A stretch of 64,000 bases of DNA from the NCBI RefSeq assembly GCF_014252395.1, contig NZ_CP059219.1, positions 44,779 through 108,778 of the forward strand, given 5' to 3'. Below are positions 1 to 64,000 of this stretch, piece by piece (positions within the stretch are counted from its first letter, which is position 1; every line of letters begins with the position of its first letter). The position numbers were made by a program, and so were the translations under genes. The notes under the pieces are model-generated. The model was not told the origin of the DNA and did no database searches. It saw only the letters and a program-made list of their open reading frames with translations. The DNA comes from Blattabacterium cuenoti. GTDB taxonomy: Bacteria > Bacteroidota > Bacteroidia > Flavobacteriales > Blattabacteriaceae.

Positions 1-2
1 AA

Positions 3-116
3 GAATCTGAAGAAAAAGCTTCTGAAGAATCTGAAGAAAAAGCTTCTGAAGAATCTGAAGAAAAAGCTTCTGAAGAATCTGAAGAAAAAGATTCTGAATC
101 TGAATCTGAAAAATAA
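3..116 (+). CDS. C-terminal tail of a gene cut by the window start (Ser/Glu/Lys repeat tail)
   Basis: An open frame enters from the left edge and ends at the TAA at 114-116, followed at once by a second TAA. All visible residues belong to a low-complexity acidic tail built on an eight-residue unit, SEESEEKA, about three and a half copies, then a DSESESEK end. The body of the protein lies outside the window, so its identity cannot be read. Bacteroidota ribosomal proteins such as S16 often carry comparable acidic C-terminal extensions, but that is only a guess. The 24-base DNA repeat behind the unit is nearly perfect, which suggests recent expansion by slippage. Confidence 0.55.
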   Translation, partial: ESEEKASEESEEKASEESEEKASEESEEKDSESESEK

Positions 117-366
117 TAAAAATTTCTTTCATCTTACGTTTATTTATGATAGGAACAGGATTGAAAGAATTCAAAAAAGCTTCTGAAGAATCTGAAGAAA
201 AAGCTTCTGAAGAATCTGAAGAAAAAGATTCTGAATCTGAATCTGAAAAATAATAAAAATTTCTTTCATCTTACGTTTATTTATGATAGTAATAGGATTG
301 AAAGAATTCAAAAAAGATTCTGAAAAATCTGAAAAAAAAGATTCTGAATCTGAATCTGAAAAATAA
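117..366 (+). repeat. Tandem duplication of the upstream gene's tail and 3' flank (137-bp and 113-bp units)
   Basis: Two direct repeat units follow the first stop codon: 117-253 (137 bp) and 254-366 (113 bp). Each starts with the same 3' flank (taaaaatttctttcatctta), passes a short ATG frame and ends with the same Ser/Glu tail and TAATAA. The length difference is exactly 24 bp, one SEESEEKA-coding unit. A third partial copy of the flank continues after 366. Because the tail stays in frame, each unit contains a small ATG frame ending in the shared stop: 146-253 (35 codons) and 283-366 (27 codons), both beginning with Met-Ile and sharing GLKEFKK. They look like by-products of duplication; translation is not shown. 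Confidence 0.8.
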
Positions 367-384
367 TAAAAATTTCTTTCATCT

Positions 385-392
385 TACGTTTG
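385..392 (+). promoter_or_regulatory. Candidate -7 element of a Bacteroidota promoter for mltD
   Basis: TACGTTTG fits the Bacteroidota -7 consensus TAnnTTTG and lies 39 bases before the mltD ATG. I see no good TTTG -33 partner at the usual spacing. In the two upstream repeat units the same position reads TACGTTTA, so only the last copy keeps the full match. Confidence 0.25.
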
Positions 393-431
393 TTTATTAG
401 TACTTTTTTTATACAATTTTAAAAACTAATA

Positions 432-1565
432 ATGGTAACGATAACGACAAGAAATATTGTTTTTTTTATGATCATATTAAAAAGCTTGATTATTCAATCT
501 TTATCTAAACCATTCATCGAACACAAAAATGTAATAAACTTTCATAAAAATATTAATCATCAAAAATTATATAATAATATTAATCATCAAAAATTATATA
601 ATAATATTAATAATATACATGTAGAAAAATTATGGATAAGAATGTTGGAAAATAAAAAAAAAATTAGGAAAAGATCTTTTTCTAAAAAAAGAAATCATAT
701 TGTTTATACTAATATAGATTTTAAAGATTTAAAATTTAGATTAAATATTCTAAATCAAAAATCACAAATTAAAATACTAAACTATAATAGTTTAGTGCAT
801 GCTTCTATAGAAAGTTATCTTCGTATGAGCAATTATATAGAAAAAATTATTTCATTATCATATTTTTATTTTCCTATGTTTGAAGAAAAACTTAAAAAAT
901 TTCATTTACCAAAAGAATTAAAATATTTAGCTATTATAGAATCTAATTTAAATCCATTTGCTACTTCTAAAGTAGGAGCTCAAGGTATTTGGCAATTTAT
1001 GCCTGAAACAGGAAAAATATATGATTTAAATATTATTCATAATGTATATGATGATAGAAATGATCCTGTAAAATCTACAGAAGCGGCTTGTCGTTATTTA
1101 AAATTTTTATATAAAAAAATTGGTAATTGGGAATTAGTTTTAGCTGCTTATAATGCAGGACCAGGGACTGTAGATAAAATATTGCAACGTTATCAAAATA
1201 ATAAAAAAGATTTTTGGAGTTTATTGGAGTTTTTTCCTAAAGAAACACAAAATTATATTCCGAAATTTATTGCTATAAATTATGTAATGAATTATTATAA
1301 AGAACATAATATAGCATCTATATATCATAAATATAAATATAAATATAAAGATACAGTATTAATTCCTATAAAAGAAAAGATTTCTTTAAAGATTTTATCT
1401 TTTTATATAAATATACCTTATAAAGATTTAATATTTTTAAACCCACAATATCTTGTAGATTATATACCATTTGATAATGGAAAATTTTTTATACGATTAC
1501 CAAAAAATAAAATTATTCTTTTAAAAAAGAAAAATATTTTCTTATTAAGAAAAAAAGAATCATAG
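432..1565 (+). CDS. mltD: Membrane-bound lytic transglycosylase, MltD-like (SLT domain)
   Basis: Cleaves the glycan strands of peptidoglycan to anhydro-muropeptides in the periplasm. A hydrophobic stretch near residues 9-24 looks like a signal or anchor. The SLT domain spans about residues 155-285: catalytic Glu170 in IIESNLNP, then GAQGIWQFMP and AYNAGPG (residues 239-245). The C-terminal 70 residues resemble the region before LysM repeats in longer MltD proteins, but no clear LysM repeat is visible, so the protein is short for MltD at 377 residues. The N-terminal linker holds an in-frame 27-base tandem repeat (NINHQKLYN). An alternative start at Met13 (468) would give a cleaner signal sequence. 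Confidence 0.85.
   Translation: MVTITTRNIVFFMIILKSLIIQSLSKPFIEHKNVINFHKNINHQKLYNNINHQKLYNNINNIHVEKLWIRMLENKKKIRKRSFSKKRNHIVYTNIDFKDLKFRLNILNQKSQIKILNYNSLVHASIESYLRMSNYIEKIISLSYFYFPMFEEKLKKFHLPKELKYLAIIESNLNPFATSKVGAQGIWQFMPETGKIYDLNIIHNVYDDRNDPVKSTEAACRYLKFLYKKIGNWELVLAAYNAGPGTVDKILQRYQNNKKDFWSLLEFFPKETQNYIPKFIAINYVMNYYKEHNIASIYHKYKYKYKDTVLIPIKEKISLKILSFYINIPYKDLIFLNPQYLVDYIPFDNGKFFIRLPKNKIILLKKKNIFLLRKKES
552..605 (+). repeat. 27-bp direct repeat inside mltD
   Basis: Two identical 27-bp copies, 552-578 and 579-605, followed by a partial third, duplicate nine codons in the linker between the signal region and the SLT domain. The repeat keeps the reading frame and probably only lengthens the linker. 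Confidence 0.85.
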
Positions 1566-1596
1566 TATTATTACTTAATAATTTATTTTCAATATT

Positions 1597-2592
1597 ATGA
1601 ACGAAAAAATTGAACAAAAGAGAAAATCCTTAAAACTTGTCTTAGAGAAAATGGATAAGATATATGGAAAAGGAACAGTTATGCGTATGGGCGATTCTAA
1701 TATCGAAAATTTAGAAATTATTTCTTCTGGATCGTTAAGTTTAGATATAGCTTTAGGTATAAAAGGATTTCCAAAAGGAAGAATTATTGAAATATTTGGT
1801 CCAGAATCTTCTGGAAAAACTACTTTAGCTTTACATGCGATTACTCAATCGCAAAAATTAGGAGGATTTGCAAGTTTTATAGATGCAGAACATGCTTTTG
1901 ATTGTTTTTATGCTAAAAAAATAGGTGTTAATATAAAAGAATTAATAATATCTCAGCCAGATAATGGAGAACAAGCTCTTGAAATAGTTGATAATTTAAT
2001 TAGATCAGGAGTTATTGATCTAATAGTGGTAGATTCTGTTGCAGCTTTAACACCTAAAAGTGAAATAGAAGGAGAAATGGGTGATTCTAAAATAGGATTA
2101 CAAGCAAGGCTAATGTCTCAAGCTCTAAGAAAATTGACATCTAGTATAGGAAAATCTAGAAGTATATTAATATTTATTAATCAATTAAGAGAAAAAATTG
2201 GAGTTTATGGAAATCCAGAAGTAACAACAGGAGGACATGCTTTAAAATTTTATTCATCAATAAGATTAGATATACGAAAAGGAAATCAAATTAAAAATGG
2301 AGATAAAATATTAGGAAATAAAACAAAAGTAAAAGTAGTAAAAAATAAACTTTCTCCACCTTTTAAAATAGCTGAATTTGATATTATATATGGAGAAGGT
2401 ATTTCAAAAATAGGAGAAATTTTAGATATAGGAGTTGATTTAGGAATCATTAAAAAAAATGGTTCTTGGTTTAGTTATAAAGATTTAAAGTTAGGTCAAG
2501 GAAGAGATTCTGTAAAAGAATTTTTAAAAGAAAAAAAAAATATTATAAGCGAAATAAAAAAAAATATAATAAATCAATATATACAAAAGTAG
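1597..2592 (+). CDS. recA: Recombinase RecA
   Basis: ATP-dependent strand-exchange protein for homologous recombination and repair. Walker A is GPESSGKTT at residues 68-76, Walker B is the [10 protein letters not shown] segment, and the L2 region with INQLREKIG and a normal C-terminal part ([12 protein letters not shown]) are present. At 331 residues it is a little shorter than E. coli RecA, mainly through loss of the acidic C-terminal tail. The start is supported by the conserved opening helix ([20 protein letters not shown]). It sits 31 bp after mltD and 13 bp before the MBL-fold gene, probably in one transcript. Confidence 0.97.
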
Positions 2593-2605
2593 TTACAATA
2601 AAAAT

Positions 2606-3367
2606 ATGAAAATTACTTTTTTAGGAACTGGAACTTCTCAGGGTATTCCCATTATTGGATCTAAACATCCAGTATGTTTATCTAGAAATCCAAAAGATAA
2701 AAGATTGAGAAGTTCAATTTTAATTGAAAAAAATAAAAAAAATTTTTTAATTGATTGTGGACCAGATTTTCGATATCAAATGTTACGAGTAAATCATGAA
2801 AAATTAGATGCTATTTTTATTACACATGAACATTATGATCACACAGGAGGATTAGATGATGTAAGACCTATTATTTATAATAATAAAAAAACTATACCTA
2901 TTTATGGATTACGTAGAGTATTAGAAAGTTTAAAAAAAAGATTTTTTTATATTTTTTCAAATAAAAAATCAGATATTTATAAAATATCTGTACATGAATT
3001 AGATTTTTATGAAAATTTTTTCTTTGTAGAATATTTTAAAGTAATTCCTTTATCTATATGGCATGGATCTCTACCTATTTTAGGATTTAGGATAGAAAAT
3101 TTTGCATATATAACAGATGCAAGTAGTATTCCAATTAAAACAATTAAACAATTAAAAGGATTAGATATTTTAGTTTTAAATGTATTAAGAAAAATACCAA
3201 AACATCCATCTCATTTTACACTTTCTGAAGCTTTAAATACTATACAGATAATTTGTCCTAAAAAAACCTATTTAACACACATTAGTCATATGTTTGGATT
3301 TCATGAAGAAATACAAAAAGAATTACCTAAAAATGTATATATAGCTTATGATGGATTAATTATATAA
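2606..3367 (+). CDS. MBL-fold metallohydrolase, PhnP-like
   Basis: A 253-residue metallo-beta-lactamase-fold protein. The metal motif THEHYDHTGG has His74, His76, Asp78 and His79; a later TDASS and the LTHISH segment near the C-terminus supply other ligands. The opening GTGTSQGIP and the overall length match the PhnP/COG1235 group of phosphodiesterase-like hydrolases common in Bacteroidota. The natural substrate of this subgroup is not established; a nucleotide or RNA phosphodiester is plausible. It follows recA by 13 bp. Confidence 0.8.
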   Translation: MKITFLGTGTSQGIPIIGSKHPVCLSRNPKDKRLRSSILIEKNKKNFLIDCGPDFRYQMLRVNHEKLDAIFITHEHYDHTGGLDDVRPIIYNNKKTIPIYGLRRVLESLKKRFFYIFSNKKSDIYKISVHELDFYENFFFVEYFKVIPLSIWHGSLPILGFRIENFAYITDASSIPIKTIKQLKGLDILVLNVLRKIPKHPSHFTLSEALNTIQIICPKKTYLTHISHMFGFHEEIQKELPKNVYIAYDGLII

Positions 3368-3440
3368 ATAAAATGTTTTCTAAAATTAAAATAATAAATA
3401 TTGTTTAGATTTATTTTTTTATGTAAGAATTTATTATAAA

Positions 3441-6400
3441 ATGTTAAAAAAAATTCTTTTTTCAACAAGAATAACTTCTTTTTTATTTTTATTGATAGCC
3501 TTGTCAATGGGCATAGCTACTTTTATAGAGCAAAAATATTCCACAGATATAGCAAAATTATTTATTTATGAATCAACTTGGTTTGAAATAATCATGTTAT
3601 TATTTATAATAAATTTATTAGGAAATATATTTAAATATAAATTATGGAATAAAATACCTTTATTTATTTTTCATTTTTCTTTTGTATTAATTTTTATTGG
3701 AGGTATTTTATCTAGATATTATAGTTTTGAAGGAATGATATCATTAAGAGAAGGAGAAACTAATAGAAAAATTATTTCTAAAAAAAATTATATAAAATTA
3801 AAAATAGTTAAAGGTAATTATACTAAATTTTATCATAAACCCTATATTTTATCTTCTTTTCATAATTCTTTTCAAGGAAAATTTTCTTTTAATGATAGTC
3901 CTATAATAATAAAAGTTATAAACTATATTCCATGTGCAAAAATCATTTTTTCAAATAAAAAATCAAAAGATAAAATTATAAAAATAATTTCAACAAATAA
4001 AAAAGGTAGAATAGATAATTTTATTAAAAATGGAGAAGTTTTAAAAATAAATAAAGTTTTTTTTTCCTTCAATAAGGAAATACCTTATGGAATAAAAATA
4101 TTTGAAAAAAAAAATAAGTTATATATAAAATCTTCTTTTTCTGGAAGAACAATAAATATGATAAATGGAAAAACTACTTTTTTTTTAAAAAATTCTTATA
4201 ATGTTTTAAAAATAAAACAATTATATCAAATACAAATAGATCACAATAATTTGATACAATGGGTAATACCACATGGTATTGTTAAAAAACAATTAAAATA
4301 TATTAAATCTTGCGAAGAAGAAAAAAATAAAGATACTTTATTAAGTGCTATTACAGTAAAAATATTATTTCATAATAAATATAAAGTATTTACTTTTTTA
4401 GGAGGTAAAAATAGTACTGAAATGAGTCCTCCTATATTATTAAATAATCACAAAATATCTATTGGATATGGATCTATATTTTTGGATATTCCCTTTTTTT
4501 TACGATTAAATAAATTTAAAGTAGAAAATTATCCAGGTTCTGACTTCCCATCTTTTTTTATGAGTAATGTTACAATAATAGATAAAAAAAATAAAAAAAA
4601 TTATCATATTTATATGAATAATGTTTTGGATTATAAAGGATATAGATTTTTTCAATCCGGATATGATCCGGATGGTAAAGGATCACATTTTTCTGTAAAT
4701 AATGATTATTTAGGAACTTATTTTTCTTATATAGGATATATTTTTATGAGTATTGGAATGTTTTTTACTTTGTTTTGGAAAGGAACAAGATTTAGTTTTC
4801 TTAAAAAAAGATTAAAATATATTACTTCTAAAAATTATTTAATATTATTTATTTTTCTATTTTTTTCTATAGAAAAAAATTATGCTTTTTCAACTAAAAC
4901 ACAAGAATTTAAAAAAATATCTTTAGAAAATATTTCTGATGTTATTCATATTCCTAAAAAACATGGAGAAAATTTTGGACGTTTATTAGTACAAGATTAT
5001 AAAGGTAGAATAAAACCTATTAACACTGTAGCTATTGACCTACTTAGAAAAATATATAAAAAAAAATATATAGGAGATATAGATGCTAATCAATGGTTTA
5101 TATCTATGCATCAAGATAATATATTTTGGACAAAAGTTCCTTTTATTAAAGTAGATAAAAAAGGAGGATTTAATTTTTTAAAAAAAATAAAAGCTAATAA
5201 AGAATATTATGTTTCTGTGATGGATCTATATGTTATAGATTCAAAAACATCAAAATTAAAATTTCTTTTTCAAGAAGATTATGAAAACGCTTTTTCAAAA
5301 AGTCCAGTACAAAGAAATGAATATGATAAAGCAGTACTTAGTTTAAGTGAGCGTTTAGGTATTATTCATGGTATTTTTATGGGTAAATATATTCGTATTT
5401 TTCCTATACCAAATGATAGTAATCATACTTGGTCTAGTTGGATAATATCAGATTCTAATAAGTTAAACCCTTCAGGATTTTATATGTTTAGTAATTATTT
5501 GAAATCTTTATTTCATGCTCAAAATGAAAAAAACTGGAATATTGCAGATAACAAAATAGAAAAAATACGATCATATCAATTTAAATATGCTAATAAATCT
5601 ATTTTACCTTCAGAAAATAAAATATCTATAGAAATTATTTATAATAAACTTGATATATTTTATTTATTATCTTTTTTGTACATATTTTTTGGTATTATTA
5701 TTATTTTTAATTCTTTTTTTAAAATTTTTTTTCAAAAAAAATATATACATTTTTTTTCTATAATATTTTTTTCAATTCTATTTATTTTATTTTTTATAGA
5801 ATTTATTGGATTAATTTTAAGGTGGTATATATCTGGACATGCTCCATGGACTAATGGATATGAATCCGCTATTTTTATTAGTTGGATTTTAATTGGTATA
5901 GGTTTTTTATTTTATAAAAATCAATTTGTTTTAGGTATTACAGCTATAGCTTCTTCTATTTTATTAATGATAGCACATTATGGAAACATAATGGATCCAG
6001 AAATTACTAATTTAGTTCCAGTATTAAAATCTCATTGGTTAATTATACATGTAGCTACAATAACAACTAGTTATGGTTTTTTTTTAACAGGATCATTTTT
6101 AGGATTTTTAGTATTTATTTTGTATATTTTAAATAAATATGTCTATAATAAAAAAATTAAAATACATATTAATAGATTAACTATTATTAATGAAATGTGT
6201 CTTATTATAGGTATATTTTTATTAACTATAGGAACTTTTTTAGGTTCTGTTTGGGCAAATAATAGTTGGGGTCGTTATTGGAGTTGGGATCCAAAAGAAA
6301 CTTGGGCACTTATTAGTATAATGATTTATGCTTTTGTTTTACATATGAGATTCATTCCATATATGAATAATGTATTTTTTTTTAATTTATCCAGTATATT

Positions 6401-6584
6401 ATCAATAATGTCAATTATTATGACTTATTTTGGTGTAAATTATTATTTATCTGGATTACATTCTTATGCTAAAGGAGATCCTATTTCTATACCTTATTGG
6501 ATATATTATAGTTTATCAATTTTATTAATTATTACGATTTTAGCTTTTTTTTCTTCAAAAAGTACTTCGGTATATAAACAATAA
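3441..6584 (+). CDS. ccsBA: Fused cytochrome c maturation protein (ResB/CcsB + CcsA), System II
   Basis: A single 1047-residue membrane protein joining the two halves of cytochrome c synthetase. The N-terminal half has membrane helices near residues 10-90 and a ResB-type extracytoplasmic domain ending near a helix at about 430-450. The C-terminal half carries the CcsA domain with the tryptophan-rich WWD haem-handling motif at residues 938-955 (WANNSWGRYWSWDPKETW) and flanking helices. The protein exports haem and attaches it to CxxCH motifs outside the membrane. Clients visible in this window are ActA (six CxxCH) and ActE (one). The fused form is known in Bacteroidota and epsilonproteobacteria. 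Confidence 0.92.
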   Translation: MLKKILFSTRITSFLFLLIALSMGIATFIEQKYSTDIAKLFIYESTWFEIIMLLFIINLLGNIFKYKLWNKIPLFIFHFSFVLIFIGGILSRYYSFEGMISLREGETNRKIISKKNYIKLKIVKGNYTKFYHKPYILSSFHNSFQGKFSFNDSPIIIKVINYIPCAKIIFSNKKSKDKIIKIISTNKKGRIDNFIKNGEVLKINKVFFSFNKEIPYGIKIFEKKNKLYIKSSFSGRTINMINGKTTFFLKNSYNVLKIKQLYQIQIDHNNLIQWVIPHGIVKKQLKYIKSCEEEKNKDTLLSAITVKILFHNKYKVFTFLGGKNSTEMSPPILLNNHKISIGYGSIFLDIPFFLRLNKFKVENYPGSDFPSFFMSNVTIIDKKNKKNYHIYMNNVLDYKGYRFFQSGYDPDGKGSHFSVNNDYLGTYFSYIGYIFMSIGMFFTLFWKGTRFSFLKKRLKYITSKNYLILFIFLFFSIEKNYAFSTKTQEFKKISLENISDVIHIPKKHGENFGRLLVQDYKGRIKPINTVAIDLLRKIYKKKYIGDIDANQWFISMHQDNIFWTKVPFIKVDKKGGFNFLKKIKANKEYYVSVMDLYVIDSKTSKLKFLFQEDYENAFSKSPVQRNEYDKAVLSLSERLGIIHGIFMGKYIRIFPIPNDSNHTWSSWIISDSNKLNPSGFYMFSNYLKSLFHAQNEKNWNIADNKIEKIRSYQFKYANKSILPSENKISIEIIYNKLDIFYLLSFLYIFFGIIIIFNSFFKIFFQKKYIHFFSIIFFSILFILFFIEFIGLILRWYISGHAPWTNGYESAIFISWILIGIGFLFYKNQFVLGITAIASSILLMIAHYGNIMDPEITNLVPVLKSHWLIIHVATITTSYGFFLTGSFLGFLVFILYILNKYVYNKKIKIHINRLTIINEMCLIIGIFLLTIGTFLGSVWANNSWGRYWSWDPKETWALISIMIYAFVLHMRFIPYMNNVFFFNLSSILSIMSIIMTYFGVNYYLSGLHSYAKGDPISIPYWIYYSLSILLIITILAFFSSKSTSVYKQ

Positions 6585-6587
6585 GAA

Positions 6588-7385
6588 GTGAATTTTTATT
6601 CATCTTTTTTCAAAAGAAAAACAAAAAATAATTTTAAAAAAAAAGAAAGCACTTTATTTAGAGATGCATTTGGTAATTTACATTTTATAAAACGTTTTTT
6701 AATCTTCACTTTTGGTTGTATTTCTTATAACCGTTATAATGGATTTAATCAATTACAATTAAAAGGGACAGAATATATTAAAAATTTACCTGATAAAAAA
6801 GTTCTTTTTGTATCTAATCATCAAACTTATTTTGCAGATGTTTTTGCCATGTATCATGTATTTTGTAGTGTAAAAAATGGATTTATAAATACTATTAAAA
6901 ATCCAATTTATCTTCTAAATCCTAAAGTAAATTTATATTATGTAGCTGCTAAAGAGACAATGAATCAATCTATTTTAACAAAATTATTTACTTATTCTGG
7001 TGCTATTACAGTAAAAAGAACATGGAAAAAAATGAATAAAAAAGTAGATATATCTGAAATTACTCGTATGGGTAAAGCTATTAATGATGGATGGTTAATT
7101 ACTTTTCCGCAAGGAACTACACAAGCTTTTGCTCCTGGACGAAGAGGTATTGTTCACGTTATAAAAAAGTACAATCCTATTGTAGTACCTATTGTAATAA
7201 AAGGATTTAAAAAAGCTTATGATAAAGAAGGAATTAAAATTAAAAAAAAAGGAGTATTAAAAAAAATGGAATTCAAAAAACCTATTCAATTAAATTTAGA
7301 AAAAGATACGACTAATGATATTATGGAAAAAATTATGGATTCTATAGAACAATCTCCAAAATATTATAAAAAAAATTTTTTATGA
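6588..7385 (+). CDS. PlsC-type lysophospholipid acyltransferase
   Basis: Probable 1-acyl-glycerol-3-phosphate acyltransferase, transferring a fatty acyl chain to a lysophospholipid at the inner membrane. The HX4D motif is seen in SNHQTYFAD, and the second motif reads FPQGTTQAF, with Gln where classical PlsC has Glu (FPEGT). I recall FPQGT in flavobacterial relatives, so this may be family-typical rather than a lesion. It starts with GTG three bases after the ResB-CcsA stop and its stop overlaps the alaS ATG by four bases, so it is translated with both neighbours. Which acyltransferase step it performs is not certain. Confidence 0.75.
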   Translation: MNFYSSFFKRKTKNNFKKKESTLFRDAFGNLHFIKRFLIFTFGCISYNRYNGFNQLQLKGTEYIKNLPDKKVLFVSNHQTYFADVFAMYHVFCSVKNGFINTIKNPIYLLNPKVNLYYVAAKETMNQSILTKLFTYSGAITVKRTWKKMNKKVDISEITRMGKAINDGWLITFPQGTTQAFAPGRRGIVHVIKKYNPIVVPIVIKGFKKAYDKEGIKIKKKGVLKKMEFKKPIQLNLEKDTTNDIMEKIMDSIEQSPKYYKKNFL

Positions 7386-10054
7386 AATATAAATTTATAA
7401 AAGAGGCTTTTCTCAATTTTTTTAAAAAAAAAAAACATAAAATTATTCCTTCCTTTCCTATTTATTCTAAAAATGATCCTACTCTTTTTTTTATTAATGC
7501 AGGAATGAATCCTTTTAAGGATTATTTTTTAGGACATAAAAACCCTGAGTTTAAAAGAATAGTAAATATTCAAAAATGTCTTAGAATAACTGGTAAACAT
7601 AATGATTTAGAAAATGTAGGATATGATAATTATCATCATACTATGTTTGAAATGTTAGGAAATTGGTCTTTTGGTGATTATTCAAGAAAAGAAGCTATAG
7701 AATGGGCTTTTGAACTGTTAATAACAGTATATAATATTCCAAAAAATAATATTTATGTATCTATTTTTATTGGAGATAAAAAAGATCAATTATCCATAGA
7801 TAATGAATCTCTAAAATATTGGAAAACTTTAATAAGTGATAAAAATATTCTTTTTTTTGGTAAAAAAGAAAATTTTTGGGAAATGGGGGCTATAGGTCCT
7901 TGTGGACCTTGTACAGAAATACACATAGATTTTCGTAATGAAAAAGAAAAAAAAATGATTCCAGGACAATATCTTATTAATAAAAATCATCCAAAAGTAA
8001 TAGAAATTTGGAATCTTGTTTTTATAGAATTTTTACGTAAATCAGATGGATCTCTAGATCATCTTTCTACTAAACATGTAGATACAGGAATGGGTTTAGA
8101 AAGATTATGTATGGTATTACAAAATAAATTTTCTAGTTATGAAACTGACATTTTTTCTTCTACTATTCAAGATATAAAAAAAAATTTAGGAAATATTTAT
8201 AAAGAAGAGTTTAATCAAAATGTATCTATACGAATTATAGCTGATCATTTAAGAGCTATTGTTTTTTCTATTTCTGATGGACTATTACCATCTAATAATG
8301 GATCTGGTTATGTTATTAGAAAAATTTTAAGAAGATCTATTATTTATGCTAATCGTTTTTTATCTAAAAAAGATCCTTTTATTTATCAATTAGTTACTTC
8401 TTTAGTAAAAGAAATGGGATATTTTTATCCTGAATTAATAAATAAAAAAAAAGATATACAAAATATAATTAAAGAAGAAGAAATATATTTTTTTAAAGTA
8501 ATTGAAAAAGGTCATAAAAAAATTAAATATATAATAAAAAAAACTAAAGAAAAAAATGAAAAAATTATTGATGGAAAAATTATTTTTCAATTATATGATA
8601 CTTATGGATTTCCTATTGAATTATCAAAATTTTTGGCAAAAAAAAATAATTTATTAATTGATGATAAATTATTTAAAAAAAAACTTTTAGAACAAAAAGA
8701 AAGATCTAAAAAGGAAAGTAGCGGAATAATAAAAAAAGATTGGATAAGTATAAATGAAAAAAATTTTTTTTATGAAGAAGAAAATTTTATAGGATATAAT
8801 TATTTAGAATATAATATTTTAATAATAAAATATAGAAAAGTAGAAAATCAATTAAATAACACTTATTATTATGATTTAGTATTCTCTAAAACTCCTTTTT
8901 ATCCTAAAGGTGGAGGACAAATAGGTGATATTGGTTTTATTAAAAATAAATTTGATGAAATTTTTGTTTTTGATACCAAAAAAGAAAATTCTATTATTAT
9001 ACATTCTGTTAAAAAATTACCAAAGGATATATATTCTTCTTTTAAAGCTATAGTAGATAAAAAAAGAAGAGAAAAAATAGAAAAAAATCACACTTCTACT
9101 CATTTATTAAATTTTGCATTAAAAAAAATTTTAGGAAATCATATTCAACAAAAAGGTTCTTATATAGGAGATGATTATCTAAGATTTGATTTTTATCATT
9201 ATAAAAAAATAACTTATGAAGAATTATATCAAATAGAAGATTTAGTTCAAAAATTAATTTTTTCAAATTTTTTTATAGAAGAAAAAATATTTCTTTCTTT
9301 AGAAGAAGCTAAAAAAAATGTTTCTTATTATAGCGATATTTTTGAAGAAAAGTATAAAAAAAAAATACGTTTAATCACTTTTGGAAATTCATCTGAATTT
9401 TGCATAGGTACACATGTAAAAAAAACTGGATTAATTCAAATTTTTAAAATCATATCAGAAACTTCTGCTTCATATGGAATACGAAGAATTAAAGCAATAA
9501 CTTATAAAAAAGCAATACAATACTTAAAAAATTTTTATAATCAATATAATTCTTTAAAAGATAAAATGAAATATCCAGAAAATCCTATAAAAAGTTTTGT
9601 ATTCTTACAAGATCATAATAAAAAATTAGAAAAAAAAATATTAAATATACATTCACAACAAATAAAAATATTAAAAAAAGAATATTCTATAAAAGCTATT
9701 AAATTATCATATATAAAATATATATGTGATATTAATGAATATCAGGAAAAAGAATTTGATATGAATGTTTTAAAAAAAACTTTATTAGATTTGAGACATG
9801 AAATATTTAATTTATTTATGATTTTAGGATTTATAAAAAACGGAAAACCAACTGTTTTTATATCTATTTCAGATTATATTATTAAAAATAATAATATTCA
9901 TGCTAATCAAATAATATGTAAAATGGCAGATCATATTCATGGAAAATATTGGGGAAAATCTTTTTTTGCTACAACTATAGGAATTAAAAAAAATGGATTA
10001 CAATTAGTCTTTAAGGATTCCATAGAATTTATAAAAAAAACATTTATGGATTAA
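7382..10054 (+). CDS. alaS: Alanyl-tRNA synthetase
   Basis: Charges tRNA-Ala. The 890-residue protein has the class II catalytic core at the N-terminus (INAGMNPFKDYFLG, MFEMLGNWSFGDY), the tRNA-recognition region, and the editing domain with zinc-binding residues His570 and His574 (NHTSTH) and Cys674 and His678 (FCIGTH), followed by a DHHA1-like C-terminal domain. Length and order match the family. The ATG overlaps the stop of the acyltransferase gene (ATGA). Codons 15-18 are a run of twelve A bases (7424-7435), a likely slippage site, but here the frame is intact. Confidence 0.97.
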   Translation: MKYKFIKEAFLNFFKKKKHKIIPSFPIYSKNDPTLFFINAGMNPFKDYFLGHKNPEFKRIVNIQKCLRITGKHNDLENVGYDNYHHTMFEMLGNWSFGDYSRKEAIEWAFELLITVYNIPKNNIYVSIFIGDKKDQLSIDNESLKYWKTLISDKNILFFGKKENFWEMGAIGPCGPCTEIHIDFRNEKEKKMIPGQYLINKNHPKVIEIWNLVFIEFLRKSDGSLDHLSTKHVDTGMGLERLCMVLQNKFSSYETDIFSSTIQDIKKNLGNIYKEEFNQNVSIRIIADHLRAIVFSISDGLLPSNNGSGYVIRKILRRSIIYANRFLSKKDPFIYQLVTSLVKEMGYFYPELINKKKDIQNIIKEEEIYFFKVIEKGHKKIKYIIKKTKEKNEKIIDGKIIFQLYDTYGFPIELSKFLAKKNNLLIDDKLFKKKLLEQKERSKKESSGIIKKDWISINEKNFFYEEENFIGYNYLEYNILIIKYRKVENQLNNTYYYDLVFSKTPFYPKGGGQIGDIGFIKNKFDEIFVFDTKKENSIIIHSVKKLPKDIYSSFKAIVDKKRREKIEKNHTSTHLLNFALKKILGNHIQQKGSYIGDDYLRFDFYHYKKITYEELYQIEDLVQKLIFSNFFIEEKIFLSLEEAKKNVSYYSDIFEEKYKKKIRLITFGNSSEFCIGTHVKKTGLIQIFKIISETSASYGIRRIKAITYKKAIQYLKNFYNQYNSLKDKMKYPENPIKSFVFLQDHNKKLEKKILNIHSQQIKILKKEYSIKAIKLSYIKYICDINEYQEKEFDMNVLKKTLLDLRHEIFNLFMILGFIKNGKPTVFISISDYIIKNNNIHANQIICKMADHIHGKYWGKSFFATTIGIKKNGLQLVFKDSIEFIKKTFMD

Positions 10055-10064
10055 AATAATAAAC

Positions 10065-10094
10065 TTTGATAGATCTTTAAAATGTTTAAATTTG
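10065..10094 (+). promoter_or_regulatory. Candidate promoter for sucA (TTTG-N18-TAAATTTG)
   Basis: TTTG at 10065-10068 and TAAATTTG at 10087-10094 fit the Bacteroidota -33 and -7 consensus with an 18-base spacer. The predicted transcription start, about 10098-10101, falls after the first in-frame ATG (10082) and before the second (10112), which argues for the second as the translation start. Chance matches are not rare in such AT-rich DNA. Confidence 0.4.
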
Positions 10095-10111
10095 AAATAA
10101 AAACTTTGTGT

Positions 10112-12838
10112 ATGAGTGATAGATATTCTTTTCTAAATTCAATCCAATATATAGAATCTCTTTATGATAAATATAAAAAGGATCCTAATTTAGTAGAACC
10201 TAGTTGGAGTGCTTTTTTTCACGGATTTGATTTTAGAAAAGAAACATATAATGAAGAATTAAAAAATAATAACGTTTTTAATAACAAAGTGAAAAAAGAA
10301 TTTTCAGTATTAAATTTAATTCATGCTTATAGAGAAAAAGGACATTTATTTACTAATACAAATCCTATTAAAGAAAAAAGAAAATATTTTCCTTATTTGG
10401 ATTTTAGAAATTTTGGATTATCTGAAAAAGAATTAGATTTATGTTTTGAAGTTGGAAACTTAATAGGAATAGGAAAAACTTCTTTAAGAAATATAATTAA
10501 ATATTTAAAAAATATTTATTGTAATTCTATAGGAATAGAATATATGCATATTTCAGATTCTAATAAAATAGAATGGATTGAAAAATGGTTTCAAAGAGAA
10601 AAATTTAAATTTTCTACAGAAGAAAAAAAATTTTTTTTAAAAAAATTAAATGAAGCATTATCTTTTGAAAATTTTATTCATACCAAATTTATAGGTCAAA
10701 AAAGATTTTCTATAGAAGGAAATGAGTCTACACTTCCTGCATTAGAAGAAATGATAGAATATGCATCTAATAAATATTTTACTGAAAATTTTGTAATTGG
10801 AATGTCTCATAGAGGACGTTTAAATCTATTATCTAATTTTTTTCATAAAGATTATCATCAAATATTTAGTGAATTTCAGGGAAAAGAATATGAAGATAAA
10901 AATTTTTCTGGAGATGTTAAATATCATTTAGGCTTTTCTAAAATAAGAAAAAGTCGTAAAGGACAATATGTTAAACTTATTTTAGTACCTAATCCATCTC
11001 ATTTAGAATCTGTAGATTCTATTGTAGAAGGTATTACACGTGCAAAAATAGATATAAATTATAATAAAAATATACATTCTAAAAAAATTATTCCTGTTCT
11101 TATTCATGGAGATGCAGCTTTATCTGGACAAGGGATTGTATATGAAGTTGTTCAATTATCTAAACTAAAAGGATATAGTACAGGTGGGACAATTCATATT
11201 GTTATTAATAATCAAATAGGATTTACTACAAATTATACAGAAGGTCGTTCCAGTATTTATTGTACTGATATAGCAAAAGTTATTCTTTCTCCTGTATTAC
11301 ATGTAAATGCGGACAATATAGAATCTGTTATAAAATCTGTTTATTTTGCTGTTGATTTTAGAATGCGTTACCACGAAGATATTTTTATAGATTTACTTGG
11401 ATATAGAAAATATGGACATAATGAAGGAGATGAACCTCGCTTTACTCAACCTACTTTATATAAAGTTATTTCAAAACATACTAATTCTTACAAATTATAT
11501 AAAAATAAATTAGAAAAAGAAGGAATTATTAATAATAATGAAGTAATAAATATGGAAAAAAAATATGAAAATGACCTTCTTAAAGGATATAATAAAGCTA
11601 AAAATATTAAATGTAATTCTTTTTTAGAATTAGAAGAAGATGAATGGAAAAATTTTCCTATAGTATCTAATGATGAAAATATTTTTAAAGAAGTAGATAC
11701 ACGATTGCCAATAGAAAAAATTGTAAAAATTTCTAATAAGATTTTTTCTATTCCAAAGGATAAAAAATTTTTTAGAAAAACTGAATATATTTTTCAAAAA
11801 AGAATGGAAATGATTCATAAAAATTTATTGGATTGGGGAATGGCTGAATTAATAGCTTATGGAACTATTCTAGATGAAGGTAATCCTATTCGTTTATCAG
11901 GAGAAGATGTAGCAAGAGGTACTTTTTCTCAACGTCATGCTGTTATAAAAACAGAAGAAGAAGAGGAGATTATTCTTCTTAATCAAATACGTACAGGACA
12001 AGCAAAAATACAAGTGTATAATTCTCCTCTTTCAGAATATGGAGTTTTAGGTTTTGATTATGGATATGCTATGTTTACTCCTAATGTATTAACATTGTGG
12101 GAAGCACAATTTGGAGATTTTGTAAATGGAGGACAAATTATAATAGATCAATATATTTCCTCTGGAGAAAATAAATGGAAAATTAAAAATGGCATTGTAT
12201 TATTATTGCCTCATGGATATGAAGGACAAGGACCTGAACATTCTTCTGCTCGTATAGAACGTTATTTACAACTTTGTGCTAATAATAATTTATTCTTGGT
12301 TAATTGTACTACTCCATCCAATTTTTATCATCTTTTGAGAAGACAATTAAAATTAAATTATAGAAAACCTCTTATAGTTTTTACTCCAAAAAGTTTACTT
12401 AGAAATAAAAAATGTTTATCAACAATTGATAATCTTTCTCAAGATATTTTTCAAGAAATTTTTGATGATATTTCTGTTATAGATTCTAATAAAATAGAAA
12501 AAATCATTTTTTGTTCTGGAAAAATATATTATGATTTACTAAATAGAAAAGAATCTATTAAAGATGAAAAAACAGCATTAATTCGTATAGAACAAATATA
12601 TCCATTAAGAATAGAAAAAATAAAAAAATTACTTATAAAGTATAAAAATAAAAAAGAAATTTTTTGGGTACAAGAAGAACCAGAAAATATGGGATTGTGG
12701 AGTTTTATTTTAAGAAAAATAGGACATATAATTCCTTTTAAATTAATATCTCCATCTGAAAACTCTAGTCCATCTACAGGATCTTATCAAGATTTTTTAA
12801 AAATTCAAAATAAAATATTAGTGCAATCTTTCCTTTAA
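10112..12838 (+). CDS. sucA: 2-oxoglutarate dehydrogenase E1 component
   Basis: Thiamine-diphosphate-dependent decarboxylase that oxidises 2-oxoglutarate and passes the succinyl group to SucB. Visible are the N-terminal YIESLYDKYKKDPN and WSAFF segment that docks to the complex, SHRGRLN, HGDAALSGQG, INNQIGFTT and the C-terminal transketolase-like domain (GEDVARGTFSQRHAV, EAQFGDF, GYEGQGPEHSSAR). I start it at Met 10112 (908 residues) because MSDRYSFLNS matches how flavobacterial SucA proteins begin and a candidate promoter overlaps the upstream ATG at 10082; that earlier start would add ten residues. sucB follows after 37 bp. Confidence 0.95.
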   Translation: MSDRYSFLNSIQYIESLYDKYKKDPNLVEPSWSAFFHGFDFRKETYNEELKNNNVFNNKVKKEFSVLNLIHAYREKGHLFTNTNPIKEKRKYFPYLDFRNFGLSEKELDLCFEVGNLIGIGKTSLRNIIKYLKNIYCNSIGIEYMHISDSNKIEWIEKWFQREKFKFSTEEKKFFLKKLNEALSFENFIHTKFIGQKRFSIEGNESTLPALEEMIEYASNKYFTENFVIGMSHRGRLNLLSNFFHKDYHQIFSEFQGKEYEDKNFSGDVKYHLGFSKIRKSRKGQYVKLILVPNPSHLESVDSIVEGITRAKIDINYNKNIHSKKIIPVLIHGDAALSGQGIVYEVVQLSKLKGYSTGGTIHIVINNQIGFTTNYTEGRSSIYCTDIAKVILSPVLHVNADNIESVIKSVYFAVDFRMRYHEDIFIDLLGYRKYGHNEGDEPRFTQPTLYKVISKHTNSYKLYKNKLEKEGIINNNEVINMEKKYENDLLKGYNKAKNIKCNSFLELEEDEWKNFPIVSNDENIFKEVDTRLPIEKIVKISNKIFSIPKDKKFFRKTEYIFQKRMEMIHKNLLDWGMAELIAYGTILDEGNPIRLSGEDVARGTFSQRHAVIKTEEEEEIILLNQIRTGQAKIQVYNSPLSEYGVLGFDYGYAMFTPNVLTLWEAQFGDFVNGGQIIIDQYISSGENKWKIKNGIVLLLPHGYEGQGPEHSSARIERYLQLCANNNLFLVNCTTPSNFYHLLRRQLKLNYRKPLIVFTPKSLLRNKKCLSTIDNLSQDIFQEIFDDISVIDSNKIEKIIFCSGKIYYDLLNRKESIKDEKTALIRIEQIYPLRIEKIKKLLIKYKNKKEIFWVQEEPENMGLWSFILRKIGHIIPFKLISPSENSSPSTGSYQDFLKIQNKILVQSFL

Positions 12839-12875
12839 TTTGAATTTATTTTAATATTTAAAACTTAAAATTATT

Positions 12876-14087
12876 ATGATAATAAAGGTGAAAGTACCTT
12901 CCCCAGGAGAATCTATAACAGAAGTAGAAGTATCATCTTTGTTTGTAAAAAACGGAGATTATGTTTCTAAAGGTCAAATAATAGCAGAAATAGATTCAGA
13001 TAAGGCAACTTTGGAAATTTCTGCAGAAGAATGTGGAACTATAACCTTAATGGTAAAAAAAGGAGAAAGAATAGAAGTAGGAGAAACATTTTGTATTATT
13101 AATTCTTATAAAAAAAATGATGAGATTTATAATAAAAATATTACTAACACCCATAAAGTAAAAAATGGTAAAAAAAAACATATTTGCAATAATATAGCTT
13201 CACCAGCTTCAAAAAAAATTTTAAATGAAAAAAATATTTCTATAAAAAATGTTAAAGGAACTGGAAAAGGTGGAAGAATTATAAAAGAAGATTGTATCCT
13301 TTTTAAAGAAAAGAATATAAATGATTCTATCATAGAAGAAAATACAATGAATAATCGTTTAAAAACAATAACTCCACTTTCTTCTTTAAGAAGAAAACTT
13401 TCAGAAAGATTAGTTTCTATAAAAAATAAAACAGCTACATTAACTACATTTAATGAAGTAGATATGCAAGAAATTTTTTTAATAAGAAAAAAGTATAAGG
13501 ATTTTTTTCAAGAAAAACATGGAGTTCATTTAGGATTTATGTCTTTTTTTACTCTTTCTTGTGTTAAAGCTTTAAAACTTTATCCAGATATAAATGCTAT
13601 GATTGATAAAGAAAAAAAAATTAATTTTAAATATTATGATATTAGTATTGCTATATCTGGTCCTAAAGGATTAATGGTTCCTGTAATAAGAAATGCAGAT
13701 CATTTATCTATTTTAGAAATAGAAAAAGAAATAAATAGATTATCAATACGTGTTAGAAATAATACAATTTCTATTGATGAAATGAAAGGAGGTACTTTTA
13801 CTATTACTAATGGTGGAGTTTTTGGATCTTTATTATCTACTCCAATTATAAATCCACCACAAAGTGCTATTTTAGGAATGCATAAAATTATGGAAAGAAC
13901 TGTAGTTATTAATGGTTCTATTAAAATACGTCCTATGATGTACTTAGCTTTATCCTATGATCATAGAATAATTGATGGAAAAGAATCTGTTGGTTTTTTA
14001 ATTAATATAAAAAAAATTATAGAAAATCCAATGAAATTTTTAATGGAAGAAAATGATAAAGATTTTTCCAAAATATTAGATTTATAA
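12876..14087 (+). CDS. sucB: Dihydrolipoamide succinyltransferase, E2 of 2-oxoglutarate dehydrogenase
   Basis: Core of the 2-oxoglutarate dehydrogenase complex, moving the succinyl group from E1 to CoA. The N-terminal lipoyl domain (residues 1-77) has the lipoylation site Lys43 in DSDKA. A short peripheral-subunit-binding domain lies near residues 108-140 (SPASKKILNE, VKGTGKGGRI), and the catalytic domain ends with YDHRIIDGKE, where His363 and Asp367 are the catalytic pair. 403 residues is normal for the family. The third subunit, dihydrolipoamide dehydrogenase, is not in the window. The gene ends four bases from the convergent TPR gene. Confidence 0.95.
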   Translation: MIIKVKVPSPGESITEVEVSSLFVKNGDYVSKGQIIAEIDSDKATLEISAEECGTITLMVKKGERIEVGETFCIINSYKKNDEIYNKNITNTHKVKNGKKKHICNNIASPASKKILNEKNISIKNVKGTGKGGRIIKEDCILFKEKNINDSIIEENTMNNRLKTITPLSSLRRKLSERLVSIKNKTATLTTFNEVDMQEIFLIRKKYKDFFQEKHGVHLGFMSFFTLSCVKALKLYPDINAMIDKEKKINFKYYDISIAISGPKGLMVPVIRNADHLSILEIEKEINRLSIRVRNNTISIDEMKGGTFTITNGGVFGSLLSTPIINPPQSAILGMHKIMERTVVINGSIKIRPMMYLALSYDHRIIDGKESVGFLINIKKIIENPMKFLMEENDKDFSKILDL

Positions 14088-14091
14088 AAAT

Positions 14092-14646
14092 CTAATATTT
14101 ATTTCTAATAAAAGGATTTTGCCTATCTTTAATATTCATTTTTTTTATTTGTATTTTTATTATTTGAATTTGATCTTGTAATAATCCAGAAATATCTGTT
14201 TTTTTTGCTTCTAATAATAAATGTTCAGCTTTTTTTTTATCTCCTTTTGATAAAGATGCTATTGCTAGATTTAATTTAGCAATAGCAATATTTTGTTTAA
14301 ATTTTAAACCAAAATCTAATGCTTTTTGCATATAATTTTCTGATTGAATAATATTTTTTTCTGAATATAAAATTCCATTTAAAAAATAATAATAAGCTAT
14401 TTGATTTTTAGTAAGTTGTAATTTTGGATTTTTAATATATCCTAAATATTTTTTAAAACCTTTCATGTCCTTTTTACGTATTTTTAAAAAAGCTAATAGT
14501 AAAAATTCATTTCTGAAAATGAAAAAAATAGGAATTATACTAAATAAAGATAAAATAGATCCTAAAAAATAATTTTCTTGAAAAAAGAAAAAAATAGATA
14601 TTAAAAAAATAAATATAGATAATATTATTTTTGTATATTTTCTCAT
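14092..14646 (-). CDS. Membrane protein with TPR-like repeats, function unknown
   Basis: A 184-residue protein with two hydrophobic segments at about residues 6-24 and 27-46, followed by a soluble helical part. The segments around residues 80-110 and 113-145 (NIAIAKLNLAIASLSKGDKK) look like tetratricopeptide repeats. It is the last gene of a minus-strand set with the esterase (11 bp gap) and lolD. Similar small TPR membrane proteins are found in flavobacteria, but I do not know a function and assign none. Confidence 0.65.
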   Translation of the reverse strand: MRKYTKIILSIFIFLISIFFFFQENYFLGSILSLFSIIPIFFIFRNEFLLLAFLKIRKKDMKGFKKYLGYIKNPKLQLTKNQIAYYYFLNGILYSEKNIIQSENYMQKALDFGLKFKQNIAIAKLNLAIASLSKGDKKKAEHLLLEAKKTDISGLLQDQIQIIKIQIKKMNIKDRQNPFIRNKY

Positions 14647-14657
14647 AATTTATAATT

Positions 14658-15347
14658 TTATGAAAAAACATTTTTTTTTATAATCCAATTCATAAGATCT
14701 TTATGATTTAAAATATTTATATTATGTCCAGATTCATATTCTTTATATAGATAGGATATTTGATTTTTTTCAAGAAATTTTAATCCTTTTTTTACCTTTT
14801 TAATAGGAATAATAGTATCATATATTCCATGAGAAATAAAAAAATTTAAATCATAATAAATTTTTTTATTTATTTTTTTTGGTATAATATAATTTTCTAA
14901 ATATCCACTTAAAGCAATTACTTTTTTAACTATATTTGGTTTTATAAAAGCTATAGAATAGCTTAAAATAGCTCCTTGACTAAACCCACATAACCATACT
15001 TCATTTTTTTTTAATTTATATTCTTTTATAGCTTCATCTATAAAAAATGATATTTTTTGAATAGTTTTTTTAGCTTGTGAAATATGGATAAGTTTTTTTT
15101 CATCAGAAAAATCTATATCATACCAAGAATATTTATTTATTCCATTGGAATAGATTCCTTGAAGACTAATTATAAAAAAATTTTCTGGAATATCTTTTTC
15201 TAAAAAAAAAAATAAATCTTTCTCATTACTTCCATATCCATGTAGCATTAAAAAAAGAGAAGAATTTTTTTTTATAGATTTTTTTGTAATATATTTTATA
15301 GATAAATTATTGTTTAATACATTTTTATATTTTGTATAATATTCCAT
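14658..15347 (-). CDS. Alpha/beta-hydrolase, phospholipase/carboxylesterase family
   Basis: A 229-residue serine hydrolase of the YpfH/carboxylesterase type. The oxyanion segment LHGYGSNEKDL is at residues 35-45, the nucleophile elbow GFSQG at 121-125 (Ser123), the acid Asp177 in HGIYDTIIP, and His208 in ESGHNI, so the catalytic triad is complete. No signal peptide is seen, so it should be cytoplasmic. Its first 23 bases overlap the end of lolD in another frame, which implies coupled translation. The substrate is unknown. Confidence 0.8.
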   Translation of the reverse strand: MEYYTKYKNVLNNNLSIKYITKKSIKKNSSLFLMLHGYGSNEKDLFFFLEKDIPENFFIISLQGIYSNGINKYSWYDIDFSDEKKLIHISQAKKTIQKISFFIDEAIKEYKLKKNEVWLCGFSQGAILSYSIAFIKPNIVKKVIALSGYLENYIIPKKINKKIYYDLNFFISHGIYDTIIPIKKVKKGLKFLEKNQISYLYKEYESGHNINILNHKDLMNWIIKKNVFS

Positions 15348-15999
15348 TTTCTATTTTTAATTTTTCATCAGACATATCTGATAATTCTAAATTATGAGTT
15401 ACTATTAAAAAAGTTTGTTTTAATTCTTTTTTTAAAAAGAAAAAAAAATTGTGTAAACTTTCTGCATTTTTCATATCTAAATTTCCCGAAGGTTCATCAG
15501 CAAAAATAATTTTAGGATTATTAATTAAAGCTCTTGCTACAGATAATCTTTGTTTTTGTCCTCCAGATAGTTCTTCTGGTTTTGAATCTTTATATTTATA
15601 GATATTTAATTTTTTTAATAAATTTTCAGCTTTTTTTTTTAAACATTTTTTTTTATTATTTTTATTTATAAATCCTGGTATACAAATATTTTCTAATACA
15701 GTAAATTCAGGAAATAATTGAGGTGTTTGAAACACAAAACCTATATCTTCATTTCTTATGATAGATAATTCTTTATCTAAAAGATATAATACATTTTTTT
15801 TATTAATTTTTAAAATTGTTATTATTTTTTTTTTTATAGTAGGTTTCTCTAAAGTACCTAATATATGTAATAAAGTACTTTTACCAGATCCAGATTCTCC
15901 TAATATACAAACTATTTTACCTTTTTTTACAAAAAGATTAACTCCTTTTAAAACTTCATCTTTTCCATATGATTTGTATATATTTTCAGCTTGAATCAT
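15325..15999 (-). CDS. lolD: ABC transporter ATP-binding protein, LolD-like
   Basis: ATPase of the MacB/LolD class, which powers release of lipoproteins from the inner membrane when partnered with LolC/E permeases. Walker A is GESGSGKST, the Q-loop is FVFQTPQLFPEFT, the signature is LSGGQKQRLSVARAL and Walker B is IIFADEPSGNLD. At 224 residues it is a stand-alone nucleotide-binding domain. No permease gene is next to it, so the LolD assignment over another MacB-type exporter rests on sequence resemblance. It leads a minus-strand transcript with the esterase and the TPR gene and diverges from sucC. Confidence 0.8.
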   Translation of the reverse strand: MIQAENIYKSYGKDEVLKGVNLFVKKGKIVCILGESGSGKSTLLHILGTLEKPTIKKKIITILKINKKNVLYLLDKELSIIRNEDIGFVFQTPQLFPEFTVLENICIPGFINKNNKKKCLKKKAENLLKKLNIYKYKDSKPEELSGGQKQRLSVARALINNPKIIFADEPSGNLDMKNAESLHNFFFFLKKELKQTFLIVTHNLELSDMSDEKLKIENGILYKI

Positions 16000-16081
16000 T
16001 TTTATTAAATTTATAATTTTATTAAAAATAAAAAATAAACGAATTTAGTTTAAATTTACTTATGAATAAAACTATTTTTGA

Positions 16082-17284
16082 ATGAATTTATACGAATTTC
16101 AAGGTAGAGAAATATTAAGTTCTTTTTCAATTAAAATTCCAGAAGGTATTCTTGTTTCTTCTCCAGAAGAAGCTGTAAAAGCTGCAAAAAAACTTTTTAA
16201 AAAAAGCAAAAAAAAATCTTTAGTAATTAAAGCTCAAATACATGCAGGTGGACGAGGAAAATCTGGAGGAATTAAAGTGGTAAAAACTTTAGATGAGGTT
16301 TATGAAATTTCAAAAAATATTTTGGGGAAATTTCTTGTGACCCCACAAACCTCTAAAAGAGGTAAATTAGTTAAAAAAATATTATTATCTGAAGATGTTT
16401 ATCCTTCAAATTCTATTAATACTCCTATAGAGTATTATTTATCTATATTAGTAGATCGTGATATAGAAAAAAATATCATTCTTTATTCTAAAGAAGGTGG
16501 AATCAATATAGAAGAAATTTCAAAAAAAAGTCCATATAAAATATATAGAGAAGAAATAAATCCTATATTAGGACTGCAATTATTTCAAGCTAGAAAAATA
16601 GGTTTTAAATTAGGAATTAAAAATGAATCCTTAAAAAATTTTATTCATTTTTTAATGCATTTATATAAAGCTTATAAAGCTTGTGATGCTTTATTATTGG
16701 AAATAAATCCTTTAATTAAAACATTTGATAATAAAATCATTCCAATAGATATAAAAATAATATTAGACGATAATGCTTTGTTTCGTCATAAAGAATATAT
16801 ATCATTTTATCAAGATGATATAGATCCTATTGAAAAAGAAGCTATTGACGCTAAATTAAATTTTTTAAAGTTAGAAGGGAATGTAGGATGTATGGTTAAT
16901 GGAGCTGGTTTAGCTATGGCTACTATGGATATGATTAAATCTTGTGGAGGTTCTCCTGCTAATTTTTTAGATATAGGAGGTTCAGCAGATAAAATACGTG
17001 TAGAAAAAGCATTTTGTATTATTTTAAAAGATAAATCTGTTAAAACTGTATTAATAAATATATTTGGAGGTATAGTACGTTGTGATACAGTAGCAGAAGG
17101 TATAATTAATTCATATTCTAAAATTAATTTTTTTTTAAAAAAAATACCAATAGTTGTTCGTTTACAAGGTACAAATGAAAAAATAGCAAAAAAAATGCTT
17201 AATAAAAGTTTATTGCCTATTTATTCTACTGATACTTTAAAAAAAGCAGCTTATAAAATTAAAGAAATTTTGTCTATTGGTTAG
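16082..17284 (+). CDS. sucC: Succinyl-CoA ligase (ADP-forming) beta subunit
   Basis: Beta subunit of the enzyme that converts succinyl-CoA to succinate with phosphorylation of ADP or GDP. The ATP-grasp N-terminal domain starts with MNLYEFQGREIL and contains VIKAQIHAGGRGKSGGIK; the C-terminal CoA-ligase domain has VNGAGLAMATMDMI, ANFLDIGGSAD and NIFGGIVRCD. Length (400) is typical. The alpha subunit gene sucD is not adjacent and not in this window; separate sucC and sucD loci are common in this phylum. With sucA and sucB it continues the oxidative branch of the TCA cycle. Confidence 0.95.
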   Translation: MNLYEFQGREILSSFSIKIPEGILVSSPEEAVKAAKKLFKKSKKKSLVIKAQIHAGGRGKSGGIKVVKTLDEVYEISKNILGKFLVTPQTSKRGKLVKKILLSEDVYPSNSINTPIEYYLSILVDRDIEKNIILYSKEGGINIEEISKKSPYKIYREEINPILGLQLFQARKIGFKLGIKNESLKNFIHFLMHLYKAYKACDALLLEINPLIKTFDNKIIPIDIKIILDDNALFRHKEYISFYQDDIDPIEKEAIDAKLNFLKLEGNVGCMVNGAGLAMATMDMIKSCGGSPANFLDIGGSADKIRVEKAFCIILKDKSVKTVLINIFGGIVRCDTVAEGIINSYSKINFFLKKIPIVVRLQGTNEKIAKKMLNKSLLPIYSTDTLKKAAYKIKEILSIG

Positions 17285-17295
17285 ATTATTATGTT

Positions 17296-18774
17296 ATGAT
17301 GAACAAAATAACTTTTGTTAATTATATGTTATCTGATAAATATACTCCATTGAAATGGAATGATGTAATAGGACAAAAAGATATTATTATTAATTTAAAA
17401 AAAGCAATAGAAAAAAATTGTTTATCTCAAATATTATTTTTTATTGGACCTAAAGGAGTAGGAAAGAATACATGTGCACGTATTTTAGCAAATGAATTAA
17501 AATACAATTCTAAATTAGAAACATTTCATATATTTGAAATTCATAAAATTTTAAATAATAATTCAGAGGATAAAATAATAAACCAAGTTAAATCTATTTC
17601 TAATAATAAAAATATTAATATTTTTATTATTAATGATTTAAATTTATTTTCTCAATATTTTTCAAATTTTATTTTAAAATTTATAAAAGAAAAACATTCA
17701 CATATATTATTTATTTTTTGCGCAACAGAAGAAAATAAAATACCAGAATTAATTTTATCACGTTCTCAGGTTTATGAATTTAAAAGTATTTCTATAAAAG
17801 AAATTTTTTTTCATTTAAAAATGATTGCTGATAAAGAAAATGTAGAAATAGAAAATGAAGCTTTATTTGTATTATCTCAATATGTAGAAGGATCTCTTAG
17901 TAAAGCTATTTTTATTTTTGATAAGTTTTTTTTGAATAAAAAAAAATTAACTAAAAATATGATAATGAAAAAATTAGGATTAATTGATTTAAAATATTAT
18001 TTTGAAATAGTAGATTATCTTTTAAATAAAAAAATGCATAAAATATTAATTACTTTGGATGAAATTTTTCAAGAAAAAATAGATTTTTATAACTTATTAA
18101 TTGGTTTTATTAATCATTTTAGAAATTTATTTTTATCTAAAAATTCAGATACAATTTCTATTTTAAAATTTAATAAAAAAACAATACAATCTTATATTGA
18201 ACAATCAAAAAAAATATCTTATTTATTTTTAGTTAATATTTTAAATATTTGTATTCGTTGGGAAAAAGAATATAATAATAAAAAATTAAATAAAAATTGT
18301 AGATTAATAATAGAAATATATTTAATTCAATTGTATCATTTATTTTCAAATAATAAAGAAAAAAAAGAATCAAAAGAAATTCTTTCTTCTTTGCAAGAAG
18401 AAGAAAAAATTTCTTTTTTACAAAAAAATTGGATACAATTTATACAAAATTTTTCTGAAAAAGTAGATCCTATTTATTTAGATTTTTTCAAAAAAAAAAT
18501 ACAATTTCAGATAAAAAAAAATAAAATATTTTTAATTATTCCCTATGAATTAGAAAATAAAGAATTTTTATTAATTCAAAATCATTTTGAAAAATACTTA
18601 AAAAATAAATTAAATTGTCCTAACCTAGAATTTAAAAGAATAAGTAAAGAATCAAATGAATCCCAAATAAAGGAATACAACTTTTTATATAAAAAAAATA
18701 AGTTTGTAGGAACTTTAGTAAAACGATTAAATCTAAAAATATCTCCTATACAAGGAGAAAAAAAAACTTTATGA
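17296..18774 (+). CDS. dnaX: DNA polymerase III gamma/tau subunit with degenerate ATPase motifs
   Basis: Clamp-loader subunit; gamma/tau normally hydrolyses ATP to load the beta clamp. The family is recognised by KYTPLKWNDVIGQ, the P-loop region and ILSRSQVYEFKSI, and by a C-terminal part like flavobacterial DnaX. Several hallmark residues are changed. Walker A reads GPKGVGKNT at residues 51-59, with Asn58 where Thr/Ser binds magnesium. Walker B, IIDEVHMLS in the family, reads IINDLNLFS at 111-119. The conserved ELDAASNN block reads EIHKILNN, and SRC reads SRS, though its Arg remains. No zinc-site cysteines are seen, which may be normal in this lineage. The 492-residue frame is intact, so this is an altered protein, not a broken gene. 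Confidence 0.8.
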   Translation: MMNKITFVNYMLSDKYTPLKWNDVIGQKDIIINLKKAIEKNCLSQILFFIGPKGVGKNTCARILANELKYNSKLETFHIFEIHKILNNNSEDKIINQVKSISNNKNINIFIINDLNLFSQYFSNFILKFIKEKHSHILFIFCATEENKIPELILSRSQVYEFKSISIKEIFFHLKMIADKENVEIENEALFVLSQYVEGSLSKAIFIFDKFFLNKKKLTKNMIMKKLGLIDLKYYFEIVDYLLNKKMHKILITLDEIFQEKIDFYNLLIGFINHFRNLFLSKNSDTISILKFNKKTIQSYIEQSKKISYLFLVNILNICIRWEKEYNNKKLNKNCRLIIEIYLIQLYHLFSNNKEKKESKEILSSLQEEEKISFLQKNWIQFIQNFSEKVDPIYLDFFKKKIQFQIKKNKIFLIIPYELENKEFLLIQNHFEKYLKNKLNCPNLEFKRISKESNESQIKEYNFLYKKNKFVGTLVKRLNLKISPIQGEKKTL

Positions 18775-18797
18775 TCAGTAGTATCATTTGTAGAAAT

Positions 18798-18822
18798 AGA
18801 AGAGATATTTTATCTTCTTTTT
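18798..18822 (+). terminator. Possible intrinsic terminator after dnaX
   Basis: AGAAGA at 18798-18803 pairs with TCTTCT at 18813-18818, and a T5 run follows (18818-18822). The stem is only six base pairs with two G:C pairs, so it is a weak candidate in the 74-bp gap between dnaX and clpC. Confidence 0.3.
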
Positions 18823-18848
18823 CTTTAAAAATTTAAAGAAATTAATTT

Positions 18849-20966
18849 ATGATTCATAATTATTCATCAAATAATATTAAAAAATTTTTTTTCTCTTCTA
18901 CTTATTCAGATGAAGATATAGAAAGTGATAGTTCTACTTCTTCTTATGATGATGGATCTGGAGGTAGTGAAACAGGTTATGGTTATTATGGAGGAGCTTC
19001 AATAAGAAAAAGTAAAACACCTGTATTAGATAATTTTGGAAGAGATTTAAATGCTATAGCTATAGAAGGAAAATTAGATCCTGTAGTAGGAAGGGATAAG
19101 GAAGTAGAACGAGTTTCTCAAATATTGAGTCGTAGAAAAAAAAATAATCCACTTCTTATAGGAGAACCCGGAGTTGGAAAATCTGCTATAGCAGAAGGGT
19201 TAGCTTTAAGAATTGTTCAAAAAAAAGTTTCTAGAGTTTTATATAATAAAAAAGTTATTGTATTAGATTTAGCTAGTTTAGTTGCTGGTACTAAATATAG
19301 AGGTCAATTTGAAGAAAGAATAAAAGCAATAATAAACGAATCAGAAAAAAATACAGGATTAATTTTTTTCATAGATGAAATACATACTATGATTGGAGCA
19401 GGAGGGACAACAGGATCTTTAGATGCTTCTAATATATTTAAACCTGCTTTAGCAAGAGGATATATACAATGTATAGGAGCTACTACATTCAATGAGTATA
19501 GACAATATATAGAAAAAGATGGAGCTTTAGAAAGAAGATTTCAAAAAATAATAGTACATCCATCTTCAGAAAAAGAAACTATTGAAATATTAAAAAAAAT
19601 AAAAGTAAAATATGAAACTCATCATAATGTTATCTATACTGAAAAAGCTATAAAATCTTGTGTATATCTAACTGAACGATATATTGTAGATCGTTTTTTA
19701 CCAGATAAAGCTATTGATGCTTTAGATGAGTCTGGATCACGTGTTCATATTAAAAATATAAAAGTTCCACAAGAAATAGTTCTTTTAGAAAAAGAGTTAG
19801 AAAATATTCGTAAAGAAAAATCTAAAGTAGTTAAAAGTCAAAAATATGAAGAAGCAGCACGTTTACGTGATACTGAAAAAGGAATAGAAAAACAATTAAT
19901 AAAAGCTCAAAATGAATGGGAAGAATCATCAAAAAAAAATAAAGAAATAGTTTCTGAAGAAAATGTTGAAGAGGTTGTATCTATGATGAGCGGAGTTCCA
20001 GTTAATAGAATAGCTATGGCTGAAATGAAAAAGTTAAATCAAATGATGGATAAATTGAAAAAAAAAATAGTGGGTCAAGATGAAGCTGTAGACAAAATAG
20101 TGAAAGCAGTACAAAGAAATAGAACTGGATTAAAAGATCCTAATTCTCCTATAGGATCTTTTATTTTTTTAGGACAAACAGGAGTAGGTAAAACCTATTT
20201 AGCAAAAGTTTTTTCAAAAGAATTATTTGATTCAGAAGAATCATTAATACGTATAGATATGAGTGAATATATGGAGAAATTTTCTGTATCTAGATTAATA
20301 GGAGCTCCTCCAGGTTATGTTGGTTATGAAGAAGGAGGACAATTAACAGAAATTATACGTCGTAAACCTTATTCCGTTATATTGTTAGATGAAATAGAAA
20401 AGGCACATAACGAAGTATTTAATATATTATTACAAATATTGGATTACGGATCTGTAACAGATAGTCTTGGTAGAAAAATAAATTTTAAAAATACTGTAAT
20501 TATTTTCACTTCAAATACAGGGACAAAACAATTAAAAGAATTTGGTAAAGGTATAGGTTTTAATACAAAAGCAAGAAGATCAAATAATTATATTAAAAAT
20601 GTATTTGAACAGGCTATAAAACGAACTTTTTCTCCTGAATTTTTAAATAGAATAGATGATGTTGTTATTTTTAATTCTTTAAAAAAAGAAGATATATTAA
20701 AAATAACTCATATAGAATTAGAAAAAATAAAACTTCATATGTTTAATTTGGGATATAAAGTAATTTTACTTTCTGAAGTAAAAAATTTTATTCAAAAAAA
20801 AGGATTTGATAATGAATATGGAGCACGTCCTTTAAAAAAAGTTATAGAAAAATTTATAAAAAATCCTATATCTGAATGTATAATCAATGGAAAATTAAAA
20901 AAAGGAGATAAAATTTATCTAAAAATAAATGAAAAAAAAAATAATATAGAAGTTATTATTCAATAA
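18849..20966 (+). CDS. clpC: ClpC-type AAA+ unfoldase lacking the N-terminal Clp-N domain
   Basis: Hexameric unfoldase that feeds proteins into ClpP. The first AAA+ domain has Walker A GEPGVGKS at residues 105-112, the UVR-like middle region spans about 320-365 (SQKYEEAARLRDTE), and the second AAA+ domain has Walker A GQTGVGKT at 442-449 and Walker B VILLDEIEKAH. The ClpP-docking IGF tripeptide is at 569-571. Flavobacterial ClpC has about 840 residues; this has 705, because the adaptor- and substrate-binding Clp-N repeats (about 140 residues) are absent. The protein opens inside an acidic Ser/Asp/Gly linker before KSKTPVLDNFGRDL. The 74-bp gap upstream cannot hold the missing domain. Confidence 0.93.
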   Translation: MIHNYSSNNIKKFFFSSTYSDEDIESDSSTSSYDDGSGGSETGYGYYGGASIRKSKTPVLDNFGRDLNAIAIEGKLDPVVGRDKEVERVSQILSRRKKNNPLLIGEPGVGKSAIAEGLALRIVQKKVSRVLYNKKVIVLDLASLVAGTKYRGQFEERIKAIINESEKNTGLIFFIDEIHTMIGAGGTTGSLDASNIFKPALARGYIQCIGATTFNEYRQYIEKDGALERRFQKIIVHPSSEKETIEILKKIKVKYETHHNVIYTEKAIKSCVYLTERYIVDRFLPDKAIDALDESGSRVHIKNIKVPQEIVLLEKELENIRKEKSKVVKSQKYEEAARLRDTEKGIEKQLIKAQNEWEESSKKNKEIVSEENVEEVVSMMSGVPVNRIAMAEMKKLNQMMDKLKKKIVGQDEAVDKIVKAVQRNRTGLKDPNSPIGSFIFLGQTGVGKTYLAKVFSKELFDSEESLIRIDMSEYMEKFSVSRLIGAPPGYVGYEEGGQLTEIIRRKPYSVILLDEIEKAHNEVFNILLQILDYGSVTDSLGRKINFKNTVIIFTSNTGTKQLKEFGKGIGFNTKARRSNNYIKNVFEQAIKRTFSPEFLNRIDDVVIFNSLKKEDILKITHIELEKIKLHMFNLGYKVILLSEVKNFIQKKGFDNEYGARPLKKVIEKFIKNPISECIINGKLKKGDKIYLKINEKKNNIEVIIQ

Positions 20967-20971
20967 TAAAC

Positions 20972-21655
20972 ATGAATTTTTTTACAAAAAAAATAAAAAT
21001 TATTGAAAGAATATTGGATTTTTTGTATCCTAATCCAATCAAAACATTATATTATATTAATGATTATACTTTATTGATAGCTATAATACTTACTTCTAAA
21101 AGCAAAGAACAAAAAGTAAATGAAATCACAAAAAAATTATTTAAAATAATAAAAGAACCTAAAGATATTGTTAATTTATCTCTTAAAAATTTAAAATTTT
21201 TTATAAAAAGTATAGGTTTATATAATATAAAGTCTAAAAATATTTATGATTTATCTATCATTTTAATAAAAAAATATAATGGAATAATTCCAAATAATAT
21301 TCTAGAACTAGAATCTTTTCCTGGAGTAGGACATAAAACAGCATCTGTTTTTTTATCTATAACTAATAATTATGTTTTTCCTGTAGATACTCATATTCAC
21401 AGAATGATGTATAGATGGAAATTGAGCAATGGAAAAAATGTAAAAAATACGGAAAAAGATGCTAAACGTATTTTCAATAAAAAAAATTGGAAAAAATTAC
21501 ATTTTCAAATTATTTTATATGGTAAAGAATATTCTCCATCAAAAAATTGGAATCTTAAAAAAGATATAATATACCAAGAATTAATAAATAATAATTTATT
21601 AAATGTTAAAATGGAAGATCATCAAAATCATCAGAAGATAAAGACGAAGGTATAA
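20972..21655 (+). CDS. nth: Endonuclease III-like DNA glycosylase without the [4Fe-4S] cysteines
   Basis: DNA glycosylase/AP lyase of base-excision repair. The helix-hairpin-helix FPGVGHKTA carries the catalytic Lys122, and the catalytic Asp139 lies in VDTHIHR, so the active site looks complete. The C-terminal iron-sulfur loop, normally with four cysteines, reads GKEYSPSKNWNLKKDIIYQ and has no cysteine at all. The last 16 codons run antisense through the end of the convergent DUF3127 gene (50-bp overlap). It starts six bases after clpC. It should still bind and cut DNA if the fold holds without the cluster, as in some cluster-free relatives. Confidence 0.9.
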   Translation: MNFFTKKIKIIERILDFLYPNPIKTLYYINDYTLLIAIILTSKSKEQKVNEITKKLFKIIKEPKDIVNLSLKNLKFFIKSIGLYNIKSKNIYDLSIILIKKYNGIIPNNILELESFPGVGHKTASVFLSITNNYVFPVDTHIHRMMYRWKLSNGKNVKNTEKDAKRIFNKKNWKKLHFQIILYGKEYSPSKNWNLKKDIIYQELINNNLLNVKMEDHQNHQKIKTKV

Positions 21656-21974
21656 CAGAAGATTTTTTTGATGAAGAATTACTACTACTATTTGAAATAG
21701 AATCTATTTCCTCTATTTTCCATCCTTGGATAGAATTAAAATATTTTATAATTCCTTCATTATTAGTCCATTCTCTACCTCTAATATTAATATAAATTTT
21801 TATTTTATCCTTTATTTTTATATTTTCTAATAAATCTACTTTATCTTGAATAAATTCAACTAATATATTTTGAGGATAAGGTTCTTCAGTAGTAATTACT
21901 ATTTCTTTTTTTCTAAATCCACTATCAAATTTTTGAACTTCAAATATTTTTTTAATTATTCCTATTATTTCCAT
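21606..21974 (-). CDS. DUF3127 family OB-fold protein with SSB-like acidic tail
   Basis: A 122-residue protein of the Bacteroidota family DUF3127. The first 90 residues (MEIIGIIKKIFEVQKFDSGF, ITTEEPYPQNI, NIRGREW, GWKIEEID) form the conserved domain, which resembles an OB fold. A Ser/Asn-rich linker follows, and the end DDFDDLPF closely resembles the DDDIPF tip that SSB uses to recruit partner proteins. A role in binding single-stranded DNA or SSB partners is inference from this tail. It is the last gene of the minus-strand cluster and overlaps nth tail to tail by 50 bp. Confidence 0.8.
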   Translation of the reverse strand: MEIIGIIKKIFEVQKFDSGFRKKEIVITTEEPYPQNILVEFIQDKVDLLENIKIKDKIKIYINIRGREWTNNEGIIKYFNSIQGWKIEEIDSISNSSSNSSSKKSSVIPSSLSSDDFDDLPF

Positions 21975-21978
21975 AAAT

Positions 21979-22929
21979 TTATTTATTATTATTTTTTATT
22001 TTTTTTTTAATATTTTCTCCTATTTGATTAGAAATATTAAATGAAGTAATCATATTATTTAACATATCACTGGCAGATCCTGGAGAATTAGGAAGTAAAA
22101 TCAAATTAGTATTTGTATTTTCTCCCATAGATTGAAGAGTATCATAATGTTGTGTTACAACTATCAAAGCAGATGCCTCTTGTGAATTAATACCTACATT
22201 ATTCAATACTTCTACTGACTCTAAAATACCTCTAGCTATTTCTCTACGTTGATCAGCTGTTCCTTTTCCTTGTAATCTTTTACTTTCAGCTTCAGCTTTA
22301 GCTTTTGCTACTATTTTAATTCTATCAGCTTCAGCTTTATACTCAGCTGCTACTTTTTCTCTTTCCGCTGTATTAATACGATTCATAGCATGTTTTACTT
22401 GTTCATCTGGATCAAGATCTGTAACTAATGCTTTAATTATGGAATATCCATAATTTAACATGGCACCTTTTAATTCTCCTTTTACTACAAGAGCTATATG
22501 ATCTTTTCTTTCAAAAACATCATCTAAACGCATTTTTGGAACTTCTGCTCTAACAACATCAAATATATAAGAAGTAATTTGGGCATGAGAATTATCTAAT
22601 TTATAAAAAGCTTCATATACTTTATCTTTTATTACTTGAAATTGAACAGATATTTTTACTTTTACGAAAACATTATCTTTAGTTTTAGTATCTATTAAAA
22701 TATCTAATTGTTGAATTTTCAATGTCAATTTTCCTACTATATGATCAATAATAGGAATTTTAAAATTTAATCCAGCATGACGAATACTATGAAATTTTCC
22801 CATTCTTTCAATAATAGCAGCTGTTTTTTGATTTATTATAAAAATAAAACTTGAAAATATAGATAAAATTAAAATAAGTATTATTCCATAAAATAGTAAA
22901 TTAAAAATACTCATATTTAAAAAATTCAT
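21979..22929 (-). CDS. SPFH/band 7 domain membrane protein (stomatin-like)
   Basis: A 316-residue stomatin/QmcA-type protein. One N-terminal membrane helix (about residues 10-32) is followed by the SPFH domain (INQKTAAIIERMGKFHSI, VRAEVPKMRLDDVFERKDHI) and a long charged helical region, about 195-245 (EREKVAAEYKAEADRIKIVA), likely a coiled coil used in oligomerisation. Such proteins form large ring assemblies in the membrane and act as scaffolds; the precise client is unknown. The start overlaps the SufT-like stop by four bases, and the DUF3127 gene follows after 4 bp. Confidence 0.88.
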   Translation of the reverse strand: MNFLNMSIFNLLFYGIILILILSIFSSFIFIINQKTAAIIERMGKFHSIRHAGLNFKIPIIDHIVGKLTLKIQQLDILIDTKTKDNVFVKVKISVQFQVIKDKVYEAFYKLDNSHAQITSYIFDVVRAEVPKMRLDDVFERKDHIALVVKGELKGAMLNYGYSIIKALVTDLDPDEQVKHAMNRINTAEREKVAAEYKAEADRIKIVAKAKAEAESKRLQGKGTADQRREIARGILESVEVLNNVGINSQEASALIVVTQHYDTLQSMGENTNTNLILLPNSPGSASDMLNNMITSFNISNQIGENIKKKIKNNNK

Positions 22930-23249
22930 AAAAAACCTAATTCTAAACGTGCTTCTTCACTCATAAATTCTCTACTCCAAGGAGGATCAAATGTTAATAC
23001 AACATTAACATTTTTAACTTCGTTTATTGATTTTATTTTTTTTTCCACTTCAAGTGGTAAACTTTCTGCAACTGGACAATTTATAGTAGTTAAAGTCATT
23101 ATAATTTTTACTTCTTTTTTATAAGAAATTTGAATATCATAAATAAGACCAAGTTCATAAATATCTACTGGAATTTCCGGATCATATACTTTTTTTAATA
23201 CAGAAACAATAGAATCTTCTAAAGATTGATAATTATTGCTTATATTCAT
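22926..23249 (-). CDS. SufT-like iron-sulfur assembly factor (MIP18/DUF59 family)
   Basis: A 107-residue single-domain protein of the MIP18 family, which helps mature iron-sulfur proteins. The conserved features are VYDPEIPVDIYELGLIYDI near residues 21-39 and the cysteine in TTINCPVAESLP. Possible clients in this window are ActB and IlvD. Placement between an M16-family gene and an SPFH gene does not by itself explain the function. It overlaps both neighbours by four bases, which implies translational coupling. Confidence 0.85.
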   Translation of the reverse strand: MNISNNYQSLEDSIVSVLKKVYDPEIPVDIYELGLIYDIQISYKKEVKIIMTLTTINCPVAESLPLEVEKKIKSINEVKNVNVVLTFDPPWSREFMSEEARLELGFL

Positions 23250-24691
23250 ATTTTTTTAATTAAAGATCCAAATTGATTAAAATATCGAATAGGATAACCT
23301 AACTTTTTTATATTTGGTAATATATCATTTGCTTTTCCAATAATCAAAATACGACCATTTTTCGTATTAAAAAATTTTTTACATGATTTATGCACATCTA
23401 TTACGGTAGTAGATTCTATTTTTTCTAAATAATTTTTATAAAATCCATTTGGAAGATTATTTTTTAATTCACAAATAAAAAGATCACTAATTCTATTTGG
23501 ATCTTCTAAATCCAAAATAAATTGACCTTTTATTTCCTTTTTTTTGATATTTAACTCTTCAAGAGAAACTTTATTTTTTGTTATTTTTTCAATTTCTTCT
23601 AAAATATCTTTAATTGCATTTTCTGTAACTTCATTTCTAACTTGTGTATAAACAGAAAAATAACCTATATTTTTATCGGATTTTAAAATAGAGTAAGCTC
23701 CATAAGTATATGCTTTTTTTTCTCTAAGATTTAAAAATAAACGGCTTTGAGGTCCTCCTCCCAAAATACCATTCGCTAAAATAGAAGAAAAATATGATGG
23801 ATCACTTTTCTTAAAACAAACAGGTCCTCCAAAACAAATAGAAGATTGAGTAAGAGAAGGTACATCTACTATATCTATTTCTATTTTAGAAGGTAAAATA
23901 TATTTTTCTATAAGTGGTTCATCAACATATTCTTTTTTTTTCCACTTAGAAAAATAAATATTACACAATTTTTCTGCTTCTTTTTTAGAAATATCTCCTA
24001 TAAAAGATAAATATGATATATTAGGAATATAATATTTTTCATATAATTTTTTCAAGTCTTTTAATGTTATATTTTCAATAGTTTCAGGAGTTTCATATTC
24101 TCCATAAGGATGTCCTTTTCCAAAGTATAAAATATTTCTAACACGTTGTAAAATAGAATTTGGATCTTTTTCTGAAATACTAATATCTATGATTCTTTGT
24201 TTTTTTATTTTATTTAATTCTCTAAAATTATCAAATTTACTATTCATTAAAACATCACTCATAATAGAAATAGATTTTTCTAAATGTTTTTTTAAAGTAA
24301 AAATAGATATTTCAGAAAAAGAAGTATAAAAATTTACACCCATGTAATCAATAATATCATCTAACTGTTCTTTAGAATAATTTTTTGTTCCAGAACGAAG
24401 CATTTGTCCAAAAACTTTTTGTATTCCTGCTTTATCTTTTTCCAAAAAAGAATTAAAATTTAATTCTAATCCAACTCTTACTAAAGGTAATTTGTGATTT
24501 TCAACTATTAAAACCTTTAATCCATTTTTCATTTGAAAAAATTTAGGTTTTTCTATATTTATAATAGTTTTCCTCTTTAAGGATTTAGGTGGTATACTAC
24601 GATTTATTGTATGAGAAAGCATAGTTATATAAAAAAAAATTGTTACAATAAAAAAAATTGTATTTTTTATGTTATTTTTGATCTGGAACAT
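23246..24691 (-). CDS. M16-family peptidase homologue without the zinc motif (partner subunit)
   Basis: A 481-residue exported M16B protein. An N-terminal hydrophobic segment (about residues 11-27) looks like a signal or anchor. The position of the HxxEH zinc motif reads GIQKVFGQML, so this copy cannot bind zinc and should be the non-catalytic half of a heterodimer. The C-terminal half keeps family features such as LGGGPQSRLFLNLREKKAYTY, which contributes substrate-binding residues to the partner's active site in known M16B heterodimers. It overlaps the catalytic gene upstream by 20 bp. Confidence 0.85.
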   Translation of the reverse strand: MFQIKNNIKNTIFFIVTIFFYITMLSHTINRSIPPKSLKRKTIINIEKPKFFQMKNGLKVLIVENHKLPLVRVGLELNFNSFLEKDKAGIQKVFGQMLRSGTKNYSKEQLDDIIDYMGVNFYTSFSEISIFTLKKHLEKSISIMSDVLMNSKFDNFRELNKIKKQRIIDISISEKDPNSILQRVRNILYFGKGHPYGEYETPETIENITLKDLKKLYEKYYIPNISYLSFIGDISKKEAEKLCNIYFSKWKKKEYVDEPLIEKYILPSKIEIDIVDVPSLTQSSICFGGPVCFKKSDPSYFSSILANGILGGGPQSRLFLNLREKKAYTYGAYSILKSDKNIGYFSVYTQVRNEVTENAIKDILEEIEKITKNKVSLEELNIKKKEIKGQFILDLEDPNRISDLFICELKNNLPNGFYKNYLEKIESTTVIDVHKSCKKFFNTKNGRILIIGKANDILPNIKKLGYPIRYFNQFGSLIKKI

Positions 24692-26000
24692 TGTACAAGC
24701 GTACTCTATTATTTTTATTTAAATATTTATTAGCTACTCTTTTAATATCTTCTATAGATATAGAATAATATTTTTCTATATCAGTATTAATTAAAGTGGT
24801 ATTTTTATAATATAGATGATAATGAGATAAGTTAGCAGCTATTCCACTCATGGAATAATTATCTGATATAAATTTTTTTTCAAAACAATTTATTTGTTTT
24901 TTTAATTCATATTGTGTAATTCCTTTTTCTTTTAAAAGATCAATTTCTTCATCTATTATTTTTGTTAATTGATTCAAATTTGTTCCATGATTAACCAATC
25001 CATATATAATAAAAATTCCATAATCTTCCATTGCATCTAAAAAAGAACCTGCATAAGATGCTATTTGTTTGGTATTTACTACATTTTTCATTATACGTGA
25101 ACTTTCTCCATAAGAAAGCACATGATCTATTATTTTTAATACATATGAATCTTTATCCGTTATTTTTGGAACTCTATAAGATAAAAAAACTCCAGGAACT
25201 TTTATATTTTTATCTTTATAAGTATAAAATATTTCTTTATTTATAGGATCTTCTATCATTTTTTTCATTTTAAAATTCATTTTTCCTTTTGGAATAGATG
25301 AAAAATATTCCTTAATTAATTTTTTGGTTAAATTCATTTTAAAATCTCCTGCAACAACTAAAATAGCATTATTTGGAACATAATAAGTTTTATAAAATTC
25401 TTTATAATCATTTTCTGTAGCTGAATCTAAATCTTTATTGTATCCAATAATTGGATATTTATATGGATGTTTTTTAAATAATAAAAATGGTATTACTTCT
25501 GTAAGTGCAGTTACATATGGTTGATTTTCTATACGCATTTTTTTTTCTTCTTTTACCACTTTTCTTTGTATGTTAATACTTTCTTTATCTACTTTAGCAT
25601 GTAACATTCTTTCTGATTCTAACCACAAAGCTAACGGAAGACGATCAGATGGCAATATTTCATAATAACATGTTTCATCATAATTAGTATAAGCATTATT
25701 TTGTCCTCCATTAGATGCTATATATTTAAAATATTCACCTCTTTTTATATTTTTAGATCCTTCAAACATAAGATGTTCAAAAAAATGAGCAAATCCAGAT
25801 TTTCCAAGTGTTTCATTTTTACTTCCTACATGATATAATACAGAAACTGAAACTAAAGGATTAGTATTATCTTGATGTAAAATGACGTGTAATCCATTTG
25901 ATAATTTTTCTTCTACAAATTTAATTTTATACAAATTTTTGGAATTTAAATGATTAAATATCATAATTAACATTAAGAAAAAAAGAAAAAACCGATTCAT
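24672..26000 (-). CDS. M16-family zinc peptidase (catalytic subunit)
   Basis: A 442-residue exported zinc metallopeptidase. After a signal-like N-terminus (about residues 2-19), the inverted zinc motif HFFEH gives ligands His72 and His76 with catalytic Glu75; the downstream Glu ligand lies in KVVKEEKKM. It probably forms a heterodimer with the following zinc-less homologue, degrading peptides or processing proteins in the periplasm. It is the first gene of a five-gene minus-strand operon (M16, M16-like, SufT-like, SPFH, DUF3127) and diverges from actA. Confidence 0.9.
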   Translation of the reverse strand: MNRFFLFFLMLIMIFNHLNSKNLYKIKFVEEKLSNGLHVILHQDNTNPLVSVSVLYHVGSKNETLGKSGFAHFFEHLMFEGSKNIKRGEYFKYIASNGGQNNAYTNYDETCYYEILPSDRLPLALWLESERMLHAKVDKESINIQRKVVKEEKKMRIENQPYVTALTEVIPFLLFKKHPYKYPIIGYNKDLDSATENDYKEFYKTYYVPNNAILVVAGDFKMNLTKKLIKEYFSSIPKGKMNFKMKKMIEDPINKEIFYTYKDKNIKVPGVFLSYRVPKITDKDSYVLKIIDHVLSYGESSRIMKNVVNTKQIASYAGSFLDAMEDYGIFIIYGLVNHGTNLNQLTKIIDEEIDLLKEKGITQYELKKQINCFEKKFISDNYSMSGIAANLSHYHLYYKNTTLINTDIEKYYSISIEDIKRVANKYLNKNNRVRLYNVPDQK

Positions 26001-26004
26001 ATAA

Positions 26005-26036
26005 CAAATTTAAAAATTCAAAATTAAAGATTCAAA
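26005..26036 (-). promoter_or_regulatory. Candidate promoter for the M16 peptidase operon (TTTG-N20-TAAATTTG)
   Basis: On the minus strand TTTG (26036-26033), a 20-base spacer and TAAATTTG (26012-26005) match the Bacteroidota consensus. The -7 box ends five bases before the ATG at 26000, so the transcript would be leaderless or nearly so. Confidence 0.35.
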
Positions 26037-26091
26037 TAAAGAAATTTACGAATTTTTTTTTTTCAAAAAATGAGATTTTTTTCTTTTATTC

Positions 26092-26099
26092 TATTTTTG
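26092..26099 (+). promoter_or_regulatory. Candidate -7 element for the act operon
   Basis: TATTTTTG fits TAnnTTTG and lies 33 bases before the actA ATG, giving a leader of about 28 bases. No clear TTTG is found at the -33 position. It shares the 131-bp divergent gap with the M16 operon promoter. Confidence 0.3.
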
Positions 26100-26131
26100 T
26101 TAAATAAAACAACCATGAAGTTGATTGTATT

Positions 26132-27424
26132 ATGAAAAAAATTTTATTTCCTATTTTCCTTTTTTCATTTATTTTTTTGTTAAAATCTGAAGATATAACA
26201 GGAAATCCTGAAAATGGGTTATATATTTTTAAAAAAAATTGTACTACATGTCATTCTATCAAATTAAAAGAAGAAATGATAGGACCAGCTTTACATGGAG
26301 TAACAGAAAGAAGAAGTAGAGAATGGTTGATTAAATGGATTAAAGATAACAAATCTTTAAGAGAAAGTGGAGATAAAAATGCTATAGCTATTTACAAAAA
26401 ATACAATAATGTAGAAATGAATTCATTTTCTACATTATCTGATAATCAGATAGATGATATTCTTTCTTTTATAAGAAATCCAAATATAAAAAAAGATATA
26501 GATAAAAAAAATAATAAAATAGAAGTAACAGAAATAGGAGAAAAAAAATTTTTAATTAAACTAATTATTTTTTGTTTTAGTATATTTTCTTTAATATCTT
26601 TTTGGGTTTTATATAGAATTTATATTTTAACTAAGTTACTTAATGAAACAAAAGAAGATCCTGTTTTCAAAAAGATAGATTTCCCTATAAATATTTTATA
26701 CAAAAAATTTTTAGGAAGAAAAAAAAATAAGTGGTATTTGTTATCTTCTTTTATGATTTTTTTTGTTTTATTAGGAATATATGGTATTTGGAGTTTTATG
26801 ATGAAAATTGATGTTAATAAAGGTTATAAACCAGAACAACCTATTTATTTTTCTCATAAAATACATTCTGGTATCAATGAAATTGATTGTCAATATTGTC
26901 ATTTTACTGCTAAATATGGTAAGGTTTCTGGTATACCATCTGCTAATGTTTGTATGAATTGTCATATAACTATTGATGAATATAATGGAAATTATATAGA
27001 AAAAGGAAAAAGTATAGATTATTATAATAAAGAAATACAAAAAATATACTATGCGGTAGGATGGGATCCAAAAAAAAGAAAATATTCTGAAAAAACTCAT
27101 CCCATTAAATGGGTTAGAATACATAATATGCCAGATTTTGTTCATTTTGATCATTCTCAACATATAATAACTGGAGAAAAAATGATAAAAAAGTTTAAAA
27201 ATGTAGATTTAATATGTCAAGCATGTCATGGAGAAGTTCAAAAAATGGATCAAGTAGAAATGTCTAACAATTTTACTATGGAATGGTGTATTTCTTGTCA
27301 TAAGAATGCAGAAATAGATAAAAATAATCAATATTATAAATACCATTTTCCAATTACAAATAATAATAAAAAAATAACCGTAGATATGATTGGTGGAACA
27401 GAATGTGCCAAATGTCATTATTGA
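26132..27424 (+). CDS. actA: Alternative complex III subunit ActA, six-haem cytochrome c
   Basis: Cytochrome subunit of the quinol-oxidising alternative complex III. A signal-like segment (residues 2-17) is followed by a monohaem cytochrome c domain (Cys37, Cys40, His41 in CTTCH), then membrane helices near 140-165 and 200-225, then the five-haem ActA domain: CQYCH 253-257, CMNCH 274-278, CQACH 362-366, CISCH 386-390 and CAKCH 425-429. The fusion of a cytochrome c domain to ActA occurs in other Bacteroidota. Haem attachment would depend on the ResB-CcsA protein encoded at 3441-6584. Confidence 0.93.
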   Translation: MKKILFPIFLFSFIFLLKSEDITGNPENGLYIFKKNCTTCHSIKLKEEMIGPALHGVTERRSREWLIKWIKDNKSLRESGDKNAIAIYKKYNNVEMNSFSTLSDNQIDDILSFIRNPNIKKDIDKKNNKIEVTEIGEKKFLIKLIIFCFSIFSLISFWVLYRIYILTKLLNETKEDPVFKKIDFPINILYKKFLGRKKNKWYLLSSFMIFFVLLGIYGIWSFMMKIDVNKGYKPEQPIYFSHKIHSGINEIDCQYCHFTAKYGKVSGIPSANVCMNCHITIDEYNGNYIEKGKSIDYYNKEIQKIYYAVGWDPKKRKYSEKTHPIKWVRIHNMPDFVHFDHSQHIITGEKMIKKFKNVDLICQACHGEVQKMDQVEMSNNFTMEWCISCHKNAEIDKNNQYYKYHFPITNNNKKITVDMIGGTECAKCHY

Positions 27425-27468
27425 ATGAGAAAAAAAATGAAAAGGATTAATTAATTTTTGTATCGTTT

Positions 27469-30393
27469 ATGAATAATAAAAAAGAAATAATAACATATAA
27501 TCCAGTAAAAAACTTTTTTAATGAAAAAAGTTCTAGAAGAGATTTTCTTAAATGGATAGGATTTAGTACGGCTTCAGTAGCTTTAGCAGCTTGTAAAGGA
27601 CCAGTTATTAAATCTATTCCTTATGTTGTTAAACCAGAAGAAATTACTCCAGGAGTACCTACTTATTATGCTTCTACAATGATTGATTCTTTTGATTTAG
27701 CATGTGTTCTAGTAAAAACTAGAGAAGGACGTCCTATAAAAATAGAACCTAATGTTTTTTCAAAATATTTTAATACAACTTCATCAAGAATACAATCTTC
27801 TTTATTATCTCTTTATGATGAAGAAAGATTAAAGAATCCTTTTTTAAAAGGGAAAAAATGTTCTTGGAATCAGATAGATAATTATATTTTAAAAAAATTA
27901 GAATATATATATAAATCTGGAAAAGATATAATCTTTATATCTTCTTCTTTTCCAAGTTTTTCTACAAAAAAATTAATTCAAGATTTTAAAAAAACATATT
28001 CAAATACTAAATGGATAACTTATGATGCCGTTTCATATTCTAAAGCATTAGATGCTGCAGAATCAGTTTTTGGAATTCGTGCCTTTCCTATTTTTAATTT
28101 AGAAAAATCTAATTTAATAATTTCATTTGATGCTGATTTTTTAGGTGATTGGAGTCCAGAAAACATGGCAAAATATTATGTAAAAAGTAGAAATCCAAAA
28201 AATTCTATGATGCAACATATTCAAATTGAGTCTAATATGACTATTTCTGGAGCTAACGCAGATATTAGAATATCTAAAATTCCTTCTGATATTAAGAATA
28301 TGTTATTAGAAGTATATAAATATATTTTTTTTGGAAAAAAACCTAAAAATAAAACATCAAAAAAAATAGCATTTTTAATAAAAGAAAAGGGATCCAAAAG
28401 CGTTATTTTTGCAGATGGAGATAAAGAATCTTATGAGTTATCCTTTTTAATAAATAAAAAAATTAATAGCGAAACATTACAAAATGATAGGTATATTTTA
28501 TCAAAAGAAAGTAATGATAAAAAATTTATCAATTTTTTTAAAAATTTTAAAGAAGACAAAATTGGAGGTATTTTTATTCATAATACTAATCCTTTATATA
28601 GTCTTCCATTATCATTATCTACTAAAATAAAAAATATTTTAAAAAAAATACCTTTAACTGTATCTTTTTCTACAAAAAAAGATGAAACTAACGAAATAAT
28701 GAAGGTATTAGCCCCTATACCACATTGGCTTGAGTCTTGGGGGGATACTAATCCTATTAATAATGTTTATACACTTATACAGCCCACTATTCAATCAATT
28801 TTTAATACAAGACAATTACAAGATTCCTTAATAATTTGGGGGAAAATTAAAGAAAGTAATTATTATGAATATTTAAAAAAAACTTGGGAAAAATATATTA
28901 TACCTAAATCTAATGTTTCTTCTTTTAATGAAGCTTTATACCATGGATTTATAGAAATAAACGATAAAAATAATATTTTATATAAAAATGTAAATAAAAA
29001 AATAGAGTATTACAAAGAAAATAAATTATTAGAAAAAAAAGATCTAAATTTTGAACTTAGACTATACACAAAAATAAGTATGGGAGATGGCCATCAATAT
29101 AATAATCCTTGGTTACAAGAGTTTCCAGATCCTATAACACGTACTACTTGGGATAATTATTTGACTATGTCGTATATTGATGCAAAAAGAATAGGATTAA
29201 AAAATTGGAATATAGGAGATGGATCTTTGAATGGAAATTGTGTAGATTTAATCAAAAATAGTAAAATATTCATTAAAAATTTACCTGTTTTAATTCAACC
29301 TGGACAAGCTATAGGTTCTATAGGATTAGCTTTTGGATATGGTCAAAAAAAAGGAAAACTATATAATGGAAAAAATGCCTATAAAGTATATGAAGATTTT
29401 AATATAATACAATATAATATAAAAATAAAAAAATCTAGAAAAATACATGAATTTGCTTGTGTACAATTGCAAAATACAACAGTAGGAAGAGATTTAATTA
29501 AAGAAACAGATTTAGATTCTTTTTTAAAAAAACCTAAAGAAGTTTGGAATCATGAGGAAAAAATATCTATCAACAATACAATAATACCCATAGATCATAT
29601 TTCTATGTGGGAAGAAAAAAATAAAAAAGAAAAAAGTGGACATCATTTTAATCTATCTATAGATTTAAATGCTTGTATTGGATGTGGAGCTTGTATTATA
29701 GCATGTCATTCAGAAAATAATGTTCCTGTTGTAGGAAAAAAAGAAATAAGAAAATCTAGAGATATGCATTGGTTACGTGTAGATAGATATTATAGTGATG
29801 AAAAAAAATATAAAAAAGAAATAAATAATCCAAAAGTATCTTTTCAACCTATTATGTGTCAACATTGTAATTATGCACCTTGTGAAACAGTATGTCCAGT
29901 TGGGGCTACTACTCATGGAAAACAAGGTCAAAATATGATGGCTTATAATCGTTGTGTAGGAACTCGTTATTGTGCAAATAACTGTCCTTATAAAGTTAGA
30001 CGTTTTAATTGGTTTAATTATGCTAATAATCAAAAATTTGATTTTAATATGAATAATACACTAGGAAAAATGGTACTTAATCCTGACGTAGTTGTTAGAA
30101 CTAGAGGTGTTATGGAAAAATGTTCTTTATGCATACAAAAAACACAATATGTTATTGGAATAGCTAAAAAACAAAATAGAAAAATAAAAGATAAAGAATT
30201 TGAAACTGCTTGTAGTATTTCTTGTCCTACAAAAGCTATTACTTTTGGAGATATTAATGATAAAAATAGTATTATTTATAAAAAAATAAAGGATTCCAGA
30301 ACTTATAAACTTCTTGATTTTATAGGAGTACAACCTAATATATCTTATCAATTAAAGATTCATAATAATAAAAATAAAGAAGAAATAATATAA
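27469..30393 (+). CDS. actB: Alternative complex III iron-sulfur subunit ActB
   Basis: The large peripheral subunit of complex III, resembling a molybdopterin oxidoreductase fused to a ferredoxin. The N-terminus has a Tat-type motif SRRDFLK at residues 22-28, then LAAC (39-42), which could be a lipobox. The first part (to about residue 690) is the molybdopterin-like B1 domain, which in studied complexes carries no molybdenum. The last part is B2, with cysteine clusters beginning at Cys736 (CIGCGACIIAC), CQHCNYAPCETVC, CVGTRYCANNC and CSLCIQKTQ with CSISCP. 974 residues is close to the family length. Confidence 0.93.
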   Translation: MNNKKEIITYNPVKNFFNEKSSRRDFLKWIGFSTASVALAACKGPVIKSIPYVVKPEEITPGVPTYYASTMIDSFDLACVLVKTREGRPIKIEPNVFSKYFNTTSSRIQSSLLSLYDEERLKNPFLKGKKCSWNQIDNYILKKLEYIYKSGKDIIFISSSFPSFSTKKLIQDFKKTYSNTKWITYDAVSYSKALDAAESVFGIRAFPIFNLEKSNLIISFDADFLGDWSPENMAKYYVKSRNPKNSMMQHIQIESNMTISGANADIRISKIPSDIKNMLLEVYKYIFFGKKPKNKTSKKIAFLIKEKGSKSVIFADGDKESYELSFLINKKINSETLQNDRYILSKESNDKKFINFFKNFKEDKIGGIFIHNTNPLYSLPLSLSTKIKNILKKIPLTVSFSTKKDETNEIMKVLAPIPHWLESWGDTNPINNVYTLIQPTIQSIFNTRQLQDSLIIWGKIKESNYYEYLKKTWEKYIIPKSNVSSFNEALYHGFIEINDKNNILYKNVNKKIEYYKENKLLEKKDLNFELRLYTKISMGDGHQYNNPWLQEFPDPITRTTWDNYLTMSYIDAKRIGLKNWNIGDGSLNGNCVDLIKNSKIFIKNLPVLIQPGQAIGSIGLAFGYGQKKGKLYNGKNAYKVYEDFNIIQYNIKIKKSRKIHEFACVQLQNTTVGRDLIKETDLDSFLKKPKEVWNHEEKISINNTIIPIDHISMWEEKNKKEKSGHHFNLSIDLNACIGCGACIIACHSENNVPVVGKKEIRKSRDMHWLRVDRYYSDEKKYKKEINNPKVSFQPIMCQHCNYAPCETVCPVGATTHGKQGQNMMAYNRCVGTRYCANNCPYKVRRFNWFNYANNQKFDFNMNNTLGKMVLNPDVVVRTRGVMEKCSLCIQKTQYVIGIAKKQNRKIKDKEFETACSISCPTKAITFGDINDKNSIIYKKIKDSRTYKLLDFIGVQPNISYQLKIHNNKNKEEII

Positions 30394-30411
30394 AAATGAA
30401 ATAGAAAAATT

Positions 30412-31779
30412 ATGTCAAATCATTATGATTATTCTTCTATTAGAAGACCATTAATTTTAGGTAAAAAAACATTAAAAAATATTACCGATGACATATTAAA
30501 ACCTATAGAAAGTAAAGCAAGTAATTTATGGTGGATTGCTATATTTATATCTTTATTTGCTTTTATTTGGGGGTTAATATGCATTTTTTATACAATTGGT
30601 ACAGGTATTGGAGTATGGGGGTTAAATAGAACTATTAATTGGGCATGGGATATTACTAATTTTGTTTGGTGGGTTGGAATTGGTCATGCTGGAACTTTAA
30701 TTTCTGCTGTTTTATTATTATTTAGACAAAAATGGAGATTATCTATTAATCGTTCTGCAGAAGCAATGACTATTTTTGCAGTTATTCAAGCTGGTTTATT
30801 TCCTATCATTCATATGGGAAGACCATGGAATGCTCATTGGGTTTTACCTATACCTAATCAATTTGGTACTTTATGGCCTAATTTTAATTCTCCACTATTG
30901 TGGGATGTATTTGCTATTAGTACTTATTTTTCTGTATCCACAGTTTTTTGGTTTATGGGATTAATACCTGATTTTGCAATGATACGAGATAGAGTAACTG
31001 ATCCTTTTCAAAAAAAAATTTATAGTATTCTTAGTTTTGGTTGGGGAGGAACTTCTAAAGATTGGCAAAGATTTGAAGAACTTTCCTTAGTTTTGGCTGG
31101 TTTATGCACACCATTAGTTTTTTCTGTACATACTATAGTTTCTTTTGATTTTTCTACTTCTGTAATTAAGGGATGGCATAGTACTATATTTCCTCCTTAT
31201 TTTGTAGCAGGAGCTATATTTTCAGGTTTTGCTATGGTACAAACTTTATTAGGTGTTGCAAGAAAAGTTCTTTCTTTAGAAAGTTATATTACAAGAAATC
31301 ATATAGAATATATGAATATGATTATATTATTAACAGGTGGAATTGTTTTATTAGCTTATATAACAGAGTTTATTCTTGCATGGTATTCTGGTAGTATTTT
31401 TGAAAAATTTATTTATTTTTCTGCAGAAGCTTCTAAAGGACCATTTTGGTGGGCTTTTTGGGCTTTAATTATTTGCAATATAATTATTCCACAATTTTTG
31501 TGGATAAAATCTGTGCGAAGAAGTTTTTTTTGGTCTTATATAATAGCTATCATTATAAATATAGGAATGTGGTTTGAAAGATTTGATATAATAGTTTTGA
31601 ATTTAAGTCATGATTATCTTCCATCTTCTTGGACAGGTTTTATTCCATCATTTGTAGATGTTGGAATATTTATAGGAACTATTGGCTTATTTTTTGTTCT
31701 TTATTTATTATATATACGAGTTTTTCCAGTTATTTCACAATCAGAATTAAAAACAATATTAAAAACTGATAAAAAATAA
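30412..31779 (+). CDS. actC: Alternative complex III membrane subunit ActC (NrfD-like)
   Basis: A 455-residue polytopic membrane protein of the NrfD/PsrC family, which holds the quinol site of ACIII and is thought to link quinol oxidation to proton movement. About ten hydrophobic helices are visible, and conserved stretches such as WVGIGHAGTLISAVLLLFRQ and FVHTIVS-like (FSVHTIVSFDFS) match ActC. It lies 18 bp after actB and 1 bp before actD. Confidence 0.93.
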   Translation: MSNHYDYSSIRRPLILGKKTLKNITDDILKPIESKASNLWWIAIFISLFAFIWGLICIFYTIGTGIGVWGLNRTINWAWDITNFVWWVGIGHAGTLISAVLLLFRQKWRLSINRSAEAMTIFAVIQAGLFPIIHMGRPWNAHWVLPIPNQFGTLWPNFNSPLLWDVFAISTYFSVSTVFWFMGLIPDFAMIRDRVTDPFQKKIYSILSFGWGGTSKDWQRFEELSLVLAGLCTPLVFSVHTIVSFDFSTSVIKGWHSTIFPPYFVAGAIFSGFAMVQTLLGVARKVLSLESYITRNHIEYMNMIILLTGGIVLLAYITEFILAWYSGSIFEKFIYFSAEASKGPFWWAFWALIICNIIIPQFLWIKSVRRSFFWSYIIAIIINIGMWFERFDIIVLNLSHDYLPSSWTGFIPSFVDVGIFIGTIGLFFVLYLLYIRVFPVISQSELKTILKTDKK

Positions 31780-31780
31780 A

Positions 31781-32317
31781 ATGAATAGATCTAAATTTTT
31801 TAATGTATATGCATTGTATGAAAATGACGAAAAACTTTTAAATAGCATTAAAATTATTATAAATAATAATTTTAGTATACATGAAGTGTATTCTCCTTTT
31901 CCTATTCATAATCTAAACAAAATATTAAAACTTAAAAAAAGTAATTTATCTTTTCTCTCTTTTATATATGGATTATTTGGTTTTTTTATATCTAGTATAT
32001 TTATTTGGTATACTATGATTTTTGATTGGCCTCAAAATATTGGAGGAAAACCATCTTTTTCTTGGATAAGAAATATTCCTTCATTTATTCCTGTAATATT
32101 TGAATTATCCATATTTTTTTCTGCTCATTTTATGTGTATTACTTATCTTGTTCAATGTAAATTATTTCCAGGATTTATTCGAAAAAATCCTGATTTTAGA
32201 ACTACTGATAATATGTTTTTAATAGAAATACATACAGAAATAAATACAAAAAAATTAGTTTCTTTATTAAAAGAAAATGGAGCTAAAGAGATTAAAATAA
32301 ATACTATTCTTTACTAA
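31781..32317 (+). CDS. actD: Alternative complex III subunit ActD (DUF3341)
   Basis: A 178-residue subunit with an N-terminal soluble part, two membrane helices at about residues 57-77 and 101-121, and a soluble C-terminus. DUF3341 is the ActD family. Conserved segments include VYSPFPIHNLN and FDWPQNIGGKPSFSW. Its role is structural, helping to hold the complex in the membrane. It is tightly packed between actC and actE. Confidence 0.9.
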   Translation: MNRSKFFNVYALYENDEKLLNSIKIIINNNFSIHEVYSPFPIHNLNKILKLKKSNLSFLSFIYGLFGFFISSIFIWYTMIFDWPQNIGGKPSFSWIRNIPSFIPVIFELSIFFSAHFMCITYLVQCKLFPGFIRKNPDFRTTDNMFLIEIHTEINTKKLVSLLKENGAKEIKINTILY

Positions 32318-32329
32318 GAATCATAATTT

Positions 32330-32923
32330 ATGAATCAATATTTATTATTTTTAATTATTATTATATCTTTATCTTCTTGTTGGTTTGATAAAAAAAAACC
32401 AAATATAGTATATATGCCTGATATGTATTATTCTGATGCATATGAACCTTATTCGGATCCATATTTTGATTACAATAAAAAATATAAAAAAATAAAAATT
32501 TCTTTTTTTATAAAAGGAAAAACTTCTAGTCTTTTACCAGTAAAAGGAACTGTTTCTAAAAACAATTTTTATAACTTTAATATTAAATCTTATAAAGATT
32601 TTAATTATTTTAAAAAAATAAAAAAATATCCCTTTTTAGTAAAAGAAGTAAATGAAAAAATAGAAATAATTGAAACAGGAAAAAAATTATATAAAATTAA
32701 TTGTTCTATATGTCATGGAGATAATGGAGATGGACAAGGTCAACTAGTAAAAAATGAAAAAATTTTAGGAATTCCTAATTATAAAGAAAGAGATATTACT
32801 ATTGGAAGTGTTTATTATGTTATTACATATGGTAAAAATAATATGAATTCTTATGCTTCTCAATTAAATGAAATAGATAGATGGAAAGTAGCAGAATATG
32901 TTATTTTATTAAAAAATAAATAA
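32330..32923 (+). CDS. actE: Alternative complex III monohaem cytochrome c subunit ActE
   Basis: A 197-residue lipoprotein cytochrome c. The signal peptide ends in a lipobox LSSC with Cys17 as the lipidated residue. The conserved early motif MPDMYYSDAYEPYSDP is typical of ActE. The single haem site is CSICH (Cys125, Cys128, His129) followed by GDNGDGQG, and a distal Met may lie in NMNSYASQL. It is expected to pass electrons from ActA toward the terminal oxidase or a carrier. Its stop codon abuts the actF ATG. Confidence 0.92.
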   Translation: MNQYLLFLIIIISLSSCWFDKKKPNIVYMPDMYYSDAYEPYSDPYFDYNKKYKKIKISFFIKGKTSSLLPVKGTVSKNNFYNFNIKSYKDFNYFKKIKKYPFLVKEVNEKIEIIETGKKLYKINCSICHGDNGDGQGQLVKNEKILGIPNYKERDITIGSVYYVITYGKNNMNSYASQLNEIDRWKVAEYVILLKNK

Positions 32924-34120
32924 ATGTATATTTTTTGTAAAAGAAAAAAAATAATTATTATATCAATAATAATTATAGGATTAATTATTATTTTATTTAA
33001 TTTATTTAATAATATAAAAAAAGAAAGAATATATTATGAACTTTTTACAGGATTATATACTTCTATTTTTTATTTTACTTCTATATCTTTAGGATCATTA
33101 TTTTTCTTAGTATTACAAAATGTATCAAAGTCTGGTTGGTCCATTATAATTCATCCAATTATGGAAGAAGTATCTTCTTTTATTCCATATGGAGGTTTTA
33201 TGATTCTTATAATTATATTTTTAAACACTTCAGATATTATTCATATGTTTCATTGGATGGATACTGATTTATATAACCCTAATTCATTAAAATATGATAA
33301 AATTATTGCAAGTAAAGAAATGTTTTTAAATATTCCATTTTTTTTAATAAGAAGTTTTATTTATGTATTAGGATGTAGTTTTTTTTATTTTAAAATAAAA
33401 AAAATTTCTAAAGTATTAAATGTTACTTCATCTTTAAATGATTATAAAAAATTAAATTTTATATCTATTATTTATATTATTTTTTTTTCTATTATTTCTA
33501 TATTCATGTCATGGGATTGGATCATGTCTTTTAATCCTCATTGGTTCAGTACTTTATTTGGATGGTATATTTTAAGTAGTACTATTATTACAGGAATTTC
33601 AATGATTACAATGATTGCTATTTATCTGAATAAAAAAAAATATTTTACTTTATTCAATAAAAATCATTTACATGACTTAAGTAAATATTTATTTTCTAGT
33701 AGTTTATTATGGACTTATTTTTGGTTTTCTCAATTTTTACTTTATTGGTATGGAAATATTCCAGAGGAAATTTCTTTTTTTATAAAAAGAGAAGAAAATT
33801 ATAATTACATCCATTTTTGGATGTTAATTCCAAATTTTATAATTCCTTTTTTTACATTAATAAGTAGTAAAAATAAAATTAATTCAAATATAGTATTTTC
33901 AGTAGGATTAATTTTAATGATTGGTCATTATATAAATATATATAGCATTATATATCCAGATTTAAATGTAAAATTTGGAATGTATGAAATAGGTTCTATC
34001 CTATTAATAGGAGGACTTTTTATTTATATTTTATTTTCAAATCTTAATAAAAAAAAATTATATTCTATAGGTCATCCTTTTTTTAAAGAAAGTAAAAATT
34101 ACAAATATCCTTACATGTAA
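32924..34120 (+). CDS. actF: Alternative complex III membrane subunit ActF
   Basis: A 398-residue polytopic membrane protein related to ActC, with about ten hydrophobic segments. Motifs such as HPIMEEVSSFIPYGG, SWDWIMSFNPHWFSTLFGWY and FLLYWYGNIPEE match ActF. It completes actABCDEF. In many Bacteroidota, cytochrome oxidase genes (coxB, coxA) come next; here a convergent trkA gene follows, so the oxidase must be elsewhere. Confidence 0.92.
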   Translation: MYIFCKRKKIIIISIIIIGLIIILFNLFNNIKKERIYYELFTGLYTSIFYFTSISLGSLFFLVLQNVSKSGWSIIIHPIMEEVSSFIPYGGFMILIIIFLNTSDIIHMFHWMDTDLYNPNSLKYDKIIASKEMFLNIPFFLIRSFIYVLGCSFFYFKIKKISKVLNVTSSLNDYKKLNFISIIYIIFFSIISIFMSWDWIMSFNPHWFSTLFGWYILSSTIITGISMITMIAIYLNKKKYFTLFNKNHLHDLSKYLFSSSLLWTYFWFSQFLLYWYGNIPEEISFFIKREENYNYIHFWMLIPNFIIPFFTLISSKNKINSNIVFSVGLILMIGHYINIYSIIYPDLNVKFGMYEIGSILLIGGLFIYILFSNLNKKKLYSIGHPFFKESKNYKYPYM

Positions 34121-34158
34121 TTTTACAAATTATTAATTTAAAATTCAAAATATTATTT

Positions 34159-34854
34159 TTATTTAATATTTTTATCTTTTAAAAAATTCATTATAGATTT
34201 ATTAGACCCAAAAATAGTTAATATATCTCCTTTTTGCAAAATAGTATCTCCTGTTACTAATCCTATTACTTTTCTTGTAGAATTCTTTTTAAAGGACATA
34301 GGATTTTTTATATCTCGTATTACAGTAATTAAAGAAACATAATACTTTTGTGTTAGTTTTAAACTTTTAACTGATTTTCCACTAAAAGAAAATGGAGAAA
34401 AAACTTCTGCTATAGAATGTTTATTATCTACTCTAAAATAATCTAAAGCATAATTAAAAGATATTTGTTTAGTTAATCTAAATGCAGCGTCTTGTTCTGG
34501 ATGAACGACATCATTAATTCCCATAGCTTCTAAAATTGTATCATGTATTTTAGATAAAGATCTACTTACTATTCTAAGATGTTTATATTTTTTTTTTAAT
34601 ATAGCAGTAGTTATTATTGATGATCCTTCATTTTCTCCGATAGCCACAATTCCTAAATTAGCTTGTTGTATAGGTAATACTTTATAAGCAGATTCATTAT
34701 TTGCATCCATACATACTACATTTGCAATATGATCTTTTAACAAATCTACCTTTTCTATTTTATGATCTATACCAAATACTTCATGTCCATTATCTGTTAA
34801 ATTAAGAGCTAAAGATCTTCCAAAATTTCCTAAACCAATAATGATAATTTTCAT
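34159..34854 (-). CDS. trkA: Potassium channel regulatory subunit, TrkA/KtrA type
   Basis: A 231-residue RCK protein that binds nucleotide and gates the potassium transporter. The Rossmann motif GLGNFGRSLA is at residues 7-16, followed by acidic residues for nucleotide binding (GIDHKIEKVD) and a C-terminal RCK_C domain from about residue 140. A single RCK unit makes it closer to KtrA than to the double-unit E. coli TrkA. It follows the trkH-type gene by 9 bp on the same strand, its expected partner. Confidence 0.88.
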   Translation of the reverse strand: MKIIIIGLGNFGRSLALNLTDNGHEVFGIDHKIEKVDLLKDHIANVVCMDANNESAYKVLPIQQANLGIVAIGENEGSSIITTAILKKKYKHLRIVSRSLSKIHDTILEAMGINDVVHPEQDAAFRLTKQISFNYALDYFRVDNKHSIAEVFSPFSFSGKSVKSLKLTQKYYVSLITVIRDIKNPMSFKKNSTRKVIGLVTGDTILQKGDILTIFGSNKSIMNFLKDKNIK

Positions 34855-34863
34855 ATTATTTTC

Positions 34864-36612
34864 TTAATTTATAAGAATATTTGCTTTAGAATATCTATAA
34901 TAATAAGAAGAAATAATTTTATTTTTTTTTCTTAATAAGCCAATCATAACATTGAATACTCCTATTCTTCCTAATAACATTAAAAATATTAAAATTAATT
35001 TACTTCCATTAGATAAATTAGAAGTAATACCTAAAGATAATCCTGAAGTTGAAAAAGCAGAAAAAACTTCAAAAGAAATAGATAAAATATCTTTTTTTGG
35101 ATCCAAAAAAAGAATAATTAAAATACTTATATATATTACAATTAAAGATAACATAATAATTGAAAAAGATAATCTAATCAAATTTGATGATATTTCTTTT
35201 CTTTGTATTTCTAATCTATTTTTTCCTTTAGATAAAGAAATAATATTCATTAAAGCTAATGCAAAAGTACTTGTTTTTATTCCACCACCAGTTGAAGCTG
35301 GAGATGCTCCTATCCACATTAAAAAAATAGTGAATAAAATTGTAGGAGGTGCTAAGGAACTCATTTTTAATACATGAAATCCTGCTGTTCTAGATGTAGC
35401 AGATGAAAAAAAAGAAACAATACATTTACCTAAAAAAGAAGTATGTTCTAAAAGAGAATAATGATATTCACTTATATAATAAAAAATTGTACCAAAAAAA
35501 AGTAAAAAAGAAGTTGTAAGTACTACTATTTGTGTATTTAAAGTAACTATTTGTATAGGACATATAAAATATTCATCTTTAAAAATTTTATAAAAATATT
35601 TTTTTATAATGAACCATATATATGTAAAAAAATTAAATAAAATATTAAAACCTATTCCTCCTAATATTAATAAAAAAGCTATAATTAATTGTAGTAAATA
35701 GTTAAATCTTACTGGTTCTGAATAAAGACCTTGACTAAGAGTAGAAAACCCACTATTACAAAAAGCAGATATAGAATGAAATATAGAAAAAAACAAAATA
35801 CTATCAGATTCTATTCTATTTTTATCAATAGATAAATAAATTAGTAATGCTCCTATAAATTCTATTGTTATAGTAAATAAAACAACTTTTACTGCTAAAC
35901 TTAATACATTATTTGTAGTTTTAGTATTTAAAAAATTGCTAATGAAAATAGCTTCTTTAAAAGAAAATCCATCTCTAAAAAAATAACTAAAAAAAGAAGT
36001 TATAGTCAAAATACCTAATCCTCCTAATTCAATCAAAATTAAAATAATTATTTTTCCAAAATAAGTAAAATCCTTAGCTGTATCTAATACTATTAAACCA
36101 GTTACACATACTGCACTAGTAGAAGTAAATAAAGCGTCTATAAATGATATTTTTTTTACTGTAGAAGATGGTAGCATTAATAAAAAAGATCCTATAAAAG
36201 ATAAAAAAACAAAACTTGTAATAAATATATAGGCAGGATTATGTATTTTAATATATACTACTCTCATAAAATAAGTGAATCGAATTAGTATATATAAGGT
36301 TAAGTTAATATATAAAAATATTTTTATATCATTTGTTATTTTTTTTTCATGTAAAATTTTATAAAAAGAAAAAATAAGAGGTATAAATAATATAAAAAAA
36401 GATAATAAAATCATAGATTTATAACCTTTTTCAATGGTTTTATCAAAAAGAATAAAAAAATGTAAAAAACATATGATTAATACTATTCCTATAAGGAATT
36501 TAATATTAAAAAATTGATTTATATAATTTTTCCATCCTAAAGAAATAATTATATAAAAAAATATAATTGGAGTTGTTATTTTTAATATATTTCTAAATCT
36601 GATTTGAATCAT
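34864..36612 (-). CDS. trkH: Potassium uptake membrane protein, TrkH/KtrB family
   Basis: A 582-residue potassium transporter subunit. The four selectivity-filter loops are visible: TSTSAVCVTGL, HSISAFCNSGFS, SSATSRTAGFH and SAFSTSGLSLG. Around 120 extra N-terminal residues form about four additional membrane helices compared with bacillar KtrB; long versions are usual in flavobacteria. Potassium uptake is driven by the membrane potential or sodium. The 115-bp gap upstream holds a 15-base T run but no promoter I can support. Confidence 0.88.
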   Translation of the reverse strand: MIQIRFRNILKITTPIIFFYIIISLGWKNYINQFFNIKFLIGIVLIICFLHFFILFDKTIEKGYKSMILLSFFILFIPLIFSFYKILHEKKITNDIKIFLYINLTLYILIRFTYFMRVVYIKIHNPAYIFITSFVFLSFIGSFLLMLPSSTVKKISFIDALFTSTSAVCVTGLIVLDTAKDFTYFGKIIILILIELGGLGILTITSFFSYFFRDGFSFKEAIFISNFLNTKTTNNVLSLAVKVVLFTITIEFIGALLIYLSIDKNRIESDSILFFSIFHSISAFCNSGFSTLSQGLYSEPVRFNYLLQLIIAFLLILGGIGFNILFNFFTYIWFIIKKYFYKIFKDEYFICPIQIVTLNTQIVVLTTSFLLFFGTIFYYISEYHYSLLEHTSFLGKCIVSFFSSATSRTAGFHVLKMSSLAPPTILFTIFLMWIGASPASTGGGIKTSTFALALMNIISLSKGKNRLEIQRKEISSNLIRLSFSIIMLSLIVIYISILIILFLDPKKDILSISFEVFSAFSTSGLSLGITSNLSNGSKLILIFLMLLGRIGVFNVMIGLLRKKNKIISSYYYRYSKANILIN

Positions 36613-36727
36613 GATTTTTATGAAATATTTTTAATTTTTTTTTTTTTTTGCAATTATTACATTTTTTTTATAAAATATAAACTATATCGTTCATTTAATA
36701 AATTTTATACTTTATAATAAAAGGTAT

Positions 36728-37387
36728 TTATAAATAAAATGGAATAAATTTATCAATATTATGAAATTTTTTTTTACAAAATTTTTCGTAAGAAATAAGA
36801 GACATATCCATTGCAGATGGATATTTTTTATAAAAAAATTCATTTTTTATATTAAAATTTTTTCCATATAAAGTTTTATGTAAAAATTCAAAAAATTCTA
36901 TGTTTGCTATAAAACATACTTTTTTATTTTTTATCTTTTTTAAAAATTTTTTACTAAACATTTTTACAGATTTTATAGAACTTAATCTCTTTTTTGATTC
37001 ATTAAATAATGAAACGTAAAATAAGTCTGACTTAGTATGTATTATAGGAATAAAAAAATCACTTTTTATATTTATTTTTTGAATCATAATTGTTAAAGAA
37101 TCTATTGATAATAGAGGAATACCTAAAGAATAACACAAACCTTTAGCTGCAGATGATCCTATCCTTAAAGAAGTATAAGATCCTGGCCCCTCACTTACAC
37201 AAACAGATTGTATATTTCTAATATTTATATTGGAAATATTTATAACATATTGTATAAATGTATGTAATTTTTCTGAATGAAAATATTGATCTGAAAGTTC
37301 TTCTATGTAAGATAAACATTTTCCATTTTCAGCAATACTTATTGAACAATTTTTAGTAGAAGTTTCTAAATTTAGAATTAAAGACAT
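36728..37387 (-). CDS. tsaB: tRNA threonylcarbamoyladenosine biosynthesis protein TsaB
   Basis: Non-catalytic partner of TsaD in formation of the t6A modification at position 37 of tRNAs that read ANN codons. The ASKHA-fold N-terminus (LILNLETSTKNCSISI) and the segment VSEGPGSYTSLRIG identify it; 219 residues is normal. TsaD, TsaE and TsaC are not in the window. It diverges from nadE with only 23 bp between the start codons. Confidence 0.9.
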   Translation of the reverse strand: MSLILNLETSTKNCSISIAENGKCLSYIEELSDQYFHSEKLHTFIQYVINISNINIRNIQSVCVSEGPGSYTSLRIGSSAAKGLCYSLGIPLLSIDSLTIMIQKINIKSDFFIPIIHTKSDLFYVSLFNESKKRLSSIKSVKMFSKKFLKKIKNKKVCFIANIEFFEFLHKTLYGKNFNIKNEFFYKKYPSAMDMSLISYEKFCKKKFHNIDKFIPFYL

Positions 37388-37410
37388 ACAATTTAAAAAT
37401 TAATAATATT

Positions 37411-38196
37411 ATGAAATATGAAAAAGTAATTAAATATATTGTATGCTGGTTAAAAAAATATATTAATAAACATAAATCTAATGGTTTTATTATTGGAATA
37501 TCTGGTGGAATAGATTCTTCTGTAACGTCTTTTTTAGTATCTATGACAAAATATCCTACTTTAGTGTTAGAAATGCCTATTTTAGAAAATGAAAAAAATA
37601 TTTTATCTAAAAAACATATAAATTTATTAACTACTAAATTTTCAAATGTTCATTATTTAAAAAAAGATTTATCTATTTTATTTACTTCTTTTTGTCATAC
37701 AATTAATGTTAATCAAAAAATAAAAAATACAGATTTAGCGTTAGTTAATGTTAAATCTCGTATACGTATGTTAACTTTATATTATTATGCTAATTTAAAA
37801 AATTATCTTGTTGTTGGAACAGGAAATAAAGTAGAAGATTTTGGAGTTGGATTTTTTACTAAATATGGAGATGGAGGAGTAGATTTACATCCAATAGCAG
37901 ATTTAACTAAATCTGAAGTTCGTTTTATAGCTAAAAAATTAAATATTCTTGATGAAATTCAAAAAGCAAAACCAACAGATGGACTTTGGGAAGATAAACG
38001 TTCAGATGAGGAACAATTAGGTGCTACTTACGAAGAATTAGAATGGGCTATGAATATGAAAAAAAAAGAAAATTATAACTTTTCTAAAAAAGAAAATAAT
38101 ATATTAAAAATATACCAAAAATTACATAAAAAAAATAAGCATAAAATAATAAAAATACCAGTTTGTAAAATCCCTAAAATTTTAAAAAAATTTTAA
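37411..38196 (+). CDS. nadE: NH3-dependent NAD(+) synthetase
   Basis: Amidates nicotinic acid adenine dinucleotide to NAD using ATP and ammonia. The PP-loop SGGIDSS is near residue 31-37, and GTGNKVEDFGVGFFTKYGDG with HPIADLTKSEV are family signatures. No glutaminase domain is present (261 residues), so free ammonia is the nitrogen donor, which suits a symbiont living on host nitrogen waste (inference). Confidence 0.94.
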   Translation: MKYEKVIKYIVCWLKKYINKHKSNGFIIGISGGIDSSVTSFLVSMTKYPTLVLEMPILENEKNILSKKHINLLTTKFSNVHYLKKDLSILFTSFCHTINVNQKIKNTDLALVNVKSRIRMLTLYYYANLKNYLVVGTGNKVEDFGVGFFTKYGDGGVDLHPIADLTKSEVRFIAKKLNILDEIQKAKPTDGLWEDKRSDEEQLGATYEELEWAMNMKKKENYNFSKKENNILKIYQKLHKKNKHKIIKIPVCKIPKILKKF

Positions 38197-38271
38197 ACTT
38201 TAAAAAATGATGTTTACTAACATACAAAATCATTTTTGTAACTTTATTTTATCATGTATTAATTTTTCTTT

Positions 38272-38337
38272 ATGATGGAAGAAAAAAAAAAAACAATAAA
38301 AATTATATTTTTGATAATAATTATGATTATCCTTTGA
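38272..38337 (+). other. Out-of-frame start region of folE with an A12 tract (probable frameshift or slippage site)
   Basis: Two adjacent ATGs (38272, 38275) open a 21-codon frame that ends at TGA 38335-38337. It contains twelve consecutive A bases at 38282-38293. One additional A would join these ATGs to the folE frame and give an N-terminus reading MMEEKKKNNKNYIF then DNNYDYPLRKDAF. The block PLRKDAF before the EEKI helix is what I expect at this point in flavobacterial FolE, so the true start is probably here. The folE frame itself has no ATG, GTG or TTG between the stop at 38208 and the TTG at 38334. Confidence 0.6.
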
Positions 38338-38930
38338 GGAAAGATGCTTTTCTTATGAATGATGAAGAAAAAATTAAAAAAATAGAAAAATACTTTTTTA
38401 AAATAATGGATCTATTAGGTTTAGATATGAAAGATGATAGTTTACGTCGTACACCAAAACGTGTAGCAAAAATGTTTATACAAGAAATATTCAGTGGATT
38501 AAATCCAAAATTAACACCTAAAACTTCTATTTTTGAGAATAAATATAAATATAATCAAATGTTAATAGAAAAAAATATAACAGTGTATTCTACATGTGAA
38601 CATCATTTTCTTCCTATTGTAGGTAAAGCTCATGTTGGTTATATTTCTAATGGAAAAGTAATAGGTCTATCTAAAATAAATAGAATCGTAAATTTTTATG
38701 CAAAAAGACCACAAGTTCAAGAACGTTTAACTATACAAATAGTTGAATCACTTCATAAAATATTAGAAACAAAAGACGTAGCTTGTGTTATAGAAGCAAA
38801 ACATTTATGTGTAAATTCTCGTGGAATTCAAGATGTAAATAGTCAAACTATTACTACTGAATTGATAGGATCTTTCAAAAAAAATTCAGAAATACGAAAA
38901 GAATTTTTTAATCATATTGGAATTTCCTAG
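38334..38930 (+). CDS. folE: GTP cyclohydrolase I (FolE), N-terminus affected by a poly(A) frameshift
   Basis: First enzyme of folate and pterin synthesis, converting GTP to dihydroneopterin triphosphate. The zinc and active-site motifs are intact: STCEHHFLP, GLSKINRIV, RPQVQERLT and KHLCVNSRG. The catalytic domain is complete. The start is uncertain: TTG at 38334 falls inside the conserved PLRKDAF block, ATG at 38355 (MNDEEKI) gives 191 residues, and correction of the A12 tract upstream would give 219 residues from 38272. Loss of the first residues is unlikely to abolish activity. cysS follows after 3 bp. Confidence 0.92.
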   Translation: MRKDAFLMNDEEKIKKIEKYFFKIMDLLGLDMKDDSLRRTPKRVAKMFIQEIFSGLNPKLTPKTSIFENKYKYNQMLIEKNITVYSTCEHHFLPIVGKAHVGYISNGKVIGLSKINRIVNFYAKRPQVQERLTIQIVESLHKILETKDVACVIEAKHLCVNSRGIQDVNSQTITTELIGSFKKNSEIRKEFFNHIGIS

Positions 38931-38933
38931 AAA

Positions 38934-40400
38934 ATGAAATATAAAAATTTAACAAATGATATACAAAATCATTTAAAAATATATAATTCTTTAACAGGTA
39001 AAAAAGAATTTTTTAAACCTATACATAATAATAAATATGTAGGCATTTATGTTTGTGGACCTACAGTTTATAATTATTTACATATAGGAAATTGTCGTAC
39101 ATTTATATCATTTGATATTGTTTATAGATATTTAAAACATTTAGGTTATAAAGTACGTTATGTAAGAAATATCACTGATGTAGGACATTTAGAAAATGAA
39201 AAGGATAATGGAGAAGATAAAATTTGTAAAAAATCACGTATAGAAGGTATTGAACCTATGGAAATAGTTCAAAAATATACTATTCATTTTCATAAATTAT
39301 TAAATATTTTAAATATATTACCTCCAAATATAGAACCTACTGCAACAGGACATATTATAGAACAAATAGATATAATTAAGAAATTAATTTCTAATAAATT
39401 AGCATATGAAATAAACGGATCTGTTTATTTTGATTTAAATCAGTATTGTAAATTATATTCTTATGGAATTCTTAGTAAGAATAAAATTAAAAAACTTTTT
39501 AATCAAAAAATTTCTTTTTCAGAAGAAAAACGATCTTATCAAGATTTTTCTCTTTGGAAAAGAGCACATTATAATCATATTATGAAATGGAATTCTCCAT
39601 GGGGAGAAGGATTTCCTGGTTGGCATATAGAATGTACTACTATGAGTACTAAATATTTAGGAGAATATTTTGATATTCACGGAGGAGGAATAGATTTAAA
39701 ATTTCCTCATCATGAATGTGAAATAGCACAAGCTATAGGAGCTTATAACAATAATTTTGTACGTTATTGGATGCATACTAATATGTTAACTTTAAATGGG
39801 AAAAAAATGAGTAAGTCTACGAATAATTTTTTGTATTTAGATGATGTAATAAATAAATTTAAATTATCACCTAGTATACTTAGATTTTTTATTTTAAAAA
39901 CACATTACAGAAATATTCTTAATTTTTCGTATGAAGATTTTTTAAATGCTAAAAAAGGATTTTATAAAATAATGAAATCTATAAATATATTAAATAATAT
40001 AAATTCAGAAATTACAAAAGAAAATAATATTTTTAATGTAAAAAATTGGATTTATGATTGTTATAAATCTATTAATGATGATTTTAATATTCCTTTATTG
40101 ATTACACATTTATTTAAAGCTACTCATTTTATTAATTCATTTTATATTAAAAATATGGATAAATATCATATTTTTTTATTTAAAAAATATATGAATTATT
40201 TTGTTTTTGATATTTTAGGTCTTCAATATAAAGAAAAAAATACTTCAAAAGAAGATTCTGATAAATTAAAAAAACTTATTAAAAAATTAATAGAGATCCG
40301 TATAGAAGCAAGAAAACAAAAAAATTGGATCTTATCAGATAGAATACGTAAAGAATTATATTCTATAGGAATTTCATTAAATGATGAAAAATTATTTTAA
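38934..40400 (+). CDS. cysS: Cysteinyl-tRNA synthetase
   Basis: Charges tRNA-Cys. The class I signature is LHIGN in [13 protein letters not shown], the KMSKS loop is GKKMSKSTN, and the zinc ligands are the Cys before GPT, the Cys in [10 protein letters not shown] and His/Glu in [10 protein letters not shown]. The C-terminal anticodon-binding helices follow ([14 protein letters not shown]). 488 residues is typical. Its last nine bases overlap the end of the convergent metB-type gene. Confidence 0.96.
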
Positions 40401-41537
40401 AGCTTGATCTATATCGTCTATAAGATCTTCTATGTTTTCTATACCAAGGGATAAACGAATCAAAGAATCTTGTATTCCTGCATTAATTCTTATTTCTAAA
40501 GGAGTAGATTTATGTGTCATAGTAGATGGATGACAAATTAAACTTTTTGTTCCTCCTAAACTTTCTGCTAATTTAAATATCTTAGTAGATGTCACTATTT
40601 TTTTAGATGATTCTATTGTATCATTTTTAAGACTAAAAGATACTATTCCTCCAAAATATCGTTGTTGTTTTAATGCTATTGAATGATTTTTATGATATGA
40701 TAATCCTGGATAATATACTTTATCAATACAAGAATCTTTTTTTTTATCTAAAAAAGAAGCAATTTTAAATGCATTTTCAGATTGCTTCTTGACACGTAAA
40801 TATAAAGTTTGACTTCCTCTTATAGTTAACCAACAATCAATAGGTGATAAAACTCCTCCAGTTGCATTTTGAATATATTTTAATTTTTCATATAATTTTG
40901 GATCTTTTACTGTAATTAATCCGGCTAATACATCTGAATGTCCTGCTAAATATTTTGTTGCACTATGAATTATTATATCCGCTCCTAATTTAATAGGATT
41001 TTGAATAGCAGGAGAAGCAAAAGTATTATCAACTACAATTAATACTTTTGGATTTATTTTTTTAGATTTTTTACTAATAGATTTTATATCAGAAATTTTT
41101 AAGGTAGGATTAGTAGGAGTTTCTAACCAAACTAATTTAGTATTATTAGATACTAATGAAGTAGATTTTTCAGTATTAGTTGTATCTACAAATTTAGTAT
41201 TAATACCTAATTTTTTATACAAATTTAATAAACGAAAAGTTCCTCCATAAATATCATCTACTGCTATTATTTCATCTCCATATTTTAATAATTTTATAAC
41301 TGCATCTATAGATGCTAATCCTGATGAAAAAGCTAAACTAGCATAACCATATTCTAAATCCGTAATTAAATGTTCTAATATTTTCCTAGTAGGATTATTT
41401 GTTCTTGTATAATCAAAACCTTTATGAATTCCAGGGGCTTCCTGTACATAAGTTGAAGTTTGGTATATAGGTGTAGAAATAGCACCTGTAAGAGGATCTG
41501 ATAAAATGCTTTGAATAAGCTTTGTTTCTTCCTTCAT
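40392..41537 (-). CDS. metB: Cystathionine gamma-synthase/lyase-type PLP enzyme
   Basis: A Cys/Met metabolism PLP enzyme. PLP binds Lys195 in HSATKYLAGHSD; other signatures are YQTSTYVQ, YTRTNNPTR, FSSGLAS and SLGGTKSLICHPSTMTH. Gamma-synthase, gamma-lyase and beta-lyase members share these motifs, so the exact reaction is open; metB is a best guess. I place the start at 41537 (MKEETKLIQS, 381 residues), because an upstream ATG at 41570 overlaps a candidate -7 element and would add eleven residues not expected in the family. Confidence 0.85.
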   Translation of the reverse strand: MKEETKLIQSILSDPLTGAISTPIYQTSTYVQEAPGIHKGFDYTRTNNPTRKILEHLITDLEYGYASLAFSSGLASIDAVIKLLKYGDEIIAVDDIYGGTFRLLNLYKKLGINTKFVDTTNTEKSTSLVSNNTKLVWLETPTNPTLKISDIKSISKKSKKINPKVLIVVDNTFASPAIQNPIKLGADIIIHSATKYLAGHSDVLAGLITVKDPKLYEKLKYIQNATGGVLSPIDCWLTIRGSQTLYLRVKKQSENAFKIASFLDKKKDSCIDKVYYPGLSYHKNHSIALKQQRYFGGIVSFSLKNDTIESSKKIVTSTKIFKLAESLGGTKSLICHPSTMTHKSTPLEIRINAGIQDSLIRLSLGIENIEDLIDDIDQALK

Positions 41538-41567
41538 TATAAATAAAATTTCGAACAATATTGTATA

Positions 41568-41575
41568 CAAATGTA
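41568..41575 (-). promoter_or_regulatory. Candidate -7 element for the metB-type gene
   Basis: On the minus strand TACATTTG (41575-41568) fits TAnnTTTG and sits 30 bases before the ATG at 41537. A TTTG lies only 11 bases further upstream, which is too close, so the -33 element is uncertain. Confidence 0.3.
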
Positions 41576-41659
41576 CTCTTTCAATTCAAAAAATGAAAAT
41601 TCAATTTTTTATGTAAAAAATTATTTTATATAAAAAACAATTTGTTTTTGGAAAAGATC

Positions 41660-41667
41660 TAAATTTG
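41660..41667 (+). promoter_or_regulatory. Candidate -7 element for the ATP synthase operon
   Basis: TAAATTTG is a full TAnnTTTG match, 25 bases before the atpB ATG. A TTTG at 41641-41644 gives a spacer of 15, shorter than the usual 17 to 23. Transcription would start near 41672. Confidence 0.35.
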
Positions 41668-41692
41668 TTTATTAATTTTCTTTAAAAAAATA

Positions 41693-42727
41693 ATGATTTT
41701 AAAAAAAATATTATTATTCTTTTTATTTTTTTGTATTTTTTCTTTTGTTAAATCTAATAATTCAGATAATAATAAGATATCTAATACAATTATTGAACAT
41801 ATTACTGATTCTCATGAATGGAATATTATTGGTTCTTCCAAAAATGGAATTATTTTTTCTTTACCTGTATTTTTATGGAATAATGGATTAGAATATTTTT
41901 CTTCTTCTCAATTTTCATCAGAAAAAGTAGTAAAAGGTAAGTATGGATTTTATAAAATGTTCCATGAAAGAATATATAAAACTAATTCTTATGGAACTTT
42001 ATATATAGATACAAAAGGAATTCCAAAAAATGAAAAACCATTAGATTTTTCTATTACAAAAAATGTGATATCCATTATGATATCTGTTATTTTATTATGT
42101 TATTTTTTTATACGAATGAAATATAGTTATAAAAACAATCAAATTAAATGGAATTTTGGTATTCTTTTAGAATTTTTAATTTTGTTTATACGAGATAAAA
42201 TCGCTATTCCTAATATAGGAAAAGAAAAATATAGATCATATTTTCCTTTTTTGTTAACATCTTTTTTTTTCATATTAGTTAATAATTTAATAGGTATTAT
42301 ACCAGGATTTCCTAATGTAACTGGTAATATAAATATTACATTTGTTTTAGCAGGTATAACATTTTTAATAAGTAATATTAATGCAAACAAAAGTTATTGG
42401 AAACATACTTTTTGTATGCCAGGAGTTCCAATAGGAATTAGATTTTTATTAGCACCTATAGAATTTATTGGAATTTTTATTAGACCATTGACATTGTGTA
42501 TTCGATTATTTGCTAATATTACTGCTGGACATATAATTATTTTAAGTTTTATATGTCTTATTTTTATTTTTAAAAATTTTTTTATAGCTGGTTTTTCCGT
42601 TATTTTCGGTTTTTTTATTTCTATGTTAGAAATTATGGTATCCTTTTTACAAGCTTTTATTTTTACAACTTTATCTTCTTTACTTATAGGGATATCTGTC
42701 AAAAATTATGAAAATAAAATTCATTAA
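41693..42727 (+). CDS. atpB: F1Fo ATP synthase subunit a
   Basis: Membrane subunit that forms the proton half-channels against the c-ring. It has a signal-like N-terminus (residues 3-20), a soluble extension to about residue 120, and then five or six helices. The essential arginine is Arg271 in PLTLCIRLFANITAGH. The long N-terminal extension (344 residues in total) is usual in Bacteroidota. First gene of atpBEFHAG. Confidence 0.94.
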   Translation: MILKKILLFFLFFCIFSFVKSNNSDNNKISNTIIEHITDSHEWNIIGSSKNGIIFSLPVFLWNNGLEYFSSSQFSSEKVVKGKYGFYKMFHERIYKTNSYGTLYIDTKGIPKNEKPLDFSITKNVISIMISVILLCYFFIRMKYSYKNNQIKWNFGILLEFLILFIRDKIAIPNIGKEKYRSYFPFLLTSFFFILVNNLIGIIPGFPNVTGNINITFVLAGITFLISNINANKSYWKHTFCMPGVPIGIRFLLAPIEFIGIFIRPLTLCIRLFANITAGHIIILSFICLIFIFKNFFIAGFSVIFGFFISMLEIMVSFLQAFIFTTLSSLLIGISVKNYENKIH

Positions 42728-42740
42728 AAATATAAACAAT

Positions 42741-42968
42741 ATGGATATAGATTTAACTTACTCAGGTTTAGCCGCTTTAGGAGCTGGTCTTGCAGTAATA
42801 GGAGCCGGTTTAGGAATTGGTAAAATAGGAGGTTCTGCAATGGAATCTATTGCTAGACAACCTGAAGCTTCAGAAAAAATACAAAATGCTATGATTATAG
42901 CAGCTGCGCTTATAGAAGGAGCAGCTTTATTTGGTATAGTAACTGCTTTATTAGCTGTTTTTAAATAA
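42741..42968 (+). CDS. atpE: F1Fo ATP synthase subunit c
   Basis: Hairpin proteolipid of the rotor ring, 75 residues. The ion-carrying carboxylate is Glu59 in AALIEGAALFG, and the loop is ARQPEA (38-43). Positions that bind sodium in known Na+ rings (a Gln in the first helix and Ser/Thr after the Glu) are Ile and Gly-Ala here, so proton use is predicted. I start it at 42741 (MDIDLTYSG), 13 bases after the atpB stop; an in-frame ATG at 42708 would overlap atpB and add a charged extension not expected in this protein. Confidence 0.93.
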   Translation: MDIDLTYSGLAALGAGLAVIGAGLGIGKIGGSAMESIARQPEASEKIQNAMIIAAALIEGAALFGIVTALLAVFK

Positions 42969-42978
42969 ATTTTAAAAT

Positions 42979-43467
42979 ATGGATTTGGTAACTCCTTCTG
43001 TTGGATTGATTTTTTGGCATACAATAATATTTGTTACATTAATGTTATTTCTTTCCAAATTTGCTTGGAAACCAATAATCAATTTTATTGATCAAAGAGA
43101 AAAAAAGATTCAAATATCTATTGAAAAAGCAGATATAATAAAAAAAGAATTGATAGATGTAGAAAATAAAAAGAAAAAAATATTAAAAGAAATTCATATG
43201 AAGAGGGATATAATTTTAAAAGAAGCGCTTCAAATTAAAGAAAAAATAAAAATAAAGGCTAAAAAAGAGGGATTGATAGAAAAGAAAAAAATTATTGAAG
43301 AAACAATAAAAAGTATTAAAATAGAGAAAGAAGCTGTATTAAATGAATTAAAAAATAAAATAGGAGGTATATCTGTCAAAATAGCAGAAAAAATATTAAT
43401 AAAAGAATTAAATCAAACAAATAAACAAGATGAATTTATAAAAGAATTGGTAGATAAATTTTACTAA
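42979..43467 (+). CDS. atpF: F1Fo ATP synthase subunit b
   Basis: Stator subunit with one N-terminal membrane helix (residues 8-27, GLIFWHTIIFVTLMLFL) followed by FAWKPIINFIDQREKKI and a long charged coiled coil to residue 162. It links subunit a to the F1 head through delta. It lies 10 bp after atpE. Confidence 0.93.
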   Translation: MDLVTPSVGLIFWHTIIFVTLMLFLSKFAWKPIINFIDQREKKIQISIEKADIIKKELIDVENKKKKILKEIHMKRDIILKEALQIKEKIKIKAKKEGLIEKKKIIEETIKSIKIEKEAVLNELKNKIGGISVKIAEKILIKELNQTNKQDEFIKELVDKFY

Positions 43468-43480
43468 TTTTATATCAAAA

Positions 43481-44038
43481 ATGTTTTATAATAAAAAAAA
43501 AATAATTAAACATTATGCTAATGTTCTTTTTGAACATTCAAAAAAAATGAATTTGACAAAATTTAATTGTTTTTATCATAAAATAAAAAAAATATATTAT
43601 TTATTACATAAAAATCATGATTTTAATAAAATTATTTATAGTAAAATATTTATTGATCAAAAAATAAAAATTTTCGAAAAAATTTTTTTATCTTTTGATA
43701 TTTTACTTTTTAATTTTATAAAATTATTAATTTTAAAAAAAAGAGAATTTCTTTTAAAAGAAATTTTTTTAGAGTATCAAAAAATATATAAAAAAGAAAA
43801 AGGATTCATTGAGTGTTCTATTATATCTGCATATCCTTTAAGTATAAATATACAAAAAAAAATTGCACATAAAATAACCCTTTTTGAATTTGAATATGTA
43901 GATAAAAAATTTCATATAATTAATAAAATAGATAAGTCTATTATTGGAGGATTTATATTTATTATAGGAAATAAAGAATGGGATATTAGTATTAAAAAAC
44001 AATTTTTTTTATTAAAAAAAACATTTAAAAATTATTAA
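43481..44038 (+). CDS. atpH: F1Fo ATP synthase subunit delta
   Basis: Peripheral stator subunit that caps F1. The 185-residue, lysine-rich protein has the N-terminal helical bundle (YANVLFEHSKKMNL) and the C-terminal signature region (KIDKSIIGGFIFIIGNKEWD). Sequence is divergent, as usual for delta, and position between atpF and atpA supports the call. Confidence 0.9.
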   Translation: MFYNKKKIIKHYANVLFEHSKKMNLTKFNCFYHKIKKIYYLLHKNHDFNKIIYSKIFIDQKIKIFEKIFLSFDILLFNFIKLLILKKREFLLKEIFLEYQKIYKKEKGFIECSIISAYPLSINIQKKIAHKITLFEFEYVDKKFHIINKIDKSIIGGFIFIIGNKEWDISIKKQFFLLKKTFKNY

Positions 44039-44051
44039 ATAAAATTTTTAT

Positions 44052-45632
44052 ATGTCTGATTTAAAATATTCTGAAATATCATCGATACTTAAAGAACAAT
44101 TATCAAATTTTAAATTTGAATCAAAATTGAGTGAATATGGTATTATTGTTCAAGTAGGAGATGGAGTAGTTAGATCTTTTGGTCTTAATAATGCTTTTTA
44201 TGGAGAATTGATAGAATTCCATTCTGGAATAGTAGGCATAGTTTTTAATTTAGAAGAAGATCATGTAAGTATTGTATTACTTAGTTCATCTAAAAATATA
44301 AAAGAAGGAGATACAGTAAGAAGAACAGGTAAAATTTTTTCTATAAAAGTAGGAGAAGGAATGTTAGGTCGTGTAGTAAATGTATTAGGAAATCCTATTG
44401 ATGGAAAAGGACCTATAAAAGGTGAATTATTTGATATGCCTTTAGAAAGAAAGGCTCCAGGTGTTATTTATAGAGAACCTGTTAAAGAACCACTTCAAAC
44501 TGGTATCAAATTTATAGATTCTATGATTCCCATAGGAAGAGGTCAGAGAGAATTAATTATAGGAGATAGACAAACTGGAAAAACAACTATAGCTATTGAT
44601 ACTATAATTAATCAAAGAAAATTTTTTGAAAAAAAAAATACAGTTTATTGTGTTTATGTGGCTATTAGTCAAAAAGGATCTGCAATTGCAAGAATTAATA
44701 AAATTTTAGAAGAAAATAGAGCTATGGAATATACAGTTATAGTTGCAGCAAAATCTTCTGAATCTGCTTCAATACAAGTATATTCTCCTTTTTCAGGTAC
44801 TACTATTGGTGAATATTTTCGTGATACGGGTCGTTCTTGTTTAATAATATATGATGACCTATCAAAACAAGCTGTTTCTTATAGAGAAATATCTTTATTA
44901 TTACGTCGTCCTCCTGGACGAGAAGCTTATCCAGGAGACGTTTTTTATTTACATTCTCGTCTTTTAGAACGTTCAGCTAAAATTATAAAAGATCAAAAAA
45001 TGGCTGAAAAAATGAATAATATTCCAAAATCTATTAAAAATAATATAAAAGGTGGAGGATCGTTAACAGCTATGCCTATTATTGAAACTCAATCTGGAGA
45101 TATATCTTCTTATATACCTACTAATGTTATTTCTATTACAGATGGACAAATATTTTTAGAAAAAGATCTATTTAATTCTGGAATTAGACCTGCAATAAAT
45201 GATAGCATATCTGTTTCTCGTGTTGGTGGAGCAGCTCAAATTCAATCTATGAGAAAAGTATCAGGGACTCTTAAATTAGATCAAGCACAATTTAGAGAAT
45301 TAGAATCTTTTTCAAAATTTGGTTCTGAATTAGATCCTTCTACTATGAAAATATTAAAAAAAGGAAAAATTAACGTAGAAATATTAAAGCAAACTGCTCA
45401 TTATCCATATGATATAGAGGATCAAATTGCTATTATTTATGTGGGAACTACAAATATTTTACAAGATTTTCCTATTGATAAAGTTTTAGATTTTGAAAAA
45501 GAATATCTTTTTTATTTAAAAGAAAAACATGAAAACTTATTAAAATCTTTAAAAAATGGTATTCTTAATGAAGAAATATCTAAAATTTTAGAAAAAGTAG
45601 CATTTGAAATTAGTAGGAAATATATTTATTAA
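44052..45632 (+). CDS. atpA: F1Fo ATP synthase subunit alpha
   Basis: Non-catalytic nucleotide-binding subunit of the F1 hexamer, 526 residues. Walker A is GDRQTGKTT at 171-179, and the signature near [17 protein letters not shown] is present, as is [20 protein letters not shown]. Length and motif order are normal. The catalytic beta subunit gene atpD is not in this cluster. Confidence 0.97.
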
Positions 45633-45643
45633 TTAAATTATTT

Positions 45644-46510
45644 ATGGATAATACAAAAGAGATCAAGAGAAGAATTTTATCAATAGAATCGGTTATAAAA
45701 ACTACTGAAGCAATGAAAATGATCTCTGTTGTTAAATTAAAAAAATCCAAAAATAAGCTAATACAAGCAAAAATTTATTTAGATTATATTAAATCATTTT
45801 TTTTAGATTTTGAAAAAGATTTTTTAATCAAAAAAAAATATTTTTTTTCTTCAATAGGAAAAAAACTATTTATTATATTTACTTCTAATCGTGGTTTATG
45901 TGGTTCTTTTAATTCCTTAATTTTTGAAAAAATTAATCAAATTTTAAAAAAAGAAAAAGATCCAAATAAATGTATTTTTTTTTCTATAGGTAAAAAAGGG
46001 TTTTCTTTTTTATCAAAAAAATACAATATGTATGAAATCAATAACAGCATATATGATTACATGAATATATTTTCTTATGAAGAAAGAATTAATTTTGTTA
46101 AACAATTAATTAAAGATTTTTTTAAAAAAAATTTTTCTTCAATTTATTTAGTATATAATAGTTTAAAAAACTCTTTATTTCAAGAAATAATAGTAGAAAA
46201 ATTTCTTCCAATTGTTATAAAAGATTTAAAAAATACAAAAATATCATTTTCTATTTTAGAACCTTCTAAAGAAATCATTTTAGAATATATAATTTTAAAA
46301 TTTTTAAATGCAAAATTATTAAAGATCTTTTTAGAGTCTATTGCATCAGAACATACAGCACGTATGATATCTATGCATAAAGCTACAGAAAATGCATTTG
46401 ATATTAAAAATAATTTAATGTTAAACTATAATAAAGAAAGACAAACTAATATCACTAAAGAAATATTAGAAATAATAGGAGGTTTAGAATCAATAAATAA
46501 TGAAAAATAA
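45644..46510 (+). CDS. atpG: F1Fo ATP synthase subunit gamma
   Basis: Central rotor shaft. The N-terminal helix starts with KEIKRRILSIESVIKTTEAM and the C-terminal helix ends with SEHTARMISMHKATENA and NKERQTNITKEILEIIGG, both classical. 288 residues is typical. It closes the cluster; atpD and atpC (beta and epsilon) must be elsewhere, the usual Bacteroidota arrangement. Confidence 0.95.
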   Translation: MDNTKEIKRRILSIESVIKTTEAMKMISVVKLKKSKNKLIQAKIYLDYIKSFFLDFEKDFLIKKKYFFSSIGKKLFIIFTSNRGLCGSFNSLIFEKINQILKKEKDPNKCIFFSIGKKGFSFLSKKYNMYEINNSIYDYMNIFSYEERINFVKQLIKDFFKKNFSSIYLVYNSLKNSLFQEIIVEKFLPIVIKDLKNTKISFSILEPSKEIILEYIILKFLNAKLLKIFLESIASEHTARMISMHKATENAFDIKNNLMLNYNKERQTNITKEILEIIGGLESINNEK

Positions 46511-46530
46511 ATATTTTTCATTATTTATTA

Positions 46531-46538
46531 TACATTTG
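46531..46538 (+). promoter_or_regulatory. Candidate -7 element for trpS
   Basis: TACATTTG fits TAnnTTTG, 28 bases before the trpS ATG. There is no clear TTTG at the -33 position. Confidence 0.25.
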
Positions 46539-46566
46539 TTTTTAACAATGTAAATTTTTTAAAAAA

Positions 46567-47553
46567 ATGGAAAAAATGTTAACAGGTATTAGAAGTACAG
46601 GTACTCCTCATTTAGGAAATATCTTAAGTGTTATAATTCCATCTATAAATATAGCTAATAAAAAAAAAAATACTTCATTTATATTTATAGCTGATTTACA
46701 TTCTTTGATTAATATAGATAATTTACAAAATATTAAAGATAATACTTATAAAATTGCAGCTGCATGGTTAGCTTTTGGATTAAATACAGAAAATTGTCTT
46801 TTTTATAGACAATCTGATGTTACAGAAGTAACTGAATTAGCTTGGTATTTTAGTTGTTTTTATCCCTATAAAAGACTTACATTAGTTCATACTTTTAAAA
46901 ATGAAATTGAAGAAAATAAAAATAAAATAAATACAGGATTATTTATATATCCTATTTTAATGTCTGCTGATATTTTATTATACAACGCAAAAATTATTCC
47001 TGTTGGAGAAGATCAATTACAACATATTGAAATAGCTAGACGTATAGCTAATTTTTTTAATAAAAAAGTAGGAGAAAAAATTTTTATACAACCTAATGCT
47101 TTTTTACAAAAAAAAACAATGTCTGTTCCTGGAACAGATGGAAAAAAAATGAGTAAATCTAAAAAAAATTATATTAATATTTTTTCATCAGATGATCTTT
47201 TAAAAAAACAAATAATGAATATATATACAGACAATAAATCTTTAGAAGAAAAAAAAAATCCTGAAAAAGATAATATAATGTCTTTATATAAATTAATAGC
47301 TCCTTTGGATAAAATAGAAAAAATGAAAAACAAATATATAAAAGGAGGATATGGATATTTAGATGCTAAAAAAGCATTATATGAACTTATTATACATAAA
47401 TTTTCAGTAGAAAGAGAAAAATTTTTTTCTTTTATAAAAAATAAATCTTTATTAGATAATATTCTTTTTTCAGGAGCTAAAAAAGCAAAAAATATAGCTA
47501 ATAAAAGATTAAATTACATTAGAAAATATTTGAATTTCAATTCTTTATTATAA
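46567..47553 (+). CDS. trpS: Tryptophanyl-tRNA synthetase
   Basis: Charges tRNA-Trp. The class I HIGH-like motif is GTPHLGN near residues 12-18, and the KMSKS loop is GKKMSKSKKN. Other family segments are FIADLHSL and YPILMSADILLYNA with VPVGEDQ-like IPVGEDQLQHIE. 328 residues is typical. Confidence 0.96.
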   Translation: MEKMLTGIRSTGTPHLGNILSVIIPSINIANKKKNTSFIFIADLHSLINIDNLQNIKDNTYKIAAAWLAFGLNTENCLFYRQSDVTEVTELAWYFSCFYPYKRLTLVHTFKNEIEENKNKINTGLFIYPILMSADILLYNAKIIPVGEDQLQHIEIARRIANFFNKKVGEKIFIQPNAFLQKKTMSVPGTDGKKMSKSKKNYINIFSSDDLLKKQIMNIYTDNKSLEEKKNPEKDNIMSLYKLIAPLDKIEKMKNKYIKGGYGYLDAKKALYELIIHKFSVEREKFFSFIKNKSLLDNILFSGAKKAKNIANKRLNYIRKYLNFNSLL

Positions 47554-47593
47554 ATTTTATATATAAAATATGTCATAATGTCATAATTATAAA

Positions 47594-47616
47594 TAGTGGC
47601 AAATCTTTTGCTATTA
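47594..47616 (+). promoter_or_regulatory. Hairpin between trpS and grpE
   Basis: TAGTGGCAAA (47594-47603) and TTTGCTATTA (47607-47616) form a ten-pair stem with two G:U pairs and a three-base loop. No T run follows, so it is not a standard terminator; it is 25 bases before the grpE start and could be a control element or an mRNA structure. It does not match the CIRCE operator. Confidence 0.35.
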
Positions 47617-47641
47617 ATTATGTTTAAAATATTTTTATATT

Positions 47642-48247
47642 ATGGATATTAATCAAAAAAAAACTGAAAAGAAAACTGAAAAGAAAACTGAAAAGAAAAC
47701 TGAAAAGAAAACTGAAAAGAAAACTGAAAAAAAAGTAGATTTATCTAATAATAAAAATGATATTACTAACGTAAATTATTCTTGTAAAGAGGATCTATCT
47801 GAAATAGATATTTTAAAAAAAAAATTAGAAGAGGAAAAAAATAAGTTTTTACGTCTTTTTGCAGAATTAGAAAATTATAAAAAACGTATTCAGAAAGAAA
47901 GATTTGATATTTTTAGAGCAGTTCATGAAGAAATTTTTATAGATTTAATTCCTATTTTGGATGATTTTGAACGTGGTCTTAAAGAATTAAAAAAATCTAA
48001 AGATGAATTCCTTATAAAAGGAATATCTTTGATACAAGAAAAATTTATTAAAATTTTAAAAGAAAAAGGATTAAAAAAAATTAAAATAAAAAAAGGAGAT
48101 GAATTTAATACAGATTTACACGAAGCTATATCACAAATACCAACAATAAAAGAAAATTTAAAAGGAAAAATTATAGAAATAATAGAATCCGGATATTTTC
48201 TAAAAGAAAAAGTGATAAGACATGCTAAAGTTGTTACTGGAAAATAA
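47642..48247 (+). CDS. grpE: Nucleotide exchange factor GrpE with an N-terminal KTEK repeat
   Basis: Releases ADP from DnaK. The long helix (IDILKKKLEEEKNKFLRLFAELENYKKR region, about residues 58-85) and the C-terminal beta domain (DEFNTDLHEAISQIPT, ESGYFLKEKVIRHAKV) are normal. The disordered N-terminus contains six tandem copies of a Lys-Thr-Glu-Lys unit (about residues 7-31), made by a 12-base repeat. 201 residues in all. dnaJ follows after 12 bp; dnaK is not here. Confidence 0.95.
   Translation: MDINQKKTEKKTEKKTEKKTEKKTEKKTEKKVDLSNNKNDITNVNYSCKEDLSEIDILKKKLEEEKNKFLRLFAELENYKKRIQKERFDIFRAVHEEIFIDLIPILDDFERGLKELKKSKDEFLIKGISLIQEKFIKILKEKGLKKIKIKKGDEFNTDLHEAISQIPTIKENLKGKIIEIIESGYFLKEKVIRHAKVVTGK
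47663..47734 (+). repeat. 12-bp tandem repeat in grpE, six copies
   Basis: Six copies of actgaaaagaaa start at 47663, 47675, 47687, 47699, 47711 and 47723; only the last differs. Twelve bases keep the frame, so copy number can vary without breaking GrpE. Confidence 0.9.
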
Positions 48248-48259
48248 TAATATATTTTC

Positions 48260-49378
48260 ATGGTGAAAAAAGATTATTACGAAGTATTAGGTATTGCTAG
48301 AAATGCTTCTTCAGAAGAAATTAAAAAAGCCTATAGAAAATTAGCAATAAAATATCATCCAGATAAAAATTTAGATAATAAAAAAAATGCAGAAGAAAAA
48401 TTTAAAGAAGCGGCTGAAGCTTATGAAATTTTAAGCAATACAGAAAAAAGGAAACGTTATGATAAATTTGGACATTCTGGAGTGAAAGGAAGTAGTTCAA
48501 GTTCAGAAATGAATATGGAAGACATTTTTGCAAATTTTGGAGATATTTTTGCAGATGCGTTTGGTGAAGGTTTTTCTAGTTTTGGATTTGGAAGATCTGC
48601 TAGACATAAAACAATTAAAGGAAGTGATTTAAGAATCAAAGTTAAACTTTCATTAGAAGAAATAGCTAATGGTATAGAAAAAAAAGTAAAAGTAAAAAGA
48701 TTGAAAGTAGCTAAAGGTATAACAATTAAAAATTGTTATTATTGTAAAGGAGTTGGACAAACAACACGTGTAACTAACACTATTCTAGGAAGAATGCAAA
48801 CTACTTCTCAATGTCATTCCTGTTCTGGAATTGGAAAAAAAATTGAAAATATACCTTATGGAGCGAATAAACATGGATTAATAAAAGAAGAAGAATTAGT
48901 AAATATAAAAATTCCTGCTGGACTTACAGAAGGTATACAATTAAAAGTTTCTGGAAAAGGAAATGAAGCTCCTTTTGGTGGAATACCAGGAGATTTAATA
49001 GTATTAATTGAAGAAATTGCACATCCTAAATTAAAAAGAGAAGGAAATAATCTTCATTATGATTTATACATATCATTTCCAGATGCTATATTAGGAGCTT
49101 CAAAAGAAATTCCTACTATTAATGGAAAAGCTAGAATAAAAATAGATCCAGGAACACAATCAGGAAAAACTCTTAGATTAAAAAATAAAGGATTACCTAA
49201 TATTGAGGGATATGGATATGGTAGTCTTTTAATTCATGTTAATGTTTGGACTCCAAAAAAAATTAATGAAGAACAAAAAAAATTTTTTGAAAAAATGAGA
49301 AAAAATGAAAATTTTCTTCCACATCCAGGAAATTCAGAAAAATCTTTTTTTGATCGTGTAAGAGAAATGTTTTCTTAA
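48260..49378 (+). CDS. dnaJ: Chaperone DnaJ with only two of four zinc motifs
   Basis: Co-chaperone that delivers clients to DnaK and stimulates its ATPase. The J domain has HPD at residues 33-35, followed by a Gly/Phe-rich segment (about 85-115). The central domain has CYYCKGVG (159-166) and CHSCSGIG (185-192), which correspond to motifs 2 and 3. Motifs 1 and 4 have no cysteine. By the known pairing, zinc centre II (2+3) is kept and centre I (1+4) is lost. The C-terminal peptide-binding domains look complete (372 residues). Confidence 0.95.
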
Positions 49379-49516
49379 TAAATATTTTTAACGATAAATA
49401 CACATTTTTACTATAAATTAAATTTATTCATTACATATTTCATATGTTATTTTAATAGTTTGTATTAATTTATCGTTTATTTACTTAAAATTTTTTAAAA
49501 AAATTAATAACTTTTT

Positions 49517-50692
49517 ATGCAAAAAAAAGTGATAGTAGGACTTTCAGGAGGTGTAGATTCAAGTGTTGCTGCGTTAATTTTAAAAAAAATAGGTTATAAA
49601 GTAATTGGTTTATTTATGCATAATTGGGAAGAAAAAACAAGTAAATGTACTTGGATAGAAGATAGTATTGATGCGATGTTGGTTTCTAACCAATTGAATA
49701 TCCCTTTTCAAATAGTAGAAATGAAAAAAGAATATAAAAAATATGTTATTAATTATATGTTCAAAGAATATGAATTAGGTAATACTCCTAATCCAGATAT
49801 TTTATGCAATAGAGAGATTAAATTTAATATTTTTTTGAAAAAAGCTATTGATTTAGGTGCAGATTTTATTGCTACAGGTCATTATGTCAATAAAGAAAAA
49901 ATTATAAAAAATAATAAAATTATTTATCGTCTTTCAATAGGAAAAGATCTTAATAAAGATCAATCATATTTTTTATGTCAATTAACACAATATCAATTAA
50001 AAAAATCTCTTTTTCCATTAGGATTATTTACAAAAAATCAAGTACGAAAAATAGCAGAAAAAAACGGTTTGTGCAATGCTCATAAAAAAGATTCACAAGG
50101 ATTGTGTTTTATAGGAAAAATTAAATTACCTGAATTTCTTCAAAAAAAAATTTTACCAAAAAAAGGAGAAGTTGTATGTATTAATTCTAATTCTTTAATA
50201 TATAAAAAAAAAATAATTTTTTCTTCTTTAGAAGAAGAATTATTTTTTTTATCTAGAAAAAGAAAATATAAAAAATCAGATGGAAAAGTAATTGGATATC
50301 ATAAAGGAGCTTATTTATTTACTAAAGGTCAACGTAAAGGAATAGCCATAGGAGGCTATAAAAAAGCTCTTTTTGTTATTGAAACAGATGTAAAAAAAAA
50401 TATTGTTTATACCGGATTTGGAAATAAACATCCTGGATTATATAATAAATCTTTATTTATTAAGGAAAAAGACATTCATTGGATACGAGAAGATCTTGCA
50501 CTTTTTGAAGGAGAAAAAATGGATGTATTTTCTAGAATTCGTTATAGACAAGTTTTACAAAAATCTAAATTACATAAAATAAAAAAAGGAATGTTAATTG
50601 AGTTTGAAATTATGCAATGTGCAATAACAGAAGGACAATTTGCAGTTTGGTATCTTGGAAAAGAGTTAATAGGTTCAGGAATTATTTCATAA
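49517..50692 (+). CDS. mnmA: tRNA 2-thiouridylase MnmA
   Basis: Puts sulfur on U34 of tRNA-Lys, -Glu and -Gln. The PP-loop is LSGGVDSS at residues 9-16, and the catalytic Cys97 is in NPDILCNRE; the second cysteine lies in GLCFIGK. YFLCQLTQYQL and the C-terminal segment FTKGQRKGIAIGG match the family. 391 residues. Preceded by a 138-bp gap with an A+T-rich inverted repeat of doubtful meaning. Confidence 0.95.
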   Translation: MQKKVIVGLSGGVDSSVAALILKKIGYKVIGLFMHNWEEKTSKCTWIEDSIDAMLVSNQLNIPFQIVEMKKEYKKYVINYMFKEYELGNTPNPDILCNREIKFNIFLKKAIDLGADFIATGHYVNKEKIIKNNKIIYRLSIGKDLNKDQSYFLCQLTQYQLKKSLFPLGLFTKNQVRKIAEKNGLCNAHKKDSQGLCFIGKIKLPEFLQKKILPKKGEVVCINSNSLIYKKKIIFSSLEEELFFLSRKRKYKKSDGKVIGYHKGAYLFTKGQRKGIAIGGYKKALFVIETDVKKNIVYTGFGNKHPGLYNKSLFIKEKDIHWIREDLALFEGEKMDVFSRIRYRQVLQKSKLHKIKKGMLIEFEIMQCAITEGQFAVWYLGKELIGSGIIS

Positions 50693-50820
50693 TTTTTATG
50701 ATTATAATCATAAATAATATTTTTATAAAATTTATAATATATTCATTAATAAAACAAAAAAATAATGATATTATAAAAATAAATACCTAAAATATTCTTT
50801 TATATAATATATTTTTTTCA

Positions 50821-50828
50821 TATTTTTG
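50821..50828 (+). promoter_or_regulatory. Candidate -7 element for the ilv operon
   Basis: TATTTTTG fits TAnnTTTG; a TTTT at 50798-50801 stands at the 19-base spacing where TTTG is expected. Transcription would start near 50833, giving a leader of about 113 bases that contains both hairpins described below. Confidence 0.35.
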
Positions 50829-50851
50829 CATATTATATAATTTAATAATTC

Positions 50852-50879
50852 AGTAGTTTTATAATAAAAAAAAACTACT
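50852..50879 (+). promoter_or_regulatory. First hairpin of the ilv leader
   Basis: AGTAGTTTT (50852-50860) pairs perfectly over nine bases with AAAACTACT (50871-50879) around a ten-base loop. The 3' arm's CTACT could instead pair with AGTAG at 50916-50920, part of the second stem, so the two structures could compete. Confidence 0.45.
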
Positions 50880-50884
50880 AAAAA

Positions 50885-50920
50885 TTGTTGATATTTCTAT
50901 CCCTATTGGTTATTCAGTAG
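50885..50920 (+). CDS. Possible leader peptide of the ilv operon, rich in Leu, Ile and Val codons
   Basis: From TTG 50885 the frame reads LLIFLSLLVIQ and stops at TAG 50918-50920. Eight of eleven codons are Leu, Ile or Val, and the Leu codons are CTA and TTG, not the TTA that dominates this genome. The frame lies across the 5' arm and loop of the terminator-like hairpin, and its stop is in the 3' arm. There is no ATG, so a TTG start (50885 or 50888) has to be assumed. The pattern fits a branched-chain amino acid attenuator, but the frame is very short. Confidence 0.35.
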   Translation: MLIFLSLLVIQ

Positions 50921-50928
50921 GGGTTTTT
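50899..50928 (+). terminator. Attenuator-like terminator hairpin before ilvD
   Basis: ATCCCTA (50899-50905) pairs with TAGGGGT (50918-50924), six Watson-Crick pairs and one G:U, around a twelve-base loop, followed by TTTTT (50924-50928). This G+C-rich stem stands out in the surrounding AT-rich spacer. It is 18 bases before the ilvD ATG, so it would act on ilv transcription and not on mnmA alone. Confidence 0.5.
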
Positions 50929-50945
50929 GATTTATAAAACATTTC

Positions 50946-52631
50946 ATGAAAAAAAGGATTAATCATTTTAGCAAAAAAATAACAGAAGAACAAAATTTAC
51001 CTGCAGCACATGCTATGTTATATGCTACAGGAATGAAAGAATCTGATTTTTTAAAAGCGCAAATAGGAATAATAAGTAATTGGTATGAAGGAAATCCTTG
51101 TAACATACATTTAGACCAATTAGCAAAAAAAATAAAATCATCAATAAAAAAACGTTATTTAATAGGATTTCAAATTACTACTATTGGAGTAAGTGATGGT
51201 ATAACTATGGGGACATCAGGTATGAGATATTCACTACCTTCTAGAGAATTAATAGCGGATAGCATAGAAACAGTAATAGATTCACATTATTATGATGGAG
51301 TCATATCTATTCCTGGATGTGATAAAAATATACCAGGATCTATTATAGGTTTACTTAGATTAAATAGACCATCTATTATTGTATATGGAGGTTCAATTTC
51401 TTCTGGTTATTACAATGGTAATAAATTAGATATTGTATCATCTTTTGAAGCTTTAGGAAAAAAAAAATCCTGTAAAATAACTGAAATAGAATATAAAAAT
51501 ATAGTAAAAAATTCTTGTCCAGGACCAGGAGCCTGTGGTGGAATGTATACTGCAAATACGATGGCTTCTGCTTTAGAATGTATGGGAATGATGCTTCCTT
51601 ATTCATCTTCCTCTCCATCAACAAGTAAAAATAAAATAGTAGAATGCGAAGAAGTTTCTAAGTATATTTTAAATTTATTAGAAAAAAATATAAAACCAAA
51701 AGATATAGTAACAAAAGATTCTATAGAAAATGGAATAAAATTAGCTATATGTTTAGGAGGTTCTACTAACTTAGTTTTACACTTTTTAGCTATTTCAAAA
51801 TCAGCAAATATTAATTTTTCTTTAAAAGACTTTCAAAGAATTAGTGATCAAATTCCTCTTATTGGAAATTTAAAACCTAGTGGAAACTTTCTTATGGAAG
51901 ACATTCATATGTATATTGGAGGAATACCTGTTATTATAAAATATTTATTAAATGAAGGAATATTATCTGGTAACTGTTTAACAGTTACTGGAAAAACATT
52001 ATCTGAAAATATGGAAAATGTTCCTAATATTAATTTTAGTCATAAAATAATTTATCCACTTGATAATCCTATTAAAAAAAATGGACATATAAGAATTTTA
52101 TATGGAAATCTTTCTCCAGAAGGATCAGTAGCTAAGATTACTGGTAAAGAAGGAACTTTTTTTCGTGGTAAAGCAAATGTTTTTAATTCAGAAGAAGAAG
52201 CTAATATAGCTATTTTGAATAATCAAATTTATTCTGAATCAGTAATTGTTATAAGATATGTAGGACCTAAAGGAGGTCCTGGAATGCCAGAAATGTTAAA
52301 ACCTACATCTTATATTATGGGATCAGGATTAGGAAAAAAAGTAGCTCTTATTACAGATGGTAGATTTTCAGGAGGATCACATGGTTTTGTTGTAGGACAT
52401 ATTACTCCAGAAGCATTATCTGGAGGATTAATTGCTTTTGTAAAAAATGGTGATTTTATTAAAATAGATGCAGAAAAAAATACTATTACTCTTGAAGTAG
52501 ATGAAGAAGAAATACAAAAAAGAAAAAAATCATGGACTCCACCTTCATTAAAAATAAAGAAAGGATATTTATATAAATATGCTAAAATAGTATCTCCAGC
52601 TTCTCAAGGATGTGTTACAGATGAATTTTAA
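50946..52631 (+). CDS. ilvD: Dihydroxy-acid dehydratase
   Basis: Third step of isoleucine and valine synthesis, dehydrating dihydroxy acids to the keto acids. Iron-sulfur cysteines are in IPGCDKNIPGS and CPGPGACGGMYTANTM; the C-terminal signature GSGLGKKVALITDGRFSGG is present. 561 residues is typical. It is first in the ilvD-B-N-C-A cluster and lies right behind an attenuator-like leader. Confidence 0.97.
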   Translation: MKKRINHFSKKITEEQNLPAAHAMLYATGMKESDFLKAQIGIISNWYEGNPCNIHLDQLAKKIKSSIKKRYLIGFQITTIGVSDGITMGTSGMRYSLPSRELIADSIETVIDSHYYDGVISIPGCDKNIPGSIIGLLRLNRPSIIVYGGSISSGYYNGNKLDIVSSFEALGKKKSCKITEIEYKNIVKNSCPGPGACGGMYTANTMASALECMGMMLPYSSSSPSTSKNKIVECEEVSKYILNLLEKNIKPKDIVTKDSIENGIKLAICLGGSTNLVLHFLAISKSANINFSLKDFQRISDQIPLIGNLKPSGNFLMEDIHMYIGGIPVIIKYLLNEGILSGNCLTVTGKTLSENMENVPNINFSHKIIYPLDNPIKKNGHIRILYGNLSPEGSVAKITGKEGTFFRGKANVFNSEEEANIAILNNQIYSESVIVIRYVGPKGGPGMPEMLKPTSYIMGSGLGKKVALITDGRFSGGSHGFVVGHITPEALSGGLIAFVKNGDFIKIDAEKNTITLEVDEEEIQKRKKSWTPPSLKIKKGYLYKYAKIVSPASQGCVTDEF

Positions 52632-52635
52632 TTTT

Positions 52636-54330
52636 ATGGAAAATCAATTATTTTCTGGTTCAGAAATAGTAATAAAAGCGCTATTATATGAAGAGGTTGA
52701 GTATATATTTGGTTATCCAGGTGGAGCTATTATGCCTATATATGATTCTTTACATGATTATTTAAATATGATATCGCATATATTAATGAGACATGAACAA
52801 GGTTCTATTCATGCGGCTCAAGGATATGCTAGAGCAACTGGAAAAATAGGTATATGTTTTACTACATCAGGACCTGGAGCTACTAATTTGATTACTGGAT
52901 TAGCTGATGCTTTAATTGATAGTACACCTATTATTTGTATTACTGGACAAGTATCTTCTAATCTTTTAGGAACTGATGCATTTCAAGAAACAAATATTAT
53001 AGATATATCTCTTCCTGTAACAAAATGGAATATTCAAATTTTAAAAGCTAATGATATTTGTGAATCAATTCAAAAAGGGTTTTTTATAGCAAAAACAGGT
53101 AGACCAGGCCCAATTTTAATAGATATAACTAAAGATGCTCAATTACAAAAAACTGAATTTAGTTATTCACGTTGTGAACATATAAAAAATTTTCATCCAT
53201 TTCCTTCTATAGATTTAAAAAAAATAATAGAAGCAGCAGATTTAATAAATACTTCTAAAAAACCTTTAATTATTGTAGGACAAGGCGTTATATTATCAGA
53301 ATCAGAAGAAGAATTGAAAAAATTTGTTGAAAAAACAGGAATACCAGTAGCTAGTACTTTACTAGGATTAGGAGCATTAGATAGTACACATTACTTATAT
53401 GTAGGTATGTTAGGAATGCATGGTAATTATGCTCCAAATATTTTAACAAATCAATGTGACGTTTTAATTGCAGTGGGAATGAGATTTGATGATCGTGTTA
53501 CAGGTGATATAAATAAATATGCAAAACAAGCTAAAATTATTCATTTAGAAATAGATTATTCTGAAATAAACAAAAATATACTATGTCATATTCCAATTTT
53601 AGGAAATTGTAAAACTGCTTTAAAAAAGTTAATTCTTTACGTAAAAAAATCTTCTCATAAAGAATGGGTAAAAAAATTTATTCATTTTAAAGAAAAAGAA
53701 GATATAACAGTAATACAAAGCGATTTAAATCCAATAAAAAAAGGAATTACTATGGGAGAAGTTATAAAATGGATTAATTTATATAAACAAAAAAATGCAA
53801 TTTTAGTAACTGATGTAGGTCAACATCAAATGATAGCTTCTAGATATTTTAATTTTACTTATAAAAAAAGTCAAATAACTTCTGGTGGATTGGGGACTAT
53901 GGGATTTGCTTTACCAGCTTCAATAGGTGCTAAATTAGGAGCAAAAAATAGACAAGTAATTTGTATTGTTGGAGATGGAGGAATTCAAATGACAATACAA
54001 GAAATGGGTACTATATTACAAAATAATATTTCTATAAAAATTATATTATTAAATAATAATTTTTTGGGAATGGTACGACAATGGCAACAATTATTTTTTG
54101 ATAAACGTTATTCGTGTACAAAGTTAGTTAATCCAAACTTTATAAAATTAGCTAACGCTTATAATATTCAAGCAAAAAGAGTTGAAAAAAGAAATAAATT
54201 AAAAGAATCTGTAAAAAAAGCATTATATAATGAAAAAGCTTTTTTATTAGAAATTATAGTAGAAAAAGAAGATAATGTTTTTCCTATGATTCCTGCAGGA
54301 TCTGCTGTAAATGAAATTCGTTTAACATAA
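52636..54330 (+). CDS. ilvB: Acetolactate synthase large subunit
   Basis: First common enzyme of branched-chain amino acid synthesis, using thiamine diphosphate. The catalytic Glu lies in RHEQGSIHAAQGYARATGK, and the ThDP-binding region is GDGGIQMTIQEM with NNNFLGMVRQWQQ. I start it at Met 52636 (MENQLFSGSEIV, 564 residues), four bases after the ilvD stop, where relatives begin; an in-frame ATG at 52612 would overlap ilvD by 20 bp and add eight residues. The ilvN regulatory subunit follows after 13 bp. Confidence 0.96.
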   Translation: MENQLFSGSEIVIKALLYEEVEYIFGYPGGAIMPIYDSLHDYLNMISHILMRHEQGSIHAAQGYARATGKIGICFTTSGPGATNLITGLADALIDSTPIICITGQVSSNLLGTDAFQETNIIDISLPVTKWNIQILKANDICESIQKGFFIAKTGRPGPILIDITKDAQLQKTEFSYSRCEHIKNFHPFPSIDLKKIIEAADLINTSKKPLIIVGQGVILSESEEELKKFVEKTGIPVASTLLGLGALDSTHYLYVGMLGMHGNYAPNILTNQCDVLIAVGMRFDDRVTGDINKYAKQAKIIHLEIDYSEINKNILCHIPILGNCKTALKKLILYVKKSSHKEWVKKFIHFKEKEDITVIQSDLNPIKKGITMGEVIKWINLYKQKNAILVTDVGQHQMIASRYFNFTYKKSQITSGGLGTMGFALPASIGAKLGAKNRQVICIVGDGGIQMTIQEMGTILQNNISIKIILLNNNFLGMVRQWQQLFFDKRYSCTKLVNPNFIKLANAYNIQAKRVEKRNKLKESVKKALYNEKAFLLEIIVEKEDNVFPMIPAGSAVNEIRLT

Positions 54331-54343
54331 ATATTTATATACT

Positions 54344-54655
54344 ATGAAGAATCAATTCAGAATAATAATTTTAGGAGAAAATGAAACAAGATTATTAAGT
54401 AGAATTCTTATTCTATTAAATAGAAGAAATTTTAAAACTAATCATATTAATGTATCTAATAATATTGTCAATGGAACTATTGGAAATTGTCAATATGTTT
54501 TAGATTTAGAATGTAATGAAGATCAACTAATAAAAGTAAAAAAATTAATTGAAAAATTAATTGGAATAATTCATGTCTATTATTCTAAAATAGAAGGAAA
54601 AAATTATAAAAATAATTCTTGGAAAAAAATAAATTTACCATTAGCAACATCTTAA
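54344..54655 (+). CDS. ilvN: Acetolactate synthase small (regulatory) subunit, short form
   Basis: An ACT-domain protein of 103 residues that binds the large subunit and normally mediates valine feedback. Only the N-terminal ACT domain is present (FRIIILGENETRLLSRILI, NRRNFKTNHINV, then the second half to about residue 85). Flavobacterial small subunits are usually about 170 residues with a second C-terminal domain; that part is missing. E. coli IlvN is about this short, so activity as an activator is possible. Loss or change of valine inhibition is inference. Confidence 0.88.
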   Translation: MKNQFRIIILGENETRLLSRILILLNRRNFKTNHINVSNNIVNGTIGNCQYVLDLECNEDQLIKVKKLIEKLIGIIHVYYSKIEGKNYKNNSWKKINLPLATS

Positions 54656-54671
54656 ATAAAAAAATAAAATC

Positions 54672-55712
54672 ATGAAAATTAAATTTGGATCTGTTGAAGA
54701 AAATATTGTTACAAGAGAAGAATTTTCTTTAGAAAAAGCTAGAAAAATATTAAAAAAAGAAACTATTTCTATATTAGGATATGGTGTTCAGGGACCTGGA
54801 CAATCACTAAATTTAAAAGATAATGGATTTAAAGTTATAATAGGACAAAGAAAAAATTCTTCTTCTTGGGAAAAAGCTTTAAAAGATGGATGGGAAGAAA
54901 AAAAAAATCTTTTCTCTTTAGAAGAAGCTTCTGAAAAAGGTACAATATTAATGTATTTACTATCAGACGCAGGTCAAATATCTTTTTGGCCCATACTTAA
55001 TAAATACCTTACTAAAGGTAAGTCTTTATATTTTTCACATGGATTTGGATTAACTTTTTTTGATAAAACTAAAATATATCCTTCTAAAGATATAGATATT
55101 TTTTTAGTAGCTCCTAAAGGATCAGGAACTAGTTTAAGAAGACTTTTTAAACAAGGAAAAGGAATTAATTCTAGTTATGCTATTTATCAAGATTATAGTG
55201 GTAAAAGTTTAGAAAAAGCTATATCAATTGGAATAGGAATAGGATCTGGATATTTGTTTGAAACAAGTTTTAAAAATGAAGTATTATCTGATTTAGTAGG
55301 AGAAAGAGGGACTTTAATGGGAGCTATACAAGGAATTTTTGCAGCACAATATCAAATATTAAGAAAAAAAGGACATTCTCCTTCAGAATCTTTTAATGAA
55401 ACAGTAGAAGAATTAACTCAGAGTTTAATGCCTTTAGTGTCAGAAAAAGGAATGGATTGGATGTATGAAAATTGTTCTACAACAGCTCAAAGAGGAGCTT
55501 TAGATTGGTGGAAAAAATTTAGAGATGCTACATTACCAATATTTAATGAATTATATGAAGAAGTTTCTTCAGGAAGAGAAGCTGAAAGAATTATAGAAGC
55601 AAATAGTGATATAGACTATAGAATAAAATTAAATAAAGAGTTACAAGATTTAAAAAAAAGTGAATTATGGGAAGTAGGATCTGTTATTCGTGATTTAAGA
55701 CCAAAAAAATAA
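54672..55712 (+). CDS. ilvC: Ketol-acid reductoisomerase
   Basis: Second step of isoleucine and valine synthesis, an isomerisation with NADPH-dependent reduction. The nucleotide-binding loop is GYGVQGPGQSLNLKDNG, and APKGSGTSLRRLF, ERGTLMGAIQGIFAAQY and the metal-binding carboxylates in the knotted C-terminal domain are seen. 346 residues fits the short class. It lies 16 bp after ilvN. Confidence 0.96.
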   Translation: MKIKFGSVEENIVTREEFSLEKARKILKKETISILGYGVQGPGQSLNLKDNGFKVIIGQRKNSSSWEKALKDGWEEKKNLFSLEEASEKGTILMYLLSDAGQISFWPILNKYLTKGKSLYFSHGFGLTFFDKTKIYPSKDIDIFLVAPKGSGTSLRRLFKQGKGINSSYAIYQDYSGKSLEKAISIGIGIGSGYLFETSFKNEVLSDLVGERGTLMGAIQGIFAAQYQILRKKGHSPSESFNETVEELTQSLMPLVSEKGMDWMYENCSTTAQRGALDWWKKFRDATLPIFNELYEEVSSGREAERIIEANSDIDYRIKLNKELQDLKKSELWEVGSVIRDLRPKK

Positions 55713-55752
55713 TTTTTTTCATTTTTATTAACATTATTTATCTTTTAAAAGA

Positions 55753-57018
55753 TTGAAAAATAAATTACAAGGATATTTCCCTTCTTATGAAGATGTAATT
55801 AGAGCTAAAAATATATTAAAAAATATTATTTATGAAACTCCATTACAAAAAAATTTTCTTTTATCAGAAAAATATAAAGCTAATATTTTTTTGAAAAGAG
55901 AAGACTTACAAATTATTCGTTCATATAAAATTAGAGGAGCTTATAATAAAATAAAAAGTTTATCCCATATAGAACTAAAAAAAGGAATTGTTTGCGCAAG
56001 TGCAGGAAATCATGCACAAGGAGTAGCTTATTCTTGTAATATTTTAAAAATACCAGGTAAAATTTATATGCCTAGTACTACGCCTAAACAAAAAGTAGAA
56101 AGAGTAAAAATGTTTGGAAAAGAGTATGTTGAAATAATTCTTATTGGAGATACTTTTGATTCAGTTAGTAATGAAGCAATAAAATATTGTAAAAAAAATG
56201 CAAAAATATTTATTCATCCTTTTGATGATATTAAAATTATTGAAGGACAAGCTACTGTAGGTTTAGAAATTTTACAACAATCTATTTTAGATATAGACTT
56301 TATTTTTATTCCTATTGGAGGAGGAGGATTAGCTTCTGGTATAGGAAGCCATTTTAAACAATTTAGTCCAAAAACTAAAATTATAGGAGTTGAACCTAAA
56401 GGTGCTCCATCTATGAGTTTTTCTTTAAAAAAAGGAAAAGTGATAGAATTAAAAACAATAGATAAATTTATTGATGGGGCTTCGGTAAAAAAAGTTGGAA
56501 ACTTAAATTTTAATATATGTAATCAAGTATTACATGATATAAAAACAGTTCCAGAAGGAAAAGTTTGTACAACTATTTTAGATTTATACAATTTAGAAGC
56601 TATTGTAGCAGAACCAGCTGGAGCACTTTCAATAGCAGCTTTAGATTTTTATTCTGAAAAAATAAAAGATAAAACTATTGTTTGTATTTTAAGTGGAGGT
56701 AATAATGATATTACTAGAACAGAAGAAATAAGAGAAAGATCTTTATTATATGAAGATAAAAAACATTATTTTATAGTTAAATTTCCACAAAGAGCTGGAG
56801 CTTTAAAAGAATTTGTAAATAATATTTTAGGACCAAAAGATGATATAGCTTATTTTGAATATTCTAAAAAAACTTCTAAAGAAGAAGGTCCAGCTATTAT
56901 AGGAATAGAATTAGCAGATAAAAATGAATTTTCTGTATTATTAGGAAGAATGAAAAAACATAGAGTTCATTTTCAATATCTAAATAAAAATCCAGATTTA
57001 TTTCGTGTACTTATTTAA
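55753..57018 (+). CDS. ilvA: Threonine ammonia-lyase (threonine deaminase)
   Basis: Makes 2-oxobutanoate for isoleucine synthesis. The PLP lysine is in IRSYKIRGAYNKI, the phosphate loop is IPIGGGGLASG, and SAGNHAQGVAYS is the substrate loop. The C-terminal region after residue 335 (HYFIVKFPQRAGALKEFVNN) is an ACT-like regulatory domain, so allosteric control by isoleucine is expected. It begins with TTG at 55753; no in-frame ATG is nearby and the first residues align with the family, so I accept it. Last gene of the ilv cluster; a tRNA-Leu gene converges on it. Confidence 0.94.
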   Translation: MKNKLQGYFPSYEDVIRAKNILKNIIYETPLQKNFLLSEKYKANIFLKREDLQIIRSYKIRGAYNKIKSLSHIELKKGIVCASAGNHAQGVAYSCNILKIPGKIYMPSTTPKQKVERVKMFGKEYVEIILIGDTFDSVSNEAIKYCKKNAKIFIHPFDDIKIIEGQATVGLEILQQSILDIDFIFIPIGGGGLASGIGSHFKQFSPKTKIIGVEPKGAPSMSFSLKKGKVIELKTIDKFIDGASVKKVGNLNFNICNQVLHDIKTVPEGKVCTTILDLYNLEAIVAEPAGALSIAALDFYSEKIKDKTIVCILSGGNNDITRTEEIRERSLLYEDKKHYFIVKFPQRAGALKEFVNNILGPKDDIAYFEYSKKTSKEEGPAIIGIELADKNEFSVLLGRMKKHRVHFQYLNKNPDLFRVLI

Positions 57019-57025
57019 ATTTATG

Positions 57026-57111
57026 TACCCACGACTGGATTTGAACCAGCACATCCTAAATAGGATACCACCCCCTCAAAGTGGCGTGTCTACCAATTTC
57101 ACCACGTGGGC
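57026..57111 (-). tRNA. tRNA-Leu (anticodon GAG)
   Basis: An 86-base cloverleaf on the minus strand. Acceptor GCCCACG pairs with CGTGGGT (first pair G:U) and the discriminator is A; CCA is not encoded. D-stem is GTG/CAC, the anticodon loop reads TTGAGGG with GAG at 34-36, the class II variable arm has stem ATCCTA/TAGGAT, and the T-loop is TTCAAAT. It reads CTC and CTT codons. It lies between ilvA and dapB on the opposite strand. Confidence 0.95.
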
Positions 57112-57158
57112 TTATTTTTTTAAATAAGTTAAATTTTTATTAATTAAAAAAAAAATAT

Positions 57159-57863
57159 ATGAATATAGCAATAATAGGATATGGAAAAATGGGTAAAACT
57201 ATAGAAAAAATATTAAAAATTAGAAATCATAATATTTCATTATGTTATGATGAAACTCCTACTTCATTTTTATTAAAAGGAACAGATGTAGCAATAGAGT
57301 TTAGTGAACCTTATTCTGCGTTTAATAATATTCTATTATGTATAAAAAATAATATACCTATAGTAAGCGGAACTACAGGTTGGTTAGAAAAATTTGAAAC
57401 TATTAAAAAAATATGCATAGAAAAAAATGGTTCTTTTTTATATTCTTCTAATTTTAGTATTGGTATGAATATTTTTTTTGAAATTAATAAAAAATTATCA
57501 AAACTGTTGTATCCATATACTAATAATTTTGATGTAGAAATAGAAGAAATTCATCATAAAGAAAAAATAGATAAACCTAGTGGAACTGCAATTTCTTTAG
57601 CAAAAGATATCATAAATAATAAAATGAAAGAAACTTGGACAAGTAATGAAAAAAAAACAAAACATCAAATTTTAATTTTTTCAAAAAGATTAGAAAACGA
57701 ACCAGGAACACATACTATTTTGTATAAATCTAAAATAGAAAATATAAAAATTCAACATAAAGCTCATAATAGAGATGGTTTTGCTTTTGGAGCTATTATT
57801 GCTGCAGAATGGATTAAAGATAAAAAAGGAGTCTTTTATATGAAAGATGTATTAGGTTTATAA
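57159..57863 (+). CDS. dapB: 4-hydroxy-tetrahydrodipicolinate reductase
   Basis: Second committed step of the diaminopimelate and lysine pathway, for cell wall and lysine supply. The dinucleotide motif is GYGKMGKTI at residues 7-15, and the substrate motif EEIHHKEKIDKPSGTA has the catalytic His and Lys. 234 residues is typical for Bacteroidota. It is followed after 12 bp by lepB. Confidence 0.95.
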   Translation: MNIAIIGYGKMGKTIEKILKIRNHNISLCYDETPTSFLLKGTDVAIEFSEPYSAFNNILLCIKNNIPIVSGTTGWLEKFETIKKICIEKNGSFLYSSNFSIGMNIFFEINKKLSKLLYPYTNNFDVEIEEIHHKEKIDKPSGTAISLAKDIINNKMKETWTSNEKKTKHQILIFSKRLENEPGTHTILYKSKIENIKIQHKAHNRDGFAFGAIIAAEWIKDKKGVFYMKDVLGL

Positions 57864-57875
57864 TAAAAAATTTAT

Positions 57876-59363
57876 ATGCATCAATATTTTTTTTATAGTA
57901 GTATTTTTTTATGTTTTGAATATTTTATTCATATTTTAGGTACATATAATCTTTATAAAAAATTAGGTATAAGTTCTTGGAAAGTTTTTATACCTATATA
58001 TAATATTTTTATACTTTTAAAAATTTATGGAAGATCTATATGGTATATTTTTTTCTTATTTGTTCCATTAACAAGTATTATTTTATTTTTTATTTTATGG
58101 ATTGATTTAATTCGATCTTTTGGTAAAACAAAAAAAAAAGATATTATTTTATTTTTATTATCTGCAGGAGTATTATATATTTATTATATAAATTTTTTTG
58201 ATAAATCTATAAAAGTAAAAAAAATAATAAAAAAAGATAATCATACAGGAATTTTATTAGCAGTAGTCCTTTCTTTTATAACACATATTTATATAGTTCA
58301 ACCTTTCGTTATTCCTACTTCTTCTATGGAAAAAAGTTTATTAGTTGGAGATTTTATACTGGTTAGTAAAATACATTATGGATTGAGAATGCCTATGGCT
58401 CCTATTTTTATTCCTTTTATGCATAATAATATTATTGGTAAGATTAAATCTTATATATCATTTTTTAAATATCCTTATTTTCGTTTTTCTCCTATAGATT
58501 TTATACAAAGAAATGATATCGTAGTTTTTAATTTTCCTAAAGATATTAATCATAAAATAATAGACAGAAAAGATAATTATATTAAACGTTGTGTAGGATT
58601 ACCTGGAGATTTAATTTATATTAAAAAAGGAATTTTATTTATTAATCATAAAAAAGAAAAATCTTTTTTAGAAAAACAAGAATCTTTTTTTATTAAAACT
58701 AAAAATATTCCTCTAAATACAGAATATCTTAAAAATGATATGGATATTGAAGATATTGATTTTTTTGGAGAAAAAAATAATGAATATTATTATCAAATTA
58801 TGTTAACCAAAAAAAAAGCTATTGAAATAAAAAATTTATTTGATAATATAATTTATATAAAAAAAAATATTTTTCCTTTTAATTTTAAAGAACCATCTAT
58901 TTTTCCAAACCATTTTAATTGGAATAGAGATTTTTTTGGACCATTACATATTCCTAAAAAAGGAGAATTAATTGAATTAAATTTTAAAAATATTCATATT
59001 TATCATGAAATTTTATCTTTTGAAAAGATAGAAAAAGTAATTTATAATTCTAAAAAATTTTTTAAAATAAAAAAAAATTATTATTTCATGATGGGAGACA
59101 ATAGACATAATTCTTATGATTCTCGTTATTGGGGATTTGTTCCTGAAGATCATATAGTGGGTAAACCATTATTTATATGGATGAGTATAGATTGGAATCG
59201 TAAAAATCCTTTAAACTTTTTTAATTGGAAATTTCGTTTTAATCGTATTATGACAACAATAGATGGAAAAAATTCTTATTTTATCCATTTTTTTATATTT
59301 TCTATTATATATTTTTTATATTTATTTTTTATAAAAAAAACTACCTATAAAATAACCAGATAA
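57876..59363 (+). CDS. lepB: Signal peptidase I with an N-terminal membrane extension
   Basis: Cleaves signal peptides of exported proteins at the outer face of the inner membrane. After several N-terminal helices (about residues 1-110, a DUF5684-like region) comes the catalytic domain: nucleophile Ser150 in PTSSMEKSL, general base Lys237 in NYIKRCVGLPGD, and GDNRHNSYDSRYWGFVPEDH. A last helix near 470-490 is present. The length (495) and large insert between the boxes fit flavobacterial LepB. Its 3' end overlaps the convergent rhomboid gene by 42 bp. Confidence 0.93.
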   Translation: MHQYFFYSSIFLCFEYFIHILGTYNLYKKLGISSWKVFIPIYNIFILLKIYGRSIWYIFFLFVPLTSIILFFILWIDLIRSFGKTKKKDIILFLLSAGVLYIYYINFFDKSIKVKKIIKKDNHTGILLAVVLSFITHIYIVQPFVIPTSSMEKSLLVGDFILVSKIHYGLRMPMAPIFIPFMHNNIIGKIKSYISFFKYPYFRFSPIDFIQRNDIVVFNFPKDINHKIIDRKDNYIKRCVGLPGDLIYIKKGILFINHKKEKSFLEKQESFFIKTKNIPLNTEYLKNDMDIEDIDFFGEKNNEYYYQIMLTKKKAIEIKNLFDNIIYIKKNIFPFNFKEPSIFPNHFNWNRDFFGPLHIPKKGELIELNFKNIHIYHEILSFEKIEKVIYNSKKFFKIKKNYYFMMGDNRHNSYDSRYWGFVPEDHIVGKPLFIWMSIDWNRKNPLNFFNWKFRFNRIMTTIDGKNSYFIHFFIFSIIYFLYLFFIKKTTYKITR

Positions 59364-60011
59364 AATCCCACCAACATGAGCAAAATGTGCAACTCCAGGT
59401 GCTAAATTAAAAATGGATGAAATAATACTTCCAAAAATGAAAATTAAAAGAGCTTTTCTTACAGCTATAGGAAAAGGAAAAGGTAAAATAAAAATTTTAT
59501 GTTCTGGAAAAAACTTAGCAAAAGCTCCTACTATTCCACTTACTGCTCCAGAAGCTCCCATCATAGGAGAATACATAGAACTATAAAGATTAATTCTTTG
59601 ATTTTCATTTAAATAATACAATGTTTTTTTAGCTTGTGAAAAATCTAATGTTTGAAGAAAAAAATACATAACACTAGTATTGAAAATAATTTGTAAAAAT
59701 GCTGCTAAAATACCTGATAAAAAATATATTATCATAAATTTTTTAATTCCCAATAAAGTTTCTATTTGTCCTCCAAACATAAATAAAGCTAACATATTAA
59801 AAATTATATGTAAAAAAAGACGTTTAGAATGCACAAACATATGAGTTAAAATTTGATATAATTCAAATCGTCCATCTAAAGGATGATATAGAGAAAGAAT
59901 ACTTTCTATTTTATATTGAGAGAAAACAAATATAGCTGTATATACAAGTATATTAATACTAATTAAATGTTTTACACCATCTGAGTTGATGTTGTTATTA
60001 TAGTAATTCAC
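59322..60011 (-). CDS. Rhomboid-family intramembrane serine protease
   Basis: A 229-residue polytopic membrane protease. The catalytic dyad is Ser154 in GASGAVSG and His212 in AHFAHVGG, with HIIFNMLALFMFGG providing the oxyanion residues. Six hydrophobic segments are visible. Substrates are unknown. It is last in a minus-strand set (TPR, ribH, mutL, rhomboid), its ATG overlapping the mutL stop by four bases. Confidence 0.92.
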   Translation of the reverse strand: MNYYNNNINSDGVKHLISINILVYTAIFVFSQYKIESILSLYHPLDGRFELYQILTHMFVHSKRLFLHIIFNMLALFMFGGQIETLLGIKKFMIIYFLSGILAAFLQIIFNTSVMYFFLQTLDFSQAKKTLYYLNENQRINLYSSMYSPMMGASGAVSGIVGAFAKFFPEHKIFILPFPFPIAVRKALLIFIFGSIISSIFNLAPGVAHFAHVGGILSGYFIGSFFYKK

Positions 60012-61780
60012 TTTTTAAAAATTTTTTCAAAAAATTGTTTTTTTAAAACAAAAAATATAGGTTTTCCTGAAAATGTATAATATGGTTTTTCGCAAGAAAA
60101 TAAATCTTTAACTAAACTTTCCATTTTATCAGAAGATAATTTAGTACCACACTTTATAGATGCAAATTTTGATATAGAAATAAGTATTTTATTATTATTT
60201 TTTTCTTTTTCTCCTTGAATAAAATTATATTTCAAAATATTTTGAAATATATCAACTAATACATTTTGATGTATTTTTTCAGGAATAGAATATAAATAAA
60301 CATATTCATTAAAAAAATATAAATGAAATCCAAAATCCATAAGATTTTTACTTATTTTTTTTAAATAAAAAAATTCTTTTTTTAGAAGTTTCATTTTTAT
60401 AGGAAAAAGAAGTAGTTGACTGATTAAATTTTTTCTTTTTTTTAAAAAAAATTCAAATAATATATTTTTATGTGCTCTATGTTGATCAATTATCATCATA
60501 TCTTCATTATTTAACGAATAAATTATATATTTTCTATTCATTTGAAACATTTTTATTTTTTTTTTAAATGAAACAGAATAATGATATAATAAATCATTTG
60601 AAAAATGATGATTTCTAACAATAGAATTAGATTCACTAATATTTTGAAATAAATTTTTTATTTGAAAAACTTTTTTTTTATTGTAAAATGTTTCAATATT
60701 ATTAAAAAATGAATGATAATAATTAAAATTATCATTTTTAAATGAATTAGAATCAAACGAAATATTATATTTTTTTAATTCTTTATTTTTAACTTCATAT
60801 TGATGAAATAATACATTCTTAATCTCTTGTTGTATCATAGTCCCTATGATATCCTCTTTTTCTAATTTTACTTCTTTTTTTTCAGGATGTACATTCCAAT
60901 TTAATAAATTAGAATCTACATGAATAAAAATAAAATAAGAAATTGTTTTTAATTCTTTTAAAAATCCATCATAAGCATGAATAATTTTATTATGCAAAAA
61001 TATATGAGTAACACTTCTATAATTTATTAATATAAATTGATTTCCTTTTTTTACAGAAGAATCTGGAATACTTACAAATCCTTTTACAAAAATTTTATTT
61101 TTTTTTATAAAAATTGGTGAAAAATTCTTTTTTTTATTTTTAAAAATTTCTTCTATTCTTTGTTTTAAAGAAGTCTTTTTCAAAAAAAAAATCATTTTAT
61201 TATTATGATAAAAGCGATATGTAATATCTCTATGTGCTAAAACTATTTTATAAAATTCATTAATAATATGTAAAAATTCTATTCTAGAAGATTTTAAAAA
61301 TTGTCTTCTAGCGGGTATTTTATAAAAAATATTTTTTACAGAAATTCTTGTTCCTTTTAACATATTTAAAGGAATTTCTTTTTTTATTTTTCCTTCTTCT
61401 ATAAAAAGATGAATTCCCATTGAACTTTTTTTATTTTTAGTTTGTATCTCTAATTGAGATATCAGTGCAATAGAAGATAAAGCTTCTCCCCTAAATCCCT
61501 TAGTTTTAATTTGGAAAATATCATCTATTTTATTTATTTTTGAAGTAGCATATCTTTTAAAACTCATTTTTGCATCATGAATATTCATACCTTCTCCATC
61601 ATCTATTAATTGAATTAATGTTTTTCCTGAATTTTTTATAAAAATATCAATTTTTTTAGCATTTGCATCTATTGCATTTTCTAAAAGCTCTCTTAAAACG
61701 GAAGAAGGACGTAATATAACTTCTCCTGCAGCTATTTGATTAATTACTTTTTTTGATAAAAACTTAATTAATCCCTTCAT
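60008..61780 (-). CDS. mutL: DNA mismatch repair protein MutL
   Basis: ATPase that couples mismatch recognition to strand removal. The GHKL ATPase motifs are intact: ELLENAIDAN (31-40), DDGEGM (60-65) and TKGFRGEALSS (93-103). The C-terminal domain is recognisable, but the endonuclease motif DQHAxxE reads DQHRAHK at 432-438, with Lys438 in place of the metal-binding Glu, and no CPHGRP-like motif is seen near the end (PYYTFSGKP). Nicking activity is doubtful; some lineages use other nicking proteins. 590 residues. Confidence 0.94.
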   Translation of the reverse strand: MKGLIKFLSKKVINQIAAGEVILRPSSVLRELLENAIDANAKKIDIFIKNSGKTLIQLIDDGEGMNIHDAKMSFKRYATSKINKIDDIFQIKTKGFRGEALSSIALISQLEIQTKNKKSSMGIHLFIEEGKIKKEIPLNMLKGTRISVKNIFYKIPARRQFLKSSRIEFLHIINEFYKIVLAHRDITYRFYHNNKMIFFLKKTSLKQRIEEIFKNKKKNFSPIFIKKNKIFVKGFVSIPDSSVKKGNQFILINYRSVTHIFLHNKIIHAYDGFLKELKTISYFIFIHVDSNLLNWNVHPEKKEVKLEKEDIIGTMIQQEIKNVLFHQYEVKNKELKKYNISFDSNSFKNDNFNYYHSFFNNIETFYNKKKVFQIKNLFQNISESNSIVRNHHFSNDLLYHYSVSFKKKIKMFQMNRKYIIYSLNNEDMMIIDQHRAHKNILFEFFLKKRKNLISQLLLFPIKMKLLKKEFFYLKKISKNLMDFGFHLYFFNEYVYLYSIPEKIHQNVLVDIFQNILKYNFIQGEKEKNNNKILISISKFASIKCGTKLSSDKMESLVKDLFSCEKPYYTFSGKPIFFVLKKQFFEKIFKK

Positions 61781-62263
61781 TTATTTAATAGATTTTTTAA
61801 ATAAAGACATATATATAGCTGTTTTAGCACATTCTATACCTTTATTGCCATTTTTTCCACCTGATCTTTCAAAAGATTGTTTCTTATTTTTATCAGTAAG
61901 TACACAAAATATAACAGGAACATCATATTTTATATTTATATCCTTAATTCCTTGTGAAATAGATTGACATAAATATTTAAAATGATAAGTATCTCCTTCT
62001 ATTAAGGATCCTATTACAATAATAGAATCAAAATTATAACAATTTGCTATTTTTTTAGAAGAATAAATTAATTCATAACTACCTGGTACTTTCCAAGTTT
62101 TTATTTTTTCTTTTAAAATTCCTAACTGAATTAAAGTATCATATGCTCCTTGATATAATCTATAAGTAATTTCTTTATTCCATAAAGATAGAATAATAGC
62201 AAATTTTAAATTTGCATTTTTTATTTTTTTTTTATCTAAAAAATAAATAGGATATTCTTTCAT
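61781..62263 (-). CDS. ribH: 6,7-dimethyl-8-ribityllumazine synthase
   Basis: Penultimate step of riboflavin synthesis. Motifs are FAIILSLWNKEI, VPGSYEL, GSLIEGDTYHFKYLC with the catalytic His, and FCVLTDKNKKQ. 160 residues. It starts 15 bp after the TPR gene and ends directly against the mutL start. I recall the set TPR-ribH-mutL-rhomboid as conserved in flavobacteria. Confidence 0.94.
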   Translation of the reverse strand: MKEYPIYFLDKKKIKNANLKFAIILSLWNKEITYRLYQGAYDTLIQLGILKEKIKTWKVPGSYELIYSSKKIANCYNFDSIIVIGSLIEGDTYHFKYLCQSISQGIKDINIKYDVPVIFCVLTDKNKKQSFERSGGKNGNKGIECAKTAIYMSLFKKSIK

Positions 62264-62278
62264 AAAACATGAGTTAAT

Positions 62279-62890
62279 TTATAACTTATTTTCAATAAAC
62301 ATGATATATTTTTCTACGTTTTTTTTATGTAAAAAAAAAGGATATTTTATATCTATTTTTTTTAAAAAAAATATTGATTTTTCATATTTTTTCATATAAA
62401 AATTTAATAATGCTGCTTTATAAAAATAAAGAGGAGTTGTTATTTCATTTTCTCTTATCATAGCTGCCTTCATATAATTTTTTAAAGCTTCTTTTTTATT
62501 TTTTATTTGAACAAAAGCATCACCTATTATTCCATATTTTATTGCAGGAAAAATTTCATCTTTTGCAGAAAAATTTTTCATTACTTTTATACATTCTTTA
62601 TAATTACCTAATTTATAATAACAAATTCCTGCATAAAATATAGAAATATTTCCTGTTTTAGTAAAAGGATATTTAGAAGCTATACCTGAAAATCCTAAAT
62701 AATTAGGATTTTTTTTTTTATTTAAAGCTTTATCTATAGATCCTTGATAAAGATATTGTTGAGCATAATTAAATTCTTTCATAACTTTTTCTTCCGATGG
62801 ATATAAAAAAAAATTTATTAAAATAAATACACCAATTCCTGTTATTAAAATACAAAAAAAAAGGATATTTTTTTTATTTAAGTATTTCAT
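62279..62890 (-). CDS. Membrane-anchored TPR protein (YfgM-like)
   Basis: A 203-residue protein with one N-terminal membrane helix (residues 9-30) and TPR-type helices from about 35 to the end (SIFYAGICYYKLGNYKECIK, GIIGDAFVQIKNKKEALKNY). It resembles the flavobacterial TPR protein usually beside ribH and the YfgM family, which associates with the Sec translocon. The function here is not known. Confidence 0.75.
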   Translation of the reverse strand: MKYLNKKNILFFCILITGIGVFILINFFLYPSEEKVMKEFNYAQQYLYQGSIDKALNKKKNPNYLGFSGIASKYPFTKTGNISIFYAGICYYKLGNYKECIKVMKNFSAKDEIFPAIKYGIIGDAFVQIKNKKEALKNYMKAAMIRENEITTPLYFYKAALLNFYMKKYEKSIFFLKKIDIKYPFFLHKKNVEKYIMFIENKL

Positions 62891-62953
62891 AATAAGTATA
62901 AAAATATTTACATATATAAATTTAATTTTTATTGAAATATCAAAAAAATAATG

Positions 62954-64000
62954 TTATATAATTTTTTTTCTTATTACTTCTATAGTTTTTATTCTTTTGT
63001 TATCAATACTTTTTATAATAAAAGAATAATTTAGAAAATTTACTTTTTGTTTTCTTTTTGGAAATTCTTTATTTATTTCCATAATAAAACCTCCTAAAGT
63101 ATCTGCATCTCCTTTTTTCTTTTCAAAAAACATTTCTTCTTTTATTTCCATAATACGATAAAAATTAATTAAAGAAGTTTTTCCATCAAATAAATAATTA
63201 TTTTGACTCAATTTAGAGTAAGACATATCTTCTTCATCAAATTCATCAATAATATCTCCTACTATTTCTTCAATAACATCTTCAAGAGTTACTAATCCAC
63301 AAGTTCCTCCATACTCATCCACAACAATTGCTAAATGAATCTTTTTTTTCTTAAAATCACTTAAAAGATCATCTATTTTTTTTTTTTCTGGAACAAAAAA
63401 AGGAGGATGAATTAATTGATTCCATTTAAAATTTTTATCATAAATAAATGGTAAAAGATCTTTAGCAAAAAGAACTCCTTCTATATCATCTATACTATCT
63501 TTATATATGGGAATTCTAGAAAATCCTTCATTACGAACTAATTTTAAAACATCATAAAAAATCATACTATTATTTAAAGAAAACATATCTATTCTAGGAG
63601 TCATAATTTGATGCGTTTCTGTATTTCCAAAGTCAACAATTCTTTGTAAAAATTGTCGCTCTTTCACGTTTTTTTTATTTGAAGATGTAATTTTTAATGC
63701 TTTTGAAAGTTGATCTATAGATATTAAATTCTTTTTTTTTACTGTTTTTTTTTCTATAAATTCTGAAATATAAATCATTATTTTACTAATAGGATTTAGA
63801 ATTTTACTAAGAAATAATAAAGGTTTTGACATAAAAATAGCAAAACTAAAATTGTTCTTTTTTGCATATATTTTAGGAATTATTTCTCCAAATAAAAGCA
63901 AAATAAAAGTAAGAAGGAAGACTTCTATAAGAAAATTTATAGGAATATTAATATTTTTATATATTATACGCTTATTTTGTAAAAATTCTGTTATTAGATA
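62954..64000 (-). CDS. gldE: GldE-like CNNM/CBS/CorC protein, 5' end beyond the window
   Basis: A membrane protein of the CNNM/HlyC-CorC group. The open frame continues without a stop to position 64000, so the gene is cut by the window edge; a TTG at 63901 is internal and not the start. Visible in order are the end of the CNNM membrane domain (LLLFGEIIPKIYA), two CBS repeats (ETHQIMTPRIDMF; VDEYGGTCGLVTLEDVIEEI) and a C-terminal CorC_HlyC domain. GldE is linked to gliding or lipoprotein functions in flavobacteria; in a non-motile symbiont an ion-transport role is more likely (inference). Confidence 0.85.
   Translation of the reverse strand, partial: YLITEFLQNKRIIYKNINIPINFLIEVFLLTFILLLFGEIIPKIYAKKNNFSFAIFMSKPLLFLSKILNPISKIMIYISEFIEKKTVKKKNLISIDQLSKALKITSSNKKNVKERQFLQRIVDFGNTETHQIMTPRIDMFSLNNSMIFYDVLKLVRNEGFSRIPIYKDSIDDIEGVLFAKDLLPFIYDKNFKWNQLIHPPFFVPEKKKIDDLLSDFKKKKIHLAIVVDEYGGTCGLVTLEDVIEEIVGDIIDEFDEEDMSYSKLSQNNYLFDGKTSLINFYRIMEIKEEMFFEKKKGDADTLGGFIMEINKEFPKRKQKVNFLNYSFIIKSIDNKRIKTIEVIRKKII

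Follow-up and report, generated by a model that had tools for sequence, protein, structure and literature searches.

A conserved promoter and terminator-like hairpin, and no conserved leader peptide, before the ilv operon of Blattabacterium

The leader that precedes the ilvDBNCA operon of the cockroach symbiont Blattabacterium is derived from an ancestral attenuator, carries no conserved leader peptide and retains a terminator-like hairpin under selection. Our interpretation, to which we assign a probability of roughly 0.6, is that it constitutes a "headless attenuator", in which the ilv attenuator of the Flavobacteriales has lost its peptide while selection has maintained the promoter, 5' end, hairpin and tail, with the his and trp leaders having followed the same course. 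Leaky termination and loss of sensing are what we infer for such a leader.

Structure and conservation of the ilv leader

The window, the whole stretch of 64,000 nucleotides that was analysed, originates from a Blattabacterium genome of 626 kb. Within it, mnmA (49517-50692) and ilvD (50946-52631) are separated by a gap of 253 bases which contains the leader. The original prediction of an attenuator at this locus had listed a promoter box, two hairpins, a short frame rich in Leu, Ile and Val codons and a second AGTAG, all of which are present where they had been placed. The features of the locus are as follows.

50821 to 50828, + strand: sigma-A -7 box of the Bacteroidota, TATTTTTG (TAnnTTTG), from the sequence, the alignment and the box position in F. 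psychrophilum
50829 to 50842, + strand: 14-mer CATATTATATAATT around the transcript start, containing the palindrome ATTATATAAT, from conservation
50842 to 50891, + strand: hairpin 1, from its fold and its foldability in relatives
50885 to 50920, + strand: TTG frame, LLIFLSLLVIQ*, present and judged a chance frame
50899 to 50924, + strand: terminator-like hairpin, ATCCCTATTGG-TTAT-TCAGTAGGGGT, 11 pairs and richer in G+C, from fold and conservation
50924 to 50935, + strand: tail TTTTTGATTTAT, comprising the U-tract and part of the ilvD initiation region, from conservation
50946 to 52631, + strand: ilvD, first gene of the operon, above cut-off for NCBIfam NF002068 and TIGR00110
52612 to 57018, + strand: remainder of the operon, ilvB, a short ilvN-like ACT protein, ilvC and ilvA, from NCBIfam

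In an alignment of ilvD upstream regions, the TAnnTTTG box is kept in nearly all larger-genome Blattabacterium. In F. psychrophilum, positions -12 to -5 are taken up by this box (PMC9723704), which predicts an ilv transcript start near 50833. Hairpin 1 consists of an inner stem of nine pairs (50852-50860/50871-50879) and an outer stem (50842-50850/50883-50891). The terminator-like hairpin is followed by T5 (50924-50928), the first T of which closes the stem, and the U-tract is short and broken by an almost invariant GA.

Conservation was gauged against fourfold-degenerate sites of ilvD, at which mean pairwise identity in 23 species is 64%. In the same species, mean pairwise identity is 97.5% in the 14-mer CATATTATATAATT, the first 14 bases past the box, 95% and 91% in the two arms of the terminator-like hairpin and 98% in the tail, compared with 61%, an approximately neutral rate, in hairpin 1 plus the linker. 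Identities so far above that of the fourfold sites place the 5' end, the tail and the terminator hairpin, as judged from the alignment, under purifying selection, which does not extend to the sequence of hairpin 1. The fold of hairpin 1 is nevertheless retained: the window leader folds better than shuffled sequences (z -3.35), and a mean z of -1.85 against shuffles is observed for hairpin 1 across the 23 species. Thus, hairpin 1 held up as a foldable element and not as a conserved sequence, nor was its covariation significant. Covariation had been put forward as a check on both stems; pair counting detected nothing beyond shuffles in either, because the terminator is almost invariant and the changes in hairpin 1 are not compensated.

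The promoter and terminator-like hairpin exceed chance, both being conserved across the genus and an equally good terminator-like site occurring in only 0.7% of 150 random 120-nt pieces of the window. Scanning of the window for terminators took in positions 1-40000 and 44001-64000. With a covariance model of the leader, 34 of the 49 Blattabacterium genomes each gave a single significant site, adjoining ilvD in every case where ilvD was located; G062 gave one additional site at E 0.7. The 14-mer CATATTATATAATT occurs once in the window, is exact in 20 of the upstream regions L001-L025 and is nearly invariant where the hairpin is present, with the ATTATATAAT palindrome perfect, and is mostly altered in hairpin-less lineages. 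Its role may be that of an operator or of an element in initial transcription.

Several observations concern the neighbouring genes. The leader hairpin was considered as the mnmA terminator and rejected, as a conserved promoter intervenes and mnmA has its own palindrome, ATGATTATAATCAT (about 50698-50711), just 3' of its stop and followed by T5 a few bases on (window 50698-50725), which is the likely mnmA terminator. The ilvB, ilvC and ilvA products pass the NCBIfam cut-off and the ilvN-like match is weak; the IlvN-like protein (54344-54655) is 103 aa in length, its ACT-domain matches are weak and well under cut-offs, and this regulatory subunit appears reduced. LeuA of the same Blattabacterium genome (L097 1105-2319), at 404 aa, stops short of the C-terminal leucine-feedback region, and a LeuA_dimer domain was detected in 0 of 49 genomes in a comparison within Blattabacterium.

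Ancestral leader peptides and the his and trp leaders

Descent from a peptide-containing leader is documented in the outgroups. In free-living Flavobacteriales, the sequence upstream of ilvD reads as a leader peptide followed by a terminator in L037 (MMQISIIITSVVVVNVIHTSASGML), with a similar peptide in L038, in L033 (MRVNNVILSIIILLCQL) and in L042 (MNNITDTLLITILLLLTGDTVR). Leader peptides also precede ilvD in Saprospiraceae (L054, MPNLTTIINIIIVVIPPG; L055, MPNLTNIIAIIIIVVSPPG) and in a Rhodothermia bin (MLSTVISLVIIRVIGIQYRPGRLCSK); none was found before ilvD in L034, L035, L040 and L041, and no such ilv leader was seen in Walczuchella. Among outgroups that have kept an intact leader, the Geopemphigus aphid symbiont (L046) is the nearest, its IlvD being 68% identical. 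Its leader contains the peptide MEQFYILLINITLVVTLLIRQRGRH and a terminator (CCCTGCC..GGCAGGG), and GGGTAGG:CCTGCCC, a pairing judged by eye, is a possible antiterminator. The ATG of this peptide is situated where transcription is predicted to start (TACGTTTG-TTTC-ATG), which suggests that the peptide is leaderless. Read in this way, the ancestral ilvD leader is of the ribosome-mediated type, and would have comprised a leader peptide with clustered Ile, Val and Leu codons, an antiterminator and a terminator. By a d'Aubenton-Carafa-type score, outgroup ilv terminators reach about 20-38 versus +1.3 in the window.

A parallel situation is observed at two other operons of the same genome, where a TATATTTG box and a hairpin lie upstream of both hisG and trpE. 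The his hairpin, AAGCTTAC..GTAAGCTT, is conserved in about 30 species (L098-L127, L064), with a T-rich tail and a position directly before hisG, and the trp hairpin, GGCTTGTC..GACGGCC, is likewise conserved with a T-rich tail in about 30 species (L128-L157, L065). His-rich frames before hisG and Trp-rich frames before trpE were absent from the Blattabacterium species, about 30 in each case. In contrast, HHHH and WWW/WW peptides precede hisG and trpE in free-living relatives (MFINQLHHHHFHNCSQAMC, MNLIQTHHHHHTGSQTSQG, MNNTWWWKNLRQTS), whose trp terminator is recognisably homologous to that of Blattabacterium (GGCTTGTC). Peptide loss with retention of the hairpin has thus taken place at three attenuators. 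A hairpin of this kind was not seen by eye upstream of thrA in the same genome as the window.

Two further features of these leaders were observed. In many species the his leader contains a two-codon frame, ATG CAT TAA (Met-His-stop), at the predicted transcript start. In the trp leader of many species, an upstream ATGGTATT is complementary to AATACCAT just 5' of the trpE start, a pairing that would enclose the trp terminator.

In the headless attenuator, hairpin 1 would form first in a transcript initiated near 50833, followed by the terminator hairpin; a fixed share of transcripts would end near 50928 and the rest continue into ilvDBNCA. The hairpin would then set a constant, peptide-independent level of ilv expression, or shield the 5' end, with no response to charged tRNA.

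Alternative readings of the leader

Three observations bear against this interpretation. By the same d'Aubenton-Carafa-type score, the ilv hairpin rates as marginal in the window, and most relatives have negative values; termination may therefore be weak or absent, a doubt that arises because the U-tract is short and GA-interrupted and because part of the tail, GATTTATAA, survives in two hairpin-less lineages (L029, L031). Conservation of the tail is also explicable by ilvD translation initiation. Finally, in one clade an apparent antiterminator pairing, CTATTCAAGT:ACTTGATAG, links hairpin 1 with the terminator, and hints that switching is retained there.

This last pairing would fit a reading in which the ilv, his and trp attenuators of Blattabacterium became switches that have no peptide and still control termination. 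At ilv, the 3' arm of hairpin 1 would compete for the 5' arm of the terminator, the balance being set by a sensor other than the ribosome, with an RNA-binding protein, a small RNA, a metabolite or polymerase speed as candidates. In its favour are the retained foldability of hairpin 1 and the conservation of the 14-mer CATATTATATAATT, and the truncated transcripts of five species (L004, L006, L008, L011, L017) do fold into a form of the CTATTCAAGT:ACTTGATAG pairing. Neither the window nor most other lineages have this pairing, however, and a genus-wide conserved antiterminator was rejected as the pairing is confined to one clade. With hairpin 1 evolving at a near-neutral rate, covariation not significant and no Rfam family at threshold, we consider such a switch unlikely.

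Similarly improbable is that the hairpin does not terminate transcription at all, acting instead to stabilise ilv mRNA or to shape the region in which ilvD translation is initiated. Marginal terminator scores, the nearly invariant GA within the U-tract and a conserved tail, part of which outlasts the hairpin, are what such a 5' hairpin would lead one to expect. It is opposed by the position and architecture of the hairpin, which are homologous to those of the strong outgroup terminators, and by the trp hairpins of the same genomes, which are still good terminators by this score in most species.

The mechanism advanced in the original prediction, in which a ribosome stalled on Leu, Ile and Val codons of the TTG frame covers the 5' arm of the terminator and allows transcription of ilvD, is very unlikely. 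The frame exists (TTG TTG ATA TTT CTA TCC CTA TTG GTT ATT CAG TAG), 8 of its 11 codons specify Leu, Ile or Val and the ancestors of Blattabacterium possessed control of this type. Among shuffles, 0.26% contain its exact composition and 2.8% a looser version, and such a frame is found in 0.45% of real window pieces; this rarity is post hoc, the frame having been picked after the fact. The frame has no ATG and is private to the window, being found in no relative, the nearest included; in the two most similar species the frame ending at the same TAG reads CYFFIPTNR. A search with alternative starts in all three frames of 25 species revealed no Leu/Ile/Val-rich frame that was conserved or consistently enriched over shuffles. 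Moreover, the stop of the TTG frame (50918-50920) falls inside the 3' arm of the terminator, whereas in L037 and L046, as read from sequence, the leader stop precedes the terminator by roughly 25 nt. A ribosome would therefore disrupt the hairpin whether stalled or finishing normally, making the overlap a non-discriminating design. The five-pair alternative helix fares little better: AGTAG is present at 50916-50920 and could pair with the 3' arm of hairpin 1 in the window, a capacity private to this species, as in most relatives that arm is CTATTC or similar and cannot pair likewise. Examination of close relatives, the check originally suggested, thus recovered a conserved terminator stem and no conserved branched-chain amino acid codons. 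What survives of the attenuator proposal is that the leader is attenuator-derived, lies before the ilv operon and had a ribosome-mediated ancestor; the sensing part does not.

The distribution of the hairpin is relevant to a last alternative. The ilv hairpin has been lost in lineages with genomes smaller than about 590 kb and is eroded in L022 and L023, its loss requiring about three changes on an IlvD protein tree with modest branch support. No ilvD match was found in three Blattabacterium genomes (G006, G025, G035), and in G012 (L039) ilvD is broken into pieces with stops, the hairpin before it being intact and the promoter box absent. Loss and erosion of this kind, and persistence beside a broken gene, would suit a relic of that attenuator which no longer has a function, an explanation that we regard as most improbable given that the hairpin changes far more slowly than fourfold sites across the genus and is retained in parallel at three operons.

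Relation to known systems and significance

The leader resembles leader-peptide attenuators of the E. coli ilv, his and trp type in possessing a promoter, a leader of ~110 nt and a terminator-like hairpin adjoining the first gene of the cognate operon, and its ancestry is demonstrable in the Flavobacteriales, where there are reported clues, from F. psychrophilum, to the control of amino-acid operons by leader-peptide attenuation (PMC9723704). It differs in having no cognate-codon peptide and no conserved antiterminator, and in its weak U-tract. Other reduced insect symbionts have also lost leader peptides and amino-acid-responsive attenuation: Buchnera is described without leader sequences and without attenuation (PMC3091783, PMC3229713), and leaders are eroding in Serratia symbiotica (PMC4122931). 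Unlike Buchnera, in which leaders are reported to be wholly absent, Blattabacterium keeps the terminator half under selection at three operons. Leader-peptide loss as such is therefore known from Buchnera, and selective retention of the terminator at three operons appears to be new; a literature search of partial coverage found nothing on Blattabacterium attenuators.

Rfam gave no match above the gathering score for window 50500-51300 or for two relatives (L005, L010). The PyrG leader (RF02371), which shares with the ilv leader a short length and a terminator, scored 24 bits, its gathering score being 65, and was rejected as a sub-threshold match that confers no membership; an Rfam CRISPR repeat match on the other strand was rejected as sub-threshold. 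A search of a plasmid collection produced no match.

The outgroups show that classical leader peptides exist in the Flavobacteriales at ilv, his and trp, and the ilv peptide persists in one other insect symbiont. Across the genus Blattabacterium, the sensing and terminating halves of one control have separated, in parallel at three amino-acid operons. This split makes it testable how much regulation is left in a symbiont that feeds amino acids to its host, and whether a terminator that has no sensor may serve as a fixed gain setting.
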